Shown: piece by piece, positions 1 through 64,000 of the stretch | Layout of the letters: each line of letters begins with the position of its first letter | How positions within the stretch are numbered: position 1 is the first letter of the stretch | IMG/VR virus record: IMGVR_UViG_3300046463_000520 | Span: 34,470-98,469 of that record | From: a virus | Reading direction: 5' to 3' (one strand) | Length of the DNA: 64,000 nt | Position numbers and translations under genes: made by a program | Notes under the pieces: model-generated | Database searches by the model: none | The model's input: only the letters and a program-made list of their open reading frames with translations | What the model was told of the DNA's origin: nothing

Positions 1-55
1 CAACGAGCCGCGCCCGCACAACGTTTCCATCGGCGCGTTCCTGCGCGTCATCTAA
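1..55 (+). CDS. Tail fibre protein, C-terminal end (partial)
   Basis: Only the last 17 codons are in the window; they read NEPRPHNVSIGAFLRVI and then stop. The N-E-P-R-P-x-N-V pattern followed by a short hydrophobic strand is typical of the extreme C-terminus of phage tail-collar/tail-fibre proteins. The gene immediately downstream is a tail fibre assembly protein, which normally follows the fibre gene. The rest of the gene lies before the window. The call rests on the terminal motif and the neighbour, not on a full domain. Confidence 0.55.
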   Translation, partial: NEPRPHNVSIGAFLRVI

Positions 56-66
56 GGACTTCCACC

Positions 67-822
67 ATGTACGTTCATAACTACGACGCTCGCACTGGCG
101 AATACACGACGAGCCAACTCGCCTCGCCCGACCCGCTCGACGCGAACAACTGGCTGATTCCCGCCTTCGCGACGAACGTCACGCCGCCCGAACGCCCGCG
201 CGGTCAGTGGCCCTTCTTCGACCCCGCCATCGGTGCGTGGACGCTGCGTGCCGACTGGCGTTCCATCGTGCTCTATCGCACGGACAACGGCGAACTGACG
301 GAAATTTTCGCGGTCGGCGTGACGCCTGAAGAAGTCGGACTGACGACGGACCCGCGCCCGACGGAAGACCACGTATTCAAAGACGGCGCATGGCAACTGG
401 ACGATGCCAAGGTGCTCGCGCGCCGCCGCGCCGGTTTCATGGAACAGGTCGATATCCGCATGAAACGCGCGCAGCAAGAGAACTACGGCAAGGGCGACGC
501 GCTCACGCTCGGACTGCTCACGCCGCTCGAAGCCGCCATGTACCGCGCGTGGAGCGAGTATCAGATGGCGCTCGTGCGCCTGACGCAAAACGCCGACTTC
601 ACGCGCGAGATTCAATGGCCTGACCTGCCGGACGCGGACGCCGTGCGCGCCGCCGTGGACGCCGAAGAAGCCGACAAGCAACGCCTGAAGGACGAGGAAG
701 CCGCGCGCGCCGCCGCGCTCGCCGCGCAGGAAGAAGAACGCGCCGCTGCCATCGCGCGCAATGACGCGCTTGTGGCCGAACAGGAAGCGGCGAAGGCCGC
801 AGAACAGGCCGCGAAGGAATAA
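67..822 (+). CDS. Tail fibre assembly protein
   Basis: A 251-aa protein starting 11 bp after the fibre stop with a good AAGGA ribosome site. The N-terminal 70 residues have the layout of caudoviral tail fibre assembly (Tfa/gp38-like) proteins: a short Tyr-rich start, then P-P-E-x-P-x-G-Q-W and F-D-P-A-I-G-A-W. These proteins are chaperones that trimerise or tip the fibre. Residues 115-185 are charged and helical. The last 50 residues are an Ala/Glu/Lys-rich coiled coil, which is long for the family. Confidence 0.75.
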   Translation: MYVHNYDARTGEYTTSQLASPDPLDANNWLIPAFATNVTPPERPRGQWPFFDPAIGAWTLRADWRSIVLYRTDNGELTEIFAVGVTPEEVGLTTDPRPTEDHVFKDGAWQLDDAKVLARRRAGFMEQVDIRMKRAQQENYGKGDALTLGLLTPLEAAMYRAWSEYQMALVRLTQNADFTREIQWPDLPDADAVRAAVDAEEADKQRLKDEEAARAAALAAQEEERAAAIARNDALVAEQEAAKAAEQAAKE

Positions 823-825
823 GCG

Positions 826-1143
826 ATGCCCGCCGAAACCGCAACCGCCGCATTCGTGCGGGCTATCCGCAAGTTCGCCGTTCAGACGCCCGTATGGGCG
901 GATGCGATTCGCTATTACACGAAGCCCGACGAGCTACTTGATTTAACGCTCGTCGCGTTCCGGGTCTATGGCGACCGCACGCTGTCTATCGTGCCGTTCG
1001 CGGCGGCGGGACTCGACACGTTCGAACAGGCGCTTCCGGCGCAACTGCTCGTCATGCCGACGACCGCGCAACTGGCGGACCTGAAGAAGCAAACCGGCTA
1101 TCTCACTGACGCGGAAAAAGCCGCGTATGGGTCACTCGACTAA
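826..1143 (+). CDS. Hypothetical late protein
   Basis: A 105-aa protein I do not recognise. It starts 3 bp after the fibre assembly gene, and its stop overlaps the next start as TAATG, so it is translationally coupled. The sequence is mixed, with no membrane segment or signal peptide; the C-terminal third is a charged helix (roughly 80-105). Its place in the tail-fibre operon suggests a virion or assembly role, but nothing in the sequence shows one. Confidence 0.6.
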   Translation: MPAETATAAFVRAIRKFAVQTPVWADAIRYYTKPDELLDLTLVAFRVYGDRTLSIVPFAAAGLDTFEQALPAQLLVMPTTAQLADLKKQTGYLTDAEKAAYGSLD

Positions 1144-2255
1144 TGGCAACGTCACACGAGCGGGTCAAGCTCGCGCAGGATATCGTCAAGCGCACGACGC
1201 AGCGCTTGAGCGGCGCGCGCAAGGAAGCGGAACACCGCGCGCAGGCGGACCTAGACCGCCGCAAGGCCGCGACCACGATCCTCAACCCCGACGAAGTATC
1301 GGGGCTGTATGACGCGGGGCGACTGCTTACGACGTCGCTGCGTGGCGACGTGCGCGCGATCACGCAGGCGGACCTGCGCGCGTTCCAGCAAAACGTCTCG
1401 AACTTCAAAAAGCTGCATCAGACGAAAAAGCGCGGCAAGCCCGCGCAGTTCGTCGGCGGCATCACCGCGCAGCATGTCATCGACTTGGCGCTGTGGATTG
1501 ATAAGAAGCGCGCCAACGAGGAAATCCGCACGTCGGTCCCGGTCGGCGTGAAGGCGAACGTGCTTCACTTCGTCACCAATGCCGGGCCGGACTCGGACAA
1601 GATGCGTCACCATGTCCACGTCGAATTCATCGACTTCGAACAGGCGGTCGGCGCGTCATCGCTCGATGCGCGCAAGACGGGCAAGCAAATCGCCAATGGG
1701 CGGCTGAAGTTCGATTGCGACTGCGGGCGGCATACCTTCTGGTATCGCTACATGGCGACCATCGGCGAATACAACTACGGGCGGTCTGAAACCGGCTTTC
1801 CGAAGCTGAAAAATCCGAAGCTCGTCGGCGTCGCGTGCAAGCATGTTCTGCGCACGATGCACAACATTCAGAAGGACGCCGCGATCCACAAGCGGCTCTA
1901 TCAGCAAGTTCTGAAGCAACGCGAAACGCTCGACCGCAACGCCGCGAAGTATGAGAAGGTCAAGGTCGCGGAAGTGCGCGCGCACGGCGAGAAGCAAGCC
2001 GCTCGCGGGCGCTCGGCAAACCTTCGCATGGGTCAGTCGAAAGAGTACGCGGCGGCGCAACTGAAGAAGGCCGCGCAGACGATGGCGCGGCGCGCGGCAG
2101 ACAAGGCCCGGCGCGACCTGTCGCCCGACCAACGCCGCGCGCAGGCGGACGCGCGCAAGGCGCTCGCGGGCTTGCAACAGGCTTTGAAATTCGGCGGTAT
2201 CACGCAGGCGCAATATGACGCGCTCGCCGCCAACCTTGGAGTAAAGACGAAATGA
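1143..2255 (+). CDS. SWIM-like zinc-motif protein
   Basis: A 370-aa protein, coupled to its neighbours by TAATG upstream and ATGA downstream. A central domain (about residues 130-240) carries F-D-C-D-C-G-R-H and, about 40 residues later, V-A-C-K-H, a C-x-C...C-x-H arrangement as in SWIM-type zinc motifs. Both flanks are basic, Ala/Arg/Lys-rich helices; the C-terminal 100 residues look like a coiled coil. Its position in a tail-fibre block argues for a virion-associated protein, perhaps injected. The molecular function is unknown. Confidence 0.6.
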   Translation: MATSHERVKLAQDIVKRTTQRLSGARKEAEHRAQADLDRRKAATTILNPDEVSGLYDAGRLLTTSLRGDVRAITQADLRAFQQNVSNFKKLHQTKKRGKPAQFVGGITAQHVIDLALWIDKKRANEEIRTSVPVGVKANVLHFVTNAGPDSDKMRHHVHVEFIDFEQAVGASSLDARKTGKQIANGRLKFDCDCGRHTFWYRYMATIGEYNYGRSETGFPKLKNPKLVGVACKHVLRTMHNIQKDAAIHKRLYQQVLKQRETLDRNAAKYEKVKVAEVRAHGEKQAARGRSANLRMGQSKEYAAAQLKKAAQTMARRAADKARRDLSPDQRRAQADARKALAGLQQALKFGGITQAQYDALAANLGVKTK

Positions 2256-2737
2256 CGGTTCCCGATATCGCCCGGCGCATCAACGAAGCGGCGAACGCTG
2301 TGACGCTCAAGCATCCGTTCGCGCTCGATTGCACGATCTATCGCAAGGTCGTGAAGCGCGCCGCCGACGGCACAATGGGCGGTGCGCCCACGCTTGGCGG
2401 CTTGGGCGTGCTTTCGCCTGACGACGAAGACCAATTCGAGTATGAGGAAGTCGGGGAAGCGAAGCTGCTGATTACGGACCGCTTCGAAGGCGACATTGAT
2501 ACGACGGACCGGGAAGACGGCTATGTGCCGCCCGCGATGCAACAGGCCAATATCGTCGCGACGTCGCTCCCGGCCTTCGTGATTGAGAAATACGACGTCG
2601 CGGCGGCGATGCCGGGCGGCGGGGTCGTCATCGCATTTGAAATCCTGCGCCTGCCGACGACGACGAGCATCTATCCCTACACGACGAAGTTTGTCATCGC
2701 ACCGCGCGACGACCTGCACACGCTCATTCCGGCGTGA
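2252..2737 (+). CDS. Hypothetical late protein, last gene of the tail-fibre block
   Basis: A 161-aa acidic protein overlapping the zinc-motif gene by ATGA. I see no recognisable motif; the second half is beta-rich (repeated Thr/Tyr/Val/Ile stretches, 95-150). Its 3' end overlaps the convergent minus-strand gene by 14 bp and there is no terminator hairpin between them, so the two transcripts run into each other. A small head or tail structural protein is possible but unproven. Confidence 0.6.
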   Translation: MTVPDIARRINEAANAVTLKHPFALDCTIYRKVVKRAADGTMGGAPTLGGLGVLSPDDEDQFEYEEVGEAKLLITDRFEGDIDTTDREDGYVPPAMQQANIVATSLPAFVIEKYDVAAAMPGGGVVIAFEILRLPTTTSIYPYTTKFVIAPRDDLHTLIPA

Positions 2738-3038
2738 CTGCCGCGCTGCCTGTCGGGTTCCGCAGCAAGCCGAAGTCGGCACCCTTGCGAATGACCTGCG
2801 GGCGAAAGCGCGGCGGCACGTCGCGCAGGTCGAAGGCTTCCGGCACGACGAGCACGCTGCCCGCCTCCAAGTCGCAACCGTGGGCGACGGCGAACGCCTG
2901 AAACTGCGCCTCCCAATCGACCATCATCTTATTGACCTGCGCGATGGACTTCTGAAACTGTTCGATGGTCGGCGTCTTCACGTTCTCGTGTGCGCCGACG
3001 GTCGCGGTTGCGCCCGCGAAGGTGTTATGCCGCAGCAT
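2724..3038 (-). CDS. Hypothetical early protein, distal gene of the minus operon
   Basis: A 104-aa protein starting inside the end of the preceding gene (14-bp overlap) and ending inside the convergent plus-strand gene. The middle (about 25-60) is helical and Gln/Glu-rich; the C-terminal part has a beta-like stretch, V-L-V-V-P-E-A-F-D-L-R-D-V-P. No family recognised. It is transcribed with the small early genes that follow the promoter at 5703-5731. Confidence 0.6.
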   Translation of the reverse strand: MLRHNTFAGATATVGAHENVKTPTIEQFQKSIAQVNKMMVDWEAQFQAFAVAHGCDLEAGSVLVVPEAFDLRDVPPRFRPQVIRKGADFGLLRNPTGSAAVTPE

Positions 3039-3318
3039 TCTGTTCCTCCAAAATCGCTTTCTTCAACATGCCGTGTTTGCGCTCGCTCATGCCCTGCGCC
3101 TGCGCGACCCATACGAGTGCCTCGCTCACAATCGCGGCGACGTCGGCGCGCTCGCCTGCTTTTTCCTGCTGTTCGAGCATGAACCGCAGGGCCGCGTTCG
3201 CCTCGGGCGAAAGCCATGCGGTCAGGCGCGATTCGCCGCGCGCCTTGCGGTCGGCATCGCTTTTCTGCCGCCGCTGTAGCGGCGTCATCGCTTCGTCGTA
3301 AATTCTCTGTCGCGACAT
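3025..3318 (-). CDS. Small ribbon-helix-helix-like protein
   Basis: A 97-aa basic protein with AGGAACG ahead of its ATG. Residues 30-60 (R-L-T-A-W-L-S-P-E-A-N-A-A-L) look like the strand-helix start of a ribbon-helix-helix DNA-binding fold, followed by amphipathic helices to residue 90. RHH proteins of this size often autoregulate phage and plasmid operons, so it is a candidate regulator of the early minus operon. The assignment is from pattern only. Confidence 0.5.
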   Translation of the reverse strand: MSRQRIYDEAMTPLQRRQKSDADRKARGESRLTAWLSPEANAALRFMLEQQEKAGERADVAAIVSEALVWVAQAQGMSERKHGMLKKAILEEQNAAA

Positions 3319-3327
3319 GATCGTTCC

Positions 3328-3681
3328 TTAGAGCGGGGACGGCGAAAGGTCCGTCTCCCGATATTCTGCCGCCTGAAATACGACATTCACCACGGCGTTA
3401 TTCTGCGCGTCGTAATAACCGAAGTACGCGAGATAACCCTCCTTCGTGCGCACCTTGTCGCCGTTCTCGAAGCGGCGCGCAACCGGCTCGACGCCATCGG
3501 GCGCGGGCGCTTCCTCGCTCGGCTTGAACTGCCCGCCGAACTGCGCGAACTTGGTGGCGAAGTGCGCCTGCTCGACCTTCTGAAGCAGGCGTTCCAGCTT
3601 GTATTCGAGCGCGGCGAAATCCGTCGCGCCGTCGCACGCCGCCTGTAGTTCGCGCTCGATGGTGTCGAAATGTTGCTGCAT
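3328..3681 (-). CDS. Hypothetical early protein
   Basis: About 117 aa from the ATG at 3681, chosen because it lies 1 bp after the preceding stop. Upstream in-frame ATGs at 3708 and 3726 would overlap the preceding gene and are also possible. Residues 5-45 form an amphipathic helix; the C-terminal half (K-V-R-T-K-E-G-Y-L-A-Y-F-G-Y) looks like a small beta barrel. No family recognised. Confidence 0.55.
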   Translation of the reverse strand: MQQHFDTIERELQAACDGATDFAALEYKLERLLQKVEQAHFATKFAQFGGQFKPSEEAPAPDGVEPVARRFENGDKVRTKEGYLAYFGYYDAQNNAVVNVVFQAAEYRETDLSPSPL

Positions 3682-3682
3682 G

Positions 3683-4027
3683 TCAGTTCGGTCCGTCGTC
3701 GTAGTCATCGGGATACATGCCGCCACGCGCGGGCGTATTCTCGTCCGGCAGGTGCGACACGCTGTTATGCGCGCTGCGATGGTTCGTGTCGCCGCCGATT
3801 TCCGGCCATATCTCGCGCGCTTCTTCTTCCGAGTCGAAGCCGTCGATGTACTGTTTCATCGTCTGCCCGGCGAGCACGCTCGATTCCGGGTATTCGCCCC
3901 AACCGTACACGGCATAGTGGCGCTCGCCCTTGCACTCGATGGTGAAGCCGCCCGTATAGCGCGTCGCGGCTTGTGCGCGGTGACGGGCGGCGCGTTCGCG
4001 GGCTTCCAGCTTTTGCTGTTCGTTCAT
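3683..4027 (-). CDS. Hypothetical early protein with SH3-like beta core
   Basis: A 114-aa protein whose ATG overlaps the preceding TGA (ATGA). The N-terminal 20 residues are a charged helix. Residues 24-60 (G-G-F-T-I-E-C-K-G-E-R-H-Y-A-V-Y-G-W-G-E-Y) form a Tyr/Trp-rich beta segment, and D-G-F-D-S-E-E-E-A-R-E-I-W begins the following helix, a pattern common in small phage accessory proteins. The tail is acidic and disordered. Function unknown. Confidence 0.6.
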   Translation of the reverse strand: MNEQQKLEARERAARHRAQAATRYTGGFTIECKGERHYAVYGWGEYPESSVLAGQTMKQYIDGFDSEEEAREIWPEIGGDTNHRSAHNSVSHLPDENTPARGGMYPDDYDDGPN

Positions 4028-4197
4028 TTCGTCTCTCCCTTCGGCCAGTTTGCATTGGGCGCGAGCACGGTGCGGAATTTCGGCTCGAATGCTGCGCGCG
4101 GGGTTACGGTCACGGTACTTTTGGCGGAAGTCTTCGCTGCCGCGAGCATTGTCTTGTGGCGCTTCACAATCGAAAGCGATTCAGTCTTACGGGGCAA
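4024..4197 (-). CDS. Unannotated 57-aa basic protein with a TTG start
   Basis: This 57-codon frame fills an otherwise empty 173-bp gap in a tightly packed operon. Its TTG start is preceded by GGAG seven bases upstream, formed by the last codons of the preceding gene, whose TAA ends 3 bp before. Its TGA overlaps the next ATG (ATGA). The product begins MPRKTESLSIVKRHKTMLAA and is rich in Lys, Ala, Thr. In-frame GTG and ATG codons further in (47- or 41-aa versions) are alternatives. No function recognised. Confidence 0.55.
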   Translation of the reverse strand: MPRKTESLSIVKRHKTMLAAAKTSAKSTVTVTPRAAFEPKFRTVLAPNANWPKGETK

Positions 4198-4200
4198 TGC

Positions 4201-4581
4201 TTATCTCCAAGCTATGAGGGTGTCAGGGGCGAACAGACCAAGCCCGCGATGCAGGTCAAGCCCGACGTGCCGCTGCTCGTCGTTCCACTTCCCGGCCTTG
4301 TTCAACGCCCGCCGGTCAATCATCACGTCATGCACGGCGACGAACGGTTCCATACCCATTTCGAGCGCGTCGAGCGCGATCAGGTGCGGCTCGCGCCCGG
4401 CGTCGATATGTGCGCCCGCTTCGGTGTCGCCGCCCACGCCCGCGCCGACGGCGTGATACTGCACGGCGCTCGTCAGGCGAATGTTCGGATACGTGGCGAG
4501 AACCTTCGCTCGGTCCGCTTCGCGCGCGGCGCGCACCTTCGCGGCGAGACTGCGCGCGGCATTGATCTGTTCGAAATTCAT
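4201..4581 (-). CDS. Early protein, paralogue of the next upstream gene
   Basis: A 126-aa protein with AAGGAGCCGAC before ATG. It shares a frame with the 88-aa protein encoded just upstream: an N-terminal Ala/Arg helix, then V-L-A-T-Y-P-N-I-R-L-T, a G-R-E-P-H-L-I-A-L motif, and the ending D-T-L-I-A-W-R. The paralogue has V-L-S-V-Y-G-N-L-H-L-T, G-R-A-P-Y-L-V-S-L and D-T-L-V-A-W-R. This copy has an insertion near residues 85-115. Tandem duplication is the simplest explanation; function unknown. Confidence 0.65.
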   Translation of the reverse strand: MNFEQINAARSLAAKVRAAREADRAKVLATYPNIRLTSAVQYHAVGAGVGGDTEAGAHIDAGREPHLIALDALEMGMEPFVAVHDVMIDRRALNKAGKWNDEQRHVGLDLHRGLGLFAPDTLIAWR

Positions 4582-4590
4582 GTCGGCTCC

Positions 4591-4857
4591 TTAGCGCCAA
4601 GCAACGAGGGTATCAGCGGCGAGTGTGTCGATGGACTCGGGCAACGAATGGAACGGCCATACGCCTTCGCGAATCGATTCGAGCGACACGAGATACGGCG
4701 CGCGACCGGCGACCACGTAGGCGCGCACCGTCGGGCCGTTCTTACGCAGGTCGGCGACCGTCGTCAGGTGCAGATTGCCGTACACCGACAGGACTTCGGC
4801 GCGGCCTGCTTCGCGTGCGACTTCGACGTTCAGTTCGTTGTTCGTTTGCAGTTCCAT
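4591..4857 (-). CDS. Early protein, shorter tandem paralogue
   Basis: An 88-aa protein with a GGGG ribosome site. It matches its 126-aa downstream neighbour across the N-terminal helix, the Y-G-N-L-H-L-T strand, the G-R-A-P-Y-L-V-S-L strand and the C-terminal D-T-L-V-A-W-R, but lacks the neighbour's insertion. Such small duplicated early proteins in phages are often host-takeover or anti-defence factors; that is inference from context only. Confidence 0.65.
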   Translation of the reverse strand: MELQTNNELNVEVAREAGRAEVLSVYGNLHLTTVADLRKNGPTVRAYVVAGRAPYLVSLESIREGVWPFHSLPESIDTLAADTLVAWR

Positions 4858-4878
4858 GATTGACCCCGGATGGTTGAG

Positions 4879-5100
4879 TTATTTGCGTTTTGCGGCGTGC
4901 TGGTCGCGCCTGTCTTGCCATTCTTGAATCCAGCGTTCGAGCGTCAATTCGTTGAGCGTGTACACATACACGCTGTCGAAATCCCATTCGTCCGCTTCAC
5001 CTTCGGCGAAGTAGAAATACCCTTCGCCTTTGATAAGCTGCGCGGAACCGCCCCGCGCCGCTATCTCTTTGTTGACCCGCTTGAGCGTCAGGCGCGTCAT
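4879..5100 (-). CDS. Small phage protein (TLKRVNKEI type)
   Basis: A 73-aa protein starting two bases after the preceding stop; longer in-frame starts would overlap that gene deeply. It begins MTRLTLKRVNKEIAARGG, then has an aromatic beta segment (Y-F-Y-F-A-E-G-E-A) and a Trp-rich helix. Small proteins of this layout, with an L-x-x-V-N-x-x-I helix followed by G-x-x-L-x-x-G-x-G-Y-F-Y-F, recur in phages, but I know of no assigned function. Confidence 0.65.
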   Translation of the reverse strand: MTRLTLKRVNKEIAARGGSAQLIKGEGYFYFAEGEADEWDFDSVYVYTLNELTLERWIQEWQDRRDQHAAKRK

Positions 5101-5102
5101 GG

Positions 5103-5666
5103 TCAGAATCCGAAGCGTTCGGCGCAAATCGGGCCGATGTTGTTCGCGATGCTCACCGGGTCCGTCAACTCGCGACCGCAGCAAGAGCAACGGCCCGTTT
5201 CCTGACCGTAGGCTTCAGCGGCCTTCTTCGGGTCTGTGCAGACTTCGATAATCGCGGCCTTCTGTTCGTCCGTGCATTCGCGCGTCGCGATGAACTTGCC
5301 GTCGGCGATTTTGCCAAGGTACTCGCCTTCTTCGGTCACGTAGATTGCGCCTGCGTTACGACCGCCTTCCGGCGCGAGTTTGAACACGAAATCGCCAAGG
5401 TACATTTTCGGGCGCTTCAGGCCGCTCGCCACGGCGCGCGAGAAGGCTTCAACGACGTGCGACACGCCCGACACATCCGCCGCCGCGACCGTGCGCGCCA
5501 CGCGCTCCGCGTCGCGTGCAATCGCCTTCTGAACGCCCGCAAACATGTTCTCCGTGAGCACGCCCGACTTCAGAAGCATCCGGTCGCACGACAGGGCGAA
5601 ATCGTTGCCCTTCGCCACGTTCGCGAGAATCCACTTGACTTCAGGTGCGTTCGAACGAAGTTTCAT
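5103..5666 (-). CDS. DUF6011-like zinc-ribbon early protein
   Basis: A 187-aa protein with CGGAGCACGAC before ATG, first gene behind the promoter at 5703-5731. Residues 1-60 are helical; the middle (90-125) is beta-rich. The C-terminal 35 residues have C-S-C-C-G-R-E-L...S-I-x-N-N-I-G-P-I-C-A-E-R, the treble-clef-like Cys cluster seen at the end of DUF6011 phage proteins. The role is unknown; the metal site suggests a nucleic-acid or protein-binding function. Confidence 0.7.
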   Translation of the reverse strand: MKLRSNAPEVKWILANVAKGNDFALSCDRMLLKSGVLTENMFAGVQKAIARDAERVARTVAAADVSGVSHVVEAFSRAVASGLKRPKMYLGDFVFKLAPEGGRNAGAIYVTEEGEYLGKIADGKFIATRECTDEQKAAIIEVCTDPKKAAEAYGQETGRCSCCGRELTDPVSIANNIGPICAERFGF

Positions 5667-5702
5667 GTCGTGCTCCGTGGTGGTTCGTGTGTGTGAGCCT
5701 CA

Positions 5703-5731
5703 ATAGTATGCGCTCACGAATGAAACCGCAA
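5703..5731 (-). promoter_or_regulatory. Shared early promoter, copy 1
   Basis: Read on the minus strand it gives -35 TTGCGG, a 17-bp spacer and -10 TACTAT, aimed at the 187-aa gene 36 bp away. The spacer core TCATTCGTGAGCGCA matches three other copies (6730-6758, 21063-21091, 63335-63363). Conservation of the spacer as well as the -35 and -10 suggests an overlapping operator. Confidence 0.75.
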
Positions 5732-5751
5732 GCATTCGTTTGTGCGGTTGA

Positions 5752-6033
5752 TTACGCTCCCGGCAGCGTGGCCCGGATACCCCATGCGGCGGGCGTGTTG
5801 TCGCCGGTCGTCCAACCCTGTTCGGCCAAGTGGCGCGCGGTGAGCCGGTTCGCGTAGCAGGCGTACCAGAAGTACGACAGGCCGCACGTCGGGAAGTACA
5901 GAAGGACGAACAGAAGGACATGCTTCCAAAGGCCGCGAGCGATCAGCGGCAAACCGCCGAAAAAGAACATCGTCCACGAAAACCCGATTTTGACTTCGCG
6001 CGTAATGCTGTTCTTCTGAAAACGTACATTCAT
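5752..6033 (-). CDS. Small inner-membrane protein
   Basis: A 93-aa protein; ATG at 6033 is chosen for its GGGG ribosome site. It begins MNVRFQKNSITREVKIGFSW and has two hydrophobic segments (about 19-35 and 40-62, the second W-K-H-V-L-L-F-V-L-L-Y-F-P). It then has Y-A-N-R-L-T-A-R-H-L-A-E-Q-G-W, a soluble tail found in DUF2628-like small membrane proteins. A superinfection-exclusion or envelope role is plausible but not shown. Confidence 0.65.
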   Translation of the reverse strand: MNVRFQKNSITREVKIGFSWTMFFFGGLPLIARGLWKHVLLFVLLYFPTCGLSYFWYACYANRLTARHLAEQGWTTGDNTPAAWGIRATLPGA

Positions 6034-6095
6034 GGTCAACCCCGTTAGGTAGTGGTGATACTGCTGATAGTGCCCGGCTCCCGCCGTGCGGATTC

Positions 6096-6332
6096 TTATT
6101 CCCAATCTTTCATCATTTGTTCGGCGTGCTCGATGGCATCCGCCCACGTCCGAATGACGGTGAGCGGCCATGTCGCCCGCTGAAAGTCGCCGCTCGTCTG
6201 CCCGTTGTAGCCTTGCGCGAAAAAGAACGTGCGCTTCTTCGAGTCGCGGATGATCTTTACCCAAAAGCGACGACCGCGAACGTAGTCCGTCGTCTGGTAT
6301 CCCTGCGTGGTCCGTTCCGGTCGCTTCGCCAT
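6096..6332 (-). CDS. Hypothetical early protein
   Basis: A 78-aa basic protein taken from the ATG at 6332 (MAKRPERTTQG); earlier in-frame starts would overlap the small membrane gene upstream. Residues 15-45 form a beta-hairpin-like stretch (G-R-R-F-W-V-K-I-I-R-D) and the end is a helix, W-A-D-A-I-E-H-A-E-Q-M-M-K-D-W. No family recognised. Confidence 0.55.
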   Translation of the reverse strand: MAKRPERTTQGYQTTDYVRGRRFWVKIIRDSKKRTFFFAQGYNGQTSGDFQRATWPLTVIRTWADAIEHAEQMMKDWE

Positions 6333-6352
6333 GCTTCGCCCCTGCGCGCTGG

Positions 6353-6445
6353 TTAAAACAGGTTGAACCACTCCGCGACGAAGTACCCGATGCCCGCCGC
6401 GATGGAAACAGAAAGCCACGCCAAGCCGATCATTTTGTTGCTCAT
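6353..6445 (-). CDS. 30-aa single-pass membrane peptide
   Basis: A short frame with a clear CGGAG ribosome site 6 bp before ATG, lying between two small early genes on the same strand. The peptide begins MSNKMIGLAWLSVSIAAGI and is one hydrophobic helix (5-24) with a short amphipathic end (F-V-A-E-W-F-N-L-F). Such peptides can modulate host membrane proteins; function unknown. Confidence 0.5.
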   Translation of the reverse strand: MSNKMIGLAWLSVSIAAGIGYFVAEWFNLF

Positions 6446-6463
6446 TTTTGACTCCGGTAGTTG

Positions 6464-6481
6464 GCCCGGCTTGCGCCGGGC
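6464..6481. other. Intercistronic GCCCGGC hairpin
   Basis: GCCCGGC and GCCGGGC arms with a 4-base loop lie between two early genes. There is no T-run on the transcribed strand. The same stem recurs between other small genes at 20410-20428, 21370-21387, 21996-22015 and 45550-45572, sometimes as a true terminator. Here it is more likely an mRNA processing or stability element. Confidence 0.5.
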
Positions 6482-6488
6482 GGGTTCC

Positions 6489-6695
6489 TTACTGCTTTTT
6501 GATGAAATCGAGCACTTCGGCGAACGTCATGCGCTGACGCGACGCCAGAATTTGATCCGAGCCGGGATTGTGCTTCGTCACGTTGAACGAGTCACCGCGC
6601 AGGCGGCGCACGCAGAACACGAACGCGCCGTGCTTGACCGACGTTTCGTTGCCAGTGATTTCCTTCGCGTTCAGGGTTTCGAGCGTTTTGTACAT
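6489..6695 (-). CDS. Hypothetical early protein, promoter-proximal
   Basis: A 68-aa protein with an excellent AAGGAG ribosome site, first gene after the promoter at 6730-6758. A beta-rich N-terminal half (H-G-A-F-V-F-C-V-R-R-L) is followed by a C-terminal helix F-A-E-V-L-D-F-I-K-K. No family recognised. The strong initiation signals suggest high early expression. Confidence 0.65.
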   Translation of the reverse strand: MYKTLETLNAKEITGNETSVKHGAFVFCVRRLRGDSFNVTKHNPGSDQILASRQRMTFAEVLDFIKKQ

Positions 6696-6729
6696 CGCGT
6701 TTCTCCTTGGAAGTGATTCGTTACCGTGA

Positions 6730-6758
6730 ATAGTATGCGCTCACGAATGAAAGCGCAA
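6730..6758 (-). promoter_or_regulatory. Shared early promoter, copy 2
   Basis: Minus-strand -35 TTGCGC, 17-bp spacer, -10 TACTAT. With copy 3 it shares the full spacer, in which GCGCT and AGCGC form an inverted repeat around TTCATTCGTG. It drives the 68-aa gene and the small genes behind it. The divergent late motif TAGGAAAACGC lies only 12 bp away, so early minus and late plus transcription start back to back. Confidence 0.75.
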
Positions 6759-6770
6759 GCACGGATTGCA

Positions 6771-6781
6771 TAGGAAAACGC
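6771..6781 (+). promoter_or_regulatory. Late promoter-type motif TAGGAAAACGC, copy 1
   Basis: Perfect copy of the 11-bp motif, 50 bp before the ATG of the 905-aa polyvalent protein. No sigma-70 -35 is evident in front of it. The leader between motif and ATG contains GGCCGGGCC. Confidence 0.6.
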
Positions 6782-6820
6782 ACGCCGCCGCACACAAGGC
6801 CGGGCCTGACAATCGAAGGC

Positions 6821-9538
6821 ATGGACTACTTCGCCTCCCTCTTTCGCGCCGCGCACGCGGGCGCTTACGGCATGAACGCGCTGCCGGAACCGACGCGCGC
6901 GCAGAAAGACGCGGGCGACTACGCGAAGGGCCGCATTGACTGGCGCGGCCTGACCATCGCCATCGAGAACCCGCGCGGCTCGCTGCGCCGCTGGCACGCC
7001 GACGACGGCACGAGCGGCGAGAACCTTCAATTGGCGCACTACGGCTATTTCGAAGGCATCGACGGCGCGGACGGCGACGAAATGGATTGCTACGTCGGAC
7101 CCTACCCGGAAGGCGACCGGGTTTTCGTCGTGAATCAGTTCGTGCGCGGCGCGTTTGACGAACACAAGGTCATGGTCGGATTCGTGGACGAGCGCACCGC
7201 GCGCGCCGCGTATCTCTCGAACTTCAAACCGGGCTGGCCCGGCCTGCAAAGCATCGTGGCCTGCACTGCCGGGCAATTTATCGAATGGGCGCGCAACGGC
7301 GATCACACTGCGCCGCTCACGCCGGAACAACTCTCCAACGGGAAAGACATGGAAAAGGTACTTTGGGATAGCGCGGAACTGCCGCAACCGCGCGGCGCGA
7401 GCCTCGCGCAAGTGCTGTATGCGATTCGCGCGCACGACGGCGCGGACGGGCTGTGTTTCGACCCGCTGACCGCCGCCGACATTCTCGAAGACTCCGACGG
7501 CGTTTTGGCGATGGACGCGCTTGTCACGGTCTATCGCAAGCTCGAATTTCAAATGAACGTGCTGCGCAAGCTGCTCGACCGTGTGGGCGGCGCGCTCACC
7601 GTGTCGGCGCTTCAGATTACCGACCCGTTCAAGCGGTCCGGCACGACGAACGTCGCGGCGATTTTCGAATTGAGCGACGGTCAAACCGTGTCGATTTTCT
7701 TCCACAATCCCGACGTCACGCCGCAGAAAATCATGCCGGGCGACGAACTCGTGTCGTGGAAATGGGTGCTCAACAAGAAAGACATTACGCTCGTCGTCGC
7801 ACCGGAACGCGGTCGCGATCTGAACGTGCGCAATGTCGCCGCGCGCGTCATGCAACTGGCATCGAAGAATTCCGCCCGTTTCCAGACGGCGAACGGCAAG
7901 CGCGCCGCAACGATGGAAGCGATTGCCTCGCTGAAGACCGAATTCGAGACGAAGACCGAAACACTCAATGGCCTTCTGACCGAAATCACGGAACTGGAAG
8001 CGAAGGTCGCGGCCCTGCCGCCGAAGGTCGAGCCGGTCATCGAGCCTGTCATCGACCCCGCGCCTGTCGAGCCGGTTGAGCCGGTCGTGGAACCCGTTGT
8101 CGAGCCGGTCATCGAGCCGCTTCCGACCGCCGAAGACCCGGATACCTTCGACCCGACCACGGCGGACAACTACGCCAAAATCGCGGGCGACATGGCGAAG
8201 CTGGAGTTTTATCAGGACACGCTCGACGCGATGTTCCAAAGCCGCGTCATCGACATTCGCAACGCCCTGCGCGAACTCGGATGGGAAGGCGAGAAGTATC
8301 AAGCGCTGTCGAAAAACGGCTACACGGCCTTCTTCAAGTTCGAGCGTGTCGGCGCGGGCGCGAACGTCATCGGCCTCGCCATCGGTCTGGAAGGCTTGCG
8401 CATGACCCCGATTCAAGACGACCTGACGCGCACGCCGCTCGAACTCGCTGCCGCCGTCGATGCGCTCGCGCCCGCGCCGGTCGTGGAACCTGTTGTCGAG
8501 CCGGTCATCGAGCCGGTTGCGCCGCACAAGTCAACGCTGATTCTCGCCGCGCTCGTCGCTCAATTCGGCTGGCGCGAAACGGAAAGCCCGCTGTTTCTGC
8601 AAAAGGACGTCGGCGGCGGCGAGCAAGGCGAAACGAACCCGGAAGGCGCGCGGATTGTGAATGCGCGCTTTGATGACACGTCGCGCTACATCGAACTGCA
8701 ATCGGGCTTTGCAACCGTGTTCGATATGGACACGCGCGACGGCGGCGATGCGCAAGCTGTTGCGGCGACGTTCAATGCGCGCGTCGCGGCATGGGCCGAT
8801 AGCACGGCCATTGCGCCGACGCCGATCCCGGAACCGACCCCGGAACCGGTCGCGCCGCAAGTGCCGGACAACGTTCGCAAGCGCGTACAGATTGCGCTCG
8901 ATACGCTGAAGGACATTCGCGAGTCGCTCGACAACGCCGTGACGCTCGAAGCGAAGGTCGGCGAGTCGGGCCGCTATCAGGCGGATACGCTCAACAATCG
9001 CCGGGCGGAAATCGACCGCTCGCAGGCGACGCTGGCGACGTTCCGCGAGACGGCGGCAAAGCTCGGCATCGACGCCGATGCGTTCATTGCATCGCTTGGC
9101 GGTGAGCCGGACCTGACGCCTAGCGCGCAAGCCGCCGACTGGCTTGCGGGCGAAGCTGAACGCACGCGCATCGCCGCCGAAGCGGAAGCCGCACGCCTCG
9201 AAGCGGAACGTGTCGCCGCCGAACAAGCCGCGAACGAAGCCGCCGCGCGCATCGCCGAAGCGGAAGAAGCCGCCCGCCGCGAAGCCGAAGAAAAGACCGC
9301 GCGCGAAGCTGCCGAAGCGGAAGCTGCCGCCGCTGCGTCGCGCGTCGCCGACGAACTCGCCTTCGTTGCGCGCGCCGCTGCCGGGCAGGAAGACTTTATG
9401 GTTAAGGACGTGACCGACCGCCTCGCAGAAATCGCGAAGACCGCTGAAGCCGGTACGGAACTCGCTGGCCTGCTCGCGCAAGCGAAGACCGCCGCGAAGA
9501 ACGCATTCATTGCGGCATTCAAGGCGAAGGTGGGCTAA
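6821..9538 (+). CDS. Polyvalent protein with N-terminal pyrophosphatase-like (InPase) domain
   Basis: A 905-aa protein. Residues about 20-165 match the pyrophosphatase-like domain of phage and plasmid polyvalent proteins: a W-R-G-L-x-I-A-I-E-N-P-x-G-S start, then H-Y-G-Y-F-E-G-I-D-G-A-D-G-D-E-M-D-C-Y-V-G-P with clustered acidic residues. The middle holds Pro-rich linkers repeating E-P-V-V/I-E-P (about 405-430 and 545-570) between two related 60-aa segments. The last 150 residues are an Ala/Glu/Arg coiled coil. It heads a late-motif unit and abuts the next gene (TAATG). Polyvalent proteins are thought to be delivered with the DNA; here that is inferred. Confidence 0.7.
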   Translation: MDYFASLFRAAHAGAYGMNALPEPTRAQKDAGDYAKGRIDWRGLTIAIENPRGSLRRWHADDGTSGENLQLAHYGYFEGIDGADGDEMDCYVGPYPEGDRVFVVNQFVRGAFDEHKVMVGFVDERTARAAYLSNFKPGWPGLQSIVACTAGQFIEWARNGDHTAPLTPEQLSNGKDMEKVLWDSAELPQPRGASLAQVLYAIRAHDGADGLCFDPLTAADILEDSDGVLAMDALVTVYRKLEFQMNVLRKLLDRVGGALTVSALQITDPFKRSGTTNVAAIFELSDGQTVSIFFHNPDVTPQKIMPGDELVSWKWVLNKKDITLVVAPERGRDLNVRNVAARVMQLASKNSARFQTANGKRAATMEAIASLKTEFETKTETLNGLLTEITELEAKVAALPPKVEPVIEPVIDPAPVEPVEPVVEPVVEPVIEPLPTAEDPDTFDPTTADNYAKIAGDMAKLEFYQDTLDAMFQSRVIDIRNALRELGWEGEKYQALSKNGYTAFFKFERVGAGANVIGLAIGLEGLRMTPIQDDLTRTPLELAAAVDALAPAPVVEPVVEPVIEPVAPHKSTLILAALVAQFGWRETESPLFLQKDVGGGEQGETNPEGARIVNARFDDTSRYIELQSGFATVFDMDTRDGGDAQAVAATFNARVAAWADSTAIAPTPIPEPTPEPVAPQVPDNVRKRVQIALDTLKDIRESLDNAVTLEAKVGESGRYQADTLNNRRAEIDRSQATLATFRETAAKLGIDADAFIASLGGEPDLTPSAQAADWLAGEAERTRIAAEAEAARLEAERVAAEQAANEAAARIAEAEEAARREAEEKTAREAAEAEAAAAASRVADELAFVARAAAGQEDFMVKDVTDRLAEIAKTAEAGTELAGLLAQAKTAAKNAFIAAFKAKVG

Positions 9539-11418
9539 TGCAACTCGCCGACGATGTATTTGCGATCATCGGCGAAGGCGCGGCGCTTCTGGCCGCGCTG
9601 GACGAAAACTCCGAATCGTTCTTCGATAGCCTCACGCGCCTGCGTGAAATCCTCGCGATGCTTGGCGAAAGTGCGCCCGCCGCCGCGCCCGCTGCGCCCG
9701 CGCTGACCTTCTCGCTCGCGGACAAGGCCGGTTCCGCGAAGTCGCTCGCCGCCTACTTCGATGCCGGGTTCGATATGCCCGAAATCGAACAGGTATATGA
9801 GGCACAAACGGTCGCGGACTTGGCGCGACTCGCGGACGACGAAGCCCTGCGCATCAAGGCGCGCAATTGGGATGAAATCTCGCGCTCGAAGTACCGCGCC
9901 AACGACGACGGGACGAAGCAAGCCGCCTATGAACACCTGAAGGCGCGCGGCATTTCCGGCAAGCTCGATATCCCGGTCATGCGCTCGAAGGTGAGCGACG
10001 GCGAAAAGATTCTCGCCGAAAGCATCGCGCAGAACCCGGAATACCTCGCGGTCAAAGCGCAGATTCAGAAGGAATACGACGAGCGCGGCACGCGCCTGCG
10101 CGAACTCCTTCACATTGCTGACGGCAGGACTGGCGCGAGCGAAGCCGAAATGCAAGCCGCCGCCGCCGAATATCACGCGCTTCAGAAGGACGGTCTGGTT
10201 GACCGCATGAACAAGCTGAACACGGATACGTGGAACAAGGTCATCGCCGACCGCGCCGAACGCCACGCCGCCCTGTTCCGCGCCGACGGCGAACAGATTG
10301 TCTCGACGCTGCTCGATTCATCGAGCGTGAGCAACGAAAGCGCGCTCGCGTGGGCGAAATCGCAGGTCGTGGACGATGACGCCAAGGCGAAGCTCAAGCG
10401 GCAGAAATACCCGCTCGACAAGTTCTATCAGGACATGGCGGACTTCTACCGGCTGACGGGCGGCAAGGCTTCGGCAATCCGCTTTATGGCGGGCGGCAAG
10501 CGCGCGAACGCGGGCGGCATCGAAACCGTGACCGGCGAGAAGTACATCAATCTCGACACGAGTTTCACGAAAGAAACGCTGTGGCATGAACTTGCGCACC
10601 ATCTGGAAAACGACCCGCTCGCGAAAGCGGCGGCGAACGGGTTCCTGCTCAAGCGGCGCGAAAGCGACAAGGCGTATTCGCTGCGTTCGCTCACCGGCAG
10701 CAAGTTCTACGGTCCGACGGAAATCGCGTGGAAGGACTCTTTCACGAACCCTTACGTCGGGCGCATCTATCGGGACGGCGCGACCGAAGTCTTCTCGATG
10801 GGCCTGCAATACCTGTCGGACCCGGCGAAGGCCGCATGGTTTGCCGGGAAAGACCCGGAAATGTTCGACCTTGTAACGGGCTATGTCGGCAATCCGCTGT
10901 CGCCCGCCATGCGCGCGAAGCTCACCATGCACTCAGGCGTCGTTGACGAGAAGGTGGGCGCGCAGCAAGCCGCCGCGAACGAGTACCCGACCGCGCTCGC
11001 TTGGTTCGCGAACCGCGCCGAACTCACCGCCGACGACTGGTTCGATACGCTCGACCGCGAAAGCGAGCTATACGACAAGCTGCGGCGGCTTTTCTCCTAT
11101 GAAGCAAAGGGGCAGACGCTTACCTATGTCGGCGCGGCAAATCCGTACCGCGTCTTCACCGGCACGATGGCAAAGACCGGCAGCAAGCGACTCGTCAAAA
11201 ATGGCTATCTGATTGTCGATATCACGGACGACAGGCGCTTCTACAACCTGACGCACGCGCAAACGCACGCGGGACTTGAAACGGCCCGCGCCATCGTCGG
11301 ACTCGCGCGCCTGACGAGCGAGACGCCATCGAAGGTCATCGCGCACTTCTTCACCGACTCGCGCAGTCAGACCGCAGAACAGAAAGTCGTTAGCTACTGG
11401 AAGGCACTCAACGAATGA
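9538..11418 (+). CDS. Polyvalent protein with zinc metallopeptidase-like core
   Basis: A 626-aa protein, coupled at both ends (TAATG, ATGA). The N-terminus (1-45) has F-A-I-I-G-E-G-A...S-F-F-D-S-L-T-R-L-R-E-I-L-A, a module repeated in the next protein. Residues 346-358 contain W-H-E-L-A-H-H, an HExxH zincin motif with H350, E351 and H354, which suggests a metallopeptidase. The last 90 residues are a separate small domain. In polyvalent proteins such peptidases may process co-injected partners or host targets; no substrate can be read from sequence. Confidence 0.65.
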   Translation: MQLADDVFAIIGEGAALLAALDENSESFFDSLTRLREILAMLGESAPAAAPAAPALTFSLADKAGSAKSLAAYFDAGFDMPEIEQVYEAQTVADLARLADDEALRIKARNWDEISRSKYRANDDGTKQAAYEHLKARGISGKLDIPVMRSKVSDGEKILAESIAQNPEYLAVKAQIQKEYDERGTRLRELLHIADGRTGASEAEMQAAAAEYHALQKDGLVDRMNKLNTDTWNKVIADRAERHAALFRADGEQIVSTLLDSSSVSNESALAWAKSQVVDDDAKAKLKRQKYPLDKFYQDMADFYRLTGGKASAIRFMAGGKRANAGGIETVTGEKYINLDTSFTKETLWHELAHHLENDPLAKAAANGFLLKRRESDKAYSLRSLTGSKFYGPTEIAWKDSFTNPYVGRIYRDGATEVFSMGLQYLSDPAKAAWFAGKDPEMFDLVTGYVGNPLSPAMRAKLTMHSGVVDEKVGAQQAAANEYPTALAWFANRAELTADDWFDTLDRESELYDKLRRLFSYEAKGQTLTYVGAANPYRVFTGTMAKTGSKRLVKNGYLIVDITDDRRFYNLTHAQTHAGLETARAIVGLARLTSETPSKVIAHFFTDSRSQTAEQKVVSYWKALNE

Positions 11419-12938
11419 TTGCAACGACCTACACCATCGGCACGCCTGCGGGCGTGTTTCAAGCCAATTGGGACGACGACGAAGATATCGCCGTCACCTA
11501 TACCGGCGACGAAGCCGCCATCCGGTTTTTCCGGGCGTATCTCGACCTTGCCGCGCCGACCGCGCGCGGCGGCGCGCTCGTTCGTTTCGATGCGCTCGAA
11601 CCGGAAGACTTGGGATTCATCGCAGTGGAAAACGCGCCCGTCTTCGTGGTCGATCCGCTGGAACAATTGGAACCCGACGAAGACCCCGAAGACACTGAGG
11701 AACCCATGTCGCTACTGCTCGATTCCGCCGACGCCGACACGTTCGCCCTGATTGGCGAAGGTGCTCAACTGCTCGCGGGCCTGAATGAAGACGCCGAATC
11801 GTTCTTCGATGACCTGTCGCGCCTGCGCGAAATCATCGCGGCGCTTGGCGCGGACGCCGCGCCGGTCGCGCCCGCCGTGGACGTCGGCGGCAAGGTGTTC
11901 GCCAACGAGCCGCAGCATTACGCCGACAACGAAATGGGCACGCGCCGCTATCGCGTCATGGGCGGCAAGCTCACGCCGAACACGCCCGCCGCGCGCCGCT
12001 ATCTCGAATATCCGGTCGTCGGCTCGAACGCTGACTATGTGGCGCAGAATGCCCGGCTCGAACGCAAGGGCGACACGTTCCAACTCACTTACGACCTAGA
12101 CAGGCCGTTCCCGACGACCGTCGAAGTCGAAGGCGACCCGACGCCCGAATCGCTCGACTATCAAGCTGGTTTCAATGCGGGCATGTCCGCAGCAAAGCCG
12201 AAGCTCACGGACGCGCTGATTCGAAAGAACACGGACCAATGGGTCGAAGGCTACCGCGCCGCCGTGCGCGACCTGAGCGAATTCCCCGAAATGGCCGCGC
12301 GCGACCGCGAAGAAATCCTGTCGTATCTCGCATCGCTCGCGCATGTCATCGAGCCGGAACCCGTCATCGAACCCGCGCCGGTCGAGCCTGTCATTGAACC
12401 CGCGCCGCCCGCCCCTACCCCGGAACCTACCCCTGTGAAAGTGGCCTTCGCTGAATACCTGTTGCCGTCGCAACGGACCATCAAGACCCTGCGCGAAATC
12501 GACATTTACCGCGTGCTCGTCGCCGCGCCCGAAGAACACCGCGCCGCCTTCGCGCAGTGGATCATCGAAGCCCGCCCCGACTTGGCGGACGAAGTGCAGC
12601 ATGTCATGCGCGCGGAATGGCCCGACGACGCGCCGGGCGACCCCGCCCTGCCGACGGAAGACCGCACCGCGACCGTCACTGACCCGCTGCCGGAAGACGG
12701 CGCAGCGGTCCCGCCTGCGCTTGGCGAAGTGACCGAATCGACGCCGGAACGCGACGCGGATATGGCTTTCCTGCGCGCGGTGACGGCGGGCGAAATCGAC
12801 ATGTGGGAGAACGACCCCGCCGACCGCATCGAAGCGATTGTCGGCGCGTATGAGACGGACGAAGCGGTGCTCGCGCTCTCGCGCGAAGCCATCGACGCCT
12901 ATACGAATTTCATGTCGAAAGCGCTGCAAAACGCCTAA
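11415..12938 (+). CDS. Polyvalent-type modular protein
   Basis: A 507-aa acidic protein overlapping the preceding stop (ATGA). Residues 1-95 form a small beta domain and an acidic linker. From M98 (possible internal start at 11706) comes F-A-L-I-G-E-G-A-Q-L-L-A...S-F-F-D-D-L-S-R-L-R-E-I-I-A, the module shared with the preceding protein. Next is a domain with G-G-K-L-T-P-N-T-P-A-A-R-R-Y and W-V-E-G-Y-R-A-A, an E-P-V-I-E-P linker (about 313-335), and two small helical domains. No catalytic motif is visible; it may be an adaptor or packaging protein. Confidence 0.55.
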   Translation: MIATTYTIGTPAGVFQANWDDDEDIAVTYTGDEAAIRFFRAYLDLAAPTARGGALVRFDALEPEDLGFIAVENAPVFVVDPLEQLEPDEDPEDTEEPMSLLLDSADADTFALIGEGAQLLAGLNEDAESFFDDLSRLREIIAALGADAAPVAPAVDVGGKVFANEPQHYADNEMGTRRYRVMGGKLTPNTPAARRYLEYPVVGSNADYVAQNARLERKGDTFQLTYDLDRPFPTTVEVEGDPTPESLDYQAGFNAGMSAAKPKLTDALIRKNTDQWVEGYRAAVRDLSEFPEMAARDREEILSYLASLAHVIEPEPVIEPAPVEPVIEPAPPAPTPEPTPVKVAFAEYLLPSQRTIKTLREIDIYRVLVAAPEEHRAAFAQWIIEARPDLADEVQHVMRAEWPDDAPGDPALPTEDRTATVTDPLPEDGAAVPPALGEVTESTPERDADMAFLRAVTAGEIDMWENDPADRIEAIVGAYETDEAVLALSREAIDAYTNFMSKALQNA

Positions 12939-12967
12939 GCGGACGGGGCAAAAGGCCCCGCCAAGCA

Positions 12968-12978
12968 TAGGAAAACGC
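12968..12978 (+). promoter_or_regulatory. Late promoter-type motif TAGGAAAACGC, copy 2
   Basis: Perfect 11-bp copy, 76 bp before the DarB-like ATG and just after a GGGGC/GCCCC hairpin (12945-12959) that closes the preceding unit without a T-run. Confidence 0.6.
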
Positions 12979-13038
12979 CGGGCGGATTGAGCAAAACCGC
13001 ACTCGACAATCAGAGTGCGGCTAACTCAACCTCCCGGC
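12977..13038 (+). other. Long structured leader of the DarB-like mRNA
   Basis: Nearly the whole leader can fold. Outer arms GCCGGG (12977-12982) and CCCGGC (13033-13038) extend inward through GG-TTGAG/CTCAACC with small bulges. An inner perfect stem CCGCACTC (12997-13004) and GAGTGCGG (13013-13020) closes an 8-base loop. The fold ends 5 bp before the ATG, so it could control ribosome access or mRNA life. Its 5' end overlaps the promoter-type motif by two bases. Confidence 0.55.
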
Positions 13039-13043
13039 GATAA

Positions 13044-16000
13044 ATGACCACTCTTATTCTCGATGACGCCTCCAATGGAATGGCGTCAGACCTTGCGCGG
13101 CTGAAGCTCGCACGCGAAGGCAAGACGCTCCTTCAAGAGCGCGAATCCCTCACCGCGAGCGCGGCGGACACGATCCGCAAGCTGAAAATCGGCAAGCGCA
13201 TTCGCGAGATTGTCGAAGCCTTGGGCCTGCGCCCTGCCGCGAAGAAGCCGGACGCCGCGCCTGTCGCGGTGCGCACGGAACCGACCGGCGAGTTTTACCC
13301 CGACGAGGGTAAGCGCACGACCGGACAACGCCAGAAGGCGAACGACGCCGCTATCGCGCTCATGCGCGAGATTCAGGCATCGGGCCGCGCCGTGACCGAC
13401 GAAGACCGCGCGATCCTCGCGAAGTATTCCGGCAACGGCGGCGGGCTTGTGGGCGCGGACGGCAAGACCGGAAGCCCGCACGAATACTACACGCCGAAGG
13501 AAGTCGCGGGCGCGATGTGGAACCTGCTGGCCGAACTCGGCTTCAATGGCGGCTCCGTGCTCGATCCGTCGTCGGGCACCGGTATTTTCACTTCGATGCG
13601 CCCGAAATCGGCAGTCATGTCGCAAGTGGAACTCGATCAGACGTCGGGCACCATCAACGGACTCGTCAACAACGGCCCGACGGTCACGACCGCCGTATCG
13701 CCCTTCGAAGCGTTCGCCAACGACACGCCCGACGAGATTTATGACGCGGTTATCACCAACGTTCCGTTCGGCGACCGCACCAAGCGCGGCGGCAATGAAA
13801 AGCTCGACTCGCGCTTTCAGGATGAATCGCTCGAAGGCTACTTCGTGCAGCGCGCGCTTCAGAAGGTCAAGCCGAACGGCTTGGCGGCGTTCATCGTGCC
13901 GAAGGCGGTCGTGTCCGGCTTGGGTTCCCGCGACGTCAAGCTGCGCACGAACTGTTCGCTCATGGCCGAATTCGTCGGCGCGTACCGCCTGCCGAATTCC
14001 ATCTTTACGACCGCCGCCGCCGACGTGACGACGGACCTGATTGTGTTCCGCAAGTTCTCGCGCGAGACGCGCCGCAAGGTCGAAGAACTCGAAGCGCAAA
14101 GCCCGGCCACGCTGAAGGACGCCAACATTCTGTGGGAGCCGTTCGTGTCCGGCGCGTTCTTCAAGACCGTGGGCCGCAAGTACATTCTCGGCGAAGAAGG
14201 CACGACCAAGGGCAAATACGGCGAAGTCGCCGCCGTCATCAATACCGATTCGATCAGCAACATCGTCAAGCTGATTAAGCGCTTCCCTGACTCCCATATC
14301 AATTGGGAACTGCTCGACATGGTTCCGACCGCGCCGATCACGTACACGGACGGCGACACGATCAATAAGGACGGCGCGACGCTCGAAATGCGCGACGGCG
14401 AATGGGTCGTGCTCGACTCCGCGCAGGCCGCAAGCAAGACGGTGCTCGACTTGGCAGACAAGCTCTCGCGCCCGCTCGCGGCGGTCAATTCGCGCGTCAC
14501 GTTCGCGCAGGCAGGCGAATACGTCGATGCGATGCAGAACGCCGGGCGCTTTTGGGACGTCGGCGCATGGCTGACGGGCACGGTTAAGACCGTGGCGACG
14601 CTCGCAGAGTCGGAGCGTGAAACGTGGTGGCAAGCGATCACCGCAGGCATGGCCGTGCAGGAATTGCTGTCGGAAGCCGATTCCGTCGAGCCGCAGAACT
14701 ACGTCACCGCATACCCGGAACTGGCCGCGCAACTCGCGAAGGTCGAGCGCTACGCCACGCGCACCGTCGGCAAGGCCGCAAAGCTCGTGAAGGACGGCCT
14801 GCTGTCGATTCAGAACGCACGGCGCAAGGGCGAATTCACCGCGCTCTGGAAGGGCGAAATCCTCGCCAACGTGCAGGACCGGATTCTGTCGCCGACGCAG
14901 ATTTATGAGAAGGCGCGCTATGAGAACGAAGACGAAACCGGCTTCGTGTCTGTCTCGAAGCTGCGCGAAGCCATGTCGGACTTCGACCCGCTCGAAGACG
15001 ACGACTGGTGTATGGGCGCGGACGGCGAAACCGTCATGCACGCGAACGACTATTACACCGGCTCGTATGGCCGCTTCCTGAAGCAAGCGGAAGCCGACCT
15101 TGCCGCCGCGACGGACCCGCGCGTGCGCGCGAAAATCGCCCGGCAAATGGACCGTGCGAAGGAACGTATCAGCGTGGTGGACGTCGCCGACATGACGTTC
15201 AATCTGTTCACGCCGCACGTCACGATGGCGCAAAAGCTCGAATTCCTGAAGACCTATGTGTCGGTTGATATTTTCATCAACGACAAGGGCGAATTCGATA
15301 TCAAGCAGTCGAATCCGGGTAAGTACGCCAGTGCCGAAGAAATGGCCGCGTACAAAGCCATGCAGCGCTTCGTGAAGTCGTATCTGAAGAACCAGACGAT
15401 TACGACGATGACGAAGCAAGCGGACGCCGAAGCGAACCCCGCTGCGGAAGCCGCTTTGATGCGCCGGATTAAGGACATTACGGACCGCGCGAAGGCACAG
15501 TTCGATTCGTGGGCGCGCGCCAACGACGAGATTCAGGCGTCGCTGCATCAAAAGCTGAACGACCCGGAAAACCTGAAGTTCATCGAAGTGCCGGACGGCA
15601 CGCCCTTGGACATTCCGAATCTGAACGTCGAAGACTTCGAGCCGCACGCCTACCAGTACGCCGCCTGCCGCCGCTACGCCCGTCATTTCGGCGGCGTGCT
15701 CGGCTTCGATGTGGGCCTCGGCAAGACGTTGACGGCGCTCGCCGCGACGCAGTACGCGCAGTCTATCGGCGTGAAGAAGAAGACCATTTTCGTGGTCCCG
15801 AATGCCACGCTCACGAACTGGCAGAAGGAAGCGGGCAAGGCGTATCTGAACACGGACGACTGTCTGTTCGTCGGCGTCATCACGGACAAAAAGGGCAAAA
15901 AGAAGGTCGATAACAACCAAGTCAAAATCGACTTGAACACGATCCGCGAAAACCGTCATGCGAAGATTTTCATGACGATTGAAGCATTCAAGCAGATTCC

Positions 16001-19000
16001 CCTGCGCGAAGAAACGCTCGACGCCTATGTCGAATACCTCGCGCACCATGACGACGCCTATTCGGTCGAGAACGACAAGAGCAAGACGGAAAGCATCAAG
16101 CAGGACTCCCTGCTCGCGGAAGCGAAAGACTTGGGTTCGAAATCGGGCGCGCTGCCCTACTTCGAAGACTTGGGCGTGGATTCGCTCGTGCTGGACGAAG
16201 CGCACAACTACAAAAACTCGAAAGTCACGAGCGCGGAATTTACCGGCGCGAAATACCTGTCGGACCCGCAGAAGTCGCAACGCGGCATGGACATGCAGGC
16301 GAAGGCGTGGTTTGTCCGTGGTCTGTCGGACCGTGGCGATGGCGTGGTTTCGCTGACCGCGACGCCCGTCACGAACTCGCCGCTCGAAGTCTATTCGATG
16401 CTCACGCTCGCGCTTGGCGAAGAAGAAGTCAACAACATGTACGGCGTGACCGGCGCGGACACGTTCATGGCGGCGGCGTGCGATATCGAAGAACGCGAAG
16501 AAGAAAACATCGTCGGCAAATTCACCGCGACGCGCACCTTTACCGGCTTGCAGAACGCGGGCCTGCTGCGCCGCCTGCTCCAGACGTCGTGCCTGATTAA
16601 GACGGCGGAAGACGTGAAGGCGGACGGCGTGGATATCCGCGTGCCGCAGGCCGAAGAAATCTCGACGGCGGTCGATATCGGGCCGGACAACTTCGCGACG
16701 CTCATCGCCTACAAAAACGAGTACATGGAAGCGGTCAAGCTCGTGAAGGCGGGCGGCGGCGGACCGGACGACAAGCTCACGGCGTCACCGTTCAACCTGA
16801 TTCGAAAGATGACGAAGGTCATCAACGACCCGGAAATGGACAAGGGCGTGTTCGTCTTCAAGTTCTCGGACGACGAGAAAGAAGGCGCGCTCAAGGCCCT
16901 GCTCGCGTTCAACAAGAAGAAGGTCAAGGAAATCCGCGACACGCTCGACCCGATGCTCGGCAAGGAATTCGTCACGGAAAAGAGTGTGCGTGACACGGTA
17001 ACGGGCGATTTCGTCGTCCAATACAACACGACCATTCAGGCGTTCGCCGCGACCGATGCGAACGGCGACAACGAAATCCGCCTGCCGTCCACGGAATACG
17101 AGACGCAGGAAGCGCTTATCAAGCTGCTCGAAGCCGAAGGCGTGAAGCCGCGCGTGAAAATCTCGCCGAAGCTCGCCGCCGTCATCGCGAACGTGAAGAA
17201 AGAAGCCGCGTACCCGCGTCATATGGGCCACGCCAAGCAAATCATTTTCTGCGACGAACTCGGCCTGCATCCGAAAATCCGGCTCGCGCTCGCGCAGGAA
17301 GTGGGCGTTCCGCTGTCGAAAATCAAGATCGTCAATGCGGTCGCGGTTGACGTCGCGGGTATGCAGGACGTGCAGGACGGTTTCAACGCCGACGGCGAAG
17401 AAAACCGCTACGAATACGTCATCGCCAACAAAAAGGCCGAAGTCGGTATCAACCTGCAAAAAGGCTGTCAGGCTATCCACCATATGACGATTGGCTGGAC
17501 GCCGGACTCGACGCACCAACGCAACGGGCGCGGCGTGCGGCAGGGCAACACGGTCGAGAAGGTCATGGTGTATCACTACGATGCGAACGGCACGTTCGAC
17601 GCCTACAAGCGCAAAATCGTGGATATCAAAGCCGACTGGATTGGCGCGCTCATGTCGGGCGACTCGCAGAAAATCAAGATCGAAGGCGACATGTCCGCCG
17701 CCGATTACGAACTGCTCGCGAACGCCGTGGGCGACGCTGAAGCGATGGAAACGGCAAACAGGGCCATCGCCGACCGCGCCAAGCGCGAAAAGATTCAGGC
17801 CGCGCGCGTGCAGCAAATCCAGTATGTGCGCACCATCGAAGGCGCGAACGTATGGCTCAACAAGTTCGGCGTGACCGGCGAAGACGAGACGAGCGGCTTC
17901 AATGCTTGGGTCAACTCGAAAATCGCGAGCATCCGCGCGCAGGTTTCCATCATCGCCGATATCAAGACGCGGCAGGATGAAACCGAAAGCGACTTGATGC
18001 GCGCGCGGCTGGCGAAGAAGTACGCCGAAGAACGCCCGAAGCTCGACGCGGCCCTGCTCGTCATCGGCGGACTCGCAACGCCGGGCAAAATCCCCGCCGA
18101 ACGCACGTATCGCTCCACGCTCACGGACGAAGACCGCGCATCCGCCGCCTATGCGAACTGGAAGAAGGAACTGACGTTGCGCACGAACATGCGCGACGAC
18201 TCGCGCCGCGCCTTCCTTCAGCGCTCGGAAGACGGCTATACGGTCGATTCGCTCGACGCGCACGCGCGCGGCGAAGCGGCGGTCGTCATGGGTACGCTGG
18301 TTCGTATCGGCTCGTTTGTCGAGAACGGCGACGCGCTGCTGGTTGTGCGCAGCGGCAAGAATCGTCAGGCGGGCAACCTGTACGGTTACAACCCGGCTGA
18401 CCAAAGCGAAATCGAACTGCTGAAAATCGCCAAGCCGGTATTCACGGACAAGGGTTCCGCGCGCTGGCGCTCGCTGGTTGAACAGGCCGTGCGCATGGAC
18501 GAAGCGACCATTGCCGATAGCGATTTCGGCGGCGCGTATGGTGCGAGCGATCCGCGCCTGTACATGTCGATGGTCGAAGACGTGCGCGACGCGATCAGCG
18601 TGCCGGTTCCGTCGGCCCCGCTCTCGAAGTCGTCGTTCTCGTTCAAGCGCCCGTACTTCCCTATCGTGCTCGATGACTTGACCGGCGAAAGCGGCGGCGC
18701 GCTGGCGAAGCGCATCCGTGCGGAACAAATCGACCTGCTCGACTTGGCGAAGGGCAACAAGTGGAACGTCGTGCCGCGCGACACGCGCACCATCGGGCCG
18801 TCGCTCGATATCAACGTGCGCACGCAATCCGAAGCGATCCGCGAGTATGCGGTGGCGCACAATCTGCGCGCGACCGAAGACGACCTGTACGCGATCAATA
18901 GCGGGCTTGGCACGCGCAACGTGGTCGATCAGCTTGGACTGCGCGCGCTGTTCTTCAAGTCGCTGCCCGAAGGCGTCGCGGCAAGCAAGACGCCGGACGA

Positions 19001-19880
19001 ACTCGACGTGTGGGCGCTCGCGTGGTTCCGCGCGCAACTCGACTGGCTCGAAGTGTCGGACCTTTCGACGGTGCTTGGCGGGTACATGTCGCAATACCTG
19101 CGCACGCAGGCAAAGATTGACGACGGCACGGAACGATGGGTCAAGCTGATTGAACCGCCGACCTACACTGTGAAGGACGCGGCGCTGGCGGCGCTCGAAA
19201 CGGCGATCAAGGGCGGTTTTCTGGTCGATGAAATCATCGGCGAGAACGGCGGCAACGCCTACCCGATGCCGTATCTGCCGGGCGGTTTCCTGTCGAGCGG
19301 CGCGGGCCGGAAAGTCGCCGAACTGCTGTGCGAACAGGTCGGCGAATATATCGAACTGAAGGTCGGCGCGGACAAGGTGCGCTCGCTCAACGGGTACGGC
19401 TCGAACATTCGCCTGTATTACGACAATTGGGGCGATGCCGTGACGCTGGTTGCAAGCGTGTTCTCGGACCGCTGGAAATCGCTGGTTCAGTGGGCGCAGT
19501 CGGTTGAGAAGGTGCGCGCAGCGGACAAGGCAGGCACGGACGTGCCGGGCATTCTCGCCGCCCTGCGCCGGATGCCGGGCGTGCTGTCGGCGGACGTCGG
19601 CACGGTCGAAGCGCGCGAGAAGCGTTACGGCTCGAAGGGGTTCTATACCTACGTGCCGGGCACGTATATCCTGCTCGGCATTTCGCGCGGCTCGTCGCTG
19701 CACGATAAGGTCGCGACGAAGGGCGACGCGGGCTTGCATGGCCGCACGTTCGACCGCGAAACGAACTGCTTCCGCATCACCATCGCCGACGGCGAGAAGT
19801 GGAGCGACGGCGTAGCGGTCGCATCGGTCGATAGTCTGTTCGCGCACATCGGGCAAAACATCGCCGACTATAAGCTGTAA
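13044..19880 (+). CDS. DarB-like antirestriction protein: DNA methylase plus SNF2-type helicase
   Basis: A 2278-aa protein, close to the size of phage P1 DarB, which is packaged in the virion and protects DNA from type I restriction. Residues 10-65 repeat the E-G-x-x-L-L...I-R-E-I-V-E-A-L-G module of the two preceding proteins. Residues about 150-380 form an adenine-methylase fold, with V-L-D-P-S-S-G-T-G-I-F (D174) and N-V-P-F (N239). Residues about 870-1560 form a helicase: G-L-G-K-T (K894), D-E-A-H (1051-1054), and Q-R-N-G-R-G-V-R-Q near 1500. The C-terminal 700 residues are unassigned. Methylase motif IV is N-V-P-F rather than the usual N-P-P-F/Y. It has its own late motif and structured leader. 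Confidence 0.8.
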   Translation: MTTLILDDASNGMASDLARLKLAREGKTLLQERESLTASAADTIRKLKIGKRIREIVEALGLRPAAKKPDAAPVAVRTEPTGEFYPDEGKRTTGQRQKANDAAIALMREIQASGRAVTDEDRAILAKYSGNGGGLVGADGKTGSPHEYYTPKEVAGAMWNLLAELGFNGGSVLDPSSGTGIFTSMRPKSAVMSQVELDQTSGTINGLVNNGPTVTTAVSPFEAFANDTPDEIYDAVITNVPFGDRTKRGGNEKLDSRFQDESLEGYFVQRALQKVKPNGLAAFIVPKAVVSGLGSRDVKLRTNCSLMAEFVGAYRLPNSIFTTAAADVTTDLIVFRKFSRETRRKVEELEAQSPATLKDANILWEPFVSGAFFKTVGRKYILGEEGTTKGKYGEVAAVINTDSISNIVKLIKRFPDSHINWELLDMVPTAPITYTDGDTINKDGATLEMRDGEWVVLDSAQAASKTVLDLADKLSRPLAAVNSRVTFAQAGEYVDAMQNAGRFWDVGAWLTGTVKTVATLAESERETWWQAITAGMAVQELLSEADSVEPQNYVTAYPELAAQLAKVERYATRTVGKAAKLVKDGLLSIQNARRKGEFTALWKGEILANVQDRILSPTQIYEKARYENEDETGFVSVSKLREAMSDFDPLEDDDWCMGADGETVMHANDYYTGSYGRFLKQAEADLAAATDPRVRAKIARQMDRAKERISVVDVADMTFNLFTPHVTMAQKLEFLKTYVSVDIFINDKGEFDIKQSNPGKYASAEEMAAYKAMQRFVKSYLKNQTITTMTKQADAEANPAAEAALMRRIKDITDRAKAQFDSWARANDEIQASLHQKLNDPENLKFIEVPDGTPLDIPNLNVEDFEPHAYQYAACRRYARHFGGVLGFDVGLGKTLTALAATQYAQSIGVKKKTIFVVPNATLTNWQKEAGKAYLNTDDCLFVGVITDKKGKKKVDNNQVKIDLNTIRENRHAKIFMTIEAFKQIPLREETLDAYVEYLAHHDDAYSVENDKSKTESIKQDSLLAEAKDLGSKSGALPYFEDLGVDSLVLDEAHNYKNSKVTSAEFTGAKYLSDPQKSQRGMDMQAKAWFVRGLSDRGDGVVSLTATPVTNSPLEVYSMLTLALGEEEVNNMYGVTGADTFMAAACDIEEREEENIVGKFTATRTFTGLQNAGLLRRLLQTSCLIKTAEDVKADGVDIRVPQAEEISTAVDIGPDNFATLIAYKNEYMEAVKLVKAGGGGPDDKLTASPFNLIRKMTKVINDPEMDKGVFVFKFSDDEKEGALKALLAFNKKKVKEIRDTLDPMLGKEFVTEKSVRDTVTGDFVVQYNTTIQAFAATDANGDNEIRLPSTEYETQEALIKLLEAEGVKPRVKISPKLAAVIANVKKEAAYPRHMGHAKQIIFCDELGLHPKIRLALAQEVGVPLSKIKIVNAVAVDVAGMQDVQDGFNADGEENRYEYVIANKKAEVGINLQKGCQAIHHMTIGWTPDSTHQRNGRGVRQGNTVEKVMVYHYDANGTFDAYKRKIVDIKADWIGALMSGDSQKIKIEGDMSAADYELLANAVGDAEAMETANRAIADRAKREKIQAARVQQIQYVRTIEGANVWLNKFGVTGEDETSGFNAWVNSKIASIRAQVSIIADIKTRQDETESDLMRARLAKKYAEERPKLDAALLVIGGLATPGKIPAERTYRSTLTDEDRASAAYANWKKELTLRTNMRDDSRRAFLQRSEDGYTVDSLDAHARGEAAVVMGTLVRIGSFVENGDALLVVRSGKNRQAGNLYGYNPADQSEIELLKIAKPVFTDKGSARWRSLVEQAVRMDEATIADSDFGGAYGASDPRLYMSMVEDVRDAISVPVPSAPLSKSSFSFKRPYFPIVLDDLTGESGGALAKRIRAEQIDLLDLAKGNKWNVVPRDTRTIGPSLDINVRTQSEAIREYAVAHNLRATEDDLYAINSGLGTRNVVDQLGLRALFFKSLPEGVAASKTPDELDVWALAWFRAQLDWLEVSDLSTVLGGYMSQYLRTQAKIDDGTERWVKLIEPPTYTVKDAALAALETAIKGGFLVDEIIGENGGNAYPMPYLPGGFLSSGAGRKVAELLCEQVGEYIELKVGADKVRSLNGYGSNIRLYYDNWGDAVTLVASVFSDRWKSLVQWAQSVEKVRAADKAGTDVPGILAALRRMPGVLSADVGTVEAREKRYGSKGFYTYVPGTYILLGISRGSSLHDKVATKGDAGLHGRTFDRETNCFRITIADGEKWSDGVAVASVDSLFAHIGQNIADYKL

Positions 19881-19887
19881 GACACAC

Positions 19888-19912
19888 GCCGCCGCCCACG
19901 CCGGGCGGCGGC
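19888..19912 (+). other. Intercistronic hairpin after the DarB-like gene
   Basis: Perfect 10-bp stem of GCCGCCGCCC and GGGCGGCGGC with a 5-base loop, starting 7 bp after the stop. There is no T-run, so it probably stabilises or separates the mRNA from the next gene rather than ending transcription. Confidence 0.5.
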
Positions 19913-19928
19913 ATAACCAGAACCAACC

Positions 19929-20336
19929 ATGACCCTACTCGCTTTCAAAATGGACCCGGCTTGGCTCGCGCAGAAGCGCGACGAGTACGCCGGGCAAATC
20001 AAGGCCGAACGCGGCGCGGACGCGGACGTGCGCGCGGTATTCATCGAGCAAACCCGCAAGGTCATCAGCGGCGCGAATCGCACGAGCTATCTGCGCTTCG
20101 GGCCGTATTGGTGGGCTGTGAAGCGCATCCTGATTGCCGCCGATATCGGCGTCGGGACGCACGTCGAAACCATGTGGGCGGATGAATACGCCTGCGCGGA
20201 TGACGAACTGACGCTCGTCGCGTCGTGGGCGTTTGCCGAAGACGCAACGGGGCGCTTTGGCGTGCTCACGCGGGAATACGATTTGGACGGCATCACGTTC
20301 GTGCTCTACGACGAAGAAATGGAAGCTCCGCGCTGA
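19929..20336 (+). CDS. Hypothetical protein downstream of the DarB-like gene
   Basis: A 135-aa protein, last gene of the anti-restriction unit before a terminator. The N-terminal 55 residues are helical and charged (A-W-L-A-Q-K-R-D-E-Y-A-G-Q-I-K-A). Residues 57-75 (S-Y-L-R-F-G-P-Y-W-W-A-V-K-R-I-L) are aromatic, and the rest is acidic with short beta stretches. I do not recognise a family. Co-transcription suggests it may accompany the DarB-like protein. Confidence 0.6.
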   Translation: MTLLAFKMDPAWLAQKRDEYAGQIKAERGADADVRAVFIEQTRKVISGANRTSYLRFGPYWWAVKRILIAADIGVGTHVETMWADEYACADDELTLVASWAFAEDATGRFGVLTREYDLDGITFVLYDEEMEAPR

Positions 20337-20409
20337 ATTGCAACACGAAAGGGGGTGGTCCCTATCTCGAACCCCTGAAGGGGTGGATATAAAGAACGCC
20401 TCAACCTTT

Positions 20410-20433
20410 GCCCGGCCTTGCGCCGGGCTTTTT
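20410..20433 (+). terminator. Rho-independent terminator
   Basis: GCCCGG (20410-20415) and CCGGGC (20423-20428) arms with a 7-base loop, then TTTTT. It ends the plus-strand anti-restriction unit and stands just before the convergent toxin gene. Confidence 0.8.
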
Positions 20434-20438
20434 ATTGC

Positions 20439-20774
20439 TCACGAGACGATTCCATAAAAGACGGCCATCGCGCGATTGACCGCAAGCATGGTTTCGTCAT
20501 CGAGACGCCCGACGACCTGCCCGATGTTCTCGCGCGGCACGGCCTGAATCTTATCGACCATGACTTGCGAAGGCTTGTCCAATCCATTCCCCGCGCTCGG
20601 CTCGACCGTGATTCGATACAGCGGCATATCGCGAAGCTCGCTCGTGATAAGCACGATGACGATAGAGGCATGTTCGGCGAACAGGTCCGACTGCACGACA
20701 AGCGCGGGGCGCGGCTTGCCGGTATAGGCCCCTTTCGCGGCGACCGTCACCACGTCACCGCGCATCATTCCCAA
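20439..20774 (-). CDS. mazF: MazF/PemK-type toxin (endoribonuclease)
   Basis: A 111-aa protein of the MazF/PemK/CcdB-fold toxin family: R-G-D-V-V-T-V...G-K-P-R-P-A-L-V-V-Q-S-D, then I-V-I-V-L-I-T-S and a closing helix. Members cleave mRNA at short sequences. Starts at 20774, 20768 or 20765 are possible; the first overlaps the antitoxin gene by 10 bp. With its antitoxin it would act as a plasmid addiction module, matching the role of Phd/Doc in P1. It may alternatively serve in host takeover or anti-phage defence. Confidence 0.85.
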   Translation of the reverse strand: MGMMRGDVVTVAAKGAYTGKPRPALVVQSDLFAEHASIVIVLITSELRDMPLYRITVEPSAGNGLDKPSQVMVDKIQAVPRENIGQVVGRLDDETMLAVNRAMAVFYGIVS

Positions 20775-20977
20775 CCCTCCCGGTCCGCGACGGACTCGAT
20801 GAAATCCATGATTTCCCGCTCGTGCGGGTCATCGCGCGTGAGAAGCGACTGACGGCGGCATTCCTCCGCGAAGCCCGGCGCGCTCGTGTCGGGAACCCAT
20901 ATCTGCACCGGGCGCAGACCCGCGCGGCGCATGGCGTCGCGGCGCTTCGCGACCCGCTCTGAAACTGTCATTCCCAT
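20765..20977 (-). CDS. mazE: MazE-like antitoxin (DUF3018 type)
   Basis: A 70-aa protein with GGGGGATAT before ATG, upstream of and overlapping the toxin as in typical modules. It begins MGMTVSERVAKRRDAMRRAG and then has L-R-P-V-Q-I-W-V-P-D-T, the DUF3018 antitoxin signature. The C-terminal acidic helix (R-E-I-M-D-F-I-E-S) probably wraps the toxin. A palindrome and a -10-like TACTAT directly upstream suggest autoregulation. Confidence 0.8.
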   Translation of the reverse strand: MGMTVSERVAKRRDAMRRAGLRPVQIWVPDTSAPGFAEECRRQSLLTRDDPHEREIMDFIESVADREGWE

Positions 20978-20990
20978 ATATCCCCCGTCG

Positions 20991-21010
20991 GTTACATGTA
21001 ACGGATAGTA
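20991..21010 (-). promoter_or_regulatory. Toxin-antitoxin operator and -10 region
   Basis: A perfect 12-bp palindrome, GTTACATGTAAC (20991-21002), lies 13 bp before the antitoxin ATG and next to a minus-strand TACTAT (21005-21010). Its placement at the start of transcription fits autorepression by the antitoxin or the complex. No convincing -35 is visible. Confidence 0.55.
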
Positions 21011-21062
21011 TAGGGCAGATTTCCGACCGTCGTATAGGAGAATCTTTTGTGCGTTAGACCGC

Positions 21063-21091
21063 TTGCGCTTTCATTCGTGAGCGCATACTAT
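21063..21091 (+). promoter_or_regulatory. Shared early promoter, copy 3
   Basis: -35 TTGCGC, 17-bp spacer, -10 TACTAT on the plus strand, aimed at the 79-aa gene 33 bp away. The 29-bp element is identical to copy 2 (opposite strand at 6730-6758), although the surroundings differ. Confidence 0.8.
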
Positions 21092-21123
21092 TGAGTCTAG
21101 TCCACCACGAAGGGAGCACGAAC

Positions 21124-21363
21124 ATGGCCGTCAACTGGAAGCACGTCGCTGATACGCTCGCCCTGCAAGGCATCGACCTCAATACGCAATTCGATTCGCT
21201 GACCGGCGATCAAGTCAAGATGGTCGAAGACCAAGCGAAGAAAAGCGGCTACCGTGCTCCGAAGAATTCGAGCGCGTCGCCCGCTGACATGTTCTTCTCG
21301 GCGGTGCAGCGCAAGGCGGGGACGCGCCGCCATGCTTCGATCAACTCCCGCAAGGCCATCTAA
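21124..21363 (+). CDS. Hypothetical early protein
   Basis: A 79-aa basic protein; ATG at 21124 has AAGGGAG upstream, while earlier in-frame codons lie in the promoter. Helical throughout, with Lys-rich turns. First gene of the plus early block. Its leader, CCACGAAGGGAGCACG, closely resembles those of the genes at 21412 and 63730. No function recognised. Confidence 0.65.
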   Translation: MAVNWKHVADTLALQGIDLNTQFDSLTGDQVKMVEDQAKKSGYRAPKNSSASPADMFFSAVQRKAGTRRHASINSRKAI

Positions 21364-21369
21364 CGCCCT

Positions 21370-21387
21370 GCCCGGCTCACACCGGGC
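21370..21387 (+). other. Intercistronic GCCCGG hairpin
   Basis: GCCCGG and CCGGGC arms with a 6-base loop between two early genes, without a T-run. Same family as the hairpins at 6464, 20410, 21996 and 45550. Confidence 0.45.
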
Positions 21388-21411
21388 GAAATCCACCACA
21401 AGGGAGCACAC

Positions 21412-21681
21412 ATGGAAGTCACTAAGATGCAGTGGGAAGCGATGGAAGCCTCGCTCGCGAACGACGAGTCGAGCACGGACGAAGAACTGGAAGACCACTT
21501 CGTTAAGGAAGTGGGCGTCACCATCGAAATCGCGCAGTTTGCGATCATCTACCGCGACGACTTCCTGACGGCGGACCCGAATGCGCCGGTTCAGCCGTCG
21601 CTCGCGGACCTGTGGGGCAGCGGCAGCATCGCGGGAGAAGCGCGCGCCGAACGCTGCCTCTCGCCCGGCTACGGTTCCTGA
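21412..21681 (+). CDS. Hypothetical acidic early protein
   Basis: An 89-aa protein, strongly acidic in its N-terminal half (D-E-S-S-T-D-E-E-L-E-D), with the AAGGGAGCACAC leader typical of this block. Charge and size resemble DNA-mimic inhibitors, but nothing specific supports that. The last 20 residues are Gly/Ser/Arg-rich. Confidence 0.6.
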   Translation: MEVTKMQWEAMEASLANDESSTDEELEDHFVKEVGVTIEIAQFAIIYRDDFLTADPNAPVQPSLADLWGSGSIAGEARAERCLSPGYGS

Positions 21682-21691
21682 AGGGGCGCAC

Positions 21692-21988
21692 ATGGCAACG
21701 AACAAACCCGTCGTGAAATACTGCAAGCCCGCTCCCGCCACGCTGCGACGCTGGATCGACGCTCACCCTGAGAAAGTCGCGGAATTCGACTGCGGCGGCG
21801 GCTATTGCTTCGGCGATGGTCGCGGATTCGGGTACGACATTCTGTTGGCTCCCGGCTGGCGCATGTCCGATGACTGCGTGCATACGTTGATCGAGCCGAC
21901 CGTTAAAGAAATGCTCGCGCAACTGCGAAGCGTCGTCCCGTGCGACTGCGACGAGTGCAAGGAAATGCTCGAACAGAGCGCGAAATAA
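21692..21988 (+). CDS. Cys-rich early protein
   Basis: A 98-aa protein from ATG at 21692 (GAAGGGGCGCAC leader). C-G-G-G-Y-C-F-G-D-G-R-G-F-G-Y-D occupies the middle, and C-D-C-D-E-C-K-E stands near the end, a probable metal-binding pair of sites. Longer in-frame starts would overlap the previous gene. Function unknown. Confidence 0.6.
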   Translation: MATNKPVVKYCKPAPATLRRWIDAHPEKVAEFDCGGGYCFGDGRGFGYDILLAPGWRMSDDCVHTLIEPTVKEMLAQLRSVVPCDCDECKEMLEQSAK

Positions 21989-21995
21989 CAACCAC

Positions 21996-22015
21996 GCCCG
22001 GCCTGCGCGCCGGGC
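21996..22015 (+). other. Intercistronic GCCCGGC hairpin
   Basis: Arms GCCCGGC and GCCGGGC with a 6-base loop, no T-run, between two early genes. Confidence 0.45.
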
Positions 22016-22032
22016 ATCACGAGCACACAACA

Positions 22033-22227
22033 ATGGCACTCGACCTATCAAAAATCCCGGCTCACGTTCTCTCTGACGTGCGCGAGCGCGGTCACTCTGA
22101 CGAAGCGATGGCCGCGATGACGCCGCGCGAATTCTTCTCGGAATACTGCAACTGGAACGGCCTCATTCGGTGGGGTGACACGCTGTTTTCCGCTGTCGAA
22201 GCCTGTCAGAAAGCGGGCAAGCCATGA
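22033..22227 (+). CDS. Small hypothetical early protein
   Basis: A 64-aa protein beginning MALDLSKIPAHVLSDVRERG. It contains M-T-P-R-E-F-F-S-E-Y-C-N-W-N-G-L-I-R-W-G, a short motif of the kind seen in small phage proteins near replication genes. Its stop overlaps the next ATG (ATGA). Function unknown. Confidence 0.6.
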   Translation: MALDLSKIPAHVLSDVRERGHSDEAMAAMTPREFFSEYCNWNGLIRWGDTLFSAVEACQKAGKP

Positions 22228-22469
22228 AAATTGACGAGAAATTCAACAAGCGCGGCGCGAACCTGATTGAAGTGCAAACGCCGTCGGTTCGCGGCGGGCC
22301 GCAATACGCGCTCGGCTTGGTCGCGGAATTTTTCAGGCTTCCGGGCGACGCCGATCACAGCACGATCAAGCTGCACATGACGCCGGGCGAAGCCCTGCAC
22401 TTCGCCGAAGAACTGATAAAGGCGGCGCGCTTTGAACTGCGGGACGTTCTCAAGGGAGACAAAGCATGA
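22224..22469 (+). CDS. Small hypothetical early protein
   Basis: An 81-aa protein coupled to both neighbours by ATGA. It has a basic N-terminus, a beta-hairpin core with H-S-T-I-K-L-H-M-T-P-G-E-A, and a closing helix (A-L-H-F-A-E-E-L-I-K-A-A). No family recognised. Confidence 0.6.
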   Translation: MKIDEKFNKRGANLIEVQTPSVRGGPQYALGLVAEFFRLPGDADHSTIKLHMTPGEALHFAEELIKAARFELRDVLKGDKA

Positions 22470-22978
22470 CGAAAATTGACCTTCACGTTTTTGCGCCCGG
22501 CGATCCTGCCGTCGGCATTGCGCACACGCACTGGACTATCGAGAACGTCGGGCCGCTCGACGCCTATCCGAATCAGCGGGACATGGTGCGTCGTCAGTTC
22601 GAACTCGCGTTTCAGTCGCTTGCCGACGGCAAGCTGCGCCTGTTTTTCAGTGACGAGCCGGGCGCGGCGGACCCGGAACCGCAAACGCCGCAGGAACCGG
22701 GCGAATGGGACGTGCCGGGCGTCGAAGGCGGCATTGCCATCGTAAAGCGGACCCGATGGGGCAGCGCGTCGATGGAACTCTACGGCGAAGACGGCGAGCC
22801 GTTCTATGGGAGTCTGCCGGTCGATACGCCGCTGCCGGTCATCAATCAGGCGATGCACCTGATTCAGCGTGCAGAGAAGCGCGGCGAAGAATGGGGTAAG
22901 CGCAGCAAGCAATTCGAAGTTCTCAAGGTGCTCGGCATCGAGAAGCCCTTCGAACTCATGCCGAAGGTGGAAGACTGA
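22466..22978 (+). CDS. Hypothetical early protein
   Basis: A 170-aa protein, last confident gene before the terminator at 23078. A Pro/Glu-rich linker (about 65-85) separates two parts; the second has G-A-V-Y-like beta strands and an amphipathic helix (R-A-E-K-R-G-E-E-W-G-K). Not recognised. Confidence 0.6.
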   Translation: MTKIDLHVFAPGDPAVGIAHTHWTIENVGPLDAYPNQRDMVRRQFELAFQSLADGKLRLFFSDEPGAADPEPQTPQEPGEWDVPGVEGGIAIVKRTRWGSASMELYGEDGEPFYGSLPVDTPLPVINQAMHLIQRAEKRGEEWGKRSKQFEVLKVLGIEKPFELMPKVED

Positions 22979-22979
22979 C

Positions 22980-23060
22980 ATGACACGCCGACCGTCATCC
23001 TGCTATCGTATGACCGTCGATTCTGCGCGGTTTCTGTGGTGGTGCTGCCCGACTCGATGA
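22980..23060 (+). CDS. Possible 26-aa peptide
   Basis: A short frame beginning 1 bp after the preceding stop, with GGTGGAAG upstream. The peptide starts MTRRPSSCYRMTVDSARFLW and ends with a Trp/Cys-rich tail. It fills the space before the terminator, but size and composition give little support; it may be non-coding. Confidence 0.25.
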   Translation: MTRRPSSCYRMTVDSARFLWWCCPTR

Positions 23061-23077
23061 CGTCCTAGGCCCTGATT

Positions 23078-23103
23078 GCCCCGCTCGCGCGGGGCTTTTT
23101 TTT
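23078..23103 (+). terminator. Strong rho-independent terminator
   Basis: GCCCCGC (23078-23084) and GCGGGGC (23089-23095) arms with a 4-base loop, then eight T. It separates the early block from the late structural unit that begins 13 bp later with the TAGGAAAACGC motif. Confidence 0.9.
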
Positions 23104-23115
23104 GGCCGCACGGCA

Positions 23116-23126
23116 TAGGAAAACGC
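23116..23126 (+). promoter_or_regulatory. Late promoter-type motif TAGGAAAACGC, copy 3
   Basis: Perfect 11-bp copy, 71 bp before the portal ATG and 13 bp after a strong terminator. That insulation makes a promoter role for the motif region especially likely here. Confidence 0.7.
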
Positions 23127-23186
23127 GCGGGCGTCTTGCGGCGCGCGGCGGCGACACTGGACGCTGTTCTCATATCGTCCAACGCC

Positions 23187-24860
23187 ATGCCGACTCCGAC
23201 CGATAGCAAGCCATCGGGCTTCGCCAAAATCAAAGCCCTGTTCGCCTCCAAGGGCGTCAACGCCGCTGAGATTGGCGACGCCGAACAACAAGACGCGCTC
23301 ACCGACGGCCTGACTATCTCGATGCTGCTTGGCGCGGGCCGCTCGACCGCGCGCAACCGGCTTCAGATTTATCAGAAGCGCATCGAAATGATTGGCGACC
23401 CGATTATCTCGACCGCGCTGCGCCTGCACGTCACCGCTGCCTTGGGCGGGCACGAGACGAGCGGCGACACGGTATTCATCGAAGCGACCGGCGACGCGAA
23501 GAAGGACAAAAACAAAAAGCGCATCGCCGAAGAAATCTCGAAAGACTTGGCTCCGATTTTCAACCGCATCGCCTACACCGTGGCCTTCAACGGCGCGGGC
23601 TTCGGCGACGCCTACGGGCGCGTCTATACGGCGGGCAAGCTCGGGGTCGTGGACGTCTACTGTGACGAGCTAGTGCATCCGTCGATGATTACCGCCTACG
23701 AGCGCGGCAACACGACGATGGGCTTCGTCGCGGCGAGCGGCCCGAAATCGACGGTCAAGCTGAATCTGTTCCAGATGGCGCGTTTGAAAATGCCGCGCAT
23801 GATTTACGTGCCGCAGGTCCGCGCAATGGAGAAGGCCATTCGGACCGCGCTCGATACCGACGATATCAACGAACTGCCGTTCATGCCGTCCCTTGTCGGC
23901 GGCTCGTTTCTCGATGCCGCAGAAGGCCCGTATGACGCCCTTCAAGCGGCGATGGTCGGTCTAGTCGGGCAGCGCGTGCTTGATTCGATTGACGAGTCGA
24001 TGATGACGGTCAACATGGACGGCATGACCAAAGAGCAACGCGGCTCGTTCATGGCGAACATGAAGTCGATTCTGTCGGCGTCCAAGCAACGCGCGGAACA
24101 GGCGATCAAGCAGGGCCGTCCGGTACTCGAACGCATCTATCACCTGATTCCGACTTGGGGCGACAAGCAAATGACCGCCCTGAATGGCTCGCTCGCGACG
24201 GGCGGCGGGCGCGGGCAGTCGGGCACTTTGTCTATCGAAGACGTCTTGTTCTACGCGAAGCTGCTCTCTGGCGCGCTTGGCGTGGACTTGTCGATGCTCG
24301 GCTTCTCCGAACTGCTGTCGGGCGGCTTGGGGGATGGCGGGTTCTTCCGCACGAGCGCGCAGGCGGCGGAACGCTCGCGCCTGATTCGCGTGGGCCTGTC
24401 GGAGTTTTTCAATCACATCATCGACGTCCATACGCAATTCAAGTATGGGCTTGTGTTCCCGCCTGACGAACGTCCGTGGGAAGTCAACTTCTACGGCACG
24501 ATTTCCGCGCTCGAAAGCGAGAAGCAGAAGACCCGCACGGAAGCGCAGAACACGGGCGCGCTGCTGCTGCAATCGCTCGAAAGCATCAAAAACTTGGGAA
24601 TGAAAGACCCGAAGGCCATCGAAGAAATCCTCGCGAAAATCATGCTGCTGGACGAAGACCAAGCCGCGCTGATTACGAAGGCGATCATCGAAGCGATCAA
24701 GTCGGGCGAAGAACAGGACGCGGAAGGCGGCGGCGGGTTTGGCGGCGGCGGTGACATGGGCGGCGGGCCGGTCGGCAACGCGGGCGGCACGCCTGCGCCT
24801 GCCCTGCCGAAAGCCAAGCCTAAGAAGAAGGAAGCCGCCGCAGACGAGGAAACCGCCTAA
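23187..24860 (+). CDS. Portal protein
   Basis: A 557-aa protein taken from ATG at 23187. I-Y-Q-K-R-I-E-M-I-G-D-P-I-I-S-T-A-L-R-L-H-V opens the core, as in myoviral portals that start with a paired-conformation helix. A long middle with wing and stem-like segments follows, and a Gly/Asp-rich, Lys-rich tail (about 510-557) ends it. The portal forms the 12-mer gate for DNA at one capsid vertex and joins the tail. It heads a late unit; the next gene abuts (TAATG). The assignment rests on length, layout and position. Confidence 0.65.
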   Translation: MPTPTDSKPSGFAKIKALFASKGVNAAEIGDAEQQDALTDGLTISMLLGAGRSTARNRLQIYQKRIEMIGDPIISTALRLHVTAALGGHETSGDTVFIEATGDAKKDKNKKRIAEEISKDLAPIFNRIAYTVAFNGAGFGDAYGRVYTAGKLGVVDVYCDELVHPSMITAYERGNTTMGFVAASGPKSTVKLNLFQMARLKMPRMIYVPQVRAMEKAIRTALDTDDINELPFMPSLVGGSFLDAAEGPYDALQAAMVGLVGQRVLDSIDESMMTVNMDGMTKEQRGSFMANMKSILSASKQRAEQAIKQGRPVLERIYHLIPTWGDKQMTALNGSLATGGGRGQSGTLSIEDVLFYAKLLSGALGVDLSMLGFSELLSGGLGDGGFFRTSAQAAERSRLIRVGLSEFFNHIIDVHTQFKYGLVFPPDERPWEVNFYGTISALESEKQKTRTEAQNTGALLLQSLESIKNLGMKDPKAIEEILAKIMLLDEDQAALITKAIIEAIKSGEEQDAEGGGGFGGGGDMGGGPVGNAGGTPAPALPKAKPKKKEAAADEETA

Positions 24861-25705
24861 TGTCCATCTTTGACGAAGTGGAAAACCGGGTCGTCCAATC
24901 GACCACTTCGAGCCTGTCGCAACTGAAGGGCACGATTGCGGGCTTCTCGCCCTTGGGCGCGGGCACGGCGGTGCTCAAGCAAGCCGTCGGCAAGCTCGCG
25001 CCGTCGGCATCGGGCGTGCTCGACAAGGCCCTGCGCGGCGACTTTACGGGCGCGGCATTCGATGCCGTCAACAAGGTCGCGGGCAACGCCATCACGAAGC
25101 TGCTCGCGGGCGGCACGAGCGGCGACATTCTGTTCAACGGCCTGCCGAATCCGCTGCTTGGCGGCATCACGCCGTTTCAGGCCGCGCAAATGGTGACGGA
25201 AATCGCGAGCACGAACTACGCGAAGAAGAACCTGTATTTCATCGAAATCACCGACTACGCAAGCCCGCTTGACGACCAAAACGCATCGGGCCTGTTCAAC
25301 ATGTTCTGCACGAGCGTGTCCATTGGCGGCGGCAACATCATGGGCGAAGCGCACGGCATCGGCTCGGCACAGATGGACATTGTGAATGGCGGCGAGCGCG
25401 ACGAAATCCGTGTGACGACGTATGACGACGCCTACGGGCAAATCAAGCGCTGGTTCAACAAGCGGCGAAGCCTCGCGATCCACGCCGACGGCACGTTCGG
25501 TTTGCCTGCGGACTACCTGTTGCGCCTGCGCATCCTGCACGCCGCCGTGAATGACGAAGTTATGGCGCTGTTCGGCGGGTACGAAGAATCGTACATCGTG
25601 CGCCCGGTCGGTCTGGAAACCGAACTCTCGCGCACGGAAGACGGCCTGCAAGAAATCCAACTGTCGTTCTCGCAGTTCGATACGTTCATGTTCAATCAAG
25701 GGTAG
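24860..25705 (+). CDS. Probable tail or baseplate structural protein
   Basis: A 281-aa protein between portal and tail-lysozyme genes. Residues 1-110 are Gly/Ala/Leu-rich and may be a chaperoned N-terminus. From about 120 it has the beta-rich fold expected of tail-tube or tube-initiator proteins: Y-F-I-E-I-T-D-Y, V-S-I-G-G-G-N-I, E-I-R-V-T-T-Y-D-D-A-Y-G-Q-I-K-R-W-F-N-K, and a final S-F-S-Q-F-D-T-F. This may be a tube-like or baseplate-hub component. No specific family name is certain. Confidence 0.5.
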   Translation: MSIFDEVENRVVQSTTSSLSQLKGTIAGFSPLGAGTAVLKQAVGKLAPSASGVLDKALRGDFTGAAFDAVNKVAGNAITKLLAGGTSGDILFNGLPNPLLGGITPFQAAQMVTEIASTNYAKKNLYFIEITDYASPLDDQNASGLFNMFCTSVSIGGGNIMGEAHGIGSAQMDIVNGGERDEIRVTTYDDAYGQIKRWFNKRRSLAIHADGTFGLPADYLLRLRILHAAVNDEVMALFGGYEESYIVRPVGLETELSRTEDGLQEIQLSFSQFDTFMFNQG

Positions 25706-25708
25706 TAA

Positions 25709-28330
25709 ATGAAGGCTGACGCTAACGGGTTCCTGATTGCCGACCGCGCGATTTCGGTCGAGTCGCTTGCGGGCGCAATGAAGGGCGTGAAGGGCGACAC
25801 GGCGGCGATTCTCGCGCTGCTGAAGGTCGGCGCACGCGCAACGATCACGCAACGCGCGCGCGTGCTCAATTCGGGCGCGAGTCGCGGCCCGTCGGCGGGC
25901 TTGATGGGCGAACGCCTGCCGCCGCCGTCGGTCGCGCGCGATGAAACCGGCAAGTCGCTGGCGCGCGTCGCGGCGGCAATGGCGCGCGAGCGCGACGAGC
26001 GCGGGCGCTTCAAGCCCTACCCGACCGCCGAACTGACCGAAGTCGCGAAGGCGGTGAAGGACATGACGCGCCGCCAAGCTGCCGAACACGCGGAAGAAAA
26101 GCGCGAGCGCGCGAAACGGTCGAGCAAGGGCGCGGATAGCGCGCAGGGCGGGCCGGATAGCTCCGCGCAGTCGTCGGGCGCGGGCAACGGCGGCAAGCCG
26201 CCACGCGGCCCGCAAAGCGGCAGCGCTACGCCCCTGCAAGCGGGCGCGAACAATGGCAACGCGGATGCGACGCGCGACGCGCGCGGGCGCTTCGTCGGCA
26301 AGGGCGGCGGCGCGGGCAGTGACGGCGAAGGGTCGAGCAACGCGGGCGGGGGGCGCGCGAAGCGTGAGCGCGACGGCGACGGCGTGTTCTCGAAAATGAA
26401 GGACTGGTTCAAGGGCTTCGGCGGCATGAAAGGGCCGCAAATGCCCGGCATGGAAGGTTATGAGAAGGTCGATCCGACCGTCGAAGCGAGCAAGGAACTC
26501 GGCAGCATGATTAAGGCCCCGCTCGCGGCGGTCGGCACCGTCGGCAAGGCGGTCGTCGGGCGCGGCTTCAGCGCGGCATCCAAGCTGCCTGCCGCGCCGT
26601 GGTATCGGCGCATCCTGCGCGAACTGCACCTGTTCCGTGACGAGTCGAGCGCATTCGGCAACGCGGAAACGCGCGTGCTGAAGGAAATCGAGCGCAAGAC
26701 GGGCGGCGGGCCGGGCGCGCAGGGCGGCGGCGGCATCATGGGCGCGCTTGGCGGGATGCTCGGCAAGGGCGGCGGCGGGCTTATGTCGCTGCTTGGCGGC
26801 GGGCTGAAGCTCGGCAAGGGAATGCTCAAGCGCCTGCCGCTTTTGGGCGCGCTGTTCGCGGGCGGCTCCGCGCTCGCGTCGATTTTCGGCGGCGACGACC
26901 CGAATAAGTCGCCGGAAGAAAACCGTAAATCGCGCTTCGAAGGCGCGGGGTCCGGCATCGGCGCGATCATCGGCGGCGGGCTTGGCATGTTCCTCGGACC
27001 TGTGGGCGCGATGATTGGCGGCGTCATCGGCGATAAGGTCGGCGAACTCGTCGGCGCATGGCTTGCGACCGTCGATTGGAGCAAGGTCGGCGACACGATC
27101 ACGAGCGCATGGGATGGCGCGGTTGCGACCGTCAAAGATACGTGGAAGACCGTCACCGACGAACTCGGCAAGGTCACGAAGACCGTTTCTGACGCGTGGA
27201 ATGGCGTCATCGACGGCGCGAAGGCATGGCTGAAAGACAAGCTCGGCATCGACGTCGATGCAGGCGTCGCTAAAGCCAAGGAAATGGCGGGCGCAGCGGC
27301 GGACTACGTGAAAGAGAAGGCCGCGCCGGTCGTGGATGCCGTCACAACCGCCGCGAAGCCGGTTGTCGAAGCCGTGAAGGGCGGCGCGCAGGCGGCGGTC
27401 GATTACGGCAAGGAACGCGTCGAAAAGATGGCCGCGCCGATTGCGACCGCAACGGCGAACGCGCTCGACTACGGCAAGGGGCTATTCGGCGGCGGCTCGA
27501 AGGGCAACAAGGCCGCAGTCATGGCCGAAGCGCAAAAGATCACGGACCCGAATGAACGCGCGATGTTTCTCGCGCAGGTCGATCACGAATCGGGCGGGTT
27601 CCGCTCGACCGTCGAGAACACGAACTACAAGGCGAAGGGCTTTCTCGCCAACTTCGGCGCGCGCAATCACATCACGACCGAAGCGCAGGCGCAGGCGATT
27701 CTGGACAAGGGCGACGATGCCAAGCTCGAAGCCATGTACGGCGGCGCATGGGGCAAGAAGAACCTCGGCAACACGGAAGCGGGCGACGCGGCGAAGTTCA
27801 AGGGGCGCGGGGTCATGCAGCTTACCGGTCGCTCGAACTACACGGCGGCAGGTAAGGCGCTCGGCCTCGACTTGGTGAATCACCCTGAACTGCTCGAAGA
27901 CCCGGCAGTGTCGGCAAAGGCCGCGCTCTGGTATTGGAACTCTCGCAAGGGTCTGTCTGCCGCAGGCAAGGCGGGCGACGTGAGCGCGGCGACCGCCGCC
28001 ATCAACGGCGGGCACATCGGGGAAGCGGACCGAAAGGCGAAGTACGGCACCTATCTCGCCGCGATCAAGGCGGGCGACGCGTCGGTTGCGGCTCCCTCGA
28101 TGCCCGCGCCGACGGCGACGGTTGCCGCCGCCGCGCCGCCGCCCGCGCCGCCTGTGCCGCCCTCACCGGTCGCGCCCGCTACCGCGCCGCCGACGGTTTC
28201 CGCCGACATTCCGCAACCGCTCAACTCGCCCGGCCCTATCGACGTCCGAGTATCGCAAGACTCGACTGTGGGACAAGACCTATCAGACCGCCGATTGGCG
28301 CAAATCGCAACGGGCGGGATTTCCGCGTAA
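25709..28330 (+). CDS. Tail-associated GH19 lysozyme, candidate tape-measure protein
   Basis: An 873-aa protein. Residues 1-130 are helical, with R-D-E-R-G-R-F near 95; 130-220 is a Gly/Ser-rich linker with a second R-D-A-R-G-R-F. Residues about 330-455 are Gly-rich and hydrophobic (possible membrane insertion), and 455-600 helical. A GH19 chitinase/lysozyme-like domain follows (about 600-795), with D-H-E-S-G-G-F (E627) and G-R-G-V-M-Q-L-T-G-R-S-N-Y. The Pro-rich C-terminus is disordered. It should open the peptidoglycan during injection. Length and membrane-active segments fit a tape measure, and no other candidate is in the window. Confidence 0.65.
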   Translation: MKADANGFLIADRAISVESLAGAMKGVKGDTAAILALLKVGARATITQRARVLNSGASRGPSAGLMGERLPPPSVARDETGKSLARVAAAMARERDERGRFKPYPTAELTEVAKAVKDMTRRQAAEHAEEKRERAKRSSKGADSAQGGPDSSAQSSGAGNGGKPPRGPQSGSATPLQAGANNGNADATRDARGRFVGKGGGAGSDGEGSSNAGGGRAKRERDGDGVFSKMKDWFKGFGGMKGPQMPGMEGYEKVDPTVEASKELGSMIKAPLAAVGTVGKAVVGRGFSAASKLPAAPWYRRILRELHLFRDESSAFGNAETRVLKEIERKTGGGPGAQGGGGIMGALGGMLGKGGGGLMSLLGGGLKLGKGMLKRLPLLGALFAGGSALASIFGGDDPNKSPEENRKSRFEGAGSGIGAIIGGGLGMFLGPVGAMIGGVIGDKVGELVGAWLATVDWSKVGDTITSAWDGAVATVKDTWKTVTDELGKVTKTVSDAWNGVIDGAKAWLKDKLGIDVDAGVAKAKEMAGAAADYVKEKAAPVVDAVTTAAKPVVEAVKGGAQAAVDYGKERVEKMAAPIATATANALDYGKGLFGGGSKGNKAAVMAEAQKITDPNERAMFLAQVDHESGGFRSTVENTNYKAKGFLANFGARNHITTEAQAQAILDKGDDAKLEAMYGGAWGKKNLGNTEAGDAAKFKGRGVMQLTGRSNYTAAGKALGLDLVNHPELLEDPAVSAKAALWYWNSRKGLSAAGKAGDVSAATAAINGGHIGEADRKAKYGTYLAAIKAGDASVAAPSMPAPTATVAAAAPPPAPPVPPSPVAPATAPPTVSADIPQPLNSPGPIDVRVSQDSTVGQDLSDRRLAQIATGGISA

Positions 28331-28453
28331 AAACAATGACCTGCGGGGCCTGTGTGTGGCGGCGCACATAGGCCCTAAAAAATCCGTTAGGAAATATCGC
28401 ATCGTCTTGTCAATATTCTGCTCACACTTCGTTACATAGGGTCTGACGCCGTT

Positions 28454-28894
28454 ATGAAGCCGCCTAAGAGCATTCTCGCCGCCGTCGTCATCAGTTCGCT
28501 CGCGTGTTTGGGGGCCGTGCAAACGGCGCGTGCGGACCAAAACAACATCGACGCGGCGATGAAACAGGCTGTGACGGATTACAAGGCGGGCGGGGCAAAC
28601 GCCATGTCGGACCGCGCGAAGTTTTGCTATGACGCTGTGGACTATCGTCGTGGCAACGAGGGAGCGGCAAAGGCTGTCGAATACTGCATGTCGTATGAGT
28701 TTGCCGCTGTGTCTATCCTGTCCACGCTCAAAAAATACGACCCCTACGCCGGGTATTTCAACGGCTTGGACGTGATTTTTCGGGCGGCGCGGTACACAGA
28801 AAAGGCTCGCGTAGTTGTGCTGCCGGAACAGTTTGATCCGTTCTGGAAGCCGCGTAGCGAGTACATACACAAGGCCATACCGGGGATGCTGTAA
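28454..28894 (+). CDS. Secreted accessory (moron-like) protein
   Basis: A 146-aa protein with an N-terminal signal peptide (basic start, hydrophobic 8-22, A-R-A-D cleavage-like site near 26). The mature part has two Cys and an N-terminal helix; no family recognised. It is flanked by AT-rich DNA (28370-28450) and followed by its own terminator, the layout of a moron expressed apart from virion genes. A degenerate TAGGAAATATCGC lies at 28388-28400. The periplasmic role is unknown. Confidence 0.65.
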   Translation: MKPPKSILAAVVISSLACLGAVQTARADQNNIDAAMKQAVTDYKAGGANAMSDRAKFCYDAVDYRRGNEGAAKAVEYCMSYEFAAVSILSTLKKYDPYAGYFNGLDVIFRAARYTEKARVVVLPEQFDPFWKPRSEYIHKAIPGML

Positions 28895-28926
28895 CAGACC
28901 GCGCGAGACGGTCCACCGCCACTTTG

Positions 28927-28952
28927 AAGCCCGCCTAGCAAGCGGGCTTTTT
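28927..28952 (+). terminator. Rho-independent terminator
   Basis: AAGCCCGC (28927-28934) and GCGGGCTT (28942-28949) arms with a 7-base loop, followed by a short T-run. Ends the accessory gene and isolates the next late unit. Confidence 0.85.
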
Positions 28953-28976
28953 CCATTGGCGCGCGCTTTTTTGAGC

Positions 28977-28987
28977 TAGGAAAACGC
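28977..28987 (+). promoter_or_regulatory. Late promoter-type motif TAGGAAAACGC, copy 4
   Basis: Perfect copy, 77 bp before the preferred ATG of the tube-like gene and 24 bp after a terminator. Confidence 0.7.
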
Positions 28988-29053
28988 AAAGGGGTCATCG
29001 CAAAAACGCCTTCGAGAATGGGTTTGCAAACTTCCATTCATTCGGGCGAAAAG

Positions 29054-29557
29054 ATGACTCTCAATACCGATACCTACCTCGGTCAAGCTCTGAACCAATT
29101 GCAGACCTTCGGCGACAAGTCGATTTCGTCCGACGCGACGATGGTCATTGACGGGTTCGAGCAATACCGCTTCCTGTTCAAGCAGTTCCCGCAACCGACC
29201 CTTTCGAGCGCAGGCGAAATCGAAATCGCCGGTCCGATGGGCATTGCGACCTTCCAACCGCAGCAAGCGAAGATCAATCAGCAAGGTCAAGTCTCGATGT
29301 ATGAGACGGTGGACGGCGACGCTGAAAAGCTCCAACGCGCAATCATGGCGAAGGGCGGACGCTTCGACGCGACGATTTACGAAGGCACGCTCGAAAAGCA
29401 CACGCGCGGCTGGCGCATCTACAAGTGCTTCGTGCAACTCGACAACCCGGACCGCGATTGGGAAAACCGTGGTCAGGTCACGATGCTGTCGGGCACGATG
29501 TTCTTCCACTACACCGGCGAAACGCTGCCCGGCAACGTGGCGACCCTCGCGGGCTAA
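29054..29557 (+). CDS. Tail tube-like protein
   Basis: A 167-aa protein; ATG at 29054 is preferred, with an in-frame ATG at 29018 adding 12 residues. It has the size and beta-sandwich texture of myoviral tube proteins: F-L-F-K-Q-F-P-Q-P-T-L, E-I-E-I-A-G-P-M-G, then long alternating strands and a C-terminal loop. The tube carries DNA inside the contractile sheath. It opens a unit that continues with baseplate and spike genes. A baseplate protein with the same fold is an alternative. Confidence 0.5.
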   Translation: MTLNTDTYLGQALNQLQTFGDKSISSDATMVIDGFEQYRFLFKQFPQPTLSSAGEIEIAGPMGIATFQPQQAKINQQGQVSMYETVDGDAEKLQRAIMAKGGRFDATIYEGTLEKHTRGWRIYKCFVQLDNPDRDWENRGQVTMLSGTMFFHYTGETLPGNVATLAG

Positions 29558-29560
29558 ACG

Positions 29561-30106
29561 ATGGCGTACCTCACGCTTTCTGAACTCGCGCTGTCGGTCG
29601 CGTACCCGTTCGGCATGGTGCTGGACGACGCCGATCAGGAAGCGCAGGCGATCAATGCGGCCCGGTTCTATCTCGGACATGGCCGCATTGAATCGCTCGA
29701 TGCGCCTATCGCCTACGACAACCCGACGGACGCGCTTTTTACCGCCTATCGCCTGCCCTACCTTGGGCCGTCGGACGGTACGGGCGTGATTTCGTCGGGC
29801 ATCGACTTCGGTCCCGGCACGCGCATGGGCGACTCCGACACGCCGCCCGCGCCGACCGTGCCTGCGCCGCCCACGCCTGCGGTGCTCGACGCGCAGACGC
29901 AAATCACGCCGTCTGAATGGTCGATCATCAAGCCGCTCTACATGCTCTATGTCGAGCGCGAGAACGCGCGCGTGCTCGAAACCTCGCGGCAGCAAGGCGT
30001 CGAAGTCTTCGGGCGCGACGTGTCGAGCGTGCAGGCCGATATCGAGCGACAGGAAACCGAAGTCATGCCGCGCCTCGCGTTCTTCCAGCCGGTCGAGACT
30101 ATCTAA
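29561..30106 (+). CDS. Hypothetical tail or baseplate protein
   Basis: A 181-aa protein between the tube-like and hub-like genes, ending in TAATG overlap with the next start. A Pro-rich linker (about 100-118) divides a compact N-terminal half from a helical C-terminal half (W-S-I-I-K-P-L-Y-M-L-Y-V-E-R-E-N). Location suggests a tail-completion or baseplate role; no family recognised. Confidence 0.55.
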   Translation: MAYLTLSELALSVAYPFGMVLDDADQEAQAINAARFYLGHGRIESLDAPIAYDNPTDALFTAYRLPYLGPSDGTGVISSGIDFGPGTRMGDSDTPPAPTVPAPPTPAVLDAQTQITPSEWSIIKPLYMLYVERENARVLETSRQQGVEVFGRDVSSVQADIERQETEVMPRLAFFQPVETI

Positions 30107-30984
30107 TGATCGTCGTGAAAGACGTGCGCGGCGACATGATGCTGAAGGCAACCCTTCGGCATGACCTAGCGCCTATCCCGCTCACCTTCGAAGGCGTGTT
30201 CCGCACGACGACACAGACCGCCGCGCAGTTTAAGGACGGCGCGGTGCTCGTCGTGAATGACGTGCCTATGCGCATCGTGAAGGCCGTTCCGCAGCATATG
30301 GCGGACGGCGGCGTGCAGGGTAAAGAGCCGTTTTCGGGCACGCATGTCACGGCGTTCCCTGACGGCCTGCAAGCGCTCGCGCTGCCGCGCACGGCGGCGG
30401 CGATTTTCACCAACGGGTCACTGGCGGGCGCATATCGCGGGTGCGGCGGCACGGTCCCTGTGCAGGGCGATTTCCAGCTTGACCTGTTCTCGTGTCACGT
30501 CGGCGAGATTCCGACCTTCGCCATCGCGCGCGCTTTGCAGGAAATGGGCGGCGTGGTTATGTGGCGCGGCAAGTCGCTGAAGGTCATGCCGTTTCGCGAC
30601 CTGTTCGCCCAGACGCCGGTCACGTCGCTCACGGTCGATTCAAGCGAATCGGTCAACTCCGCGCATCTCGTCGCGGACCAAATACCCGTTTTCTATTCCA
30701 TCGGCCCCGACGGGCAGGTTATCAGCGCGACCCGTAAGGACGCCGCGCAAAAGCTCGCATTCACGCCGCGCAAGACGCTCGCGCAACTCAACGCAATGGG
30801 CCGCGTGCTCGTGAATCGCCGGGCCGTGACGACCACGCTCAATCCCTCACTGCGTGCGGGCGACATGCTCAACGTGCAGGGCACGCCAATGGTTTTGATG
30901 ACGGTCGCTCACCACTTGGATAACGGCTCGGACGGCGGCGGCGGTTCTCAATACACGCGCGTTTGGCTTGGAGTGCTCTCGTGA
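30106..30984 (+). CDS. Baseplate hub-like protein
   Basis: A 292-aa beta-rich protein located immediately before the spike gene, where contractile-tail phages encode the hub (gp27/gpD-like). The ATG overlaps the previous stop (TAATG). Strand-rich segments such as L-T-F-E-G-V-F-R-T and the C-terminal M-L-N-V-Q-G-T-P-M-V-L-M-T-V-A-H-H are compatible with late-control-D-type hubs. This rests on position and texture rather than a diagnostic motif. Confidence 0.5.
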   Translation: MIVVKDVRGDMMLKATLRHDLAPIPLTFEGVFRTTTQTAAQFKDGAVLVVNDVPMRIVKAVPQHMADGGVQGKEPFSGTHVTAFPDGLQALALPRTAAAIFTNGSLAGAYRGCGGTVPVQGDFQLDLFSCHVGEIPTFAIARALQEMGGVVMWRGKSLKVMPFRDLFAQTPVTSLTVDSSESVNSAHLVADQIPVFYSIGPDGQVISATRKDAAQKLAFTPRKTLAQLNAMGRVLVNRRAVTTTLNPSLRAGDMLNVQGTPMVLMTVAHHLDNGSDGGGGSQYTRVWLGVLS

Positions 30985-31583
30985 TTGGACTCATGCCCGG
31001 TTTCATCGACACGGTAAGCACGGACGACCGGGGCGCGCGCATGTACCGCGTGCGCATTCCCGGCTTGACCGATGGCGCAAGCGAGCAACCGCGCGCCGAA
31101 CTGCTCAACCCTATCGGCGACAAGTCGGAACACACGGAAATCCGTATCAAGCCGGGCGACCGGATATGGCTCGCGTTTCAGGGCGGCGATACGCGGCATC
31201 CGGTCATCGTCGGATACCGCCCGCGCAATCAGGAAAACGCAATGGATTGGCGGCGATTCGAGCACGCAAACTTTGAATTCAACGCGGACAACGTTTTTCA
31301 GGTCATCGCCGGGACGCAGGTTCATATCAAGACGCCGCTCGCTTACGTCGAAGCTCCGAACTCGCACATTACGGGCGACGTTCAGATTGACGGCAGCGCG
31401 ACCGTGAATGGCTTGCTGACCTACAAGGGCGGCATGAAGGGCAGCGGCGGCAGCGGTGCATCCGCGCAGATTGACGGCGGCATTGAAGCGACGGGCGATA
31501 TCAAGGCCGGAAACATCAGTCTCGAAGGCCACGCACACATGGAACAAGGCGACGGCAACCGGGTCGGCCCGCCGATCCCGTAA
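30981..31583 (+). CDS. Baseplate spike protein (gpV/gp5-like) with HxH tip
   Basis: A 200-aa protein from a GTG that overlaps the preceding TGA and has TTGGAG upstream. The N-terminal OB-like part has Y-R-V-R-I-P-G-L and G-D-R-I-W-L-A-F-Q-G-G-D-T-R-H-P-V-I-V-G-Y, diagnostic of gpV-type spikes. Residues 100-180 form a short beta-helix, ending in G-H-A-H-M-E-Q-G-D-G-N-R-V-G-P-P. The H-A-H matches the HxH iron site at the tip of such spikes. It pierces the outer membrane on sheath contraction. Confidence 0.8.
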   Translation: MIGLMPGFIDTVSTDDRGARMYRVRIPGLTDGASEQPRAELLNPIGDKSEHTEIRIKPGDRIWLAFQGGDTRHPVIVGYRPRNQENAMDWRRFEHANFEFNADNVFQVIAGTQVHIKTPLAYVEAPNSHITGDVQIDGSATVNGLLTYKGGMKGSGGSGASAQIDGGIEATGDIKAGNISLEGHAHMEQGDGNRVGPPIP

Positions 31584-31594
31584 AGGACAACGAA

Positions 31595-32077
31595 ATGCAA
31601 AACCTGATTTTCGACATTTACAACCTGTCGCACAAAGACAAGGCCATTGCGGACGCGAAGAAGGCGTTCAAAAAGGCGGGCGCAACGGTCGTGTCCGTGG
31701 ACGTCGATGCGAAGACCAAAAAGGCGCTCGGCATCGAGTACCGCGAAGTGCAGTTCGGCTTTGCCGACTCGCAAACGGTGCGCTTTGGCGTCAATGCGTC
31801 GGGCGACGTCGCGCAGGTCCGCATCAACGGTAAGGCGGTCCCGCTGAAGAACCCCGACGACCACGCCGAAGCCATCAAAGAGATTGCGGCGGCGATGGAC
31901 AAGGGGCGCACCAAGTTTCAAGCGGCGCTCGCGAAGACGAAGACGCCGCTGCCGCCGACGGTGCGCACTGCTATGCCGAAGGTGCTCGACGCCATGAAAG
32001 CGAAGGTATCCGCACTGGACGAAGCGATTAGCGAAGCGACCGTCACGCGCGATGGTTTGCTCGCGCAACTCCAATAA
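31595..32077 (+). CDS. DarA N-terminal-domain-like protein
   Basis: A 160-aa protein ending the spike unit. Its core, V-Q-F-G-F-A-D-S-Q-T-V-R-F-G-V...G-D-V-A-Q-V-R-I-N-G-K-A-V-P-L-K-N-P-D-D, followed by A-I-K-E-I-A-A-A-M and a K-F-Q-A-A-L-A-K helix, resembles the DarA_N module of polyvalent proteins. P1 DarA is a head-packaged anti-restriction factor. Here the module stands alone with a coiled-coil tail. Co-expression with virion genes fits packaging. The family match is from memory of the pattern. Confidence 0.5.
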   Translation: MQNLIFDIYNLSHKDKAIADAKKAFKKAGATVVSVDVDAKTKKALGIEYREVQFGFADSQTVRFGVNASGDVAQVRINGKAVPLKNPDDHAEAIKEIAAAMDKGRTKFQAALAKTKTPLPPTVRTAMPKVLDAMKAKVSALDEAISEATVTRDGLLAQLQ

Positions 32078-32105
32078 CGGCGGGCGAAAGCGGCATTTTC
32101 GCAAC

Positions 32106-32116
32106 TAGGAAAACGC
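32106..32116 (+). promoter_or_regulatory. Late promoter-type motif TAGGAAAACGC, copy 5
   Basis: Perfect copy, 111 bp before the major capsid ATG. The next element of the leader, GAAAAGTGCCGCTGA, begins exactly 24 bp from the motif start, as in copy 6. Confidence 0.7.
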
Positions 32117-32129
32117 AACGGCGCGCATT

Positions 32130-32182
32130 GAAAAGTGCCGCTGAAAATGAAGGCTCAAAGATAAGTACGGGGTTCCGTGCTT
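32130..32182 (+). other. Structured capsid-gene leader
   Basis: GAAAAGTGCCGCTGA (32130-32144) is followed by a hairpin with AAGTACGG (32163-32170), loop GGTT and CCGTGCTT (32175-32182). The same two elements, in the same order, occur in the leader at 41774-41828. Likely an mRNA-stabilising or translation-enhancing leader for abundant virion proteins. Confidence 0.6.
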
Positions 32183-32216
32183 TGTTTTGAAAACCAACTC
32201 AATTGATAGGTAAAAC

Positions 32217-33860
32217 ATGAACGGAACTCAAAACCGTAAGTACACGCTGTCCGATCAGCGCGAAGTCGAAAACTTCGTGCATGGCGTGGCGAACGCCGAA
32301 GGCAAGCCGGGCATGTTGCTCGACTCCGCCGCCGCCGCTGACGCGGGCATGGCCGCTGCGAAAGAATCGGGCAACCTGCCGACCGCGCTGAACGAACTGC
32401 TTGGCGTGACGAGCGTCGAAGAACAGAAGATCGTCAAGGCGATTTTCGACGGCGTGAATGTGTTCCAGCGCGAGCACGGTTTCATGCCGTCGGGCGACTT
32501 GCTGCTGACCGCCATCGACCAAGCCAAGTCGATTTACGACTCGGCAACGAACAACCATCACGATCAGATTTCGCTCACGCCGAACGCGCCTATCGTCGCG
32601 ATTCTTGGCGCGCTCGCTGAAGCCTGCCCGTTCGCCGGTTATTTGGCTGCGGACAGGGGTTCGAACGAAGCACGCCTAATCATCGTGTCGCACCAAGCCG
32701 GTTCGAACTGGGGCGGCTACAAGCAAGGCAACTTGATGGACGGTATCGCGCAAGGCGAATCGTTCATGGGTTCCTCGCGCACGAAATCGCTGTCGGCACC
32801 GAACGACACGGCGAACTACAAGGTCACGTTCTACGACGGCGAAGACGGCAGCGGCGAAGTGCTGACGATGCTGCGCGGTCGCACCATCGTGTACGTCAAC
32901 GGCATGATTGCCGTGCAGGAAATCCAGAACGGTTCGAGCACGGCAGCAAGCGTGCCGCTCATGGGCGGATGCACCATCGGCGGCGTCGATTACGCGCTCA
33001 CCGGCACGGTCAAGCCCGCGTCGGGCGAAGTGGTCGTCACGCCGGGTTCCGCCCTGCCCGCTGGCACGGTCGTGACCATCGAAGTGGCCGTGGACTACGA
33101 AACGCGCCCGGAAAAGACGCCGAAGATGCAGGTTCAAGCGCAGGTGTTCCAACTGTTCGCGAACCCGTTCCGCGTCACGTACCAAGTCACGCCGGAAGCT
33201 CGTTCGCAGTTCTCGAACGAAGTCGGCGTCGATGCAGGCGCAGAAGCGATGATGGCCGTTCGTGGTCAGTATTCGATGGAACGTCATTACGACGCGCTGA
33301 AGAAGGCGAAGATGATTGGCGCATTCCAAGGCAAGTGGGAATACGACTTCGACTACGACAACCAGATTCAGCAAAAGACCCGCGCGCAAATCCTTCAGGA
33401 TTTCGCATCGGTGCTCGGCATGGCGTCGCAAGCGATGGCCGAAGCGACGGCTGACCACGGCATCACGCACATGTACGTCGGCAAGTTCGTGGCCGCACTG
33501 TTCCGCTCGCTCGACGCGACGCTGTTCCAGTCGTCGGGCCTCACGGACCGTCCGGGCATTTTCCGTGTCGGCAAGCTGTTCGGCGTGTACGAAGTCTATT
33601 ACTCGCCGAAGGTCGTCAACGAAGCCGCCGACGGTTCGACATCGGAAATCATCTGCGTGGGTCGTTCCACGCAGACGGCGCGCTGCCCGATCATCATGGG
33701 CGACGCCTCGGCTCCGATGTTCGAGCCGCTCGGCACGACGGAAACCCTCAAGACCGGCTACGGCTTCAACGCCCGTTCGTTCAACCGCGTCAACCCGCAC
33801 GCAATGTCGGCTGTCGGTTGCACGGTTATCACGGTGAAGAACCTGCAAAAAGCGGCGTAA
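32217..33860 (+). CDS. Major capsid protein
   Basis: A 547-aa protein with its own late motif, structured leader and strong terminator, the arrangement expected for the most abundant virion protein. A helical N-terminal 110 residues may act as a scaffold-like delta region. The later part alternates beta sheet and helices (Q-V-Q-A-Q-V-F-Q-L-F-A-N-P-F-R-V-T-Y-Q-V) and ends in strands with G-Y-G-F-N-A-R-S-F-N-R-V-N-P-H-A, as in large HK97-fold capsids of myoviruses. Position between spike and sheath genes agrees. No protease site was identified. Confidence 0.7.
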   Translation: MNGTQNRKYTLSDQREVENFVHGVANAEGKPGMLLDSAAAADAGMAAAKESGNLPTALNELLGVTSVEEQKIVKAIFDGVNVFQREHGFMPSGDLLLTAIDQAKSIYDSATNNHHDQISLTPNAPIVAILGALAEACPFAGYLAADRGSNEARLIIVSHQAGSNWGGYKQGNLMDGIAQGESFMGSSRTKSLSAPNDTANYKVTFYDGEDGSGEVLTMLRGRTIVYVNGMIAVQEIQNGSSTAASVPLMGGCTIGGVDYALTGTVKPASGEVVVTPGSALPAGTVVTIEVAVDYETRPEKTPKMQVQAQVFQLFANPFRVTYQVTPEARSQFSNEVGVDAGAEAMMAVRGQYSMERHYDALKKAKMIGAFQGKWEYDFDYDNQIQQKTRAQILQDFASVLGMASQAMAEATADHGITHMYVGKFVAALFRSLDATLFQSSGLTDRPGIFRVGKLFGVYEVYYSPKVVNEAADGSTSEIICVGRSTQTARCPIIMGDASAPMFEPLGTTETLKTGYGFNARSFNRVNPHAMSAVGCTVITVKNLQKAA

Positions 33861-33895
33861 GCCGTGCGCGGCGCGAGTCGCGTAAGTAGCTGACG

Positions 33896-33930
33896 CGGCG
33901 GCATGGGCGTGAATCCCATGCCGCCGTTTT
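33896..33930 (+). terminator. Strong terminator after the capsid gene
   Basis: A perfect 12-bp stem, CGGCGGCATGGG (33896-33907) with CCCATGCCGCCG (33915-33926), a 7-base loop and TTTT. It would make a discrete capsid transcript; the sheath unit downstream has no TAGGAAAACGC motif and may depend on read-through. Confidence 0.85.
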
Positions 33931-33955
33931 CAAAACCGGATACAGGGAACCCGCC

Positions 33956-34438
33956 GTGGCAACCACAAAGACGAGCAAGACCAAAGCGACGCAGGAAGGC
34001 GTCAATTCGGGCGCGCAGGACGACGCAACGAGCGCGCCGACCGAAGCTGAACTCGCGGCGCAGAAGGCCGCTCAGGACGCCGCTGACGCGCAGGCGAAAG
34101 CCGATGCCGAAGCTGCTGCTGCCGCTGAAGCGAAAGCCCGCGACGAAGCCGCCGCGAAAGCTGCGCTCGAAGCCGAAGCCGATGCCGCCGCCGCCGCTGC
34201 CGCGCTCACCTTTCCGCGTCAAATGCGCGTGGTGAATGACACGGCACAACCTTGGGTCGTTCGCAAATTCATACCGCCTTCGACGCGCGACACGGTTATC
34301 GACGTCGCACACGAAGACGACCTGCACAACCTGCGTTCCAACTGCCTCGCGGTGCTGTCGATTTCGGACCATTACCGGCCCGAAGAAGGCAAACCGGATG
34401 CCCTGCGCATCGTGGAACTGGACGACGAGCAAGCCTAA
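33956..34438 (+). CDS. Ala-rich head-tail protein (hypothetical)
   Basis: A 160-aa protein from a GTG start. Residues 25-85 are an extreme Ala/Glu/Asp/Lys coiled coil. The C-terminal 75 residues are a compact beta domain (M-R-V-V-N-D-T-A-Q-P-W-V-V-R-K-F-I-P-P). Lying between capsid and sheath, it may be a head-tail connector or decoration protein. No family recognised. Confidence 0.5.
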   Translation: MATTKTSKTKATQEGVNSGAQDDATSAPTEAELAAQKAAQDAADAQAKADAEAAAAAEAKARDEAAAKAALEAEADAAAAAAALTFPRQMRVVNDTAQPWVVRKFIPPSTRDTVIDVAHEDDLHNLRSNCLAVLSISDHYRPEEGKPDALRIVELDDEQA

Positions 34439-34471
34439 TCACCGACCGGGTTCTAAGGAACAGGAACAAAA

Positions 34472-36106
34472 ATGTCTTTCTATCCGCATACTCGTGCCCT
34501 TGGCGCGCAGTCGGGCGTGCAACTGAATCCGGTCCGTGACAACACGGATGGGTTCGTGACGCAGGCGACCGATCAAACCGTTGCATTCGCTGGCCGCTTC
34601 TCGCGCGGGCGAATCGACGCACCTTTCAAAATCAACCGCGCGAATATCAAGCGCAAGCTCGGCGCTCCGCAGTCGATCCGCGTGTCGGCACTCAACGAGT
34701 GCTATGTGCAGGTCTATGAAGCCGTGAATAACGGCGCGCGCGAAGCGGTCATTTCCCGTCTGTCGGTTGCGGGCGCGACGAACAAGTTCGCCGTGTTCAA
34801 TATCGACGTATCGGGCATCGGCTCCTTTACCGCCGCCGATACCGCGCCGACGGGAAGCTATGTCTTCTATCTGAAGGACATGGAATGCTTCAACGACGGC
34901 GTTCTGTTCGAAGTCAACGCGCTGAAGAACCTCGACGCGACCAACACGGCTATCGCGACCAAGCGCATCACCCTGCGCATCAAGGAACCGGACGGCACGC
35001 TTCGCTACGAAGTCACCGGCTCGCTCGATGACGGCGCGAAGGACGAATACGGTCAGGACGATTCGCTCGTCGCACGTTTGGCCGCTATCGCCCAATCGAA
35101 CATCAGCATTGTCTGCGCACAGACCGTGAGCATTGCGACGTCGGCTGAGTGCTACGGCAAGGCATCGGACGGCACGACGAAGCTCTCGAAGAACGCCGCC
35201 GCGCTCGTGCTGTTCTCCGAAGGTGGCACGGCGTACACGTCGGACGACTATGACCGCGCATTGGCCGCGCTCGAAAAGAGCACGCTCGATTACGGCTATG
35301 CGTCGTCGGGCGGCTCGCAATCGATCCCGCTGATTTCGAAGCTGGCGACGCTGAACATGCGCGCAAACCGCAACATGGCGATTGACGTGCCGGGCGACCT
35401 GTCGCCTGCCGCCGCCGCTACGTGGGTCGCGCAACTCGGCATTACCGGCGCGAACGCGCACCTGATTTCGTTCTATTGGGCACCGCTGCGCACGGACGAC
35501 CCGCTGAACGGCGGTCGCGCGGTCATCGGCACGTCGGGCCTGCAATTGGGCTTCCGCTGCGGTCGCAACGCACAGACGAACTCGTATGGCTTGTCGCCGA
35601 AGAACTTCCCGATTGCCGGGAAAGATTGGGCTATCAACCGGACCGGCATCGAACAACTGTCCAACCCCGACGAATTCCAACTGTCGGACTTGGCTGAAGC
35701 GCAAATCAACCCGGTCATTTTCCAGACCTATAACGGCGGCTCCGGCTTCGTGTTCTTCGACTCGCTCACGGCGGCGAAGACCAATGGCTATCGCAAGCTG
35801 ATTTCGGTCGCGGAAATGTCTTCGTCGCTGGACGACATGATTGCCAAGCAAGCCAAGGCAAACATGCAACTGCCGATGGACATTTCGATTTCGCGCACGG
35901 AAAAGTGGATCAAGGCATTGCTTGGCGGCGCGCGCTCGTCGGGCTGGCTGGTTGCATCGAACGATCCGGCGCTTGGCGAACAAGGCTGGGTCGTGAGCGT
36001 CACGCGCAACGCACAGCGCCCGTCGGACCGTATGGATATCGCCTACGGCGCGCATTACGACGGCGTGAATCGCGCGACGTACATCCAACAAACCATTTCG
36101 GCATAA
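34472..36106 (+). CDS. Tail sheath protein
   Basis: A 544-aa protein. The N-terminal F-V-T-Q-A-T-D-Q-T-V-A-F-A-G-R-F-S-R-G-R-I-D-A-P-F-K is the usual opening of contractile sheath subunits, followed by a variable beta-rich insertion. The conserved C-terminal domain carries G-G-R-A-V-I-G-T-S-G-L-Q-L and R-T-E-K-W-I-K-A-L-L, ending in I-A-Y-G-A-H-Y-D-G-V-N-R-A-T-Y-I-Q-Q-T-I. It makes the contractile tube around the tail core and shows that the phage is a myovirus. Confidence 0.8.
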   Translation: MSFYPHTRALGAQSGVQLNPVRDNTDGFVTQATDQTVAFAGRFSRGRIDAPFKINRANIKRKLGAPQSIRVSALNECYVQVYEAVNNGAREAVISRLSVAGATNKFAVFNIDVSGIGSFTAADTAPTGSYVFYLKDMECFNDGVLFEVNALKNLDATNTAIATKRITLRIKEPDGTLRYEVTGSLDDGAKDEYGQDDSLVARLAAIAQSNISIVCAQTVSIATSAECYGKASDGTTKLSKNAAALVLFSEGGTAYTSDDYDRALAALEKSTLDYGYASSGGSQSIPLISKLATLNMRANRNMAIDVPGDLSPAAAATWVAQLGITGANAHLISFYWAPLRTDDPLNGGRAVIGTSGLQLGFRCGRNAQTNSYGLSPKNFPIAGKDWAINRTGIEQLSNPDEFQLSDLAEAQINPVIFQTYNGGSGFVFFDSLTAAKTNGYRKLISVAEMSSSLDDMIAKQAKANMQLPMDISISRTEKWIKALLGGARSSGWLVASNDPALGEQGWVVSVTRNAQRPSDRMDIAYGAHYDGVNRATYIQQTISA

Positions 36107-36115
36107 GGAACAGTC

Positions 36116-36844
36116 ATGTTCAAAGACACTCATTCCGCCGCTGACTTGATGCGCGGCCTGCTCACGCCTGCCCCGAAGGAAGTAAAGGGCAAGTACATCA
36201 TGGACGACGCGGACGACGGCGAAGAAGCCGGTCCCGCGTCGGACTATGCCGGGCAGCAAATGCGCGTGACGGCGGCAAGCATCGCGCAGCAATTCGCGGC
36301 AACGGACGACTTGGGCGACGATGAATCGCTCGCCGACCGCCTCATGATGCTCGTGGTCGGCGCGGTCGATGCCGATATCGACGGCGAACTGTCGGAAGAC
36401 GAAAGCGCGGTCGCGGAAATCCTGCTGAATTACCTGTGGGATTACCTCTCGCTCAAGGGCGTGTCGGACGACGACGCGAGCGCGCTGCTCAACGATTGGG
36501 ACGCGGACGCGGCGGGTCGTGTGAAAGACCTGCTCGCTGAAGAACTGCCCGGCGATGACGAAGCCGCTGCTGAAGACATCGACTCGTTCGCGTTCGATGA
36601 CGAAAGCTCGTCGGCGATTTTCGATTCCGCCAATGGCGAATTCTTGTATGACGCGGTGTACAAGAAGAAGGTCGTCATCAAAAACGGCCGGAAGACGAAG
36701 ATCAACAAGCGCATTTCGGGCAACGTGCGTCTGAACGCAAAGCAGAAAATCGCCGTGCGTAAGATGCAGCGCAAGTCGCATACCGCGACCGCGACCATCA
36801 AGCGCATCAAGTCGATGCGCAAACGCGCGCAGGCGGGCCTGTAA
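36116..36844 (+). CDS. Acidic protein following the sheath gene
   Basis: A 242-aa protein with two halves: an acidic Asp/Glu-rich region (about 30-175) and a very basic C-terminal tail (about 185-242, with K-K-K-V-V-I-K-N-G-R-K-T-K). Such opposed charge suggests an internal or scaffold-like protein, or a tail factor that is processed. ATG of the next gene overlaps its stop (TAATG). No family recognised. Confidence 0.55.
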   Translation: MFKDTHSAADLMRGLLTPAPKEVKGKYIMDDADDGEEAGPASDYAGQQMRVTAASIAQQFAATDDLGDDESLADRLMMLVVGAVDADIDGELSEDESAVAEILLNYLWDYLSLKGVSDDDASALLNDWDADAAGRVKDLLAEELPGDDEAAAEDIDSFAFDDESSSAIFDSANGEFLYDAVYKKKVVIKNGRKTKINKRISGNVRLNAKQKIAVRKMQRKSHTATATIKRIKSMRKRAQAGL

Positions 36845-37677
36845 TGCCGTCGGCAGACCGCCTTTCCGGGGCGTCTTCGTCCCGCATCCTGTCTTCGGAT
36901 TGGGGCGGTCTGTCTCGCGCCCTAATCGCCGTTTTTTATCCAATGAAGTTCGTCAAGGGTAGCGACGGCTGGACGCAAAGCCGCGACGTGCGCTCGCTCG
37001 TCGCGGACGACTCGTATCAGGTCGATGACGGCTACGAAGTGCATTGTCCGATCACGGACGGCAGCTTCGAAATGTCGATGAACTGGACGTCGCCCTTCGA
37101 AGGCGCGGGCGCTGAATCGAAGGCCCCGACCCTTTCGGCGATGCTGCAATCCGGTCAACTCACGAAGACCGTACAGGCATTCATCGACACGGTAGGCGCG
37201 GGCGACAACGCGACCGCACAATCGGCGCTCTCGACCATCGCCCAATCGACCGGGCGCACCGGCATGACGAAGCTGAACTCGACGCAGACCTTCACCGGTA
37301 TGCCGCCTGCGAAGCTGAACGCGACGCTGCATTTTCGTGCGGTGAAAGACCCGCTCGCGGAAGTGCGCGACCCGATTTCGATGCTCGAACAGTGGTCGGT
37401 TCCGCAACTGCTCGCGAGTGAATCCGTGCTCGGCAATGCCGCATCCACAAAGGGCAGCAATGGCCTTGTGCAAACCATCTATCCGTCGGTCGTGCCGCAG
37501 ATTCTAGGGATGCGATACGGCGACATGGTGCTAGGCCCTGTCGTCATTGAATCCATCGGACGCCCTGTAACCAACCCGCGCACGGTCGAAGGGCTGTTGA
37601 CGACGTGCAGCGTGCAAGTGTCGATTTCGACCCTTGCCGCGCTCGACCGGCGCGACATTCGAGCAATGTACCTATGA
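36844..37677 (+). CDS. Baseplate/tail-tube-associated protein
   Basis: A 277-aa protein coupled to both neighbours. The middle has L-N-S-T-Q-T-F-T-G-M-P-P-A-K-L-N-A-T-L-H-F-R-A, then D-P-I-S-M-L-E-Q-W-S-V-P, a layout I associate with myoviral baseplate or tube-terminator proteins. The C-terminal third is beta-rich with G-P-V-V-I-E-S-I-G-R-P. Assigned by position after the sheath gene and by texture. Confidence 0.5.
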   Translation: MPSADRLSGASSSRILSSDWGGLSRALIAVFYPMKFVKGSDGWTQSRDVRSLVADDSYQVDDGYEVHCPITDGSFEMSMNWTSPFEGAGAESKAPTLSAMLQSGQLTKTVQAFIDTVGAGDNATAQSALSTIAQSTGRTGMTKLNSTQTFTGMPPAKLNATLHFRAVKDPLAEVRDPISMLEQWSVPQLLASESVLGNAASTKGSNGLVQTIYPSVVPQILGMRYGDMVLGPVVIESIGRPVTNPRTVEGLLTTCSVQVSISTLAALDRRDIRAMYL

Positions 37678-38432
37678 CCCCTATCGACGTTTTGCGCACG
37701 GCGCGGCTCGAAGTGCGCATGTCCGAACTGCCTATCGGCGACGAAATCGAACTGTGCTACATGCCGGACGGTTCGCACGAGAAGGCCCTATCCGAATTCC
37801 TGCGGCGCGTCGTCACGGACGCCGAACAGAAGTCTGAACGGCACGTCACGGACCCGCGCGCGTGGACGCTTGGCGAGCGCTACCTTGCGCTTGCGCACTA
37901 TAACCGCGCGGTACGCGAAGACGGTCCGAACTATCAGGTCACGGAAAGCACGAAGCTGTCCGATTACCTGATTCGCGAGCGTGACATGCAAGCGCCTGTC
38001 ACGTTTGAAGCGAACGGGGATACCTGGACTTTTTCGCCCGCGACGGGCGCGGCGCTCGAAGCGCTCGAAGAACTGCGCTTCTCGGTTGCCCGGCCCGGCC
38101 TGCCGCTGTGGATTTTCGGGCTTATGGCGATCCAGCTTACGCGCGCCGCCGACGTCGAGCGGCCCGACCCGATTGCCGCAGGCGAAGACTACGCGACATG
38201 GCTTGAGACGCGCATCGCGACGATGCAGGCCCTACCCGCTTCTGTCGCTGAAAACCTGTACCGCGAACACGCCGCCGCGCAGGAACAAGCCTCTCAATTT
38301 TTCCGCGTGTGGTGCGATGCTGAAGGCGTGATTGTCATGCCAAAGGAAGCGGGCGGCGGTTTGCCGCCTGCGCGATTTCGCATTTACGCAGGCTTCAGTC
38401 AAATGGCGCTCGCAATCACTGGAAAGTCTTAA
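37674..38432 (+). CDS. Tail assembly chaperone (upstream frame)
   Basis: A 252-aa soluble, helical protein starting in an ATGA overlap. In contractile and non-contractile phages, the gene after the sheath/tube genes encodes a chaperone made as a short form and a frameshifted long form. Here an open frame without its own good start overlaps the 3' end and continues for 75 codons, fitting that pattern. The chaperone coats the tape measure before tail polymerisation. It is longer than most family members. Confidence 0.5.
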   Translation: MTPIDVLRTARLEVRMSELPIGDEIELCYMPDGSHEKALSEFLRRVVTDAEQKSERHVTDPRAWTLGERYLALAHYNRAVREDGPNYQVTESTKLSDYLIRERDMQAPVTFEANGDTWTFSPATGAALEALEELRFSVARPGLPLWIFGLMAIQLTRAADVERPDPIAAGEDYATWLETRIATMQALPASVAENLYREHAAAQEQASQFFRVWCDAEGVIVMPKEAGGGLPPARFRIYAGFSQMALAITGKS

Positions 38433-38661
38433 AGAGTGCGCGGCAAATCTGTTCTTAAACTTCGGTATCGACTTTGACAAAGCACTGCGGATGAATCGCT
38501 CGGATATTCGGGCGGTGTTCGAATCGAAACAGTTCAAGGAATGGAAGCGCGGGCGTGAAGCGGAAAACCGCATGACGAGCGCGCAGATTGAACGGCTCGA
38601 CAACATCGTTCGAAGCATCGGCAGTCTCGGCAAAGTCTTGGCACAACGGCGCATTTTCTAG
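38424..38661 (+). CDS. Frameshift extension of the tail chaperone
   Basis: This frame lies +1 (equivalently -2) relative to the 252-aa gene and runs past its TAA (38430-38432) to 38661. Around the junction the sequence GGAAAGTCTTAAAG could support a -2 slip on GGAAAG or a +1 slip at TCT-TAA. The extension (S-L-K-E-C-A-A-N-L-F-L-N-F-G-I-D-F) is helical and charged, typical of the T-part of G/GT chaperones. The first in-frame ATG is at 38491 and has no clear ribosome site. A separate small gene remains possible. Confidence 0.45.
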
Positions 38662-38698
38662 CCGCCGTTGTTTCACTGACCTTAGAACAGGGCTTCAC

Positions 38699-39139
38699 AT
38701 GACTTCGCGCCAAGGCTGTATCGCTACTTCCGTGCTGCGCTTCTATATCTGCGGCCTTGCGGTGTTTGCGTGGTTCATGGCGTTTCACGAATCGCGCTCC
38801 ATGAACTTCCTCGCCGCGACCTTCCCTGAAGGCGCGGCGGTCTACTGGATGATGTTTGTGTGCGGCATGATCGGCATTGCTGACGTCATCGTGAATGACC
38901 TCTCGAACAAAACCCGCTGGCTGACCCTGCAACACAACCGGCACTTCGGTTTTCTGGCGCTCGCATTCTCCTACGCCTATCTCTCGTTTATCGCCGTACT
39001 CAAAGTCGCTTCCCCGCCGCTGGCCTTTTACAGTTTGTGGAACACGGTTTTCATTATCGGCTTCGCCTTGCTGGACGCTCACCAACGTTCAGCGCTACAC
39101 ATGAAGGAAGCCGCTCATGCACGCCGCAAGCCAGCTTAA
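38699..39139 (+). CDS. Membrane protein at the head of the lysis block
   Basis: A 146-aa protein with four hydrophobic segments (about 12-30, 48-68, 82-100, 105-125) and a basic C-terminus. Its end overlaps the holin gene by 23 bp. Position suggests a lysis-timing partner of the holin, such as an antiholin, but the sequence is not that of P1 LydB as I know it. Confidence 0.55.
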   Translation: MTSRQGCIATSVLRFYICGLAVFAWFMAFHESRSMNFLAATFPEGAAVYWMMFVCGMIGIADVIVNDLSNKTRWLTLQHNRHFGFLALAFSYAYLSFIAVLKVASPPLAFYSLWNTVFIIGFALLDAHQRSALHMKEAAHARRKPA

Positions 39140-39566
39140 AAATTCCATTTCCGCGTTCCTGCTGCTGTTCTGGTCGTGCGCGGCCTATGCAGCGCAGGCG
39201 ACCTTTGTCGGCGACCTGCGCGAGATTCCGCCCGCTGCGGTCGCAATCTCGTTGCTGCTGTCACTGATTGGCGGTGCGGCTTATACCGCTTCGAAAATCG
39301 CGTCGCCGACGGTCACGATTAAGAGCGTGCCTGCGGAAGTGATTAAGGACGTGCTCACGTCCATCGTGGTGGGCTTTATCACCTTCTGTCTTGGCTCCTA
39401 CATGGAATGGCCTGCGGTCATTCAGGCGGGGCTTATCACGCTTGCGGGCTATGGCGGCTCGCGCGTGCTCGAACCAATGCTCGCATGGGCGATGGCGAAG
39501 GGCGCAAAGCTGTTTGGCACGGACGCGCCGCCCGCGCTCCCCTCACCTACTGACGACACGAAATGA
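39117..39566 (+). CDS. LydA-type holin
   Basis: A 149-aa protein. After a short signal-like segment come R-E-I-P-P-A-A-V-A-I-S-L-L-L-S-L-I-G-G-A-A and further hydrophobic segments with G-F-I-T-F-C-L-G-S, which match LydA-family phage holins. The tail is Pro-rich and hydrophilic. Holins make inner-membrane lesions that release the endolysin; the adjacent GH19 gene is that endolysin. The stop overlaps the endolysin ATG (ATGA). Confidence 0.75.
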   Translation: MHAASQLKNSISAFLLLFWSCAAYAAQATFVGDLREIPPAAVAISLLLSLIGGAAYTASKIASPTVTIKSVPAEVIKDVLTSIVVGFITFCLGSYMEWPAVIQAGLITLAGYGGSRVLEPMLAWAMAKGAKLFGTDAPPALPSPTDDTK

Positions 39567-40198
39567 ATGTAACGCTCGCGCAACTGCGAAAGCTCGCGCC
39601 CACGTCATCGGCCCCGCTCGCGGATTGGGTCGCGCCGCTCAATGCGGCGATGGCCGAATTCGGCATCACGACCGAACAACGCATCGAAATGTTCCTCGCG
39701 CAGATTCTTCACGAGTCGCGGGGCCTCTCTGCGCTCGTTGAAAACCTCAACTACAGCGCGGAAGGTTTGGCGCGGACATGGGACCGCTACAGCGCGAGCG
39801 GCAAGCGCGGCGGTGCGCCCAATACGCTCGCACAGAAGCTCGCGCGCCGCCCGGAAGCCATCGCCAACAACGTGTATGCGAATCGGCTTGGCAACGGCTC
39901 GGAAGCGGGCGGCGAAGGGTTCATGTATCGCGGGCGCGGTCCGATCATGACGACCGGCAAGGCGAACTATCAGGTCATCGAAAACCGCCTGTCGATTCGC
40001 TGCGTGGCGAATCCCGACCTGCTCACGCATCCGCTCGAAGGCTCGCGCGCGGCGGCGTTCTTCTGGAAGTCGCACGGCCTGAATGAAGTCGCCGATACCG
40101 GCGCGTTCAAGGCGACGACGAAGGTCATCAACGGCGGCGACATTGGCGGCGCGGAACGTATCGGCTTGTGGGAACTCGCGAAGGTGGTCATCGCATGA
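39563..40198 (+). CDS. GH19 endolysin
   Basis: A 211-aa single-domain lytic enzyme. I-L-H-E-S-R-G-L holds the expected catalytic Glu (E51). Y-R-G-R-G-P-I-M-T-T-G-K-A-N-Y is the family's substrate-loop motif, with P-I-M-T-T in place of the more usual L-I-Q-L-T. The C-terminal I-N-G-G-D-I-G-G-A-E-R closes the fold. It degrades peptidoglycan at lysis and is distinct from the GH19 domain in the 873-aa tail protein. There is no signal peptide, so export depends on the holin. Confidence 0.85.
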   Translation: MNVTLAQLRKLAPTSSAPLADWVAPLNAAMAEFGITTEQRIEMFLAQILHESRGLSALVENLNYSAEGLARTWDRYSASGKRGGAPNTLAQKLARRPEAIANNVYANRLGNGSEAGGEGFMYRGRGPIMTTGKANYQVIENRLSIRCVANPDLLTHPLEGSRAAAFFWKSHGLNEVADTGAFKATTKVINGGDIGGAERIGLWELAKVVIA

Positions 40199-40773
40199 AC
40201 GACATTACGAAAGGGCACGCGCTGCACGACACGATGACTGTGGACGTCAATGTGCCGGAACACGAAAAGCGCGAGACGACGGCACTGTTTCGCCGCACGC
40301 GCGAACTGCTGATTGCGCGCGAGCATGGCCGCTGCTTTGTCTCGCGCAGGACCGCCGCGCAACTTGGTCATCCGCTCGAAGCGCATCACCATCCCATCGA
40401 ACGCTCGATGGCGGAAATGATTGATTGGGACCGCTTTTCACTCGACGCGAAGAAAGGCATGTACGGCCCGCACGCCGCCGCGTTCGATTGGGAAGGCTTC
40501 TTCGAAGGCGCGACGATGCAGCGCGTCGAAGTGCCTGCGACCGACGACGAAGAAGCCTACACGGTCACGATGCGCATTCCGCGCGACCCGTATCTGTTCG
40601 TGGATGACATGACCGTCAACGGCCTGTTGCTCGGGAAGGACTATCACACCGGCAACGACGAAGGCATTCACCGACTTCCCTATCCGCTTTGGCTTGCGCG
40701 CGTGTACGGGCGGGAAGGCTACGTTTTTTCGAGCGTAGAGACGATTCACAACGCGCGCTTTCAACCTGAATGA
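40195..40773 (+). CDS. HNH-like hypothetical protein
   Basis: A 192-aa protein overlapping the endolysin stop (ATGA). An early C-F-V-S-R-R-T-A-A-Q-L-G-H-P-L-E-A-H-H-H-P-I-E looks like a degenerate HNH or treble-clef motif with a His triplet. The rest contains D-P-Y-L-F-V-D-D and Y-P-L-W-L-A-R-V-Y. An HNH nuclease aiding packaging is possible, but key residues cannot be confirmed. It shares the lysis operon. Confidence 0.5.
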   Translation: MNDITKGHALHDTMTVDVNVPEHEKRETTALFRRTRELLIAREHGRCFVSRRTAAQLGHPLEAHHHPIERSMAEMIDWDRFSLDAKKGMYGPHAAAFDWEGFFEGATMQRVEVPATDDEEAYTVTMRIPRDPYLFVDDMTVNGLLLGKDYHTGNDEGIHRLPYPLWLARVYGREGYVFSSVETIHNARFQPE

Positions 40774-41312
40774 GAAAAACCATGAAACCTCTGCATCACA
40801 TTCTGCTGTTCGTGGCGCTCGTCATCGGCGGCGCGCTTCTCACTCTGTCCGGCTGTGCTGCGCCCGTCACGCCGTCCGCGCTCGTCGCCGCTGCGCCGGT
40901 ATCGGCGAGTGCCGCCGCGCCCGCTGTAGCGCCCGCCACGCCCGCCGCCAGTGCGAAAGTGCAGGCGCTTGCCGCGACCATCGACCGCCAATGTCGTATC
41001 GGCCTGCCGTTCATGCAATCGCTGCTCGCGCTGCAAACCGATCCGGGCGCGGTCGCGCTCGTGACGAAGACGCAAGCCGATGCCGTGAAAGTCTGCGCGG
41101 TTGCCGCGACACTGGCCGCGCCGCCCTTCGGCGTATCCACACTGCCAACACTCGACCTAGCCGCGATCAATGCCTTTGCCGCGCAGCGTGTGCCCGACCT
41201 ACTTGTGCTCGTGAAGAACTCGAACCTGTCAGACACACAGAAGACCGCCGCGACCCTCTCGATTACCGGCGCGCAACTCGTGCTACTGACGGCCACGGCG
41301 GGCGGGCTGTAA
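40770..41312 (+). CDS. Lipoprotein of the lysis block
   Basis: A 180-aa protein with a lipoprotein signal: basic start, hydrophobic run and L-T-L-S-G-C-A. The ATG at 40770 overlaps the preceding stop; ATG at 40782 would serve equally. After an Ala/Pro-rich linker comes a helical domain with two Cys (about 75-115). It might act in outer-membrane disruption like an outer spanin subunit, but it is larger than known Rz1 proteins. Confidence 0.6.
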   Translation: MRKTMKPLHHILLFVALVIGGALLTLSGCAAPVTPSALVAAAPVSASAAAPAVAPATPAASAKVQALAATIDRQCRIGLPFMQSLLALQTDPGAVALVTKTQADAVKVCAVAATLAAPPFGVSTLPTLDLAAINAFAAQRVPDLLVLVKNSNLSDTQKTAATLSITGAQLVLLTATAGGL

Positions 41313-41752
41313 TGGGCCGCTTCGTCACGCTGCTGAAGGTCGAGCCTGCATCGGCTTTTGACGGGCAGGAATGGCGGCTTCTCGACAAGCTCGTGTTCGT
41401 GTCGGACGTCGCCGGGCGCATCGTCGTGCCTGCCGGGTTCGTGACGAATTTCGCGAGCGTGCCGCGCGTGCCGGTCATCTATGAACTGACCGGCAACACG
41501 TCGAGCATGGCCGCGACCGTGCATGACTACCTGTACACCACGCACGCCGTTTCGCGAGACGTCGCGGACGCGGTGCTGCGCGAAGCATCGGAAGCAACGA
41601 AGGTTCCGGGCTGGCGTCGCTGGATCATGTGGGCGGGCGTGAGAGTCTTCGGCGGCTCGCATTGGGGCACTGCCGCGACCGACAACAGTCCGGCCCGCGA
41701 GAAGGCCGCACACGCGCCCGACGAAACGCAGGTCATCTACGCGCGACCGTAG
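41312..41752 (+). CDS. DUF1353 family protein
   Basis: A 146-aa protein starting in a TAATG overlap. V-P-A-G-F-V-T-N-F-A-S-V-P-R and A-A-T-V-H-D-Y-L-Y match the DUF1353 signature (G-F-x-T-D/N-x-A-S-x-P...H-D-x-L-Y). Members are common beside phage lysis and tail genes and have no proven activity. Its stop TAG is also the first three bases of the next TAGGAAAACGC motif. Confidence 0.8.
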   Translation: MGRFVTLLKVEPASAFDGQEWRLLDKLVFVSDVAGRIVVPAGFVTNFASVPRVPVIYELTGNTSSMAATVHDYLYTTHAVSRDVADAVLREASEATKVPGWRRWIMWAGVRVFGGSHWGTAATDNSPAREKAAHAPDETQVIYARP

Positions 41753-41760
41753 GAAAACGC
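41750..41760 (+). promoter_or_regulatory. Late promoter-type motif TAGGAAAACGC, copy 6
   Basis: Perfect copy, 107 bp before the beta-helix gene. It overlaps the stop codon of the previous gene, showing tight packing. Confidence 0.7.
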
Positions 41761-41773
41761 AAACGCGCCTTTC

Positions 41774-41828
41774 GAAAAGTGCCGCTGAGACTGAACGCCG
41801 AAGTACGGGGAACCGTGCTTCGGCGTTC
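41774..41828 (+). other. Structured leader of the beta-helix gene
   Basis: GAAAAGTGCCGCTGA (41774-41788) precedes a 16-bp hairpin (41793-41828). Its 5' arm is GAACGCCGAAGTACGG, its loop is the GNRA-type GGAA, and its 3' arm has one T-G wobble. The shared blocks and spacing match the capsid leader at 32130-32182. Confidence 0.65.
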
Positions 41829-41856
41829 TTCTTTCCAACAACTCGAAAGGTGTTAA

Positions 41857-42777
41857 ATGGATTGGCAACTGGATACGGATTTCGGCACGATTGACGGCTT
41901 CGGCGTCGATAACCGGCAGGCACTGCAAGACGCAATCAACTCGACCGCTGCGGCGGGCCGGGGTCTTTTCATCACCGGGCGCTACGGCGTTCAGTTCGAT
42001 AGCTCGCACGCGGAAATCGTCGTGCCGTCGAATGCTCACATCGCATTTCTGCCGGGTTCGGCGCTCAAGCTGCTGCCGCACAACCTGACGGCATACAACT
42101 TCTTCCTTATCGATGGCGCGTCGAACGTCGTCATCGAAAAGCCGGTTCTCGACGGCTCGAAGGAACTGAACGCGATGCCTCCGGGCGGTAACGACAACGA
42201 GTACGGCATGGGCATCGGCATGTACGATGCGACCAACGTCACGATCATCGACCCGGATATCCGCAATACGTGGGGCGATGGTATCTACATCGGCGGCGGC
42301 GCGAAGTGTCAGAACATCAACATTCACACGCCGGTCATCGGCGGCTGTCGTCGCAACGGCATTTCGGTCGTGACCGTGGATGGCCTGAAGGTCTGGAACC
42401 CGCTTATCAAGCGCATCAACGACACGAACCCGAAGGCCGGTATCGACTTCGAGCCGAACAACAACGACTGCGAACTGAAGAACATTTTCATCTATTCGCC
42501 GCGCACGGTGAACTGCAATCTCGGCATCGAGTTTTACATGGACAACTTTCCGGGTCCGAAGCCGAAGGTCGTGTCGATCAGCGTGCTCGATTTCAAGTCG
42601 ATCAATGACGGCGATACGTCGCTGTTCTTCGGCGACTTGCAAAAGGGTTCGTACAGCGTGTCGGGCACGATCAACGTGCATAACGTGCGCTACGTGAAGC
42701 CGAACATCGCCAAGGGCATCCAGAATTGGGACAACTCGATTGTCATGTCCGTGACCGGCGAATCGACCATCAGCTAA
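41857..42777 (+). CDS. Right-handed beta-helix protein (virion decoration or tailspike-like)
   Basis: A 306-aa protein with the repeating short strands of a pectate-lyase-type beta-helix: V-V-I-E-K-P-V-L-D-G, V-T-I-I-D-P-D-I-R-N, I-N-I-H-T-P-V-I-G-G, L-K-V-W-N-P-L-I-K-R. The opening (D-F-G-T-I-D-G-F-G-V-D-N-R-Q-A-L-Q-D-A-I) is the usual pectate-lyase entry. It has no obvious particle-binding N-terminal domain. Its solitary late unit and capsid-like leader point to high expression, so an exposed virion or depolymerase role is likely. Confidence 0.7.
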   Translation: MDWQLDTDFGTIDGFGVDNRQALQDAINSTAAAGRGLFITGRYGVQFDSSHAEIVVPSNAHIAFLPGSALKLLPHNLTAYNFFLIDGASNVVIEKPVLDGSKELNAMPPGGNDNEYGMGIGMYDATNVTIIDPDIRNTWGDGIYIGGGAKCQNINIHTPVIGGCRRNGISVVTVDGLKVWNPLIKRINDTNPKAGIDFEPNNNDCELKNIFIYSPRTVNCNLGIEFYMDNFPGPKPKVVSISVLDFKSINDGDTSLFFGDLQKGSYSVSGTINVHNVRYVKPNIAKGIQNWDNSIVMSVTGESTIS

Positions 42778-42814
42778 TCGCGGCGCAGATTTCCCGGCAA
42801 AGCGGCATTAAACG

Positions 42815-42844
42815 CTTGTCTGCTAATAGCGATTAGCAGACAAG
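42815..42844. repeat. Perfect 13-bp inverted repeat with 4-bp centre
   Basis: Arms CTTGTCTGCTAAT (42815-42827) and ATTAGCAGACAAG (42832-42844) around AGCG. No T-run follows, so it is not a standard terminator. It sits at the junction between late genes and the plasmid block. It could be a regulator site or a recombinase/resolution site; no recombinase gene is in the window. Confidence 0.6.
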
Positions 42845-42906
42845 GGCCTGCGGCTGATAAACTGGCCGCTGGTCGCCTGTTCTCACACGGTCGCACCGCA
42901 ATATGT

Positions 42907-42947
42907 CCCCGCCATCTGCAAAACATCGCATGGCGGGGATTTCTATT
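42907..42947. terminator. Bidirectional terminator between convergent units
   Basis: CCCCGCCAT (42907-42915) and ATGGCGGGG (42930-42938) arms with a 14-base loop, followed on the plus strand by ATTTCTATTT. It overlaps the end of the minus-strand regulator gene and closes the late region. Confidence 0.65.
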
Positions 42948-43410
42948 TCCCCGTCAGATACGCGCGCAACTCGCCGACATTCCAACGAGTCGAGCCGCCG
43001 ATTTTTCGCGGTTGAGGAAACCCGTCGTGCTTGGCCTTGGTCCATACGGTCGAAACATTGCAGTCGATCAGCGCGGCCACGACCTTAACATCGACCATCG
43101 CGGCATTCGGCAGGCTATCGAACCCGGATATGTCGAGCGACCGGACCGCTTTCTTTGAGTGCCGCGACGTGCCTTCTGGCAGTGTGGGCGGCTCGTATTT
43201 GGTCTTCCCGACCTTGTAGAACGTCGCCACGGCGCGGCCATAGTGCTCGCCCTCGCCCGCGTCGTTGAAGCCTTCAAACGACTCTATCGCCCCTTTCTCG
43301 CGTAGCATTTTCAATTGCGGGATGGACGCGAAGCCTGCCGCCTTAATTTGCCGGATGGTTGCCGGGCCGTTCGTCTCAAGCCATGCCATAAAACTTGCTG
43401 TCTTCGTCAT
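42943..43410 (-). CDS. AlpA/MerR-like DNA-binding regulator
   Basis: A 155-aa protein with two helical DNA-binding parts. The N-terminal 60 residues resemble a winged-helix unit (T-I-R-Q-I-K-A-A-G-F-A-S-I-P-Q). The C-terminal 50 have V-K-V-V-A-A-L-I-D-C-N-V-S-T-V-W-T-K and G-F-P-Q-P-R-K-I-G-G-S-T-R-W, the AlpA/excisionase-like signature. It lies just downstream of the replication initiator and may control copy number or the late switch. A likely own operator lies at 43432. Confidence 0.65.
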   Translation of the reverse strand: MTKTASFMAWLETNGPATIRQIKAAGFASIPQLKMLREKGAIESFEGFNDAGEGEHYGRAVATFYKVGKTKYEPPTLPEGTSRHSKKAVRSLDISGFDSLPNAAMVDVKVVAALIDCNVSTVWTKAKHDGFPQPRKIGGSTRWNVGELRAYLTGK

Positions 43411-43431
43411 AGTTATTCCCCGGTGTTCGTG

Positions 43432-43448
43432 ATTCGCGAATAGCGAAT
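43432..43448 (-). promoter_or_regulatory. Candidate operator of the AlpA-like gene
   Basis: A perfect palindrome ATTCGCGAAT (43432-43441) with an adjoining half repeat AGCGAAT (43442-43448) lies 21 bp upstream of the regulator's ATG and before the stop of repA. Placement suggests autoregulation. Confidence 0.4.
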
Positions 43449-43474
43449 GGGCCGCTCTGAGTCGGCCCGGATTG

Positions 43475-44677
43475 TCAAGCTCGTTTAGCGATGACGTCGG
43501 CGGCGCGCGAGCGCGTGAAGTCGCGATACTTACGCGTCGTCACCATGTCGCCCACCTTGTCTTTCGCGGGGTCATACAGCGTGCCGGGCGCGCTGCTCGC
43601 GATGAATTCGGCGGCAAGCGCGGCGCGCTCGTCGGGCGTCAGGCTCGTGACGGCGGATTGTGTTGCGCGGGCGCGCTGGTCGGCGTCGCTGTCGTCGGCA
43701 AGCATCGGGGCCTGCGGCTTCGGCTTCGCCGACTCTGAATAGGACACGTCGATGGCCTCGCCCTTCTCCCATATCGCCATCGTGTACCCGGCGCGCGACG
43801 ACTTGATGCTGCCCTTCGCTACCCTGTCGGTCACATAGCGCGCCGTCGCTTCTGCGCGTTCCGGGTCGGTCTGAATCCAATTCACGGCAAGGCGGTCTGA
43901 TATGCCGTGCTCGCGCAGACTCGCGAAAAGCGCGCTCTCGCGGATGCGCGCTTCGTCGTCGTCTTCCTCGATGTTCAACTGCGGATTCTCGGCAACGTCG
44001 AAGCGAATCGTCGTCACCTTGCGCGCGCGGCGCGTGTAGTGCGGCGTTATGAGAATGTTCGAGTGCCGGTTGATTTCGGCCACGCTCTTTTTGATGACGA
44101 AGGCATTGAAATGCCGGAACTCGTCGTACATGTCGGCGGTCGCGCCAAGTAGCTCGCGCCATGTCTCGACGGGAATATCGCCGGTCGATTTCACGCCTTT
44201 GAACCGCAGGCAGTTTTCGTACAGGGCAAGGCCATAGGCGCTCGTAAATTTGCGCTGGATGCCCATATTGATAATCGCGTACACGTCTGGATTCGCAAGG
44301 TTCTCCGCGAGCACGTCGGAATAGGCATAGATGCACATTCCATCGACAAGCGTCGCCTCGCCTAGCAACTGCGTCGCCGTCCACGCGCGGCGCGGCTTAC
44401 CAGTGTTCTTCAGGCGGTCGAATGTGACGCCGGTCGTGGTGAGCCTTTGCAGGGCTTCCTTCACTTGGGCGTCGTTATGGCTGTCGCGCCATACAATCGC
44501 GCTCAAAAAGCTGACGGGTATCTCGTGCTTTTTCTTCGAGCGCAGGCTGTCGTAAGCGTTCATCAAGAGCACATTCACTAGCTTGCGCTCAACCAGTGTC
44601 AGATTTCCGGTTATGTGGATAGTCGCGGCGTGCTTGCGCACCTCCCGCGTCCCTGCATCCGTGTCCGTGATTTTCAT
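43475..44677 (-). CDS. Rep_3-type plasmid replication initiator
   Basis: About 400 aa from ATG at 44677 (GGGGACGCC leader); an in-frame ATG at 44692 adds five residues. The first winged-helix domain runs about 20-150 (I-T-G-N-L-T-L-V-E-R-K-L-V-N-V-L-L) and the second about 160-260, with I-N-M-G-I-Q-R-K-F-T-S-A-Y-G-L-A-L-Y-E and N-R-H-S-N-I-L-I-T-P-H-Y-T-R-R-A-R-K-V, typical of Rep_3/RepB initiators. The C-terminal 130 residues are extra. Iterons lie directly upstream (44762-45004) and an inverted repeat covers the gene's start region. It should set copy number by binding both. Confidence 0.85.
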   Translation of the reverse strand: MKITDTDAGTREVRKHAATIHITGNLTLVERKLVNVLLMNAYDSLRSKKKHEIPVSFLSAIVWRDSHNDAQVKEALQRLTTTGVTFDRLKNTGKPRRAWTATQLLGEATLVDGMCIYAYSDVLAENLANPDVYAIINMGIQRKFTSAYGLALYENCLRFKGVKSTGDIPVETWRELLGATADMYDEFRHFNAFVIKKSVAEINRHSNILITPHYTRRARKVTTIRFDVAENPQLNIEEDDDEARIRESALFASLREHGISDRLAVNWIQTDPERAEATARYVTDRVAKGSIKSSRAGYTMAIWEKGEAIDVSYSESAKPKPQAPMLADDSDADQRARATQSAVTSLTPDERAALAAEFIASSAPGTLYDPAKDKVGDMVTTRKYRDFTRSRAADVIAKRA

Positions 44678-44720
44678 GGCGTCCCCGTCCATTCAGTAGG
44701 AAAACCATTGTGACGGCAAA

Positions 44721-44751
44721 TAGCATGTTTTGCAATCAGGCAAACATGCTA
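44721..44751. promoter_or_regulatory. Inverted-repeat operator of the initiator gene
   Basis: Perfect 10-bp arms TAGCATGTTT (44721-44730) and AAACATGCTA (44742-44751) with an 11-bp centre. Each half resembles the iteron core (AAACTATGCT), as in other Rep_3 plasmids, where Rep dimers bind a split iteron to repress rep. It sits 44 bp before the start. Confidence 0.75.
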
Positions 44752-44761
44752 AGACGGGGTT

Positions 44762-45004
44762 CCCCCTAAACTATGCTGTTTCGCGCGACCTCCCCCTAAA
44801 CTATGCTGTTTCACTGTGGATAACATTCGAAATAGGGAGCCTAATCTCGTTGCAAAACAATGAGTTAAGACCGTTTTCGCGCGTTATAAATGGGTCTAGG
44901 GCCGGTTCCCCCTAAACTATGCTGTTTCCCCCAAAACTATGCTCTTTCGAGTGCTCGGCTCCCCAAATGTTATGCCTTTTCATCCCAAAAACTATGCTGT
45001 TTGC
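44762..45004. repeat. Plasmid origin: six iterons
   Basis: Core AAACTATGCTGTTTC preceded by CCCCCT occurs perfectly at 44762-44782, 44792-44812 and 44908-44928. Degenerate copies lie at 44928-44948 (CTCTTTC end), 44961-44981 (AAATGTTATGCC) and 44984-45004. All point the same way. The 95 bp between copies 2 and 3 are AT-richer and hold a DnaA box; another AT-rich, CAACAA/TTGTTG-containing stretch follows at 45045-45110 and may be the melting region. With the Rep_3 gene this forms a plasmid replicon. Nothing in 45110-45290 looks coding. Confidence 0.85.
44815..44823. promoter_or_regulatory. Perfect DnaA box in the origin
   Basis: TGTGGATAA, the exact complement of the consensus TTATCCACA, lies 3 bp after iteron 2. 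It implies that host DnaA assists the Rep protein in opening the origin. Confidence 0.8.
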
Positions 45005-45290
45005 GCCCGCAAACCCTTACTGGATAAGGCTTCGCGCCGCCTAAAGGTTTTAAAGGTGTTGTCTTTCTAAAAAACAACAACAACCTCTGTTGTCGTCTTT
45101 CAGAAAGATTTCCCGACCCGAAAACCGAAAAACCGCCGCTGTTGTGCTCACGCCATTGCGCGATAGGCTTTCTTATGTCATATGGCATTACGATATTCGT
45201 AACCGAATGTTTCTGTTCGCTGACACACGGCGAGCGCGCTGCCGCGCCGGGAGAATTGGACTATGCTCAACACACAAGGGGAACGCGGCA

Positions 45291-45530
45291 ATGTCTGACC
45301 TGACGGAAGAACGTATGCAAGCCGAAGTGGACCGATATTTGGCAGAGCGCGAGAAGTTCATCGCAGAGCGCATCAAGCTCTCGGAAGAAGCCATTAAACT
45401 TCGCTTCGAAGGCTTGAAGCTCGACCGCGAGCGCAAGTCATATCCGTTCGTGCTGTTCTTCTCGGGCATGGGCGCGGCGACGGCGTTCATCGGCGCGGCG
45501 GTCGCGGTCATCAAGTATCTGCTCTACTGA
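45291..45530 (+). CDS. Coiled-coil small membrane protein
   Basis: A 79-aa protein with AAGGGGAACGCGGCA before ATG. Residues 1-50 form a strongly charged coiled coil (E-E-R-M-Q-A-E-V-D-R-Y-L-A-E-R-E-K) and 52-75 a membrane helix (F-V-L-F-F-S-G-M-G-A-A-T-A-F-I-G). It is the only plus-strand gene in the plasmid block. It might tether plasmid or replication proteins to the membrane or act in exclusion; unproven. Confidence 0.6.
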   Translation: MSDLTEERMQAEVDRYLAEREKFIAERIKLSEEAIKLRFEGLKLDRERKSYPFVLFFSGMGAATAFIGAAVAVIKYLLY

Positions 45531-45549
45531 CCTGCGGCCCGAAAAGAAC

Positions 45550-45574
45550 AAAGCCCGGCATCGCCGGGCTTTTT
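45550..45574. terminator. Bidirectional terminator
   Basis: AAAGCCCGGC (45550-45559) and GCCGGGCTTT (45563-45572) with a 3-base loop, T-rich on both outer sides. It ends the plus membrane gene and the minus H-NS/ParA operon. Confidence 0.85.
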
Positions 45575-45575
45575 C

Positions 45576-45935
45576 TTATGCTGCGCGCCGTTCGTCGGCG
45601 CGCTCGATTAGGAACTCGTCGCGGTTGTCCGCCTCGGCAAGCCATTTCGGGGCCTTGCCGCGCCCGCTCCACGTCGCGCCGCTTTCCGGGTCACGGTAGA
45701 GCGGCGTCGCGGCGGCGCGCGGCGTCTTCGTGACGAACGTCTTGTCGGCCTTGCCGACCTTCTTCGGCGGCACCTGTTGCGTCTTCACGAACCCGACGTC
45801 TTGCGGCGACAGGTCGTAAAGCGCGATCAACTCGCGGCAGGTCTTCGCGGCGTCGGCGGCTTCTTCCACGCGCGCGGCTTCGATTTCGGCGGCAAGCTCG
45901 GCTTGCTTGGCGAGTAGTTCGCGGTACTTGGACAT
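45576..45935 (-). CDS. H-NS family nucleoid protein
   Basis: A 119-aa protein with an N-terminal coiled coil (K-Y-R-E-L-L-A-K-Q-A-E-L-A-A-E-I-E-A-A-R) and the C-terminal H-NS DNA-binding motif, Y-R-D-P-E-S-G-A-T-W-S-G-R-G-K-A-P-K-W-L. Its W-S-G-R-G-K-A-P-K-W-L is the beta-proteobacterial variant. Plasmid-borne H-NS proteins silence AT-rich transferred DNA and reduce fitness cost; here the AT-rich centromere-like region is a nearby target. Last gene of the ParA transcript. Confidence 0.85.
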   Translation of the reverse strand: MSKYRELLAKQAELAAEIEAARVEEAADAAKTCRELIALYDLSPQDVGFVKTQQVPPKKVGKADKTFVTKTPRAAATPLYRDPESGATWSGRGKAPKWLAEADNRDEFLIERADERRAA

Positions 45936-45961
45936 GCGGTGAGGCTCCTTCTGGTGGTGGT

Positions 45962-46309
45962 TCAGTCTTTGTCGTATTGCTTCAGCAATTCCTCAACGCG
46001 GTCGGCGATGGCTTTGAGCGCAAGCTGTTGCATCGAGCGCGCGCCCGGCACGATTTCCGCGCAGTGCTTCAGTTTTTTGTGTAGCTCGTCGGATAGCCGC
46101 ATGTTGAACGGCTGTTGCAGCTTGGGGTGCGCATCCGCCCACGGCTTAGGCTTCTTCGGTTGCAGGTCGAGCACGCCTTGCACGTCGGCGGGGTGTTTCA
46201 GGACCATGACGCCCGACGGCGGCTTGCCCTGCGCGGGCGGGTCTTCGAGCATTACGACGTCTTCGGCGCGCAGAACCGCGCCTTGCTTGAGCATGTAGCG
46301 GGTGGTCAT
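45962..46309 (-). CDS. Partition-operon small protein 2
   Basis: A 115-aa protein starting in an ATGA overlap. The N-terminal half is Pro/Val-rich; the C-terminal half has F-N-M-R-L-S-D-E-L-H-K-K-L-K-H-C-A, a ribbon-helix-helix-like strand-helix, and a closing helix. It is a candidate DNA-binding partner of ParA alongside the 144-aa protein. Confidence 0.5.
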   Translation of the reverse strand: MTTRYMLKQGAVLRAEDVVMLEDPPAQGKPPSGVMVLKHPADVQGVLDLQPKKPKPWADAHPKLQQPFNMRLSDELHKKLKHCAEIVPGARSMQQLALKAIADRVEELLKQYDKD

Positions 46310-46740
46310 TTTTGTAGCTCCCTGAGTTTCTTTTCGACCCATTCGGACAAGGCTTCTTTAACCATCTTTTGCTTGGACTTGCCGCCCGGCATGTTCTGCC
46401 CGATCCAGACCATTTTCGCGTCGAGCACGGTCGAATAGACCATCGAGAACTTCGCCGTATCGACGTCGGGCAGTTCGTCCCACGGCATCGGTTTGGGCGG
46501 CGGGGCGGTTTTCCGGGCCGCTGGCGGCTTGGCGACGCGCGCGACGGGCGCTGAGTCATCCGCAGGGGCGGCAGGCGCTTCTAGGCCCCTTTCCGTAATT
46601 TCCTCAATCTGAGGGTTTAGCGCGGCGGCGGGCGGCGGCGTGGGCTTGTCGCCGGGCACCGGGGCGGGCTGAGTGCCCTTCGCGAGATAGGCTTCGAGCG
46701 CTGCCTTTTCCTGTTCGCGCTTGGTCTGTTGCTCGCTCAC
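46306..46740 (-). CDS. Partition-operon small protein 1 (candidate centromere binder)
   Basis: A 144-aa protein directly after parA, with a 4-bp overlap. The N-terminal 75 residues are Pro/Ala-rich and disordered. The C-terminal 60 contain F-S-M-V-Y-S-T-V-L-D-A-K-M-V-W-I-G and K-Q-K-M-V-K-E-A-L-S-E-W-V. A flexible arm plus a small DNA-binding end is the build of type Ib centromere proteins such as ParG. DNA binding is inferred. Confidence 0.5.
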   Translation of the reverse strand: MSEQQTKREQEKAALEAYLAKGTQPAPVPGDKPTPPPAAALNPQIEEITERGLEAPAAPADDSAPVARVAKPPAARKTAPPPKPMPWDELPDVDTAKFSMVYSTVLDAKMVWIGQNMPGGKSKQKMVKEALSEWVEKKLRELQK

Positions 46741-47447
46741 TGCACCGCCTCCGCATAGATTTCGCGCACTTCGTCTTGCGCCGGGCGCGTGTCACGGTTT
46801 GCGCGCTTTTCGAGCACGCCTTCACCGTCGAACGCCCAATGCTTATAGGGGTCGCGGTCGCGCATGACGGCGAACATCGGGGCGAACTCGTGATAGCCGA
46901 AGTGCTTGAAAATGTCGTCGTAGAAATCGAGCACGTCTTTCTTCTTCGCGTGCGTGGACGCCTGCGCCGGGAAGATCAGCGCGCTCAGGTCGGCATTGAT
47001 GCCCTTCGCCTCCTTCACCGCGTCATGCAGCGCGGCGAGCCGCACCGTGTCATTGCGGCTCGTGCGGCACGGCACGATGACGCGGCGCGCGGCGAGTAGC
47101 GCAAGCCGCGTGTCCGTGCTCGCCTGCCCTTCGCCGCCGACGTCCACGATAATCAGGTCGTAATGCGGCTCGCGCGCCTTCAGCTTGTGCAGCAAGTCGG
47201 GGCCGTGCATCACGTCCGAGTCGATAAACGGCAGGTCGTCGCGAAAGCCCGCGTCGCCGGGCCTGCGCTCGCGCTCCCGCTCGCCGCGCTCGTGCCGCAC
47301 GATCATGGCCGCGCGCAGGGAATGGCCGCTGTCGGCATCGACTAGCAGAACCTTCTTCCCTTCCAGCGTGGCGGCGACGCCTAGATTCAGGGCCGTGGTG
47401 GTCTTCGATACCCCGCCCTTCGTGCTCGCGACGACAACAATTGTCAT
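46737..47447 (-). CDS. parA: ParA-type partition ATPase
   Basis: A 236-aa protein with the deviant Walker A K-G-G-V-S-K-T-T (10-17), V-L-L-V-D-A-D-S and I-I-V-D-V-G-G. The short N-terminus lacks an HTH, so it is of the type Ib (ParF-like) class. Such ATPases move plasmid copies apart with a small centromere-binding partner encoded next to them, as here. AAGGAC precedes ATG, and the repeat-rich 47506-47967 region lies just upstream. Confidence 0.85.
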   Translation of the reverse strand: MTIVVVASTKGGVSKTTTALNLGVAATLEGKKVLLVDADSGHSLRAAMIVRHERGERERERRPGDAGFRDDLPFIDSDVMHGPDLLHKLKAREPHYDLIIVDVGGEGQASTDTRLALLAARRVIVPCRTSRNDTVRLAALHDAVKEAKGINADLSALIFPAQASTHAKKKDVLDFYDDIFKHFGYHEFAPMFAVMRDRDPYKHWAFDGEGVLEKRANRDTRPAQDEVREIYAEAVQ

Positions 47448-47505
47448 GTCCTTACCCCATATGTTTTTGTCGGTATGGTCGCGAGATTATCAGAACTTCA
47501 ATATA

Positions 47506-47967
47506 CGGTCGAGTTAAAGTAGGTTCATACCAGAACGGTAAACGCCCGGCCCTGATAGTCATGGACCGGCCTTAACAGTCTGGTACTTACCGGTATTAGC
47601 TGGTATCACTCGCGCGGCCCTTCGACCGGCCCGGCCCTGACAGTCAAAACCAAGCCAAAACCTTTCTTTTCAAAACCCGACCCTTTCTATTGAAGACTGT
47701 TCGATGGTTTTAAATTAAAAACGGTCCGGTCTTTATTTTTTTTATTCAGTTCAGTTCAGTTTTTGACTTGAATCCATTATTCAGTCGAGATTTATTCAGA
47801 ACAGAACAGGAAAAGACGAGACAGAACAGAGAAAGACCGGAAAAGACGGTCGAGAATAGTCTAAGAGGGTCGAGAACGGGACAAAACAGGGCGGGACAGT
47901 CGAGAATTCGACCGTTCGGGCGGGTCCGGGCCGGGCCTTAACTTGACTGTCTGGTATTAGCTGGTAT
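47506..47967. repeat. AT-rich repeat region, candidate partition site (centromere)
   Basis: The 574-bp gap 47448-48021 holds no gene. It contains direct repeats GTCGAGAA with two or three preceding bases (47782, 47847, 47867, 47897; a partial at 47506). It also has two copies of TATTAGCTGGTAT (47594-47606 and 47955-47967) with CTGGTA flanks, three TTCAG units (47745-47760) and repeated CAGAACAG/AAAGACGG. Composition is far more AT-rich than the surroundings. Position directly upstream of parA fits parC/parS for the ParA system. It also holds that operon's promoter. Confidence 0.55.
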
Positions 47968-48021
47968 AAGACTGTACAGTTAAAGCCCGGTAAGTCGGGG
48001 CAAAGCCTTGTCAGGTAAGGC

Positions 48022-48189
48022 TTAGATGGGTCTGAACTGGCTTCGACCGCACTTCACAAAGGCGTCCGTGCGGTGCTTGCACGCGGCTCCAATCGGCATA
48101 TCGGGACCGTTGTCGTCCGTGCAGGATTGCATCACGAGCACGGCGAACACGAGCACGGCGGCGAGTAGGTAATCGGCGGCTTTCGTCAC
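48022..48189 (-). CDS. Small lipoprotein
   Basis: A 55-aa protein from a GTG overlapping the preceding TGA. It has a membrane-type stretch (Y-L-L-A-A-V-L-V-F-A-V-L-V-M-Q-S-C) ending in a lipobox-like Cys, then a 28-residue mature part with two further Cys. Last gene of the long recombination operon. Function unknown. Confidence 0.5.
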   Translation of the reverse strand: MTKAADYLLAAVLVFAVLVMQSCTDDNGPDMPIGAACKHRTDAFVKCGRSQFRPI

Positions 48190-48608
48190 GGCTTCGGCTC
48201 CATATGGCGGCATCCGGCGCATTTAGAATCAGTCGCGCGTTTATCGTAGCGACAGTCTTCGCTCATTATGTGCGGCACTTCGACGTATTTCGCGGCCTTT
48301 CCCCATTGTCCGAATCCATCTACGCACGGCTCGAAATAACCATCCTGCGCGAGATAAGTCGGCGATTTATCGGCGCGATTATGGCAACCGTATTGCGCAG
48401 GCGGCGCACCGCGCACTGGCGGCGAAATGACGTCGGGGCGCTGCGCGTGCTTGATGGCCGCGAGCGCGGTCGGGCGAATCTCGCACTCGTCGCCGCACAG
48501 CACGCAATGCAAGTGCTCCCCGAAAAGCCGCTTGGGCGTGCCGGGGCCGTGCTCGGGGCATTGCCACGCGTCGCGGTCTTCGACCGTCGGCATCAGGACG
48601 TCTGACAT
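48186..48608 (-). CDS. Cys-rich zinc-binding-like protein
   Basis: A 140-aa protein from ATG at 48608, overlapping the previous gene by 16 bp. H-C-V-L-C-G-D-E-C-E-I-R-P-T-A-L-A-A-I-K-H near residue 35 and C-A-G-C-R-H at the C-terminus look like zinc sites. Cargo or nuclease function cannot be told. Part of the recombination operon. Confidence 0.5.
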   Translation of the reverse strand: MSDVLMPTVEDRDAWQCPEHGPGTPKRLFGEHLHCVLCGDECEIRPTALAAIKHAQRPDVISPPVRGAPPAQYGCHNRADKSPTYLAQDGYFEPCVDGFGQWGKAAKYVEVPHIMSEDCRYDKRATDSKCAGCRHMEPKP

Positions 48609-48955
48609 TGCGCGGCCTCCCGGTATGCCTTCGCGCGCTTCACGCCCACGCGAAAGACGGTCATCAGGTTGTGGGCGAACGGCACTTTCAGCACGTTGTC
48701 GTAAAACTCGCCTTTGCCGGTCACGAATCCGACGTCGCACTTGCTGCGCTTGCGGGCGAACTCGTCATAGGCGAATTCGCTGCCCCAATATTCCTGCTCG
48801 CGCTTGTTCAACTCGTGCCACTTGACCGTGTACGAATCGCTGTCGGGAATGTCGCAAATGCGCATCCACGCCGGGTTCTTCCGGCAGAACTCGACCGCGT
48901 GCGCGGATGCCTGCTCCGGGGTGAAATACTCGCCAGTGTTCTCGCGCCCGTTCAC
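48593..48955 (-). CDS. Hypothetical protein of the recombination operon
   Basis: A 120-aa protein starting with GTG in a GTGA overlap with the ParB-like gene. It has mixed charge and is Tyr/Trp-rich in the middle (K-W-H-E-L-N-K-R-E-Q-E-Y-W-G-S-E-F-A-Y-D-E-F). No family recognised. Confidence 0.55.
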   Translation of the reverse strand: MNGRENTGEYFTPEQASAHAVEFCRKNPAWMRICDIPDSDSYTVKWHELNKREQEYWGSEFAYDEFARKRSKCDVGFVTGKGEFYDNVLKVPFAHNLMTVFRVGVKRAKAYREAAQCQTS

Positions 48956-49809
48956 GCGGCCTCCTTCAGCGCGGCGGCTTCGTGCGCTTCGAGAAGGGCG
49001 CGCATGAGTCCGACGGGCACGTAGAGTAATTCGTCGTCTAGCGACTCGCGGATACACATGGCGTAATCGACCGGGCTATCCGGGCTGAAAAACGCGCCCA
49101 CGGCATCCGTCATGCGGCGCACGACCTTGGGCGGCGGGGCTTTCGACACGCTCGAACCCGTCAGTTTTCCACCCTTCGCGCCCGCCAGTTTCGCCGCGAG
49201 CACGGCACCGGCCTGCTCGCCGTGCTTGCGCAGGGCGTCGAGCGCGACCTTGGCGGAAATCTTGTCGGCTTCCAGAAGCGCCTGAACGTCGGCGTTCGCG
49301 TTCGCGAGCATCAAATTCTGCTCGACGTAGCTTGGCGACATGCGCGCGCGCTCGGCAATGCGCGCGACCGACCAACCGTAGGCGGCGCGGCGCTTGTAGA
49401 TGCGGCCCTGTTCGAGCCGCGTCAGGTGCAACTGGCTCGAACTGTTGAGCACTTCAAAGTCGCGGTCTTCGTCGTTGCCGTTGAACTGCTCGCACTTCAC
49501 GAGCGCGATTTCCTCGCCTTCGGCGATCAGTTCCTTGTAGGCCGTCAGGCGGCAATGGCCTTCGACCACGTAGATTTTGTCCGCCACGCGCACGCGCAGC
49601 GGCGGCATGATGACGCCCGCGCGAATCGCTTCTTTCATGCGGTCGATGTGCGAGCGCGTGCGGGGCGACAGGTTTTCCATGTCGCGCCCGTTGAAACCCG
49701 GCTCAATCTCGATGTTGCGCGGGTCAAGCAGGTAGTCCGTCACCTTCTTGATGCCGATTTCCGTCTGCGCCTTGTCTTCGGCGATTTTCTTCAGACTGAC
49801 GAGATTCAT
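48952..49809 (-). CDS. ParB-like protein
   Basis: A 285-aa protein with a ParB N-terminal fold (P-P-L-R-V-R-V-A-D-K-I-Y-V-V-E-G-H-C-R-L-T-A-Y) and a KorB/ParB-type HTH (S-V-A-R-I-A-E-R-A-R-M-S-P-S-Y-V-E-Q-N-L). The box normally reading G-E-R-R-x-x-A is G-H-C-R-L-T-A here. It is not beside parA but in the recombination operon after rdgC, so it may act on replication or transcription rather than segregation. Confidence 0.75.
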   Translation of the reverse strand: MNLVSLKKIAEDKAQTEIGIKKVTDYLLDPRNIEIEPGFNGRDMENLSPRTRSHIDRMKEAIRAGVIMPPLRVRVADKIYVVEGHCRLTAYKELIAEGEEIALVKCEQFNGNDEDRDFEVLNSSSQLHLTRLEQGRIYKRRAAYGWSVARIAERARMSPSYVEQNLMLANANADVQALLEADKISAKVALDALRKHGEQAGAVLAAKLAGAKGGKLTGSSVSKAPPPKVVRRMTDAVGAFFSPDSPVDYAMCIRESLDDELLYVPVGLMRALLEAHEAAALKEAA

Positions 49810-50732
49810 GCTGCGTCTCCCTGCGCGAACATGTCATCGAAGGGCAGATAGCCGTCCATCAGTTCCGCGACCGCCGCAATCAGTTCGCCATACTCGCCCG
49901 CCATCAGAAGCATGTCGGCGTCGTGCGCGGTCGGGTCGAGCGCTTCTTTCTTCGATGGCTTCAGCACGTCGCAGGGCGTCACGCGCTTGATTGCGCCCGC
50001 GCCGGTCAGGACGAAGCTCACGCGGTCGTCATAGGTCATCGCGAGCGTGACGACGTTGCGGCCCGACTCGATTAGGCGGGTGGTGTCTTCGGCGTTCAGC
50101 GTGATATTCGAATACTTGACGCTCGCGCCCGCGTCTTCGCTCGCGGCGAACACGGTCGAGTCGGCGTCGATAGAGAAGCCGTCGGGCGCTTCGTGTTCGG
50201 CCATCCACTGCGTCATCACCGCGACCGGTTGCGAGACATAGCGGACCGATTTCAGCGCAAAGGGCGTCTGAACCGCGCGCAGCAAGCCGCCCAATACCAT
50301 GTCGGCGACGCTCGCCGATGCCGTGTCGATGGCGATCAACCCGCGCTTCGGCGAAATCCAGACCCGGATATCGCGCGAGACTTCGAACGCCTTCACGATC
50401 AGTTCCGCGTGGGCGAACTCCTTCAATTCCTTCCGTTGCTTGCGGCCCGGCTTGAAGCCCTGCTGCTTTTCCAGTTCCGCCGCGAGTCGGTCGGTTTCGG
50501 CCTGCACGACCTTCGCCGGAAGAACCTTCTTCGAGACACGGAACACGGCGAAGTGTTCGCCTTCCACGGACCATACGAAGCGCTCGTCACGGATATGCGC
50601 GAAGCCGCCCGACGACTCCATAGACGGCGTGCAGGGCATATGCGCGAAGGTCGCGAGCGCAGCGGCGATGCCGTCGGAGTCGAGCGGGAAGGCGGGCGCG
50701 CGGTACAGCGTGAGATTTTTGAACCAAGACAT
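49806..50732 (-). CDS. rdgC: RdgC-type recombination-associated protein
   Basis: A 308-aa protein of full RdgC length. M-S-W-F-K-N-L-T-L-Y-R opens it, F-A-H-I-R-D-E-R-F-V-W-S-V-E-G-E-H-F-A lies near 45, and the L-P-A-K-V-V segment follows. RdgC is a DNA-binding ring protein that restrains RecA and host nucleases; phage copies may protect replicating DNA ends. Co-transcribed with ERF and exonuclease genes. Confidence 0.85.
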   Translation of the reverse strand: MSWFKNLTLYRAPAFPLDSDGIAAALATFAHMPCTPSMESSGGFAHIRDERFVWSVEGEHFAVFRVSKKVLPAKVVQAETDRLAAELEKQQGFKPGRKQRKELKEFAHAELIVKAFEVSRDIRVWISPKRGLIAIDTASASVADMVLGGLLRAVQTPFALKSVRYVSQPVAVMTQWMAEHEAPDGFSIDADSTVFAASEDAGASVKYSNITLNAEDTTRLIESGRNVVTLAMTYDDRVSFVLTGAGAIKRVTPCDVLKPSKKEALDPTAHDADMLLMAGEYGELIAAVAELMDGYLPFDDMFAQGDAA

Positions 50733-50762
50733 GGCGTTAGATAGTTTTCGTTATACGTTGTA

Positions 50763-50846
50763 TTACCGGAATGCCCGCCGCGCGGCGGCGGCGAGCACTA
50801 CGAAGGCGGCGACGAGAAAAACGATGTTCGGAAGCGGCAGCGGCAT
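50763..50846 (-). CDS. 27-aa membrane peptide
   Basis: A tiny frame that starts in a TGATG overlap with the exonuclease stop and fills part of the only gap in the operon. The peptide begins MPLPLPNIVFLVAAFVVLAA and is one membrane helix with a basic end. Coupled start and composition favour a real peptide; function unknown. Confidence 0.4.
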   Translation of the reverse strand: MPLPLPNIVFLVAAFVVLAAAARRAFR

Positions 50847-51538
50847 CAGTGGTATTGGTCGATAGGAACGTCTCGCGACGTCGGGACGAAACCGCGCTTG
50901 CGACCGAATTCAAGCAGGCGTTCCGTGTAGTTGTTGACGACGTTGTTGAAGTCGGCAAGCTCGTAGGCCATCTGTTCGATGTAGTTATCGTCGCGCTCGA
51001 CACGCTGGCGATACCAGTCCGCGCCGATGGTCGCGAACTGCGGGCAGTACACGCAGAAGTCCCACCACTTGCGACCGGACAACCACAAATTGCCCTGCAC
51101 TTGATCCATGTAGAACGAAATGTCTTCGTTCAAGTAGATTTCGCGCACGCTAGTGGCACCAATCAGGCACTTGTATTCCGCGCCGCCGTCGGCTCCGATC
51201 CAACCGTCGGCGCTCGCGCCGAAGGCCCGGTCGTCGGTCAGAACCATGCCGACCGGCTTCACGCGCAGGCCGATATCAGCCATGTGCCGGACGCGCGCCA
51301 TTGGTTCGAGCCGTTGCCCGCGTTTCATCGCCCACGTTTCATACGTGCGGTCTTCGGACATAAGGCCGGTCGCGCGCTCACCGGCAAGGTGAAACGCATA
51401 GGCGGCGGCAGTGTCGGTCAATTCGCGCGTATTGGTGCGCGCGCGCTGACGTGCGAGCCGGAAGTTACTCGCGGTCACAACGCCAGCACGCGCAGCAAGC
51501 CAAGTGTCGGTTCCCTGTTCGCACTCGACAATCAGCAT
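50846..51538 (-). CDS. YqaJ-type (lambda Exo-like) exonuclease
   Basis: A 230-aa protein. Q-G-T-D-T-W-L-A-A-R-A-G-V-V-T-A-S is the usual start of YqaJ/lambda-exonuclease proteins. G-A-S-A-D-G-W-I and E-Y-K-C supply the conserved D...E-x-K active site. It resects duplex ends to leave single strands for the annealing protein encoded 2 bp upstream. Together they form a phage recombination pair useful in replication and repair. Confidence 0.85.
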   Translation of the reverse strand: MLIVECEQGTDTWLAARAGVVTASNFRLARQRARTNTRELTDTAAAYAFHLAGERATGLMSEDRTYETWAMKRGQRLEPMARVRHMADIGLRVKPVGMVLTDDRAFGASADGWIGADGGAEYKCLIGATSVREIYLNEDISFYMDQVQGNLWLSGRKWWDFCVYCPQFATIGADWYRQRVERDDNYIEQMAYELADFNNVVNNYTERLLEFGRKRGFVPTSRDVPIDQYH

Positions 51539-51540
51539 GG

Positions 51541-52260
51541 TCAGAAGCCCTTGCTGTCTTCAGGCGGCGTCAGTTCTTCGAGCCGGGCATCGTAGTGCGC
51601 TTGGAACTTCGCGCGCTTGTCTTCTTTAATCGCGCCGAATGCCTTGTTGAGTTGCGCAAGGTTTGTCGCCTTCGCCAGTTCCGGGTGCTCGGCAGGATTG
51701 AACGGCGCGCTCGTCGGCGGCGGTGCGCCGATGCGCGGGGCGTCGCTGCCGCCGCTTTCGCCTTCACCTTCGCCGCCGCCGTGCGAGCTATCCAAGTCGG
51801 CATCCGCCGCGACGTTGAGCATCGCGGAAATCTGATAGCGGCGCAGGTACGTGATATAGCCGCCGAAGTCCTTCACGTTGTCCTTCTCGCCGCCCATGCC
51901 GGGCAGCGCGAGCACGGATTCAATGCGCGCGCCCGACTTGTGGCAAAGCATCGTGCGCAGAATGTGCCCGCCGCGCTGCGCGTCGCGCACCGTCGGCAGG
52001 GCGATCACCGCGATGCCGTTCTTCGACAGGGCAGGCGTGGTCTTCGCGCGAATCTCGCCCATGTCGGCGTAATCGAAGGTGTAAAGCAACGTGCCGTTTT
52101 TGACGATGCGCGCGGTCTTGTTCTGCTCGATAGGCTCGAACTCGCCCTGTGCTTTGGCAAGGTCGGCGAACAGTTCGCCGATATCGCCTGCGGCGTTCGG
52201 TATCAGGTTGAAATCGACGGGCGGCAGTGCCGCCCCGTTCAGTTCGTGCGGGGCGTTCAT
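51541..52260 (-). CDS. ERF-family single-strand annealing protein
   Basis: A 239-aa protein of the ERF family: an N-terminal helix with L-F-A-D-L-A-K-A-Q-G-E-F-E-P-I, the core F-D-Y-A-D-M-G-E-I-R-A-K-T-T-P-A-L-S-K-N-G-I, and K-D-F-G-G-Y-I-T-Y-L-R-R-Y-Q-I-S-A-M-L. The C-terminal third is Gly/Pro-rich and disordered. It anneals complementary strands made by the adjacent exonuclease. Confidence 0.85.
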   Translation of the reverse strand: MNAPHELNGAALPPVDFNLIPNAAGDIGELFADLAKAQGEFEPIEQNKTARIVKNGTLLYTFDYADMGEIRAKTTPALSKNGIAVIALPTVRDAQRGGHILRTMLCHKSGARIESVLALPGMGGEKDNVKDFGGYITYLRRYQISAMLNVAADADLDSSHGGGEGEGESGGSDAPRIGAPPPTSAPFNPAEHPELAKATNLAQLNKAFGAIKEDKRAKFQAHYDARLEELTPPEDSKGF

Positions 52261-52262
52261 GC

Positions 52263-53585
52263 TTAGGCTCCTTCGATGTGCTTGGTGAGCGCGTCAATTT
52301 GCGCAATCAGGCCGTCATTCGTCACGTAGGCGCGCGCTGCGGTGAGAAGCGCAAGCAGTTCGTCGGCGTGGTCTTCCATGCGCAGGCGGCGCGCGGACAG
52401 TTCGCGGGCACGCGCTTGGTCCGCCTCGCGCTGCTTTCGGTCCTCGGCTTCTGCCGCTTCGCGCGCCTCGCGAGCAATGCGGTCGATTTCCGCTTGCTTG
52501 GCGCGCGCTGCCGCCGTCTCTGCCGCTTGTGCGTCGGCGACGCGCTTGGCTTCCTCGGCTTGCAGGCGGTCTAGCTCTGCTTGCTTGGCTTCCGCCGCTT
52601 GCGCCTGCGCGAGCATCATTTCGACCATCGTGCGGGCCTGCGTGAGCGCGGCAGTCGCTTCGGCGGCGCGTTCGCCGAAGGTGGCGACATCCGTCTTATT
52701 CAGGCGGTTGAGCAACTGCTGAATGTCTTCGGCAGGCTTGTTGAAAACCGACATGGGCGCGGTCGTGATAGCCGTAATGCGCTGCGTGACTTCGGCATCG
52801 GCGGCGCGCTTGGCGTCTTCGGCGGCGCGTGCGGCGCGCTCGACGTCGAGCGCTTCGCGGGCCTGCGCGTTCGTCAGGTGCGTCTTGAGCGTATCGACGG
52901 CGGCGACCTGAAGCCCGCGCGCTTGGTCGGCGTATTCATCCCATGCGCGGAAGTTCAGATAGTCGAGTGCCGACACTTCAGCAATCGCCGCGTCGATGGT
53001 CGCAACCGATGCCGTGAGGAACGAGCCGGGCAGGGCTTCCAGTTCGGCAATCGCCTTCGTGTGAGCGGCAACCCGCGCGGACTCGGCGGCGGCGCGCTTG
53101 GCTTCGGCGGCTTCCTCGGCACGCTTGACCGCATCGAGCGCTTCGACAATCGGTTTTTTCAGCATGTCGAGCGCTTCGCCGACCTTTTCCTTCTGGACGC
53201 GGGCGTGCTTGGTCATCGCCATAATCCCGCTGTTCCAGCTTTTATAGGCGTCTTCCATGCCCCTCGCGATTTTGCTCATTTCGCTCACGGCATCCTTCGC
53301 GGCCTTGCGGCCGTCCGGCTTGCTCACGTCGAAGGTGACGCCTGCGAACTTCTTATGCAGCGCGGCGAGCGTCGCGCCCGTCACGTCATACTGAAGCGGC
53401 GAGATAGTCGCGATGGCCGTCTCGCCATCCTTCGCCTTCGCGTCGAGCACTTCCGTGATTTCGAGCACGTTCTTCACGACCGGCACGACGGCGGTGACAG
53501 GGGCTTTCGTTTCTACTGCATCGACGTCGGTCACGTCGAACGGGGTGTCGATGGCGGACAGTTCGGCTTCGGTGCGTGCGTTCAT
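52263..53585 (-). CDS. Coiled-coil protein (DUF1351-like)
   Basis: A 440-aa protein, almost wholly Ala/Glu/Lys/Arg coiled coil from 75 to 420. A-K-D-A-V-S-E-M-S-K-I-A-R-G-M-E-D-A-Y-K and M-L-K-K-P-I-V-E-A-L-D-A resemble the opening of DUF1351-type phage proteins often found with ERF or RecT. Its role may be to scaffold recombination. Assignment from texture and context. Confidence 0.55.
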   Translation of the reverse strand: MNARTEAELSAIDTPFDVTDVDAVETKAPVTAVVPVVKNVLEITEVLDAKAKDGETAIATISPLQYDVTGATLAALHKKFAGVTFDVSKPDGRKAAKDAVSEMSKIARGMEDAYKSWNSGIMAMTKHARVQKEKVGEALDMLKKPIVEALDAVKRAEEAAEAKRAAAESARVAAHTKAIAELEALPGSFLTASVATIDAAIAEVSALDYLNFRAWDEYADQARGLQVAAVDTLKTHLTNAQAREALDVERAARAAEDAKRAADAEVTQRITAITTAPMSVFNKPAEDIQQLLNRLNKTDVATFGERAAEATAALTQARTMVEMMLAQAQAAEAKQAELDRLQAEEAKRVADAQAAETAAARAKQAEIDRIAREAREAAEAEDRKQREADQARARELSARRLRMEDHADELLALLTAARAYVTNDGLIAQIDALTKHIEGA

Positions 53586-53667
53586 GGTCTAAGGCTCCTG
53601 TTAGTCCTACTAATCAGGCCCGCGTGTGTGCGGGCGTCTTGTTGTGTTTGCGTGGTGGATTCAGGTC

Positions 53668-53832
53668 TTAGGCGGCGAGCGGCGCGGCTTTCGCCGTGAC
53701 CTTGCACATGCCGAAGGTGGCGAGCGCGGCATCGAGCGCGTCGAAGCTGGTTTGCGCCATCGCGGAATAGGTGACATGCGAGCCGTCAATCAGGGTGACG
53801 GCGATTACGAAATGTTTCAGATTTCCGGGCAT
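53668..53832 (-). CDS. 54-aa first gene of the recombination operon
   Basis: A short frame with a textbook AGGGAG ribosome site, 78 bp downstream of a strong promoter and 82 bp before the coiled-coil gene. The product begins MPGNLKHFVIAVTLIDGSHV and goes on to a helix (T-S-F-D-A-L-D-A-A-L-A). It has the size of a small regulator or recombination helper. No family recognised. Confidence 0.6.
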   Translation of the reverse strand: MPGNLKHFVIAVTLIDGSHVTYSAMAQTSFDALDAALATFGMCKVTAKAAPLAA

Positions 53833-53909
53833 TCTGACTCCCTCTACCTAGTTTGTGGCCGGTCGCGAAACCGGGTTCCCGATCCATCCATCAGGAAACG
53901 GGTAGAGAG

Positions 53910-53938
53910 AGTATAGGGCGACTGATATCGGCGGTCAA
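53910..53938 (-). promoter_or_regulatory. Promoter of the recombination operon
   Basis: Minus-strand -35 TTGACC (53938-53933), 17-bp spacer, -10 TATACT (53915-53910), close to consensus. It drives the chain of coupled genes from 53832 to 48022. It is AT-richer than surroundings and next to an operator-like palindrome, so it is the likely lytic early promoter controlled by the repressor. Confidence 0.8.
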
Positions 53939-53947
53939 TCAAGATCG

Positions 53948-53961
53948 ATCAGATTTCTGAT
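53948..53961. promoter_or_regulatory. Operator-like palindrome upstream of the -35
   Basis: ATCAGATTTCTGAT has 6-bp arms ATCAGA/TCTGAT and lies 9 bp upstream of the -35. A GATCGATC adjoins it. A related AACTGATAT inverted repeat occurs at 59787-59815. Probably the repressor's site. Confidence 0.5.
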
Positions 53962-53995
53962 TGGTAGCGTACCCGGTCCGAATCATGAAAACTGG

Positions 53996-54322
53996 ACAGG
54001 GTTTGTCCTAATTCATTAGAACTTTCCCGCATGTTGCGCCGTTGATACGGGAACACTTACCGGTGATTGTTTCAATGCTTGCGTGGCGTGGCAGTTTCGA
54101 ACGATGGTTCGAACGACGAAAGATGAACAGTGCTGTTAAGGGCGCATTTATATGAACTTTCGGGAAAGCCTTGCGCTGTAAGGTCGCCGCCGATTTGCAC
54201 GTTTGCTAGTTACACTTAGAAACATGTGCTTACAGTATTTCTTAGTGGTTGAATGCTGAGTGAGTGGACGAGATACGTCCTTGTAACGTAGACGGGTAAA
54301 GGGTCCGGCTTGTTACAAAGTC
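53996..54322. other. Gene-free region between repressor terminator and early promoter
   Basis: I see no coding frame with a ribosome site here, only very short ones such as a 9-codon frame near 54153. It has an inverted repeat TTCGAAC/GTTCGAA (54096-54113, 4-base centre) and is AT-richer than neighbours. It could encode a small RNA or hold operators; nothing more can be said. Confidence 0.4.
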
Positions 54323-54347
54323 AAAAAAAAAGCCCGCGCGGGCGGGC
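54323..54347 (-). terminator. Terminator of the repressor gene
   Basis: On the minus strand GCCCGC and GCGGGC arms with a 4-base loop are followed by nine T (plus-strand A-run 54323-54331). It lies 49 bp after the repressor stop. Confidence 0.85.
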
Positions 54348-54395
54348 CAATGTATGAGATATTACGAAACACTTTGGAAGCAGCGCTGTAAGGTC

Positions 54396-55106
54396 TTACC
54401 GGCGAAGTAGGAAGAAGCGTCCGATCACTTTGACGTCTTCTGGTGCAAGGTCTTCGTCGGGGTAGCGCTGCTTATCGGGATTGTCGGAAGTCAGGACGAT
54501 ACGGCCATTGGAGCGCAGCAAGACCCGCTTGATAAGCAAGCCGGTCGGCGTCTCAAAGGCATAGATATTGTTTGTGAGTAGTCGCGTGTTGCTGGTGTCA
54601 AAGAGAACTAGGTCGCCATGTACCAAAAAGTTAGCCATGCCGTTTCCATCGGCGATAGCCGCTTTAATAGCCGTGTGGTCTGTGACGCCCTTTTCCTGCA
54701 AGTCGCTCGACAGGACGAACGCTCGCTTCGTCGCTGCAATCTCGTCAACGTCCCGCTGGTCCGTGCTGCCGCCGCCGCACGACCCGCGCGAGTCCAATAT
54801 CTCCACCTCAAAAGGCATTGGCAGGTTCTCTATCGCATACAGAGAACGCTCAAGTGTCGCGGCCTCTCGCGTACCCGTCATCGCCTCAGTAGGTTCGCCT
54901 TCCCCTGTCTGAAGCCATAGAGCACTGACGCCAAGGGCTTGGGCTATCAGAGCTAGGCTCCGACTGTTGGAAGCGATGTTTTGTTCAAGACTGGATATGG
55001 TCGGTTGCGCTAAACCCGCCCGTATCGCCAGTTCTCGCTGGCTTATGCCTATTGCTGTGCGTCGTGCCTTGATACGGTCGCCAACAGTGGTGGTGGTGGT
55101 GTCCAT
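54396..55106 (-). CDS. S24-type phage repressor lacking the catalytic serine
   Basis: A 236-aa protein. Residues 8-65 form an XRE-type HTH (I-S-Q-R-E-L-A-I-R-A-G-L-A-Q-P-T-I-S-S-L-E-Q), as in CI. A linker with C110-G111 (R-G-S-C-G-G-G) fits the Cys-Gly cleavage sites of such repressors. The C-terminal half aligns with the LexA/CI peptidase: V-H-G-D-L-V-L-F-D and the Lys in G-L-L-I-K-R (K193). The G-D-S-M nucleophile box reads G-N-G-M (154-157), so the Ser is Gly156. It should bind operators but may not self-cleave in the SOS response. It is divergent from the Cro-like gene at 55373. Confidence 0.8.
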   Translation of the reverse strand: MDTTTTTVGDRIKARRTAIGISQRELAIRAGLAQPTISSLEQNIASNSRSLALIAQALGVSALWLQTGEGEPTEAMTGTREAATLERSLYAIENLPMPFEVEILDSRGSCGGGSTDQRDVDEIAATKRAFVLSSDLQEKGVTDHTAIKAAIADGNGMANFLVHGDLVLFDTSNTRLLTNNIYAFETPTGLLIKRVLLRSNGRIVLTSDNPDKQRYPDEDLAPEDVKVIGRFFLLRR

Positions 55107-55225
55107 AGGTTCCGTGAGTGAGTCTTTCTTCTTATAAGTGTGGTCTGAAACAGCGTATCGAAATACCTATATTTCTTGTTATCGGCCCGAATCTACCACA
55201 GCTTTGGTGATTTCTTAACAGATTC

Positions 55226-55248
55226 CCAATCCTTGTGTGAAATTGGGT
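55226..55248. promoter_or_regulatory. Operator-like inverted repeat in the immunity intergenic region
   Basis: CCCAAT (55226-55231) and ATTGGG (55243-55248) are 11 bp apart in the 266-bp gap 55107-55372 between repressor and Cro-like gene. The gap is AT-rich and should hold both divergent promoters; no gene is seen in it. Confidence 0.45.
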
Positions 55249-55296
55249 ACGAATCATCATTTGATAGGAATTCCGATGTTTCGCGCAGGTAACGTT

Positions 55297-55325
55297 TGCC
55301 TTTCGTAATCAGAATTGCTATATTT
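55297..55325 (+). promoter_or_regulatory. Promoter of the Cro-like gene
   Basis: -35 TTGCCT, 17-bp spacer, -10 TATATT on the plus strand, 48 bp before the ATG. A weaker overlapping pair is TTGCTA and TAGATA. Confidence 0.65.
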
Positions 55326-55372
55326 CGTCCACGCAGTAGATATGAACTTATTTACAAGTGAACGGGTAAAAA

Positions 55373-55606
55373 ATGCAGGTTACAAACGACCGCCCGCTGC
55401 ACGAACGGCTGGCAGACCTTCAGGCCATCGGCCTGACGCAGAAGGAAATCGCTGAGTACCTTGGGGTGCGGCAACCGACAGTAAGCAACCTGCTGAAGCC
55501 GCTTGCTCCGGGGATGAAATCCCGCCGTTATTCGGCGGGCGTAATGGCAGGCGCGGCGCGCGCCGAAGCGGTGCATTCGGTGCTGCTCGCGCGGCTGGCA
55601 GCATAA
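55373..55606 (+). CDS. Cro-like small HTH regulator
   Basis: A 77-aa protein with L-A-D-L-Q-A-I-G-L-T-Q-K-E-I-A-E-Y-L-G-V-R-Q and P-T-V-S-N-L-L-K, a complete helix-turn-helix, followed by a basic, Ala-rich tail. Divergent from the S24 repressor, in the position of Cro. It likely represses the repressor gene and starts the lytic cascade that runs downstream. Confidence 0.75.
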   Translation: MQVTNDRPLHERLADLQAIGLTQKEIAEYLGVRQPTVSNLLKPLAPGMKSRRYSAGVMAGAARAEAVHSVLLARLAA

Positions 55607-55621
55607 GGTTAGGGACAGGCG

Positions 55622-56167
55622 ATGAAAGGTGTAACGCAGAAGGTCAAGCCGAAGAAGGCGAAGAAGCAATATGTGCGCAAGCCGAAGAACGGCATGGCCG
55701 CGCTCGATACCCTTGGTCGCCTGTCGTTCAATGCGGGCCTTGTCGAAGCGATGACGGCGGCGCTGCCCGACGAACACCGCGACAAGGTTGAGATTGGTTA
55801 CGGGATCAATCTCGACCGGCTCGTGAAGGGCAAGGCGAGCATGGATGACATTGAGGAACTCGGGTTCCTCGCGAACGTGACGGTCATCCTGTGCGAGACG
55901 CGCTTCGGCGGTTTCGGAAGCGAGCACGAGCAACTTGCGATTGCCGGGCAACTGGCGGTCGTCAATGCGTTCCGGCGTGGACTGAAGGGCGGAAACTTCG
56001 GCCTGTCCGGTCCGGAAATTCAGGCGGTGCGCGGCGTGTACGAACTGCACGTCGAACAAATGAGGGTATGCAGTCAAGCGCACCTGATTGCGGCAACAAC
56101 TGAAGTCGAGCGTCGCCAGAACATCGGCGAAGTCATCCGGCTTGTGCCGGTGAAGCAAGCGGCGTAG
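55622..56167 (+). CDS. Hypothetical early lytic protein
   Basis: A 181-aa protein with a very basic N-terminus (K-V-K-P-K-K-A-K-K-Q-Y-V-R-K-P-K) and a helical rest: G-I-N-L-D-R-L-V-K-G-K-A-S, then A-I-A-G-Q-L-A-V-V-N-A-F-R-R-G. It lies directly after the Cro-like gene. Phage lytic operons often carry a regulator of this size here; no family recognised. Confidence 0.6.
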   Translation: MKGVTQKVKPKKAKKQYVRKPKNGMAALDTLGRLSFNAGLVEAMTAALPDEHRDKVEIGYGINLDRLVKGKASMDDIEELGFLANVTVILCETRFGGFGSEHEQLAIAGQLAVVNAFRRGLKGGNFGLSGPEIQAVRGVYELHVEQMRVCSQAHLIAATTEVERRQNIGEVIRLVPVKQAA

Positions 56168-56268
56168 TGCATCGCGCCGCCCTGTAATTGAATGAAGCGC
56201 GCCGGGACTGGCGGCGCGCTGCGGTTGAAAAAAACTGAATAACACAAGACCTGTTTGCAGGGGATTCA

Positions 56269-56574
56269 ATGCCTAACGATGCTCAAATGGAACAAAGTTC
56301 CGAAAAACAAGTAGCCGGTCACGCACAAGTGGTGGACGTTACGGGGTGTCTGCCGCTCGATTACTGCGCGCGTGCGTGTGGTGTCGCAAATGCCGTGCCG
56401 TTCCTCACGTCAGAAGGCGTGCTCGCCGATGACGGTTTGCCCTTCAAAAACTTTCTCGATTGGGAATACTTCGCGCTCGTGCAAGGCGCGGACGGTCACA
56501 CGGAAACCCTTCTCACGCCGCTCGGACAGGTCTGGTTCGGCAAGCGGTTCCACAAGGCGCGCGTCGCGCACTAA
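56269..56574 (+). CDS. Possible antirepressor-like small protein
   Basis: A 101-aa protein with GCAGGGGATTCA before ATG. The C-terminal T-L-L-T-P-L-G-Q-V-W-F-G-K-R-F resembles the end of KilAC-type antirepressor domains, while the N-terminal 60 residues (L-P-L-D-Y-C-A-R-A-C-G-V) are unrecognised. Antirepressors inactivate the repressor by protein contact, which would matter if this repressor cannot self-cleave. Tentative. Confidence 0.45.
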   Translation: MPNDAQMEQSSEKQVAGHAQVVDVTGCLPLDYCARACGVANAVPFLTSEGVLADDGLPFKNFLDWEYFALVQGADGHTETLLTPLGQVWFGKRFHKARVAH

Positions 56575-56635
56575 GCAGGCAGGGCGGCGAAAGCCGCCTG
56601 CATCGGCGAAAGCCGCTTAGTTCTACTAACTCCAC

Positions 56636-56646
56636 TAGGAAAACGC
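56636..56646 (+). promoter_or_regulatory. TAGGAAAACGC motif, copy 7 (may serve as ribosome site)
   Basis: A perfect match, but only 12 bp from its first base to the GTG start of the next gene, so its AGGA could simply be the ribosome site. It is therefore weaker evidence for a promoter than copies 1-6. Confidence 0.4.
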
Positions 56647-56647
56647 G

Positions 56648-57226
56648 GTGAGCAAAATTACTGATTCTGCTCGCGGGGAAGCGTGCGCCTTGCGTTTGCC
56701 GGGCGTGTGCAACCGTGACCCGGAAACGACCGTATGGGCGCATCACAACAAGCTCGCGGGCGGCAAGGCGAAGGGTAAGAAGCTCGCGCGCTTCGACCAT
56801 ATCGGCGCATACGCCTGCTATGCGTGTCACATGGTCTTGGACGGGCAGGCAAAGCGCCCGGCTCACCTGTCCCTCGGCACGGTCGAACTGACGATGGCGC
56901 GCGCTGTACGCGAGTCGGAAGGGCGTCTGAAGGCGAAGGGACTTTGGCCGACGGATGAATTCCTAGCCGCCAAGCCGGTGCGCGTGCAGCGCATCGTGAA
57001 GAAGGTGGTCGCGCTCGAAGACCGCGCCACAAAGAAAAACCGCGAGCCTGTTCGCGCAGGACTCGCGGCATTGCCGTCTTCGAAGAAGAACGGTTTCCAC
57101 AACGTAGGTAGAGCGCGAATTGTAGCAGGAACCGGTAAGGAAAACGCAACGCCGTCGCGCTTCCCGAAGGGGCGAAAGTTGCAGTCCGCCAACAAGCTGC
57201 AATCGCGGCCTTTCGGAGTCAAGTAG
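56648..57226 (+). CDS. YbcO/DUF1364-like HNH nuclease
   Basis: A 192-aa protein from GTG. A-C-A-L-R-L-P-G-V-C-N-R-D-P-E-T-T-V-W-A-H-H-N and A-Y-A-C-Y-A-C-H-M-V-L-D-G match the DUF1364 (YbcO) layout, a compact HNH-type metal nuclease used in phage recombination or packaging. The last 90 residues are a basic tail. TAAGGAAAACGCAAC lies inside the gene at 57134-57148 and may be an internal signal for the next gene. Confidence 0.7.
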   Translation: MSKITDSARGEACALRLPGVCNRDPETTVWAHHNKLAGGKAKGKKLARFDHIGAYACYACHMVLDGQAKRPAHLSLGTVELTMARAVRESEGRLKAKGLWPTDEFLAAKPVRVQRIVKKVVALEDRATKKNREPVRAGLAALPSSKKNGFHNVGRARIVAGTGKENATPSRFPKGRKLQSANKLQSRPFGVK

Positions 57227-58074
57227 TGGAACACAAGTTTGATATCGAGCACGCCCGGCTGTATGGCATCGAAGAAGCCATCCTGCTGTCGAATCTCGCT
57301 TTTTGGGTCGTGCGCAACCGTGCCAACGGTGAGAACTTCCGGGAAGGCAAAACGTGGTCGTACAACTCCGTGCGGGCCTTCTCTGAACTGTTTCCGTACA
57401 TGTCGAAAGACCGCATCCGGCGCACGCTGGAAAGCCTGCTGAAGCAAGGCGTGCTCGTGTCGGGAACATACAACGAAGACCCGAAGAACCGCACGCTTTG
57501 GTACGCGTTCGCCGACGAAGACCAATTTTTGCCGGTGCTTTCCCATTTGGCAGAAACGCCAAATGCAGTTGGCAGAAAAGGGGATACCCATTTGGCAAAA
57601 ACGCCAAATGCAAGTGGCGAAACCGACAAATCCCTAATAACTACAGATGGTAAACGGACAGATGAAAAACCAGATGGTAAGGCGGCGCGTGGAACGCGCC
57701 TCTCCGAAGACTGGACCCTGACGCGCGGATGGGCGAAAGAAGCCTTCGAAGCCTGCCCGCATATGACCGACGACCAAGTGCGCCGCGAAGCGCTTCAGTT
57801 CAAAGACTACTGGACGGCCAAAAGCGGTAAGGACGCAGCGAAGCTCGACTGGCTCGCGACGTGGCGTATGTGGATTCGCAAGGCAGGCGAAGGCATCGCG
57901 ACCAACGGCAAGCCGCGCGGCGGCGTCGTCAACCGCGCCGAAGCGATGCACGAGAACAACAAGCGCGCCGCCGCTGACGGCGTGCGGATGCTCGAAGAAC
58001 GCGAAGCCCGGCGCAATGGCGGCGCGACCAACAACCCCGCCGCCGACGACGGCAACACCATCGACATGGAGTAA
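57226..58074 (+). CDS. O-like lytic replication initiator with DnaT-like C-terminus
   Basis: A 282-aa protein from GTG (TCGGAG upstream, TAGTG overlap). The N-terminal winged helix (about 1-100; Y-M-S-K-D-R-I-R-R-T-L-E-S-L-L-K-Q-G-V) is typical of phage replication initiators. The middle (105-145) repeats H-L-A-x-T-P-N-A. The C-terminal F-K-D-Y-W-T-A-K-S-G...K-L-D-W-L-A-T-W-R-M-W-I is the DnaT-type ssDNA/primosome motif. As in lambda O, the DNA encoding the middle region carries a repeat array (57544-57610). A loader-like gene follows. Confidence 0.75.
   Translation: MEHKFDIEHARLYGIEEAILLSNLAFWVVRNRANGENFREGKTWSYNSVRAFSELFPYMSKDRIRRTLESLLKQGVLVSGTYNEDPKNRTLWYAFADEDQFLPVLSHLAETPNAVGRKGDTHLAKTPNASGETDKSLITTDGKRTDEKPDGKAARGTRLSEDWTLTRGWAKEAFEACPHMTDDQVRREALQFKDYWTAKSGKDAAKLDWLATWRMWIRKAGEGIATNGKPRGGVVNRAEAMHENNKRAAADGVRMLEEREARRNGGATNNPAADDGNTIDME
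57544..57610 (+). repeat. Candidate lytic origin inside the initiator gene
   Basis: Two 22-bp units, each with CATTTGGC and GCCAAATG arms around a 6-bp A-rich centre, lie at 57544-57565 and 57589-57610. TTGGCAGAAA (57569-57578) between them and GTGGCGAAA (57614-57622) after them look like half units. Then comes an AT-rich stretch (about 57630-57670). Repeats plus AT-rich DNA in the middle of an O-like gene is the arrangement of the lambda origin. Confidence 0.6.
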
Positions 58075-58079
58075 CGGCT

Positions 58080-58748
58080 ATGACGCCTGCTGACGGACGC
58101 CAGTTGAGCGAAATGCTCACGCGCATCTACCTGACGTACTCGCGCGAGTTTCCCGGCGAATTGCTGCTCGTGTGGTTCGACGCGCTGCGTGAATACGAAC
58201 TCGAAGACATTTCGACGGCGCTTAACCGGCACGTCGCGGACCCGGATGCCGGGCGCTTTGTGCCGAAGCCCGCCGACGTCATCGGGCACCTGAGTGGCGG
58301 CAATAGCGTGCGCGCGATGGCGGCGTGGTCGCTGGTTGACCGCGCGGTGCGCACCATCGGCCAATGGACGTCGATCTGCTTCGATGATCCGATCATTCAT
58401 CGCGTCATTGACGACATGGGCGGATGGTCGAAGCTCGCGAGCACTGAGACGGTCGAAGACCTGAAGTTTCGCGGCATCGAATTCGCCAAGCGCTATCAGG
58501 GCTTTCTCATTACGGGCGGGGTCGGCACCGACTACGCGCCGTATCTCATCGGCATGGCGCAGGCGCACAACGCGCACGAAGGCCACGCCGACAGGATTCA
58601 CCTTCGCTTTGTCGGCGATGCGGACAAGTGCCGCGCCGTCATGGATGCCGCGCAAGGCTCCGGCACGCTGCGCGTGACCGATGCGACGGTTCCCGCTATC
58701 CGCGCGCTCGCCGCGCCCGCCCTGAAACTCGTAGGAGGCTCAAAATGA
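58080..58748 (+). CDS. Replication helicase-loader-like protein (DUF6475 type)
   Basis: A 222-aa protein 5 bp after the initiator gene. L-S-E-M-L-T-R-I-Y-L-T-Y-S-R and W-F-D-A-L-R-E-Y-E-L-E-D-I-S-T-A-L-N-R-H resemble lambda P/DUF6475 N-termini, and a central helical domain with W-S-L-V-D-R-A-V follows. Such proteins deliver the host helicase to the origin. The pairing with an O-like gene supports it. Confidence 0.6.
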   Translation: MTPADGRQLSEMLTRIYLTYSREFPGELLLVWFDALREYELEDISTALNRHVADPDAGRFVPKPADVIGHLSGGNSVRAMAAWSLVDRAVRTIGQWTSICFDDPIIHRVIDDMGGWSKLASTETVEDLKFRGIEFAKRYQGFLITGGVGTDYAPYLIGMAQAHNAHEGHADRIHLRFVGDADKCRAVMDAAQGSGTLRVTDATVPAIRALAAPALKLVGGSK

Positions 58749-59179
58749 CCCATTCCCGTATCGTCATCGCGCTCGGACTCGACGCGTGTTCCATCATCGC
58801 CGCGCACTTTGCGATTCGCGAGAACGAGCAAAGCGCCAACCCGCTGCCGGTCGTGGTGCTCGCGCCGCGCTGCATCGGCGTGGCAGCAATCGAACAGGCC
58901 ACGCGTTACCTCGGCATTCCGATCACGAGCGTGTCGATTCGTGAATTCCTGAAGTTCAACGCGCCGGGCGACGTCCACGTATGGGGTGTGCCCGCCGACG
59001 ATCAGGACGGCCACGCCGACATGCAGGGCATTTTCACGACCCGCGCGTTCGCCTCTGTGCTCGCGGACCGGGCGCTGCGTCGCGCCGACTGCGAAGAACT
59101 CGCGCGGCGCGCGGGCCTGTCGTGGTTCATGCACTTCGAGCGCGTGGGCGCAGAGCGCATCGAGCGGGCGGCGGCATGA
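58745..59179 (+). CDS. Hypothetical Rossmann-like protein
   Basis: A 144-aa protein in an ATGA overlap. Alternating strands and helices (R-I-V-I-A-L-G-L-D-A, P-L-P-V-V-V-L-A-P, I-P-I-T-S-V-S-I-R-E-F) give a Rossmann-like texture. No known active-site motif is visible. Member of the replication operon. Confidence 0.55.
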   Translation: MTHSRIVIALGLDACSIIAAHFAIRENEQSANPLPVVVLAPRCIGVAAIEQATRYLGIPITSVSIREFLKFNAPGDVHVWGVPADDQDGHADMQGIFTTRAFASVLADRALRRADCEELARRAGLSWFMHFERVGAERIERAAA

Positions 59180-59508
59180 CGAACCCTGTCTATCAGGCAT
59201 ACCGCGCGCGCGCCGCCTACAAGCTCGCTGCGCCGCCCGTCGCCAAGCCGATCCCGCCGCAATGGAAATACCGCGAAGGTGACATGCTCACGCTAGACGC
59301 GCGCGGCGTGCAGGACGAACAGTACGCCGACCACGCCGGGCTGACGTGCCAAGTGCTCGCGCAATACGACGGGTATAAGGACGCCGACGGCACGGACCAC
59401 TACACGGCAGGCGGTTGCTACTTCGTCGGGTTCGCCTGCGGCTGTCGCATGAACGTGTTCGAGCACTGGTTGAAGCGCGACGACGGCACGCGCACGGAAG
59501 TGCAATGA
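59176..59508 (+). CDS. Hypothetical protein of the replication operon
   Basis: A 110-aa protein in an ATGA overlap, with a basic N-terminus, then beta-rich G-D-M-L-T-L-D-A and C-Y-F-V-G-F-A-C-G-C-R-M-N-V-F (three close Cys). May bind metal. Unrecognised. Confidence 0.55.
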   Translation: MTNPVYQAYRARAAYKLAAPPVAKPIPPQWKYREGDMLTLDARGVQDEQYADHAGLTCQVLAQYDGYKDADGTDHYTAGGCYFVGFACGCRMNVFEHWLKRDDGTRTEVQ

Positions 59509-59735
59509 AGCGCTGCGAATGGTGCGAGTCGTTCGATGGCCGCTACAACACGCGCGACCGCAAGTGCTGTCAGGTCCGCATGATGGCGCTCGCACCGCCC
59601 AAGCGCAGGCGGCAAATGCTCGACGCCATCGCGAGCAAAAGCGGGCAGCGCGTCGCCGAATACGCCGAACACTTGGCGCTCGTTGAACTCGACCGCTGGA
59701 AGGCATACCGCGCCGCTGCCGCGCAACCTGTGTAA
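59505..59735 (+). CDS. Small Cys-rich protein
   Basis: A 76-aa protein in an ATGA overlap, starting MKRCEWCESFDGRYNTRDRK and followed by C-C-Q-V-R. The C-x-x-C...C-C pattern suggests a zinc knuckle, and the rest is helical. Function unknown. Confidence 0.55.
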   Translation: MKRCEWCESFDGRYNTRDRKCCQVRMMALAPPKRRRQMLDAIASKSGQRVAEYAEHLALVELDRWKAYRAAAAQPV

Positions 59736-59786
59736 ACGCCCTAAGTTACCGGCCTGCCGCGAAAAATTCTCCTAAATATAGGCCGA

Positions 59787-59815
59787 ATATCAGTTCATGA
59801 TAGGGAAACTGATAT
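59787..59815. promoter_or_regulatory. Operator-like inverted repeat
   Basis: Arms ATATCAGTT (59787-59795) and AACTGATAT (59807-59815) are 11 bp apart, 14 bp before the TAGGAAAACG motif. The ACTGATAT half also appears inside the spacer of the early promoter at 53910-53938. A regulated promoter is likely here. Confidence 0.5.
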
Positions 59816-59828
59816 AGAATTACCGTCA

Positions 59829-59838
59829 TAGGAAAACG
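59829..59838 (+). promoter_or_regulatory. TAGGAAAACG motif, copy 8 (10 of 11 bases)
   Basis: TAGGAAAACGG, 23 bp before the ATG of the DUF1064 gene and just after an inverted repeat. It shares the CATAGG context of copies 2 and 3. Confidence 0.5.
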
Positions 59839-59851
59839 GATAGGCCGGGCG

Positions 59852-60331
59852 ATGCGCACATATGCACACAAGCCCCGCGCGAAGGCGCGGCGGCGCTACA
59901 TGACGGAAGCGGAATATGAGGCGCATTTGAGCCGCGTCCATCAGCACGCGGACGCCCATGCGCCGAAGACGGCGGGCGGCGCGGTGAAGCGCTCGAAGCA
60001 TGGGAACGTGAAGATCGAGCACGGCGGCATCGTGTTCGATTCGAAGCGCGAACTGAAATGCTGGCTCGTGCTCAAGACGCTGGAAGCGGCGGGCGCAATC
60101 ACAAACCTGCGCCGTCAGGTCCGCTTCGAACTGTTGCCCGCTGAAAAGCTCCACGGCGAGAAGCGCACGAAGCCGGGATGGGATTACGTCGCCGACTTCG
60201 TGTTCATCGACTCGGAAGGGCGGACGGTTGTGCAGGATTGCAAGTCGAAGCACACGCGCACGCTGCCGGAATACCGCTCGAAGAAGCACGCGATGAAATC
60301 GCTGCTGAAAATCGACGTTGAGGAAGTGTGA
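59852..60331 (+). CDS. DUF1064-type endonuclease-like protein
   Basis: A 159-aa protein. I-V-F-D-S-K-R-E-L-K-C-W, R-R-Q-V-R-F-E-L, D-Y-V-A-D-F-V-F-I-D and V-Q-D-C-K-S-K match DUF1064, whose E...D...D/E-x-K arrangement places it among restriction-endonuclease-fold nucleases and possible junction resolvases. It starts a new unit with small DNA-metabolism genes. Confidence 0.8.
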   Translation: MRTYAHKPRAKARRRYMTEAEYEAHLSRVHQHADAHAPKTAGGAVKRSKHGNVKIEHGGIVFDSKRELKCWLVLKTLEAAGAITNLRRQVRFELLPAEKLHGEKRTKPGWDYVADFVFIDSEGRTVVQDCKSKHTRTLPEYRSKKHAMKSLLKIDVEEV

Positions 60332-60332
60332 C

Positions 60333-60587
60333 GTGCGCGAGACGCGGAAGTATTGCTGGCATTGCAAGCAGGTCAAGCCGCTCGAAGCGTTCGCGAAAGC
60401 CAAGCGCACGCCCGACGGCTTGCAGCAAAAGTGCCGCGAGTGCGCAAAGGAATACATGACGGCGTACCGGGCGAGCAACGCCGAACGCATCAAGGCATTG
60501 AACGCGAAGCACAACGCCAAGCGCGGGCAATCGAAGGAACTCACGCTGTTTCAGGCGATGCACAACATGGTGCGGGCGGGGCAGTAA
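60333..60587 (+). CDS. Small zinc-ribbon protein
   Basis: An 84-aa protein from GTG at 60333, 1 bp after the preceding stop; an ATG at 60318 would overlap. C-W-H-C-K-Q-V-K-P-L-E-A-F...C-R-E-C-A-K-E-Y is the knuckle seen in many phage HNH proteins, but the HNH itself is absent. Possibly a recombination or packaging adaptor. Confidence 0.6.
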   Translation: MRETRKYCWHCKQVKPLEAFAKAKRTPDGLQQKCRECAKEYMTAYRASNAERIKALNAKHNAKRGQSKELTLFQAMHNMVRAGQ

Positions 60588-61039
60588 TGGAAATCATGCT
60601 CACGAAGCTGCCGGGCGGCGCGCTGGCGGCGATGGACGAAGGTCAGGCGGACCTGCTCAAGCATTGGCCTGCCGATACGGTCGTGAAGTGCAAGCTGTCG
60701 CGGGTGCGCAACCCGAAGTTTCACCGCAAGTTTTTCGCCCTGATTACGGTCGGCTTCGAAGCCTTCGAGCCGGAACAGGAATACAAGGGCTACGTCATCG
60801 AGAAGAACTTCGATGCGTTTCGCGACGACGTAATCATCATGGCCGGGCATTACCACGCGACCATGCGGCCCGACGGCGTTATGCGCCTGCGCCCGAAGTC
60901 GATTTCGTTCGCAAAGATGGATCAGGACGCATTCGAAGACCTGTACTCAAGGGTCGCGAATGTGCTGTTGCAACGGGTTCTCACGCGCTACACGCGAGAA
61001 GACTTGGACACGGTAGTCAACCGCATCGCGGGGTTCTAA
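60587..61039 (+). CDS. DUF1367 family protein
   Basis: A 150-aa protein in a TAATG overlap. L-K-H-W-P-A-D-T-V-V-K-C-K-L-S-R-V-R-N-P-K-F-H-R-K-F-F-A-L and P-K-S-I-S-F-A-K-M match DUF1367, commonly found in lambdoid nin-like regions. Its biochemical role is unknown. Confidence 0.75.
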   Translation: MEIMLTKLPGGALAAMDEGQADLLKHWPADTVVKCKLSRVRNPKFHRKFFALITVGFEAFEPEQEYKGYVIEKNFDAFRDDVIIMAGHYHATMRPDGVMRLRPKSISFAKMDQDAFEDLYSRVANVLLQRVLTRYTREDLDTVVNRIAGF

Positions 61040-61044
61040 GAACA

Positions 61045-61836
61045 ATGGTCAAGACGGCACGCAAGGTCCGCAAACTGTCCGCACAGTACCGCACGACGGG
61101 GCGTTCGAAGGTCGCAATCACGCCCGCCGAACTGCGCGAAAGCATGACCGAAACGCAGGTCGAATCGACGGTCAAGCAAGCGCTCACGCGCTTCAAGCGC
61201 AATCACAGCGCGCCCGCCGAACTCGAAGCGCTGCGTTACAAGCTCGTTCAAGCGCGCGTCATGCAGGGCATGATGGCCGTGGAAGCGGCGGAAAAGTTCG
61301 GCTACGCGAACTCGTCGCAGATTTCGCAGATTGAATCCGGCGAGCGCAAGACGCCGAACGACTGGAAGTTCCTGCGCCGCGCCGCCGAAGTGTATTCCGT
61401 GTCCGTGGACTGGCTTCTCGGCCTGTCGCCGAACATGGAACACGACGCGCGCGCCGCGCATCACTTCGCGCTGCTGCGCGGGACCGAAGACGTGATTCAG
61501 CGCATGTCGCTCGCGATCACGACCGCGATGGTGCATACCGCGCAGGAAACGCAACCGCTCATGGACGAAGTGCAGCGCGTGCTGTCCGCCGTGGACGAAC
61601 TGAACGTGCGCTTTGATAAATTCGCCGCCCGCCCTGAGTTTGACGACTATCCGGGCGCGGCTCCCGTCGATGCCGCCGTGAAAGCGCTGTACGAAGCGAC
61701 GCAACCGATGCGCTTCAAGCTGAAGAAGTATCGCGGCATCGAAAGCTACATGTCTGAAGTCACGCGCGGCACCTTGCCGCCGATTGAATACCTCACCGAA
61801 CGCTACGCCCAAGGCGAACTAGGACTCGACGCATGA
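61045..61836 (+). CDS. XRE-family HTH regulator with long C-terminus
   Basis: A 263-aa protein. A basic N-terminus (1-30) and helical region precede an XRE HTH (about 70-125; E-A-A-E-K-F-G-Y-A-N-S-S-Q-I-S-Q-I-E-S-G-E-R). The C-terminal 130 residues are helical with no recognised domain. It could be the regulator of the late or early promoter family described here; this is unproven. Its stop overlaps the next ATG. Confidence 0.65.
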   Translation: MVKTARKVRKLSAQYRTTGRSKVAITPAELRESMTETQVESTVKQALTRFKRNHSAPAELEALRYKLVQARVMQGMMAVEAAEKFGYANSSQISQIESGERKTPNDWKFLRRAAEVYSVSVDWLLGLSPNMEHDARAAHHFALLRGTEDVIQRMSLAITTAMVHTAQETQPLMDEVQRVLSAVDELNVRFDKFAARPEFDDYPGAAPVDAAVKALYEATQPMRFKLKKYRGIESYMSEVTRGTLPPIEYLTERYAQGELGLDA

Positions 61837-61982
61837 CCCGCATCAACGCTCTTTTCTCCCGCGCCTATGAATGGCTTGCCGAAGACCCGTTCAATTCCAT
61901 CCTCGTGCTCACAAGCGGCACGGGCGTGGTCGGCGGCATCATCGGCGGCGTGGTCGGCGTGATTCTCTGCAAGGCCGTGTAA
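61833..61982 (+). CDS. 49-aa membrane protein
   Basis: Coupled to the HTH gene by ATGA and to the next by TAATG. It begins MTRINALFSRAYEWLAEDPF and ends in a Gly-rich membrane helix (V-V-G-G-I-I-G-G-V-V-G-V-I-L). Probably a small inner-membrane phage protein. Confidence 0.55.
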   Translation: MTRINALFSRAYEWLAEDPFNSILVLTSGTGVVGGIIGGVVGVILCKAV

Positions 61983-62128
61983 TGGCCGGGCTTTGCTCGT
62001 TCTTCGGTATTTCGCTGGCTGTCGTGTGCATGGCTATGCCCGCGCACGTCAAGCCGCGACTGTGGGCCGCGCTCGCGCTGCTCGCCGTACTTCTCACCCT
62101 CGCTGGTATCCCTGCTATCCCTCAATAG
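61982..62128 (+). CDS. 48-aa membrane protein
   Basis: Two hydrophobic segments (about 4-18 and 27-45) with a short polar turn, H-V-K-P-R. Start in a TAATG overlap. Function unknown; holin-like by size, but far from the lysis genes. Confidence 0.5.
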   Translation: MAGLCSFFGISLAVVCMAMPAHVKPRLWAALALLAVLLTLAGIPAIPQ

Positions 62129-62138
62129 GAGAATCACC

Positions 62139-62282
62139 ATGAAACGTTCCGCTAACCGCTGGTCGATGAAGCATTCCGTCGTTCGCTGGTCTATCTGCAT
62201 GGCTTTCCTCATGGCGTTCGCCGCGCAGGGCGTCATTGCGACGTTCTCGCAGGAAGCGCAGGCAAGCGTCGCGAGCAAGTGA
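62139..62282 (+). CDS. 47-aa membrane or exported peptide
   Basis: AGGAG sits 8 bp before ATG. A basic start (MKRSANRWSMKHSVVRWSIC) is followed by a hydrophobic run and a polar end. The repeated R-W-S in the first 20 residues suggests internal duplication. Possibly a signal-anchored peptide. Confidence 0.5.
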   Translation: MKRSANRWSMKHSVVRWSICMAFLMAFAAQGVIATFSQEAQASVASK

Positions 62283-62284
62283 CC

Positions 62285-62620
62285 ATGCCGGGCATCGACA
62301 ATTCGCGCGGTACGGGTCGCACGACACGGATGCTGTTCCGCGCAATGTGTGCCGTCGCGAGCGGCAAGCAGGTCATTCTCGTGTCGCCGCACGCGTCGAT
62401 GACGCACTACATGCAAAAGGTGCTGCGCGATGCCGGGCTTGAACCGACGGACAAAGTGAAATTCGTGACGCTGCCCGTCGCGCGCGCCTTCGCAGACAGG
62501 CCGATCCCGCGTGACGTGCGGTTCTTCTACGATCACGTCGCGCTAGACGCTATCGAAATCGGCGGCGCGGATTGGGCGGCGCGCTCGCTCCTGCAAGACA
62601 GGGGAGTGCTCGCGGAGTGA
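62285..62620 (+). CDS. P-loop-like hypothetical protein
   Basis: A 111-aa protein from ATG at 62285; a GTG two codons earlier overlaps the preceding stop. R-G-T-G-R-T-T-R-M-L-F-R-A resembles a Walker A, then K-Q-V-I-L-V-S-P forms a strand, and V-R-F-F-Y-D-H-V a later strand. Too short for a full ATPase; a truncated P-loop protein is likely. Confidence 0.55.
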   Translation: MPGIDNSRGTGRTTRMLFRAMCAVASGKQVILVSPHASMTHYMQKVLRDAGLEPTDKVKFVTLPVARAFADRPIPRDVRFFYDHVALDAIEIGGADWAARSLLQDRGVLAE

Positions 62621-62883
62621 GAATCCATATCAGCTATGGCCCGGCGCGTAAGAAGCCGCGCGTCGGCGACCGCCGCACCACGAAAAAGCACGGCGAACAG
62701 ATTCGCGTGTTCCGCATGGCGCGCTGGAACGGGCGAGTCATCGGATACGACTGCACGAACGGACGGCAGCAATACGATTGGGTTCCGCTCGCGGATGCAC
62801 ACAAACACGGCATGTCGCACCACTGGACGCCGGAAGAACGCGAGCGGTTTGCGCCGCCCGCACCAACGACCATCCCTGATTAG
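62617..62883 (+). CDS. Hypothetical basic protein
   Basis: An 88-aa protein from GTG in a GTGA overlap. Basic N-terminal 40 residues (R-K-K-P-R-V-G-D-R-R-T-T-K-K), then R-V-F-R-M-A-R-W-N-G-R-V-I-G-Y-D and W-V-P-L-A-D-A-H-K. No family recognised. Confidence 0.55.
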   Translation: MRIHISYGPARKKPRVGDRRTTKKHGEQIRVFRMARWNGRVIGYDCTNGRQQYDWVPLADAHKHGMSHHWTPEERERFAPPAPTTIPD

Positions 62884-62891
62884 GAAAAGAA

Positions 62892-63275
62892 ATGAAGAAA
62901 CTGCTTTTGCTCGCCGCGTGCTCTGCCGCTGCACTGCTGTCCGGTTGTGACAATGACGCGCGGGTAGCGTCGCGCAACCTGTCCGAAGCGGCGGACAACT
63001 TTCAGATTGCGCGCCGTGTCGTGTTCTACAACGGCATTACCGGCGAGTACATTCTGAGCGTGGAAGGGCTGTGTTCGATTGATAACGACGCGGCGGCGCG
63101 CAAGGTGGCAATAACCTGCAAGACCGCGCCGGGCGTGTTCAAAAAGCATTTCCTCGGCCTGTCGGACAACGTGACGTACTTCGCCGAACAGATGGACGCC
63201 GCGAGCGTGAGCACGGCGCGCTACAAGGTGACGTTCAAGCCGTCCGTGATTGTGCCGGACGTGCAACTGCGATAA
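62892..63275 (+). CDS. Phage beta-sandwich-type lipoprotein
   Basis: A 127-aa protein with a lipoprotein signal (MKKLLLLAACSAAALLSGC). The mature part, R-N-L-S-E-A-A-D-N-F-Q-I-A-R-R-V-V-F-Y-N-G-I-T and K-K-H-F-L-G-L-S-D-N-V, matches a small outer-membrane lipoprotein widespread in Proteobacterial phages. Such proteins may cause superinfection exclusion. It has AGGAAAAGAA before ATG and a terminator after it. Confidence 0.75.
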   Translation: MKKLLLLAACSAAALLSGCDNDARVASRNLSEAADNFQIARRVVFYNGITGEYILSVEGLCSIDNDAAARKVAITCKTAPGVFKKHFLGLSDNVTYFAEQMDAASVSTARYKVTFKPSVIVPDVQLR

Positions 63276-63297
63276 GGCCCCGCTCTGCATCAACGCC

Positions 63298-63321
63298 AAG
63301 CCCGCCGTGTGTGGGCTTTTT
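63298..63321 (+). terminator. Rho-independent terminator
   Basis: AAGCCC (63298-63303) and GGGCTT (63313-63318) arms with a 9-base loop and five T. It precedes the fourth early promoter. Confidence 0.75.
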
Positions 63322-63334
63322 CACATTCGACCCC

Positions 63335-63363
63335 TTGCAATGTCATTCGTGAGCGCATACGAT
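63335..63363 (+). promoter_or_regulatory. Shared early promoter, copy 4
   Basis: -35 TTGCAA, 17-bp spacer, -10 TACGAT on the plus strand, 37 bp before the 60-aa gene. The TCATTCGTGAGCGCA core is intact while the -35 and -10 have changed, supporting a functional role for the spacer. Confidence 0.7.
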
Positions 63364-63399
63364 TCAACTTAACGAATCACTTCCCCCGGAGAACGCACC

Positions 63400-63582
63400 A
63401 TGAACGCACCGAAAATCGTCATCAAGAATCAACCGCGTGCTTGGCAATCCCTGCGCAACTTCGCATGGAGCGATAGCCGCCCGTTCGTCGTGTACGTCGA
63501 TGGCAGGGTCGCGCTCGACAAGCAAGGCCGTGAGCGTCGCTTCGAGTCGGAAGCGGGCGCGCGCAAGGCGTTCGCGAAGTGA
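63400..63582 (+). CDS. Hypothetical early protein
   Basis: A 60-aa basic protein with CCGGAG before ATG, first after the early promoter. R-P-F-V-V-Y-V-D-G-R-V-A-L-D and F-E-S-E-A-G-A-R-K-A-F give a small beta-helix fold like other early proteins here. Its stop overlaps the next GTG. Confidence 0.6.
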   Translation: MNAPKIVIKNQPRAWQSLRNFAWSDSRPFVVYVDGRVALDKQGRERRFESEAGARKAFAK

Positions 63583-63707
63583 GCGGGACATTCAGACCGA
63601 AAAAGACGCACGCCTGCGAGAAATGCGGGTGGCGTGGACAACGCGCCCGCGTGCGCGCGTGTCCGCGCTGCGGGTTCTGGCATCCTAAGCCGGTCCCGAC
63701 CGCCTAA
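63579..63707 (+). CDS. 42-aa zinc-ribbon peptide
   Basis: A GTG-start frame in a GTGA overlap. C-E-K-C-G-W-R-G and, 10 residues later, C-P-R-C-G-F-W-H form a complete two-knuckle zinc ribbon. Such peptides bind nucleic acid or RNA polymerase; a transcription role is possible. Confidence 0.6.
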   Translation: MSGTFRPKKTHACEKCGWRGQRARVRACPRCGFWHPKPVPTA

Positions 63708-63729
63708 CACCACAAGGGAGCACACAAGC

Positions 63730-64000
63730 ATGGAACATTGGATTGTCGATGACGTACAGGACGGCGGGCGCTGGCTTCTGTACAACGAAAAAGGAAGCGA
63801 CACGGAAGTTATCCACGTCAAAGGCACGCGCGAACTCGCGCAGCGCGTCGTGGATGGATTGAACGGCGGCGCGCAGGCGAGCATCGCCGACACAGCGGGG
63901 GCGAAGCTGGAAGGTGGCGAGTGGCGCGCGATCTTCAATTCCGCCCGAAGTCCTGATGCGACGTTCGAACAATTCTGTGGTTGGATGCGCGAAGAAATCG
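63730..64000 (+). CDS. Hypothetical early protein (runs off the window)
   Basis: At least 90 codons from ATG at 63730, with the AAGGGAGCACAC leader seen at 21412. It begins MEHWIVDDVQDGGRWLLYNE, then V-K-G-T-R-E-L-A-Q-R-V-V-D-G-L-N, an alpha-beta texture. The stop lies beyond the window. Confidence 0.6.
   Translation, partial: MEHWIVDDVQDGGRWLLYNEKGSDTEVIHVKGTRELAQRVVDGLNGGAQASIADTAGAKLEGGEWRAIFNSARSPDATFEQFCGWMREEI

Follow-up and report, generated by a model that had tools for sequence, protein, structure and literature searches.

The virus record from which the analysed window of 64,000 nucleotides was taken spans 98,469 bases, and the gene cluster at positions 6821-19880 of the window is, on well-supported sequence grounds, the Dar (defence against restriction) locus of a P1-type phage (Table 1). 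Homologues of DarA, Hdf, DarB and Ulx and of the peptidase domain of DdrB are present, together with a P1-type major capsid protein, portal protein and prohead protease, the last (a homologue of P1 Pro, L128:10110-10535, E=6e-20) lying outside the window, about 4 kb upstream of it. The locus also has the features of polyvalent proteins, namely InPase with DarA_N, and methylase with helicase, in single polypeptides, with portal and tail genes adjoining; in this it resembles the large packaged phage proteins in which InPase, DarA_N, metallopeptidase, methylase and helicase domains have been described (PMC5512222). A contig of Paraburkholderia sp. C35 is closely related.

The first gene of the cluster encodes a DarA-like protein with Pfam InPase (2e-41) and DarA_N (5e-41) domains, which matches the P1 DarA structure 9ukm_I (E=5e-23) and scores 3e-25 against the NCBIfam DarA domain, a match that lies under that model's whole-protein cut-off. 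An earlier note on this DNA had ascribed a pyrophosphatase-like domain to this neighbour of the module-bearing proteins; the protein falls outside the set that carries the hairpin module described below. All four reading frames that the note dealt with lie where it had placed them. In a related locus (L010:1090-4941), the DarA-like protein has an N-terminal extension of about 600 residues consisting of repeated AGAxxxQGSTSPGAA units. The peptidase encoded next (gene 9538, named here by its first position) has no Pfam match, and is recognised by tblastn and alignment as kin to P1 and P7 DdrB and to a peptidase of Xanthomonas phage Rb1. The domains of the 507-aa protein that follows (gene 11415) were delimited with domain profiles, and its AlphaFold2 model is confident in those parts only. 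The 2278-aa protein matches the DarB-like family PHROG_11801 and, by tblastn, P1 DarB, with 30% identity over 46% of the query. Further downstream, an 873-aa protein (25709-28330) has transglycosylase, endolysin/chitinase-like and tape-measure-like matches.

The arrangement differs from that of P1 in that the DarA-like protein has gained an InPase domain, the 507-aa protein is an addition, and the DdrB-like protein lacks a ParB domain, the ParB half of P1 DdrB not being found in the window. The peptidase, the 507-aa protein and the methylase/helicase protein, which the earlier note had regarded as otherwise unrelated effectors, are instead parts of one anti-restriction system.

Table 1. Features of the Dar locus and of nearby head genes, in window coordinates; arrows mark predicted or known cuts, NTM is the hairpin module and CTM the C-terminal module
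Feature	Position	Strand	Remarks
DarA-like protein, 905 aa	6821..9538	+	InPase 27-157, DarA_N 230-351, CTM 844-896, hairpin absent
Predicted prohead-protease site LAMD↓ALV, DarA-like protein	7505..7525	+	aligns with P1 DarA LLE68↓AIS
CTM of DarA-like protein	9350..9508	+	residues 844-896; profile E=8e-10
DdrB-like zinc metallopeptidase, 626 aa (9538)	9538..11418	+	HELAHH, residues 350-355
Hairpin module (NTM), copy 1	9550..9678	+	residues 5-47, N-terminus of peptidase 9538
507-aa protein (11415)	11415..12938	+	beta domain 1-90, hairpin 105-147, recurring helical domain 340-401, CTM 447-500
Predicted prohead-protease site LLLD↓SAD	11712..11732	+	directly before hairpin copy 2
Hairpin module (NTM), copy 2	11727..11855	+	residues 105-147 of 507-aa protein
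CTM of 507-aa protein	12753..12914	+	residues 447-500; predicted three-helix unit, model pLDDT about 90
DarB homologue, 2278 aa	13044..19880	+	N6 adenine methylase 145-358, SNF2 helicase 877-1065 (Pfam)
Predicted prohead-protease-like site LILD↓DAS	13053..13073	+	before hairpin copy 3
Hairpin module (NTM), copy 3	13068..13226	+	residues 9-61 of DarB, divergent subtype
Ulx-like anti-restriction protein, 135 aa	19929..20336	+	PHROG_1629 E=1e-23
P1-type portal protein	23076..24860	+	PDB 9ums Prt E=4e-42; PHROG_1497
Hdf-like protein, 160 aa	31595..32077	+	profile of D6, JK004, Rb1 Hdf, E=1e-32
P1-type major capsid protein	32217..33860	+	PDB 9ukm_A Gp23 E=7e-19

At least three of the Dar proteins share a short module, predicted to be an amphipathic two-helix hairpin, that lacks enzyme features. 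Residues 6-50 of the peptidase and 108-152 of the 507-aa protein are 64% identical over 45 residues (pairwise BLASTP, E=1e-12), in agreement with the earlier note, which had proposed a module common to these two proteins and the 2278-aa protein. The DarB copy is divergent and is recognised by profile: by BLASTP, DarB matches the 507-aa protein with E=0.07 only, but when a 9-sequence DarB profile was compared with the profile of the 9538/11415 copies, the first 75 columns of DarB ranked top of 150 windows (E=1e-4; next separate window 0.016). The module had also been described as N-terminal, which is true of the peptidase and of DarB and not of the 507-aa protein, where the copy is internal (about residues 105-147), behind the 90-residue beta domain. 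AlphaFold2 predicts helices at residues 9-35 and 40-60 of DarB (pLDDT 91-94) and at 107-121 and 130-144 of the 507-aa protein (pLDDT 72-79), the flanking linkers of the latter being of low confidence. Within the peptidase family, conservation of the hairpin (0.67) is close to that of the catalytic domain (0.72), as compared to 0.28-0.42 in the linkers, its conserved positions including E, R and LG, and no reversed-protein decoy is matched at E<0.01; thus the similarity of the copies is greater than expected by chance. The hairpin has no consistent Pfam family, searches of the PDB by profile and by fold (Foldseek) returned generic helices only, and tblastn of GenBank phages with both module consensus sequences gave no match. 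The fold is generic while the sequence is strongly conserved, unlike the unconserved generic coiled coil against which the earlier note had set its proposal. Recent duplication of the module within the phage was considered and rejected, as the identity of the two copies is 0.50 within a phage and 0.47 between phages.

Direct scans of viral contigs with 9538 and 11415 as single queries yielded no relatives, and an alignment of DarB was required; searches guided by DarB and by the peptidase gathered about 120 loci. In 54 related loci the module is carried by DarB, peptidase or 11415-type proteins, and in 37 loci, including some fragments and distant ones, no hairpin was detected by these profiles. 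Two subtypes can be distinguished. The 9538/11415 subtype occurs in nine phages. Each has exactly two copies, borne by the peptidase and by the 11415-type protein respectively, and the whole records of these phages contain no others. The Paraburkholderia sp. C35 element has DarB and DarA-like homologues and lacks the 9538/11415 pair. The second subtype, defined by a profile of the DarB N-terminus, matches more than 40 DarBs as well as small free proteins the size of DdrA, and also the peptidases and 11415-type proteins of Nitrosomonas-type phages, with 0 reversed decoys at E<0.01. The two subtypes appear to be related, a link that consists of moderate profile scores (E about 1e-4) and one natural fusion: both occupy the same position on orthologous peptidases, the two subtype profiles align colinearly (E about 8e-5), and a DdrB-like ParB domain, a hairpin and DarB are joined in a single 2572-aa protein of locus L018 (8861-16579). 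The hairpin of this fusion is of the 9538/11415 type (E=4.5e-15) and stands in the place of the DarB N-terminus, with residue 5 of the 2278-aa DarB aligning with residue 381 of the L018 protein.

The earlier note had suggested a profile search of the module against phage proteins, and with the DarB-type copies such a search singles out the DdrA family, PHROG_1855. This family is matched by 15 of 20 DarB-type copies scanned singly (best E=2e-7); in the same scan of 38,880 phage families, no unrelated family is matched by more than three of the 20. The DarB hairpin of the phage studied here reaches E=0.005 against PHROG_1855, the N-terminus of D6 DdrA is an obvious hairpin copy that fits the hairpin profile, and when profiles of DdrA and of the hairpin are compared they match at 93.5% probability. 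As judged from these profile comparisons, the hairpin and the N-terminal half of P1 DdrA (residues 3-50) are homologous, the likeness extending over the first 45-50 residues. None of 18 members of the 9538/11415 type matches PHROG_1855 directly, and these copies are therefore linked to DdrA indirectly, by the DarB-type copies together with the fusion in L018. P1 virions contain DdrA (PMC9024508), and the view that the cluster encodes virion-type polyvalent proteins is sustained both by the P1-type Dar locus and by the homology of the module to the front half of that protein.

The DdrA of P1 is a free protein of 121 aa with a C-terminal half of its own, whereas the hairpin here is fused to the peptidase, the 507-aa protein and DarB. 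The ddrA gene of P1, D6, JK004 and Rb1 sits between darA and ddrB, in a neighbourhood like the present one. A search of the record with the hairpin profile found no ORF for a small, free DdrA-type protein with the DdrA C-terminal half, so the hairpin-bearing proteins of this phage are not DdrA and carry its hairpin. Across the loci, free DdrA and fused hairpins never occur together (0/6 versus 54/90; Fisher p=0.006, relatedness not corrected). In Rb1, an unannotated DdrA-like gene of 154 aa lies between the DarA-like and peptidase genes (L004:11092-11556; Rb1 55479-55943), and a second, likewise unannotated hairpin match is found near the terminase genes (record 7394-7543).

A further feature of the module is a motif in front of it that resembles a prohead-protease site. 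The P1 capsid protein is cleaved at MLE120↓S (PMC9024508), and the P1 DarA structure begins at residue 70 (PMC12810830), adjoining LLE68↓AIS; the protease rule is based on this one Edman site and this one structure start. The motif matches the P1 capsid protein site, LLE68↓A of P1 DarA and the C-terminal part of Pro, with the difference that the residue before the cut is E in P1 but D in this phage. A motif of this kind stands at the aligned position in each of 78 DarA_N proteins, with L, F, M, Y or I at P2, D (67) or E (11) at P1 and A, S or G at P1'. The N-terminal region of the capsid protein contains two LD/YD↓SA motifs (32313-32333 and 32529-32549), which are kept in the seven major capsid proteins aligned with it, and the C-terminal part of the Pro homologue (L128:9927-10940) has several LD↓AV and YD↓S motifs, as expected for self-cleavage. 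Before the hairpin, the motif is found in 34 of 44 non-redundant copies against a background of 7.7%, a difference whose significance is not to be taken literally because the pattern was tuned after inspection of the same data and allows D at P1' (LD↓D), which is absent among the reference sites. The propeptide of the capsid protein is unrelated to the hairpin. In the 11415 family, Met is frequent a few residues before the LD[SA][AV] motif (here 11712-11732) despite the variable linker; an internal translation start before the 11415-type hairpin is possible, but ribosome-binding sites are inconsistent.

In P1, DarA and Hdf are packed first and line the capsid, followed by DdrA, DdrB, DarB and Ulx, and the remaining Dar proteins are excluded when DarA or Hdf is missing (PMC12810830). 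The first 30 residues of P1 DarB are sufficient to carry a reporter into the head, truncations of the protein point to residues 6-10, and BLAST detected no common sequence among P1 Dar proteins (PMC9024508). Hairpins are present on none of the 78 DarA_N proteins, and the later-packaged class of Dar proteins does carry them. The hairpin profile is negative on P1 DarB residues 1-30, so the tie to the targeting experiment is one of position, both elements lying at the extreme N-terminus of DarB, and the N-termini of D6 DarB and DdrB and of P1 DdrA show weak similarity only (shuffle p 0.0025-0.01).

Because the hairpin corresponds to the front half of the P1 head protein DdrA, detached from the rest, it is a good candidate for a common head-entry label, and a packaging or delivery tag, as the earlier note had proposed, is what we infer as the best account of the DdrA homology, the placement on late Dar proteins, the protease-like site and the N-terminal targeting of P1 DarB. 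Probably, the module is the N-terminal hairpin of DdrA fused to cargo, serving Dar incorporation in trans in P1 and in cis in the present phage. The free DdrA of P1, of its nearest relatives D6 and JK004, and of Rb1 would then act as an adaptor that associates with the DarA-Hdf platform lining the inner face of the capsid, ahead of DdrB and DarB, whereas covalent attachment to the peptidase, the 507-aa protein and DarB would let each cargo bring its own docking tag to DarA-Hdf or the capsid, to be ejected later with the DNA. With a protease-like site before most copies, maturation would often leave the hairpin at a new N-terminus, and cleavage of the 507-aa protein would remove its beta domain. 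A wider reading, which is tentative and falls a little short of probable, is that the hairpin is portable: P1-type phages would use it for head incorporation, as a trans adaptor (DdrA) or a cis cargo tag, and it would often be exposed by the prohead protease, whose preference would have changed from E to D in step with its targets in the capsid protein, DarA and the protease itself. The system is a known one whose shared module had gone unrecognised, and no shared hairpin or targeting module was found in the main text of the polyvalent-protein paper (PMC5512222).

It is also conceivable, though unlikely, that the hairpin links the Dar proteins to one another and not to the head, through oligomerisation or complex assembly, whether inside the head or in the cell once the proteins have been ejected. 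A predicted amphipathic hairpin without enzyme features, present in several copies per phage that are all on proteins of one system, and whose Foldseek and profile matches are generic and include coiled coils and designed helical pairs, would suit such a role; mutual linking leaves unexplained, however, why a protease-like site precedes the hairpin and why its free form occurs in P1 virions, packed ahead of the putative partners.

Several internal proteins of phage T4 share a short N-terminal element, with a prohead-protease site, on packaged proteins. The T4 targeting sequence lies before the cut and is removed, whereas the hairpin lies after the predicted cut. An improbable T4-like alternative would place the true signal in the short peptide, 7 residues long in DarB, that precedes the protease-like site, leaving the hairpin to cap the mature N-terminus or aid passage through the tail. 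The conserved site-like motif and the P1 DarB truncations pointing to residues 6-10 (PMC9024508) are consistent with this arrangement, but the hairpin of the peptidase begins at residue 1-5 with nothing ahead of it, the leading peptides are variable where the hairpin is conserved, and DdrA has the hairpin without the site. That the similarity is only that of generic coiled coils or alanine-rich linkers, serving no particular function, is very hard to credit: the module is short, helical and compositionally simple, and unrelated PDB coiled coils match it at E of 0.02 or worse, but its conservation near that of a catalytic domain, the exact two-copy occurrence of the 9538/11415 subtype in nine phages, the lack of decoy matches and the selectivity for a single family among 38,880 all argue otherwise.

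The head-entry label favoured here bears on a question already raised for P1, where a common Dar capsid targeting signal was suspected and none was seen by BLAST (PMC9024508); several Dar proteins of the present phage share one hairpin. Together with its identity as half of DdrA and the exclusivity of free and fused forms, this offers a direct and cheap test of how Dar proteins are loaded into P1-type heads and of the otherwise unexplained role of DdrA. From the shared protease-like motif, cleavage can also be predicted at sites in many head proteins that are as yet uncharacterised.

A second module, the CTM, is common to the DarA-like protein, the 507-aa protein and about 75 other Dar-locus proteins, and is absent from DarB; 79 sequences of it were gathered across the related loci. 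Docking of the hairpin onto the CTM found no support, as several loci with hairpins have no detectable CTM, and the idea that the CTM corresponds to the C-terminus of P1 DarA found no direct support. The CTM nearly always lies within 13 residues of the C-terminus. The recurring helical domain of the 507-aa protein (residues 340-401; 12432-12617) is PHROG_20105-like, with the pattern RRIDVYRVL...RPDL...EEWP, and among relatives it shifts between 11415-type and DarA-like proteins.

Follow-up and report, generated by a model that had tools for sequence, protein, structure and literature searches.

A CI-like repressor of an apparent phage-plasmid with glycine in place of the S24 catalytic serine

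Self-cleavage of CI/LexA repressors connects DNA damage to prophage induction. The locus described here raises the question of how a phage repressor of this type works, and how it is switched off, when glycine stands where the nucleophilic serine is expected. The window, i.e. the whole stretch of 64,000 nucleotides analyzed, comprises bases 34470-98469 of a 98,469-base IMG/VR record (IMGVR_UViG_3300046463_000520) classed as virus. Its positions 54396..55106 (minus strand) hold an intact open reading frame for a CI-like repressor of 236 aa with an N-terminal helix-turn-helix and an S24-fold C-terminal domain, as indicated by Pfam (HTH_3 1.1e-8; Peptidase_S24 3.2e-10, over cut-off) and by the predicted structure (mean pLDDT 83.5). 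The best solved matches to this structure were LexA (Z 13.9), lambda CI (Z 12.7) and UmuD' (Z 12.0), and the top Foldseek match was phage 186 CI. Codon GGC at 54639..54641 (minus strand) encodes Gly156, surrounded by A-D-G-N-G-M-A-N-F as against G-x-S-M in S24 repressors. When a profile of the C-terminal domain that includes the window repressor was aligned with LexA, the G-x-S-M column fell on Ser119 and the lysine column on Lys156 (LexA numbering as counted on the printed alignment), which confirms the replacement of the catalytic Ser that an earlier note had read from the sequence. The other elements listed in that note are likewise found in the translation: G164-D165-L166-V167 downstream of the altered G154-N155-G156-M157 box, Lys193 at the catalytic Lys site (54528..54530, minus strand) and Cys110-Gly111, a scissile-type dipeptide within a conserved GSCGG (54774..54779, minus strand). 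The repressor therefore shares with lambda CI, D3 CI and LexA the helix-turn-helix, the S24-fold C-domain, the catalytic Lys and the Ala/Cys-Gly dipeptide of the linker, and differs from them in having Gly for the catalytic Ser. Since this Ser is essential, it falls outside the type as a self-cleaving enzyme.

Further relatives were gathered from viral contigs by a motif scan and by profile scans. Of the named phage repressors the D3 type comes closest, at only about 34% identity to the window repressor. Among some 60 aligned relatives the catalytic column holds Ser, as in the D3 and F10 repressors, the exceptions being four proteins with Gly and a very distant one with Asp. The four Gly repressors are divergent, the three others being 40-53% identical to the window protein: those of IMG/VR 3300028024_000006 (53%, Gly codon GGG), IMG/VR 3300046616_000326 (40%) and pBVIE05, a plasmid of Burkholderia vietnamiensis G4 whose repressor is the closest one on a plasmid (42%, box G-D-G-M). 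Although the window repressor comes from a single metagenome-derived record, the same Gly in three other records, one of them an isolate plasmid, and in two different codons (GGC and GGG) excludes a sequencing error and leaves next to no chance for an assembly error or a private mutation. Two further proteins of the same clade, 69% identical to each other, have G-D-S-G, i.e. they keep Ser and have Gly for the following Met. This sub-lineage (L064:6001-6684 and L083:6040-6687) uses two Ser codons, AGT and AGC, and the Met that it has replaced is nearly invariant elsewhere. An intact G-D-S-M with a TCN Ser codon was found in five records of four distinct types. The argument that GGC is one base away from the Ser codon AGC is thus weak, because near relatives use TCN and one Gly member GGG. 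The four Gly proteins and the two with G-D-S-G group together as one altered-box clade (support 93/91), to which a clade with intact G-D-S-M is sister; the tree does not decide between one and two origins of Gly (p-AU 0.26). Two scans for relatives in contigs of 85,000 bacterial genomes found none. The very distant S24-like repressor with Asp at the Ser site (L073, IMGVR_UViG_3300046516_000522, match 6001-6285) also has Arg at the Lys position and is without the Cys/Ala-Gly site, and is possibly another, fully degenerate case. By alignment and tree, a small clade of Rep3-type phage-plasmids has inherited Gly in the place of the catalytic Ser.

The virus appears to be a phage-plasmid, as it combines phage genes with a Rep3-family replication initiator (43475..44692, minus strand) and a ParA-like partition ATPase (46737..47447, minus strand), and the record has no match to a tyrosine integrase (PF00589). 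An N15-like telomere phage was considered and rejected, there being no protelomerase (PF16684) match. ERF, a YqaJ-type recombinase, RdgC and a MazEF pair are also encoded in the record. All five near-complete altered-box records are 88-98 kb long and carry the Rep3 initiator and ParA and no tyrosine integrase. Rep3 was present in 5/5 of these and in 0/4 of the intact-Ser records tested, an association that counts as one event because it coincides with a single split of the tree, and ParA was found in both groups alike.

The gene surroundings contain, by pattern only, the parts expected of a CI/cro switch. Within the 267-bp divergent region lie an operator-like perfect 16-bp palindrome, GAAATACCTATATTTC (GAAATA-N4-TATTTC, 55160..55175), and two degenerate copies of it (55267..55282 and 55311..55326). 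The second copy overlaps the -10 element of a promoter-like site for the rightward early operon (TTGCCT-17-TATATT, 55296..55324, plus strand), which stands just 5' of a gene for a small helix-turn-helix protein, Cro-like by position (55373..55606, plus strand). A terminator-like hairpin with a T run, also a pattern match only, follows just 3' of the repressor gene (54331..54348, minus strand). The divergent cro-like gene and the pattern-predicted operators on the early promoter resemble the arrangement of the lambda/D3 type. The operon continues with a conserved early protein, phrog_20828 (55622..56167, plus strand), syntenic in relatives, and with a gene for a stand-alone protein of 101 aa resembling the KilAC antirepressor C-domain (56269..56574, plus strand). 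Throughout this phage-plasmid family the phrog_20828 gene is flanked by the cro-like gene and the KilAC-like gene, and its product is possibly a part of the immunity switch.

The earlier note stated that the repressor, if the replacement is real, cannot self-cleave in the SOS response. The Ser-to-Gly replacement is real and fixed in the lineage, so that canonical Ser/Lys self-cleavage should, by strong inference, be impossible and the usual DNA-damage route probably cannot switch this repressor off; the first half of the statement stands as observed and the second as deduced. Two of the structure matches, 1jhh and 8s7g, are laboratory Ser-to-Ala LexA, a direct parallel to Gly156. We consider it quite likely that this is a natural self-cleavage-dead CI which keeps lysogeny by blocking the early promoter that its operators overlap. 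Acting in a phage-plasmid to maintain lysogeny, it would occupy the operators in the divergent region and so block the promoter serving the cro-like, phrog_20828, KilAC-like and replication genes. The S24-fold C-domain would serve in oligomerization, and with Gly for the nucleophile no RecA-stimulated self-cleavage would take place, making it a natural counterpart of the Ser-to-Ala mutants of LexA and CI made in the laboratory. If Gly156 rules out self-cleavage, release of repression has to act on the intact repressor, either through a protein partner or through stochastic loss of the repressor. The one candidate partner in view is the KilAC-like product; its simplest role would be that of a feed-forward lock which acts after the operon has fired.

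Could the KilAC-like protein instead be the actual switch for induction, a dedicated antirepressor that binds the uncleavable repressor and triggers lytic growth as Tum and the Gifsy antirepressors do? The KilAC-like nature of this protein, suggested in the earlier note, seems probable: the phrog_63 antirepressor profile matches the window protein at 0.0072 and the best relative at 6e-7, PF03374 (KilAC/ANT) matches one relative at 0.0022 while the window protein itself is without a Pfam match, and the structure predicted for it has KilAC proteins among its best fold matches (E 0.004-0.01, probability 1.00). The gene always adjoins the immunity region, and in the altered-box clade its product has an additional N-terminal part, the intact-Ser records having the shorter form. 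However, the gene is syntenic in 10/10 family members, whether their repressor has Gly, Ser-Gly or the intact Ser-Met, and is therefore not a response to the loss of Ser. A close Ser-type relative without the gene (L001) had at first suggested that it was gained upon Ser loss, which is ruled out by the shorter form in five closer Ser-type records. It is also the third gene of an operon that the repressor should silence, no promoter-like site of its own was found, and the LexA box CTGT-N8-ACAG has no exact match in the 98-kb record, one-mismatch matches being at chance level, so that a LexA-controlled antirepressor was rejected and the gene cannot alone sense a trigger. In addition, the functions of KilAC domains are mixed, and binding of this one to the window repressor is hypothetical. 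The earlier suggestion that such a gene substitutes for self-cleavage is thus not supported, given its presence beside intact-Ser repressors and inside an operon that should be silenced. A KilAC route to induction is possible, the comparative data do not favor it, and we regard a dedicated switch as doubtful. The protein could reinforce induction and is a candidate amplifier.

A natural self-cleavage-dead CI, the reading preferred here, also has to be reconciled with what the protein has kept. G108-S-C-G-G112 and Lys193 are invariant in 6/6 members of the altered-box clade, in whose C-domains 37/138 positions are invariant. A hypergeometric estimate that scatters invariant sites at random gives a chance of about 3 in 10,000 that all six named positions are invariant, an exaggerated figure, as structure makes invariant sites cluster. 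One might expect a simply dead protease to lose its scissile site, and the pseudo-active site may therefore retain some function. The conservation suggests a continuing role for the cleavage loop and the pseudo-active site, be it in loop docking, oligomer state, contact with RecA or contact with an antirepressor. RecA filaments could titrate the repressor off DNA via the kept loop, or the repressor could act as a RecA decoy, and in either case it would still respond to SOS without being cut. This agrees with the retention of GSCGG and Lys193 and with the use of Ser-to-Ala LexA in the RecA complex 8s7g (by its title), from which it follows that loss of Ser does not prevent RecA binding. Its weakness is that RecA binding of the window repressor is hypothetical and that the effect would depend on repressor copy number relative to filament capacity, and we think it improbable. 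We give very little credence to its particular form, an SOS switch turned non-proteolytic in which the loop docks, activated RecA binds and the repressor is reversibly released or sequestered and not destroyed; if true, DNA damage could be sensed by a prophage carried on a plasmid with its repressor being spared.

The invariant loop might alternatively be the substrate of a separate S24 protein, for instance LexA or UmuD of the host or the repressor of a co-resident phage, that cleaves it in trans at Cys110-Gly111. All members have the scissile-type site, but in a pure substrate Lys193 would be dispensable, and it too is invariant; moreover, each of the ten records searched has exactly one S24 protein. 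A phage-encoded partner protease was therefore not found in these records, a second S24 protease on the phage was rejected, and cleavage in trans seems to us highly improbable. Self-cleavage by another nucleophile, e.g. the invariant Cys110 or Ser109, can practically be set aside, as both residues are just as invariant in relatives with a normal Ser and so are not compensatory, while Gly156 is the sole residue that is invariant within the Gly group and missing from its nearest relatives, so that no compensating nucleophile is visible; no S24 enzyme is known to use such an alternative nucleophile.

Repressors that are not cleaved and are inactivated by antirepressors have precedents in Gifsy, 186 and N15 (PMC3121763; PMC10432266). 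The window repressor resembles this class in its incomplete cleavage apparatus, Ser being the missing part, and no antirepressor gene under a LexA box was found with it in the 98-kb record. Coliphage 186 CI, whose C-domain has this fold too (2fjr/2fkd), is inactivated by the antirepressor Tum and not cut, according to a Tum paper cited in PMC3121763 and PMC10432266. In contrast to 186, the window repressor keeps most of the active-site surroundings and no LexA-controlled antirepressor gene was found in its record. In the TelN phage-plasmids (N15-type) self-cleaving and non-cleavable repressors fall into separate groups (PMC10432266). They are like the window virus in being phage-plasmids whose repressor family includes both cleaved and uncleaved kinds, whereas the window virus has no protelomerase match, replicates by Rep3 as judged from its genes, and has a full-length S24 repressor minus one residue. 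The Gifsy repressors GfoR and GtgR are not cleaved during induction (PMC3121763); they are about 136 aa long and without the C-domain which the window repressor retains. The closest likeness is Bcep1808_7714 of pBVIE05, with the same Gly, gene order, KilAC-like gene, Rep3 and ParA. It is annotated only as "putative phage repressor", and nothing further on it was found in the literature searched.

Non-cleavable phage repressors are thus known (186, N15, Gifsy), and what is new is the loss of the nucleophile alone in a full S24 repressor. A search of the open-access literature with a few phrasings found no report of a naturally Ser-less S24 phage repressor. The loss of only the nucleophile beside an intact sister lineage with an otherwise same immunity region makes a clean natural comparison, which could address how a temperate phage-plasmid is induced without an SOS cut and what purpose a kept pseudo-active site serves.

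Several other features of the window were recorded. Rep3, ParA, a ParB-like protein, RdgC, YqaJ and ERF form a block at 43475-51538, with the order of the recombination genes as in pBVIE05. A second helix-turn-helix regulator (61036-61836, plus strand; HTH_31, N-terminal part like phrog_8/phrog_4) has a long non-S24 tail, and the helix-turn-helix gene Bcep1808_7702 of pBVIE05 is similarly placed. The pair of MazE-like antitoxin and PemK/MazF toxin at 20439-20977 (minus strand) fits plasmid maintenance, and positions 13044-19880 (plus strand) hold an open frame of 2278 aa whose product starts MTTLILDDASNGMASDLARLKLAREGKTLLQERESL.
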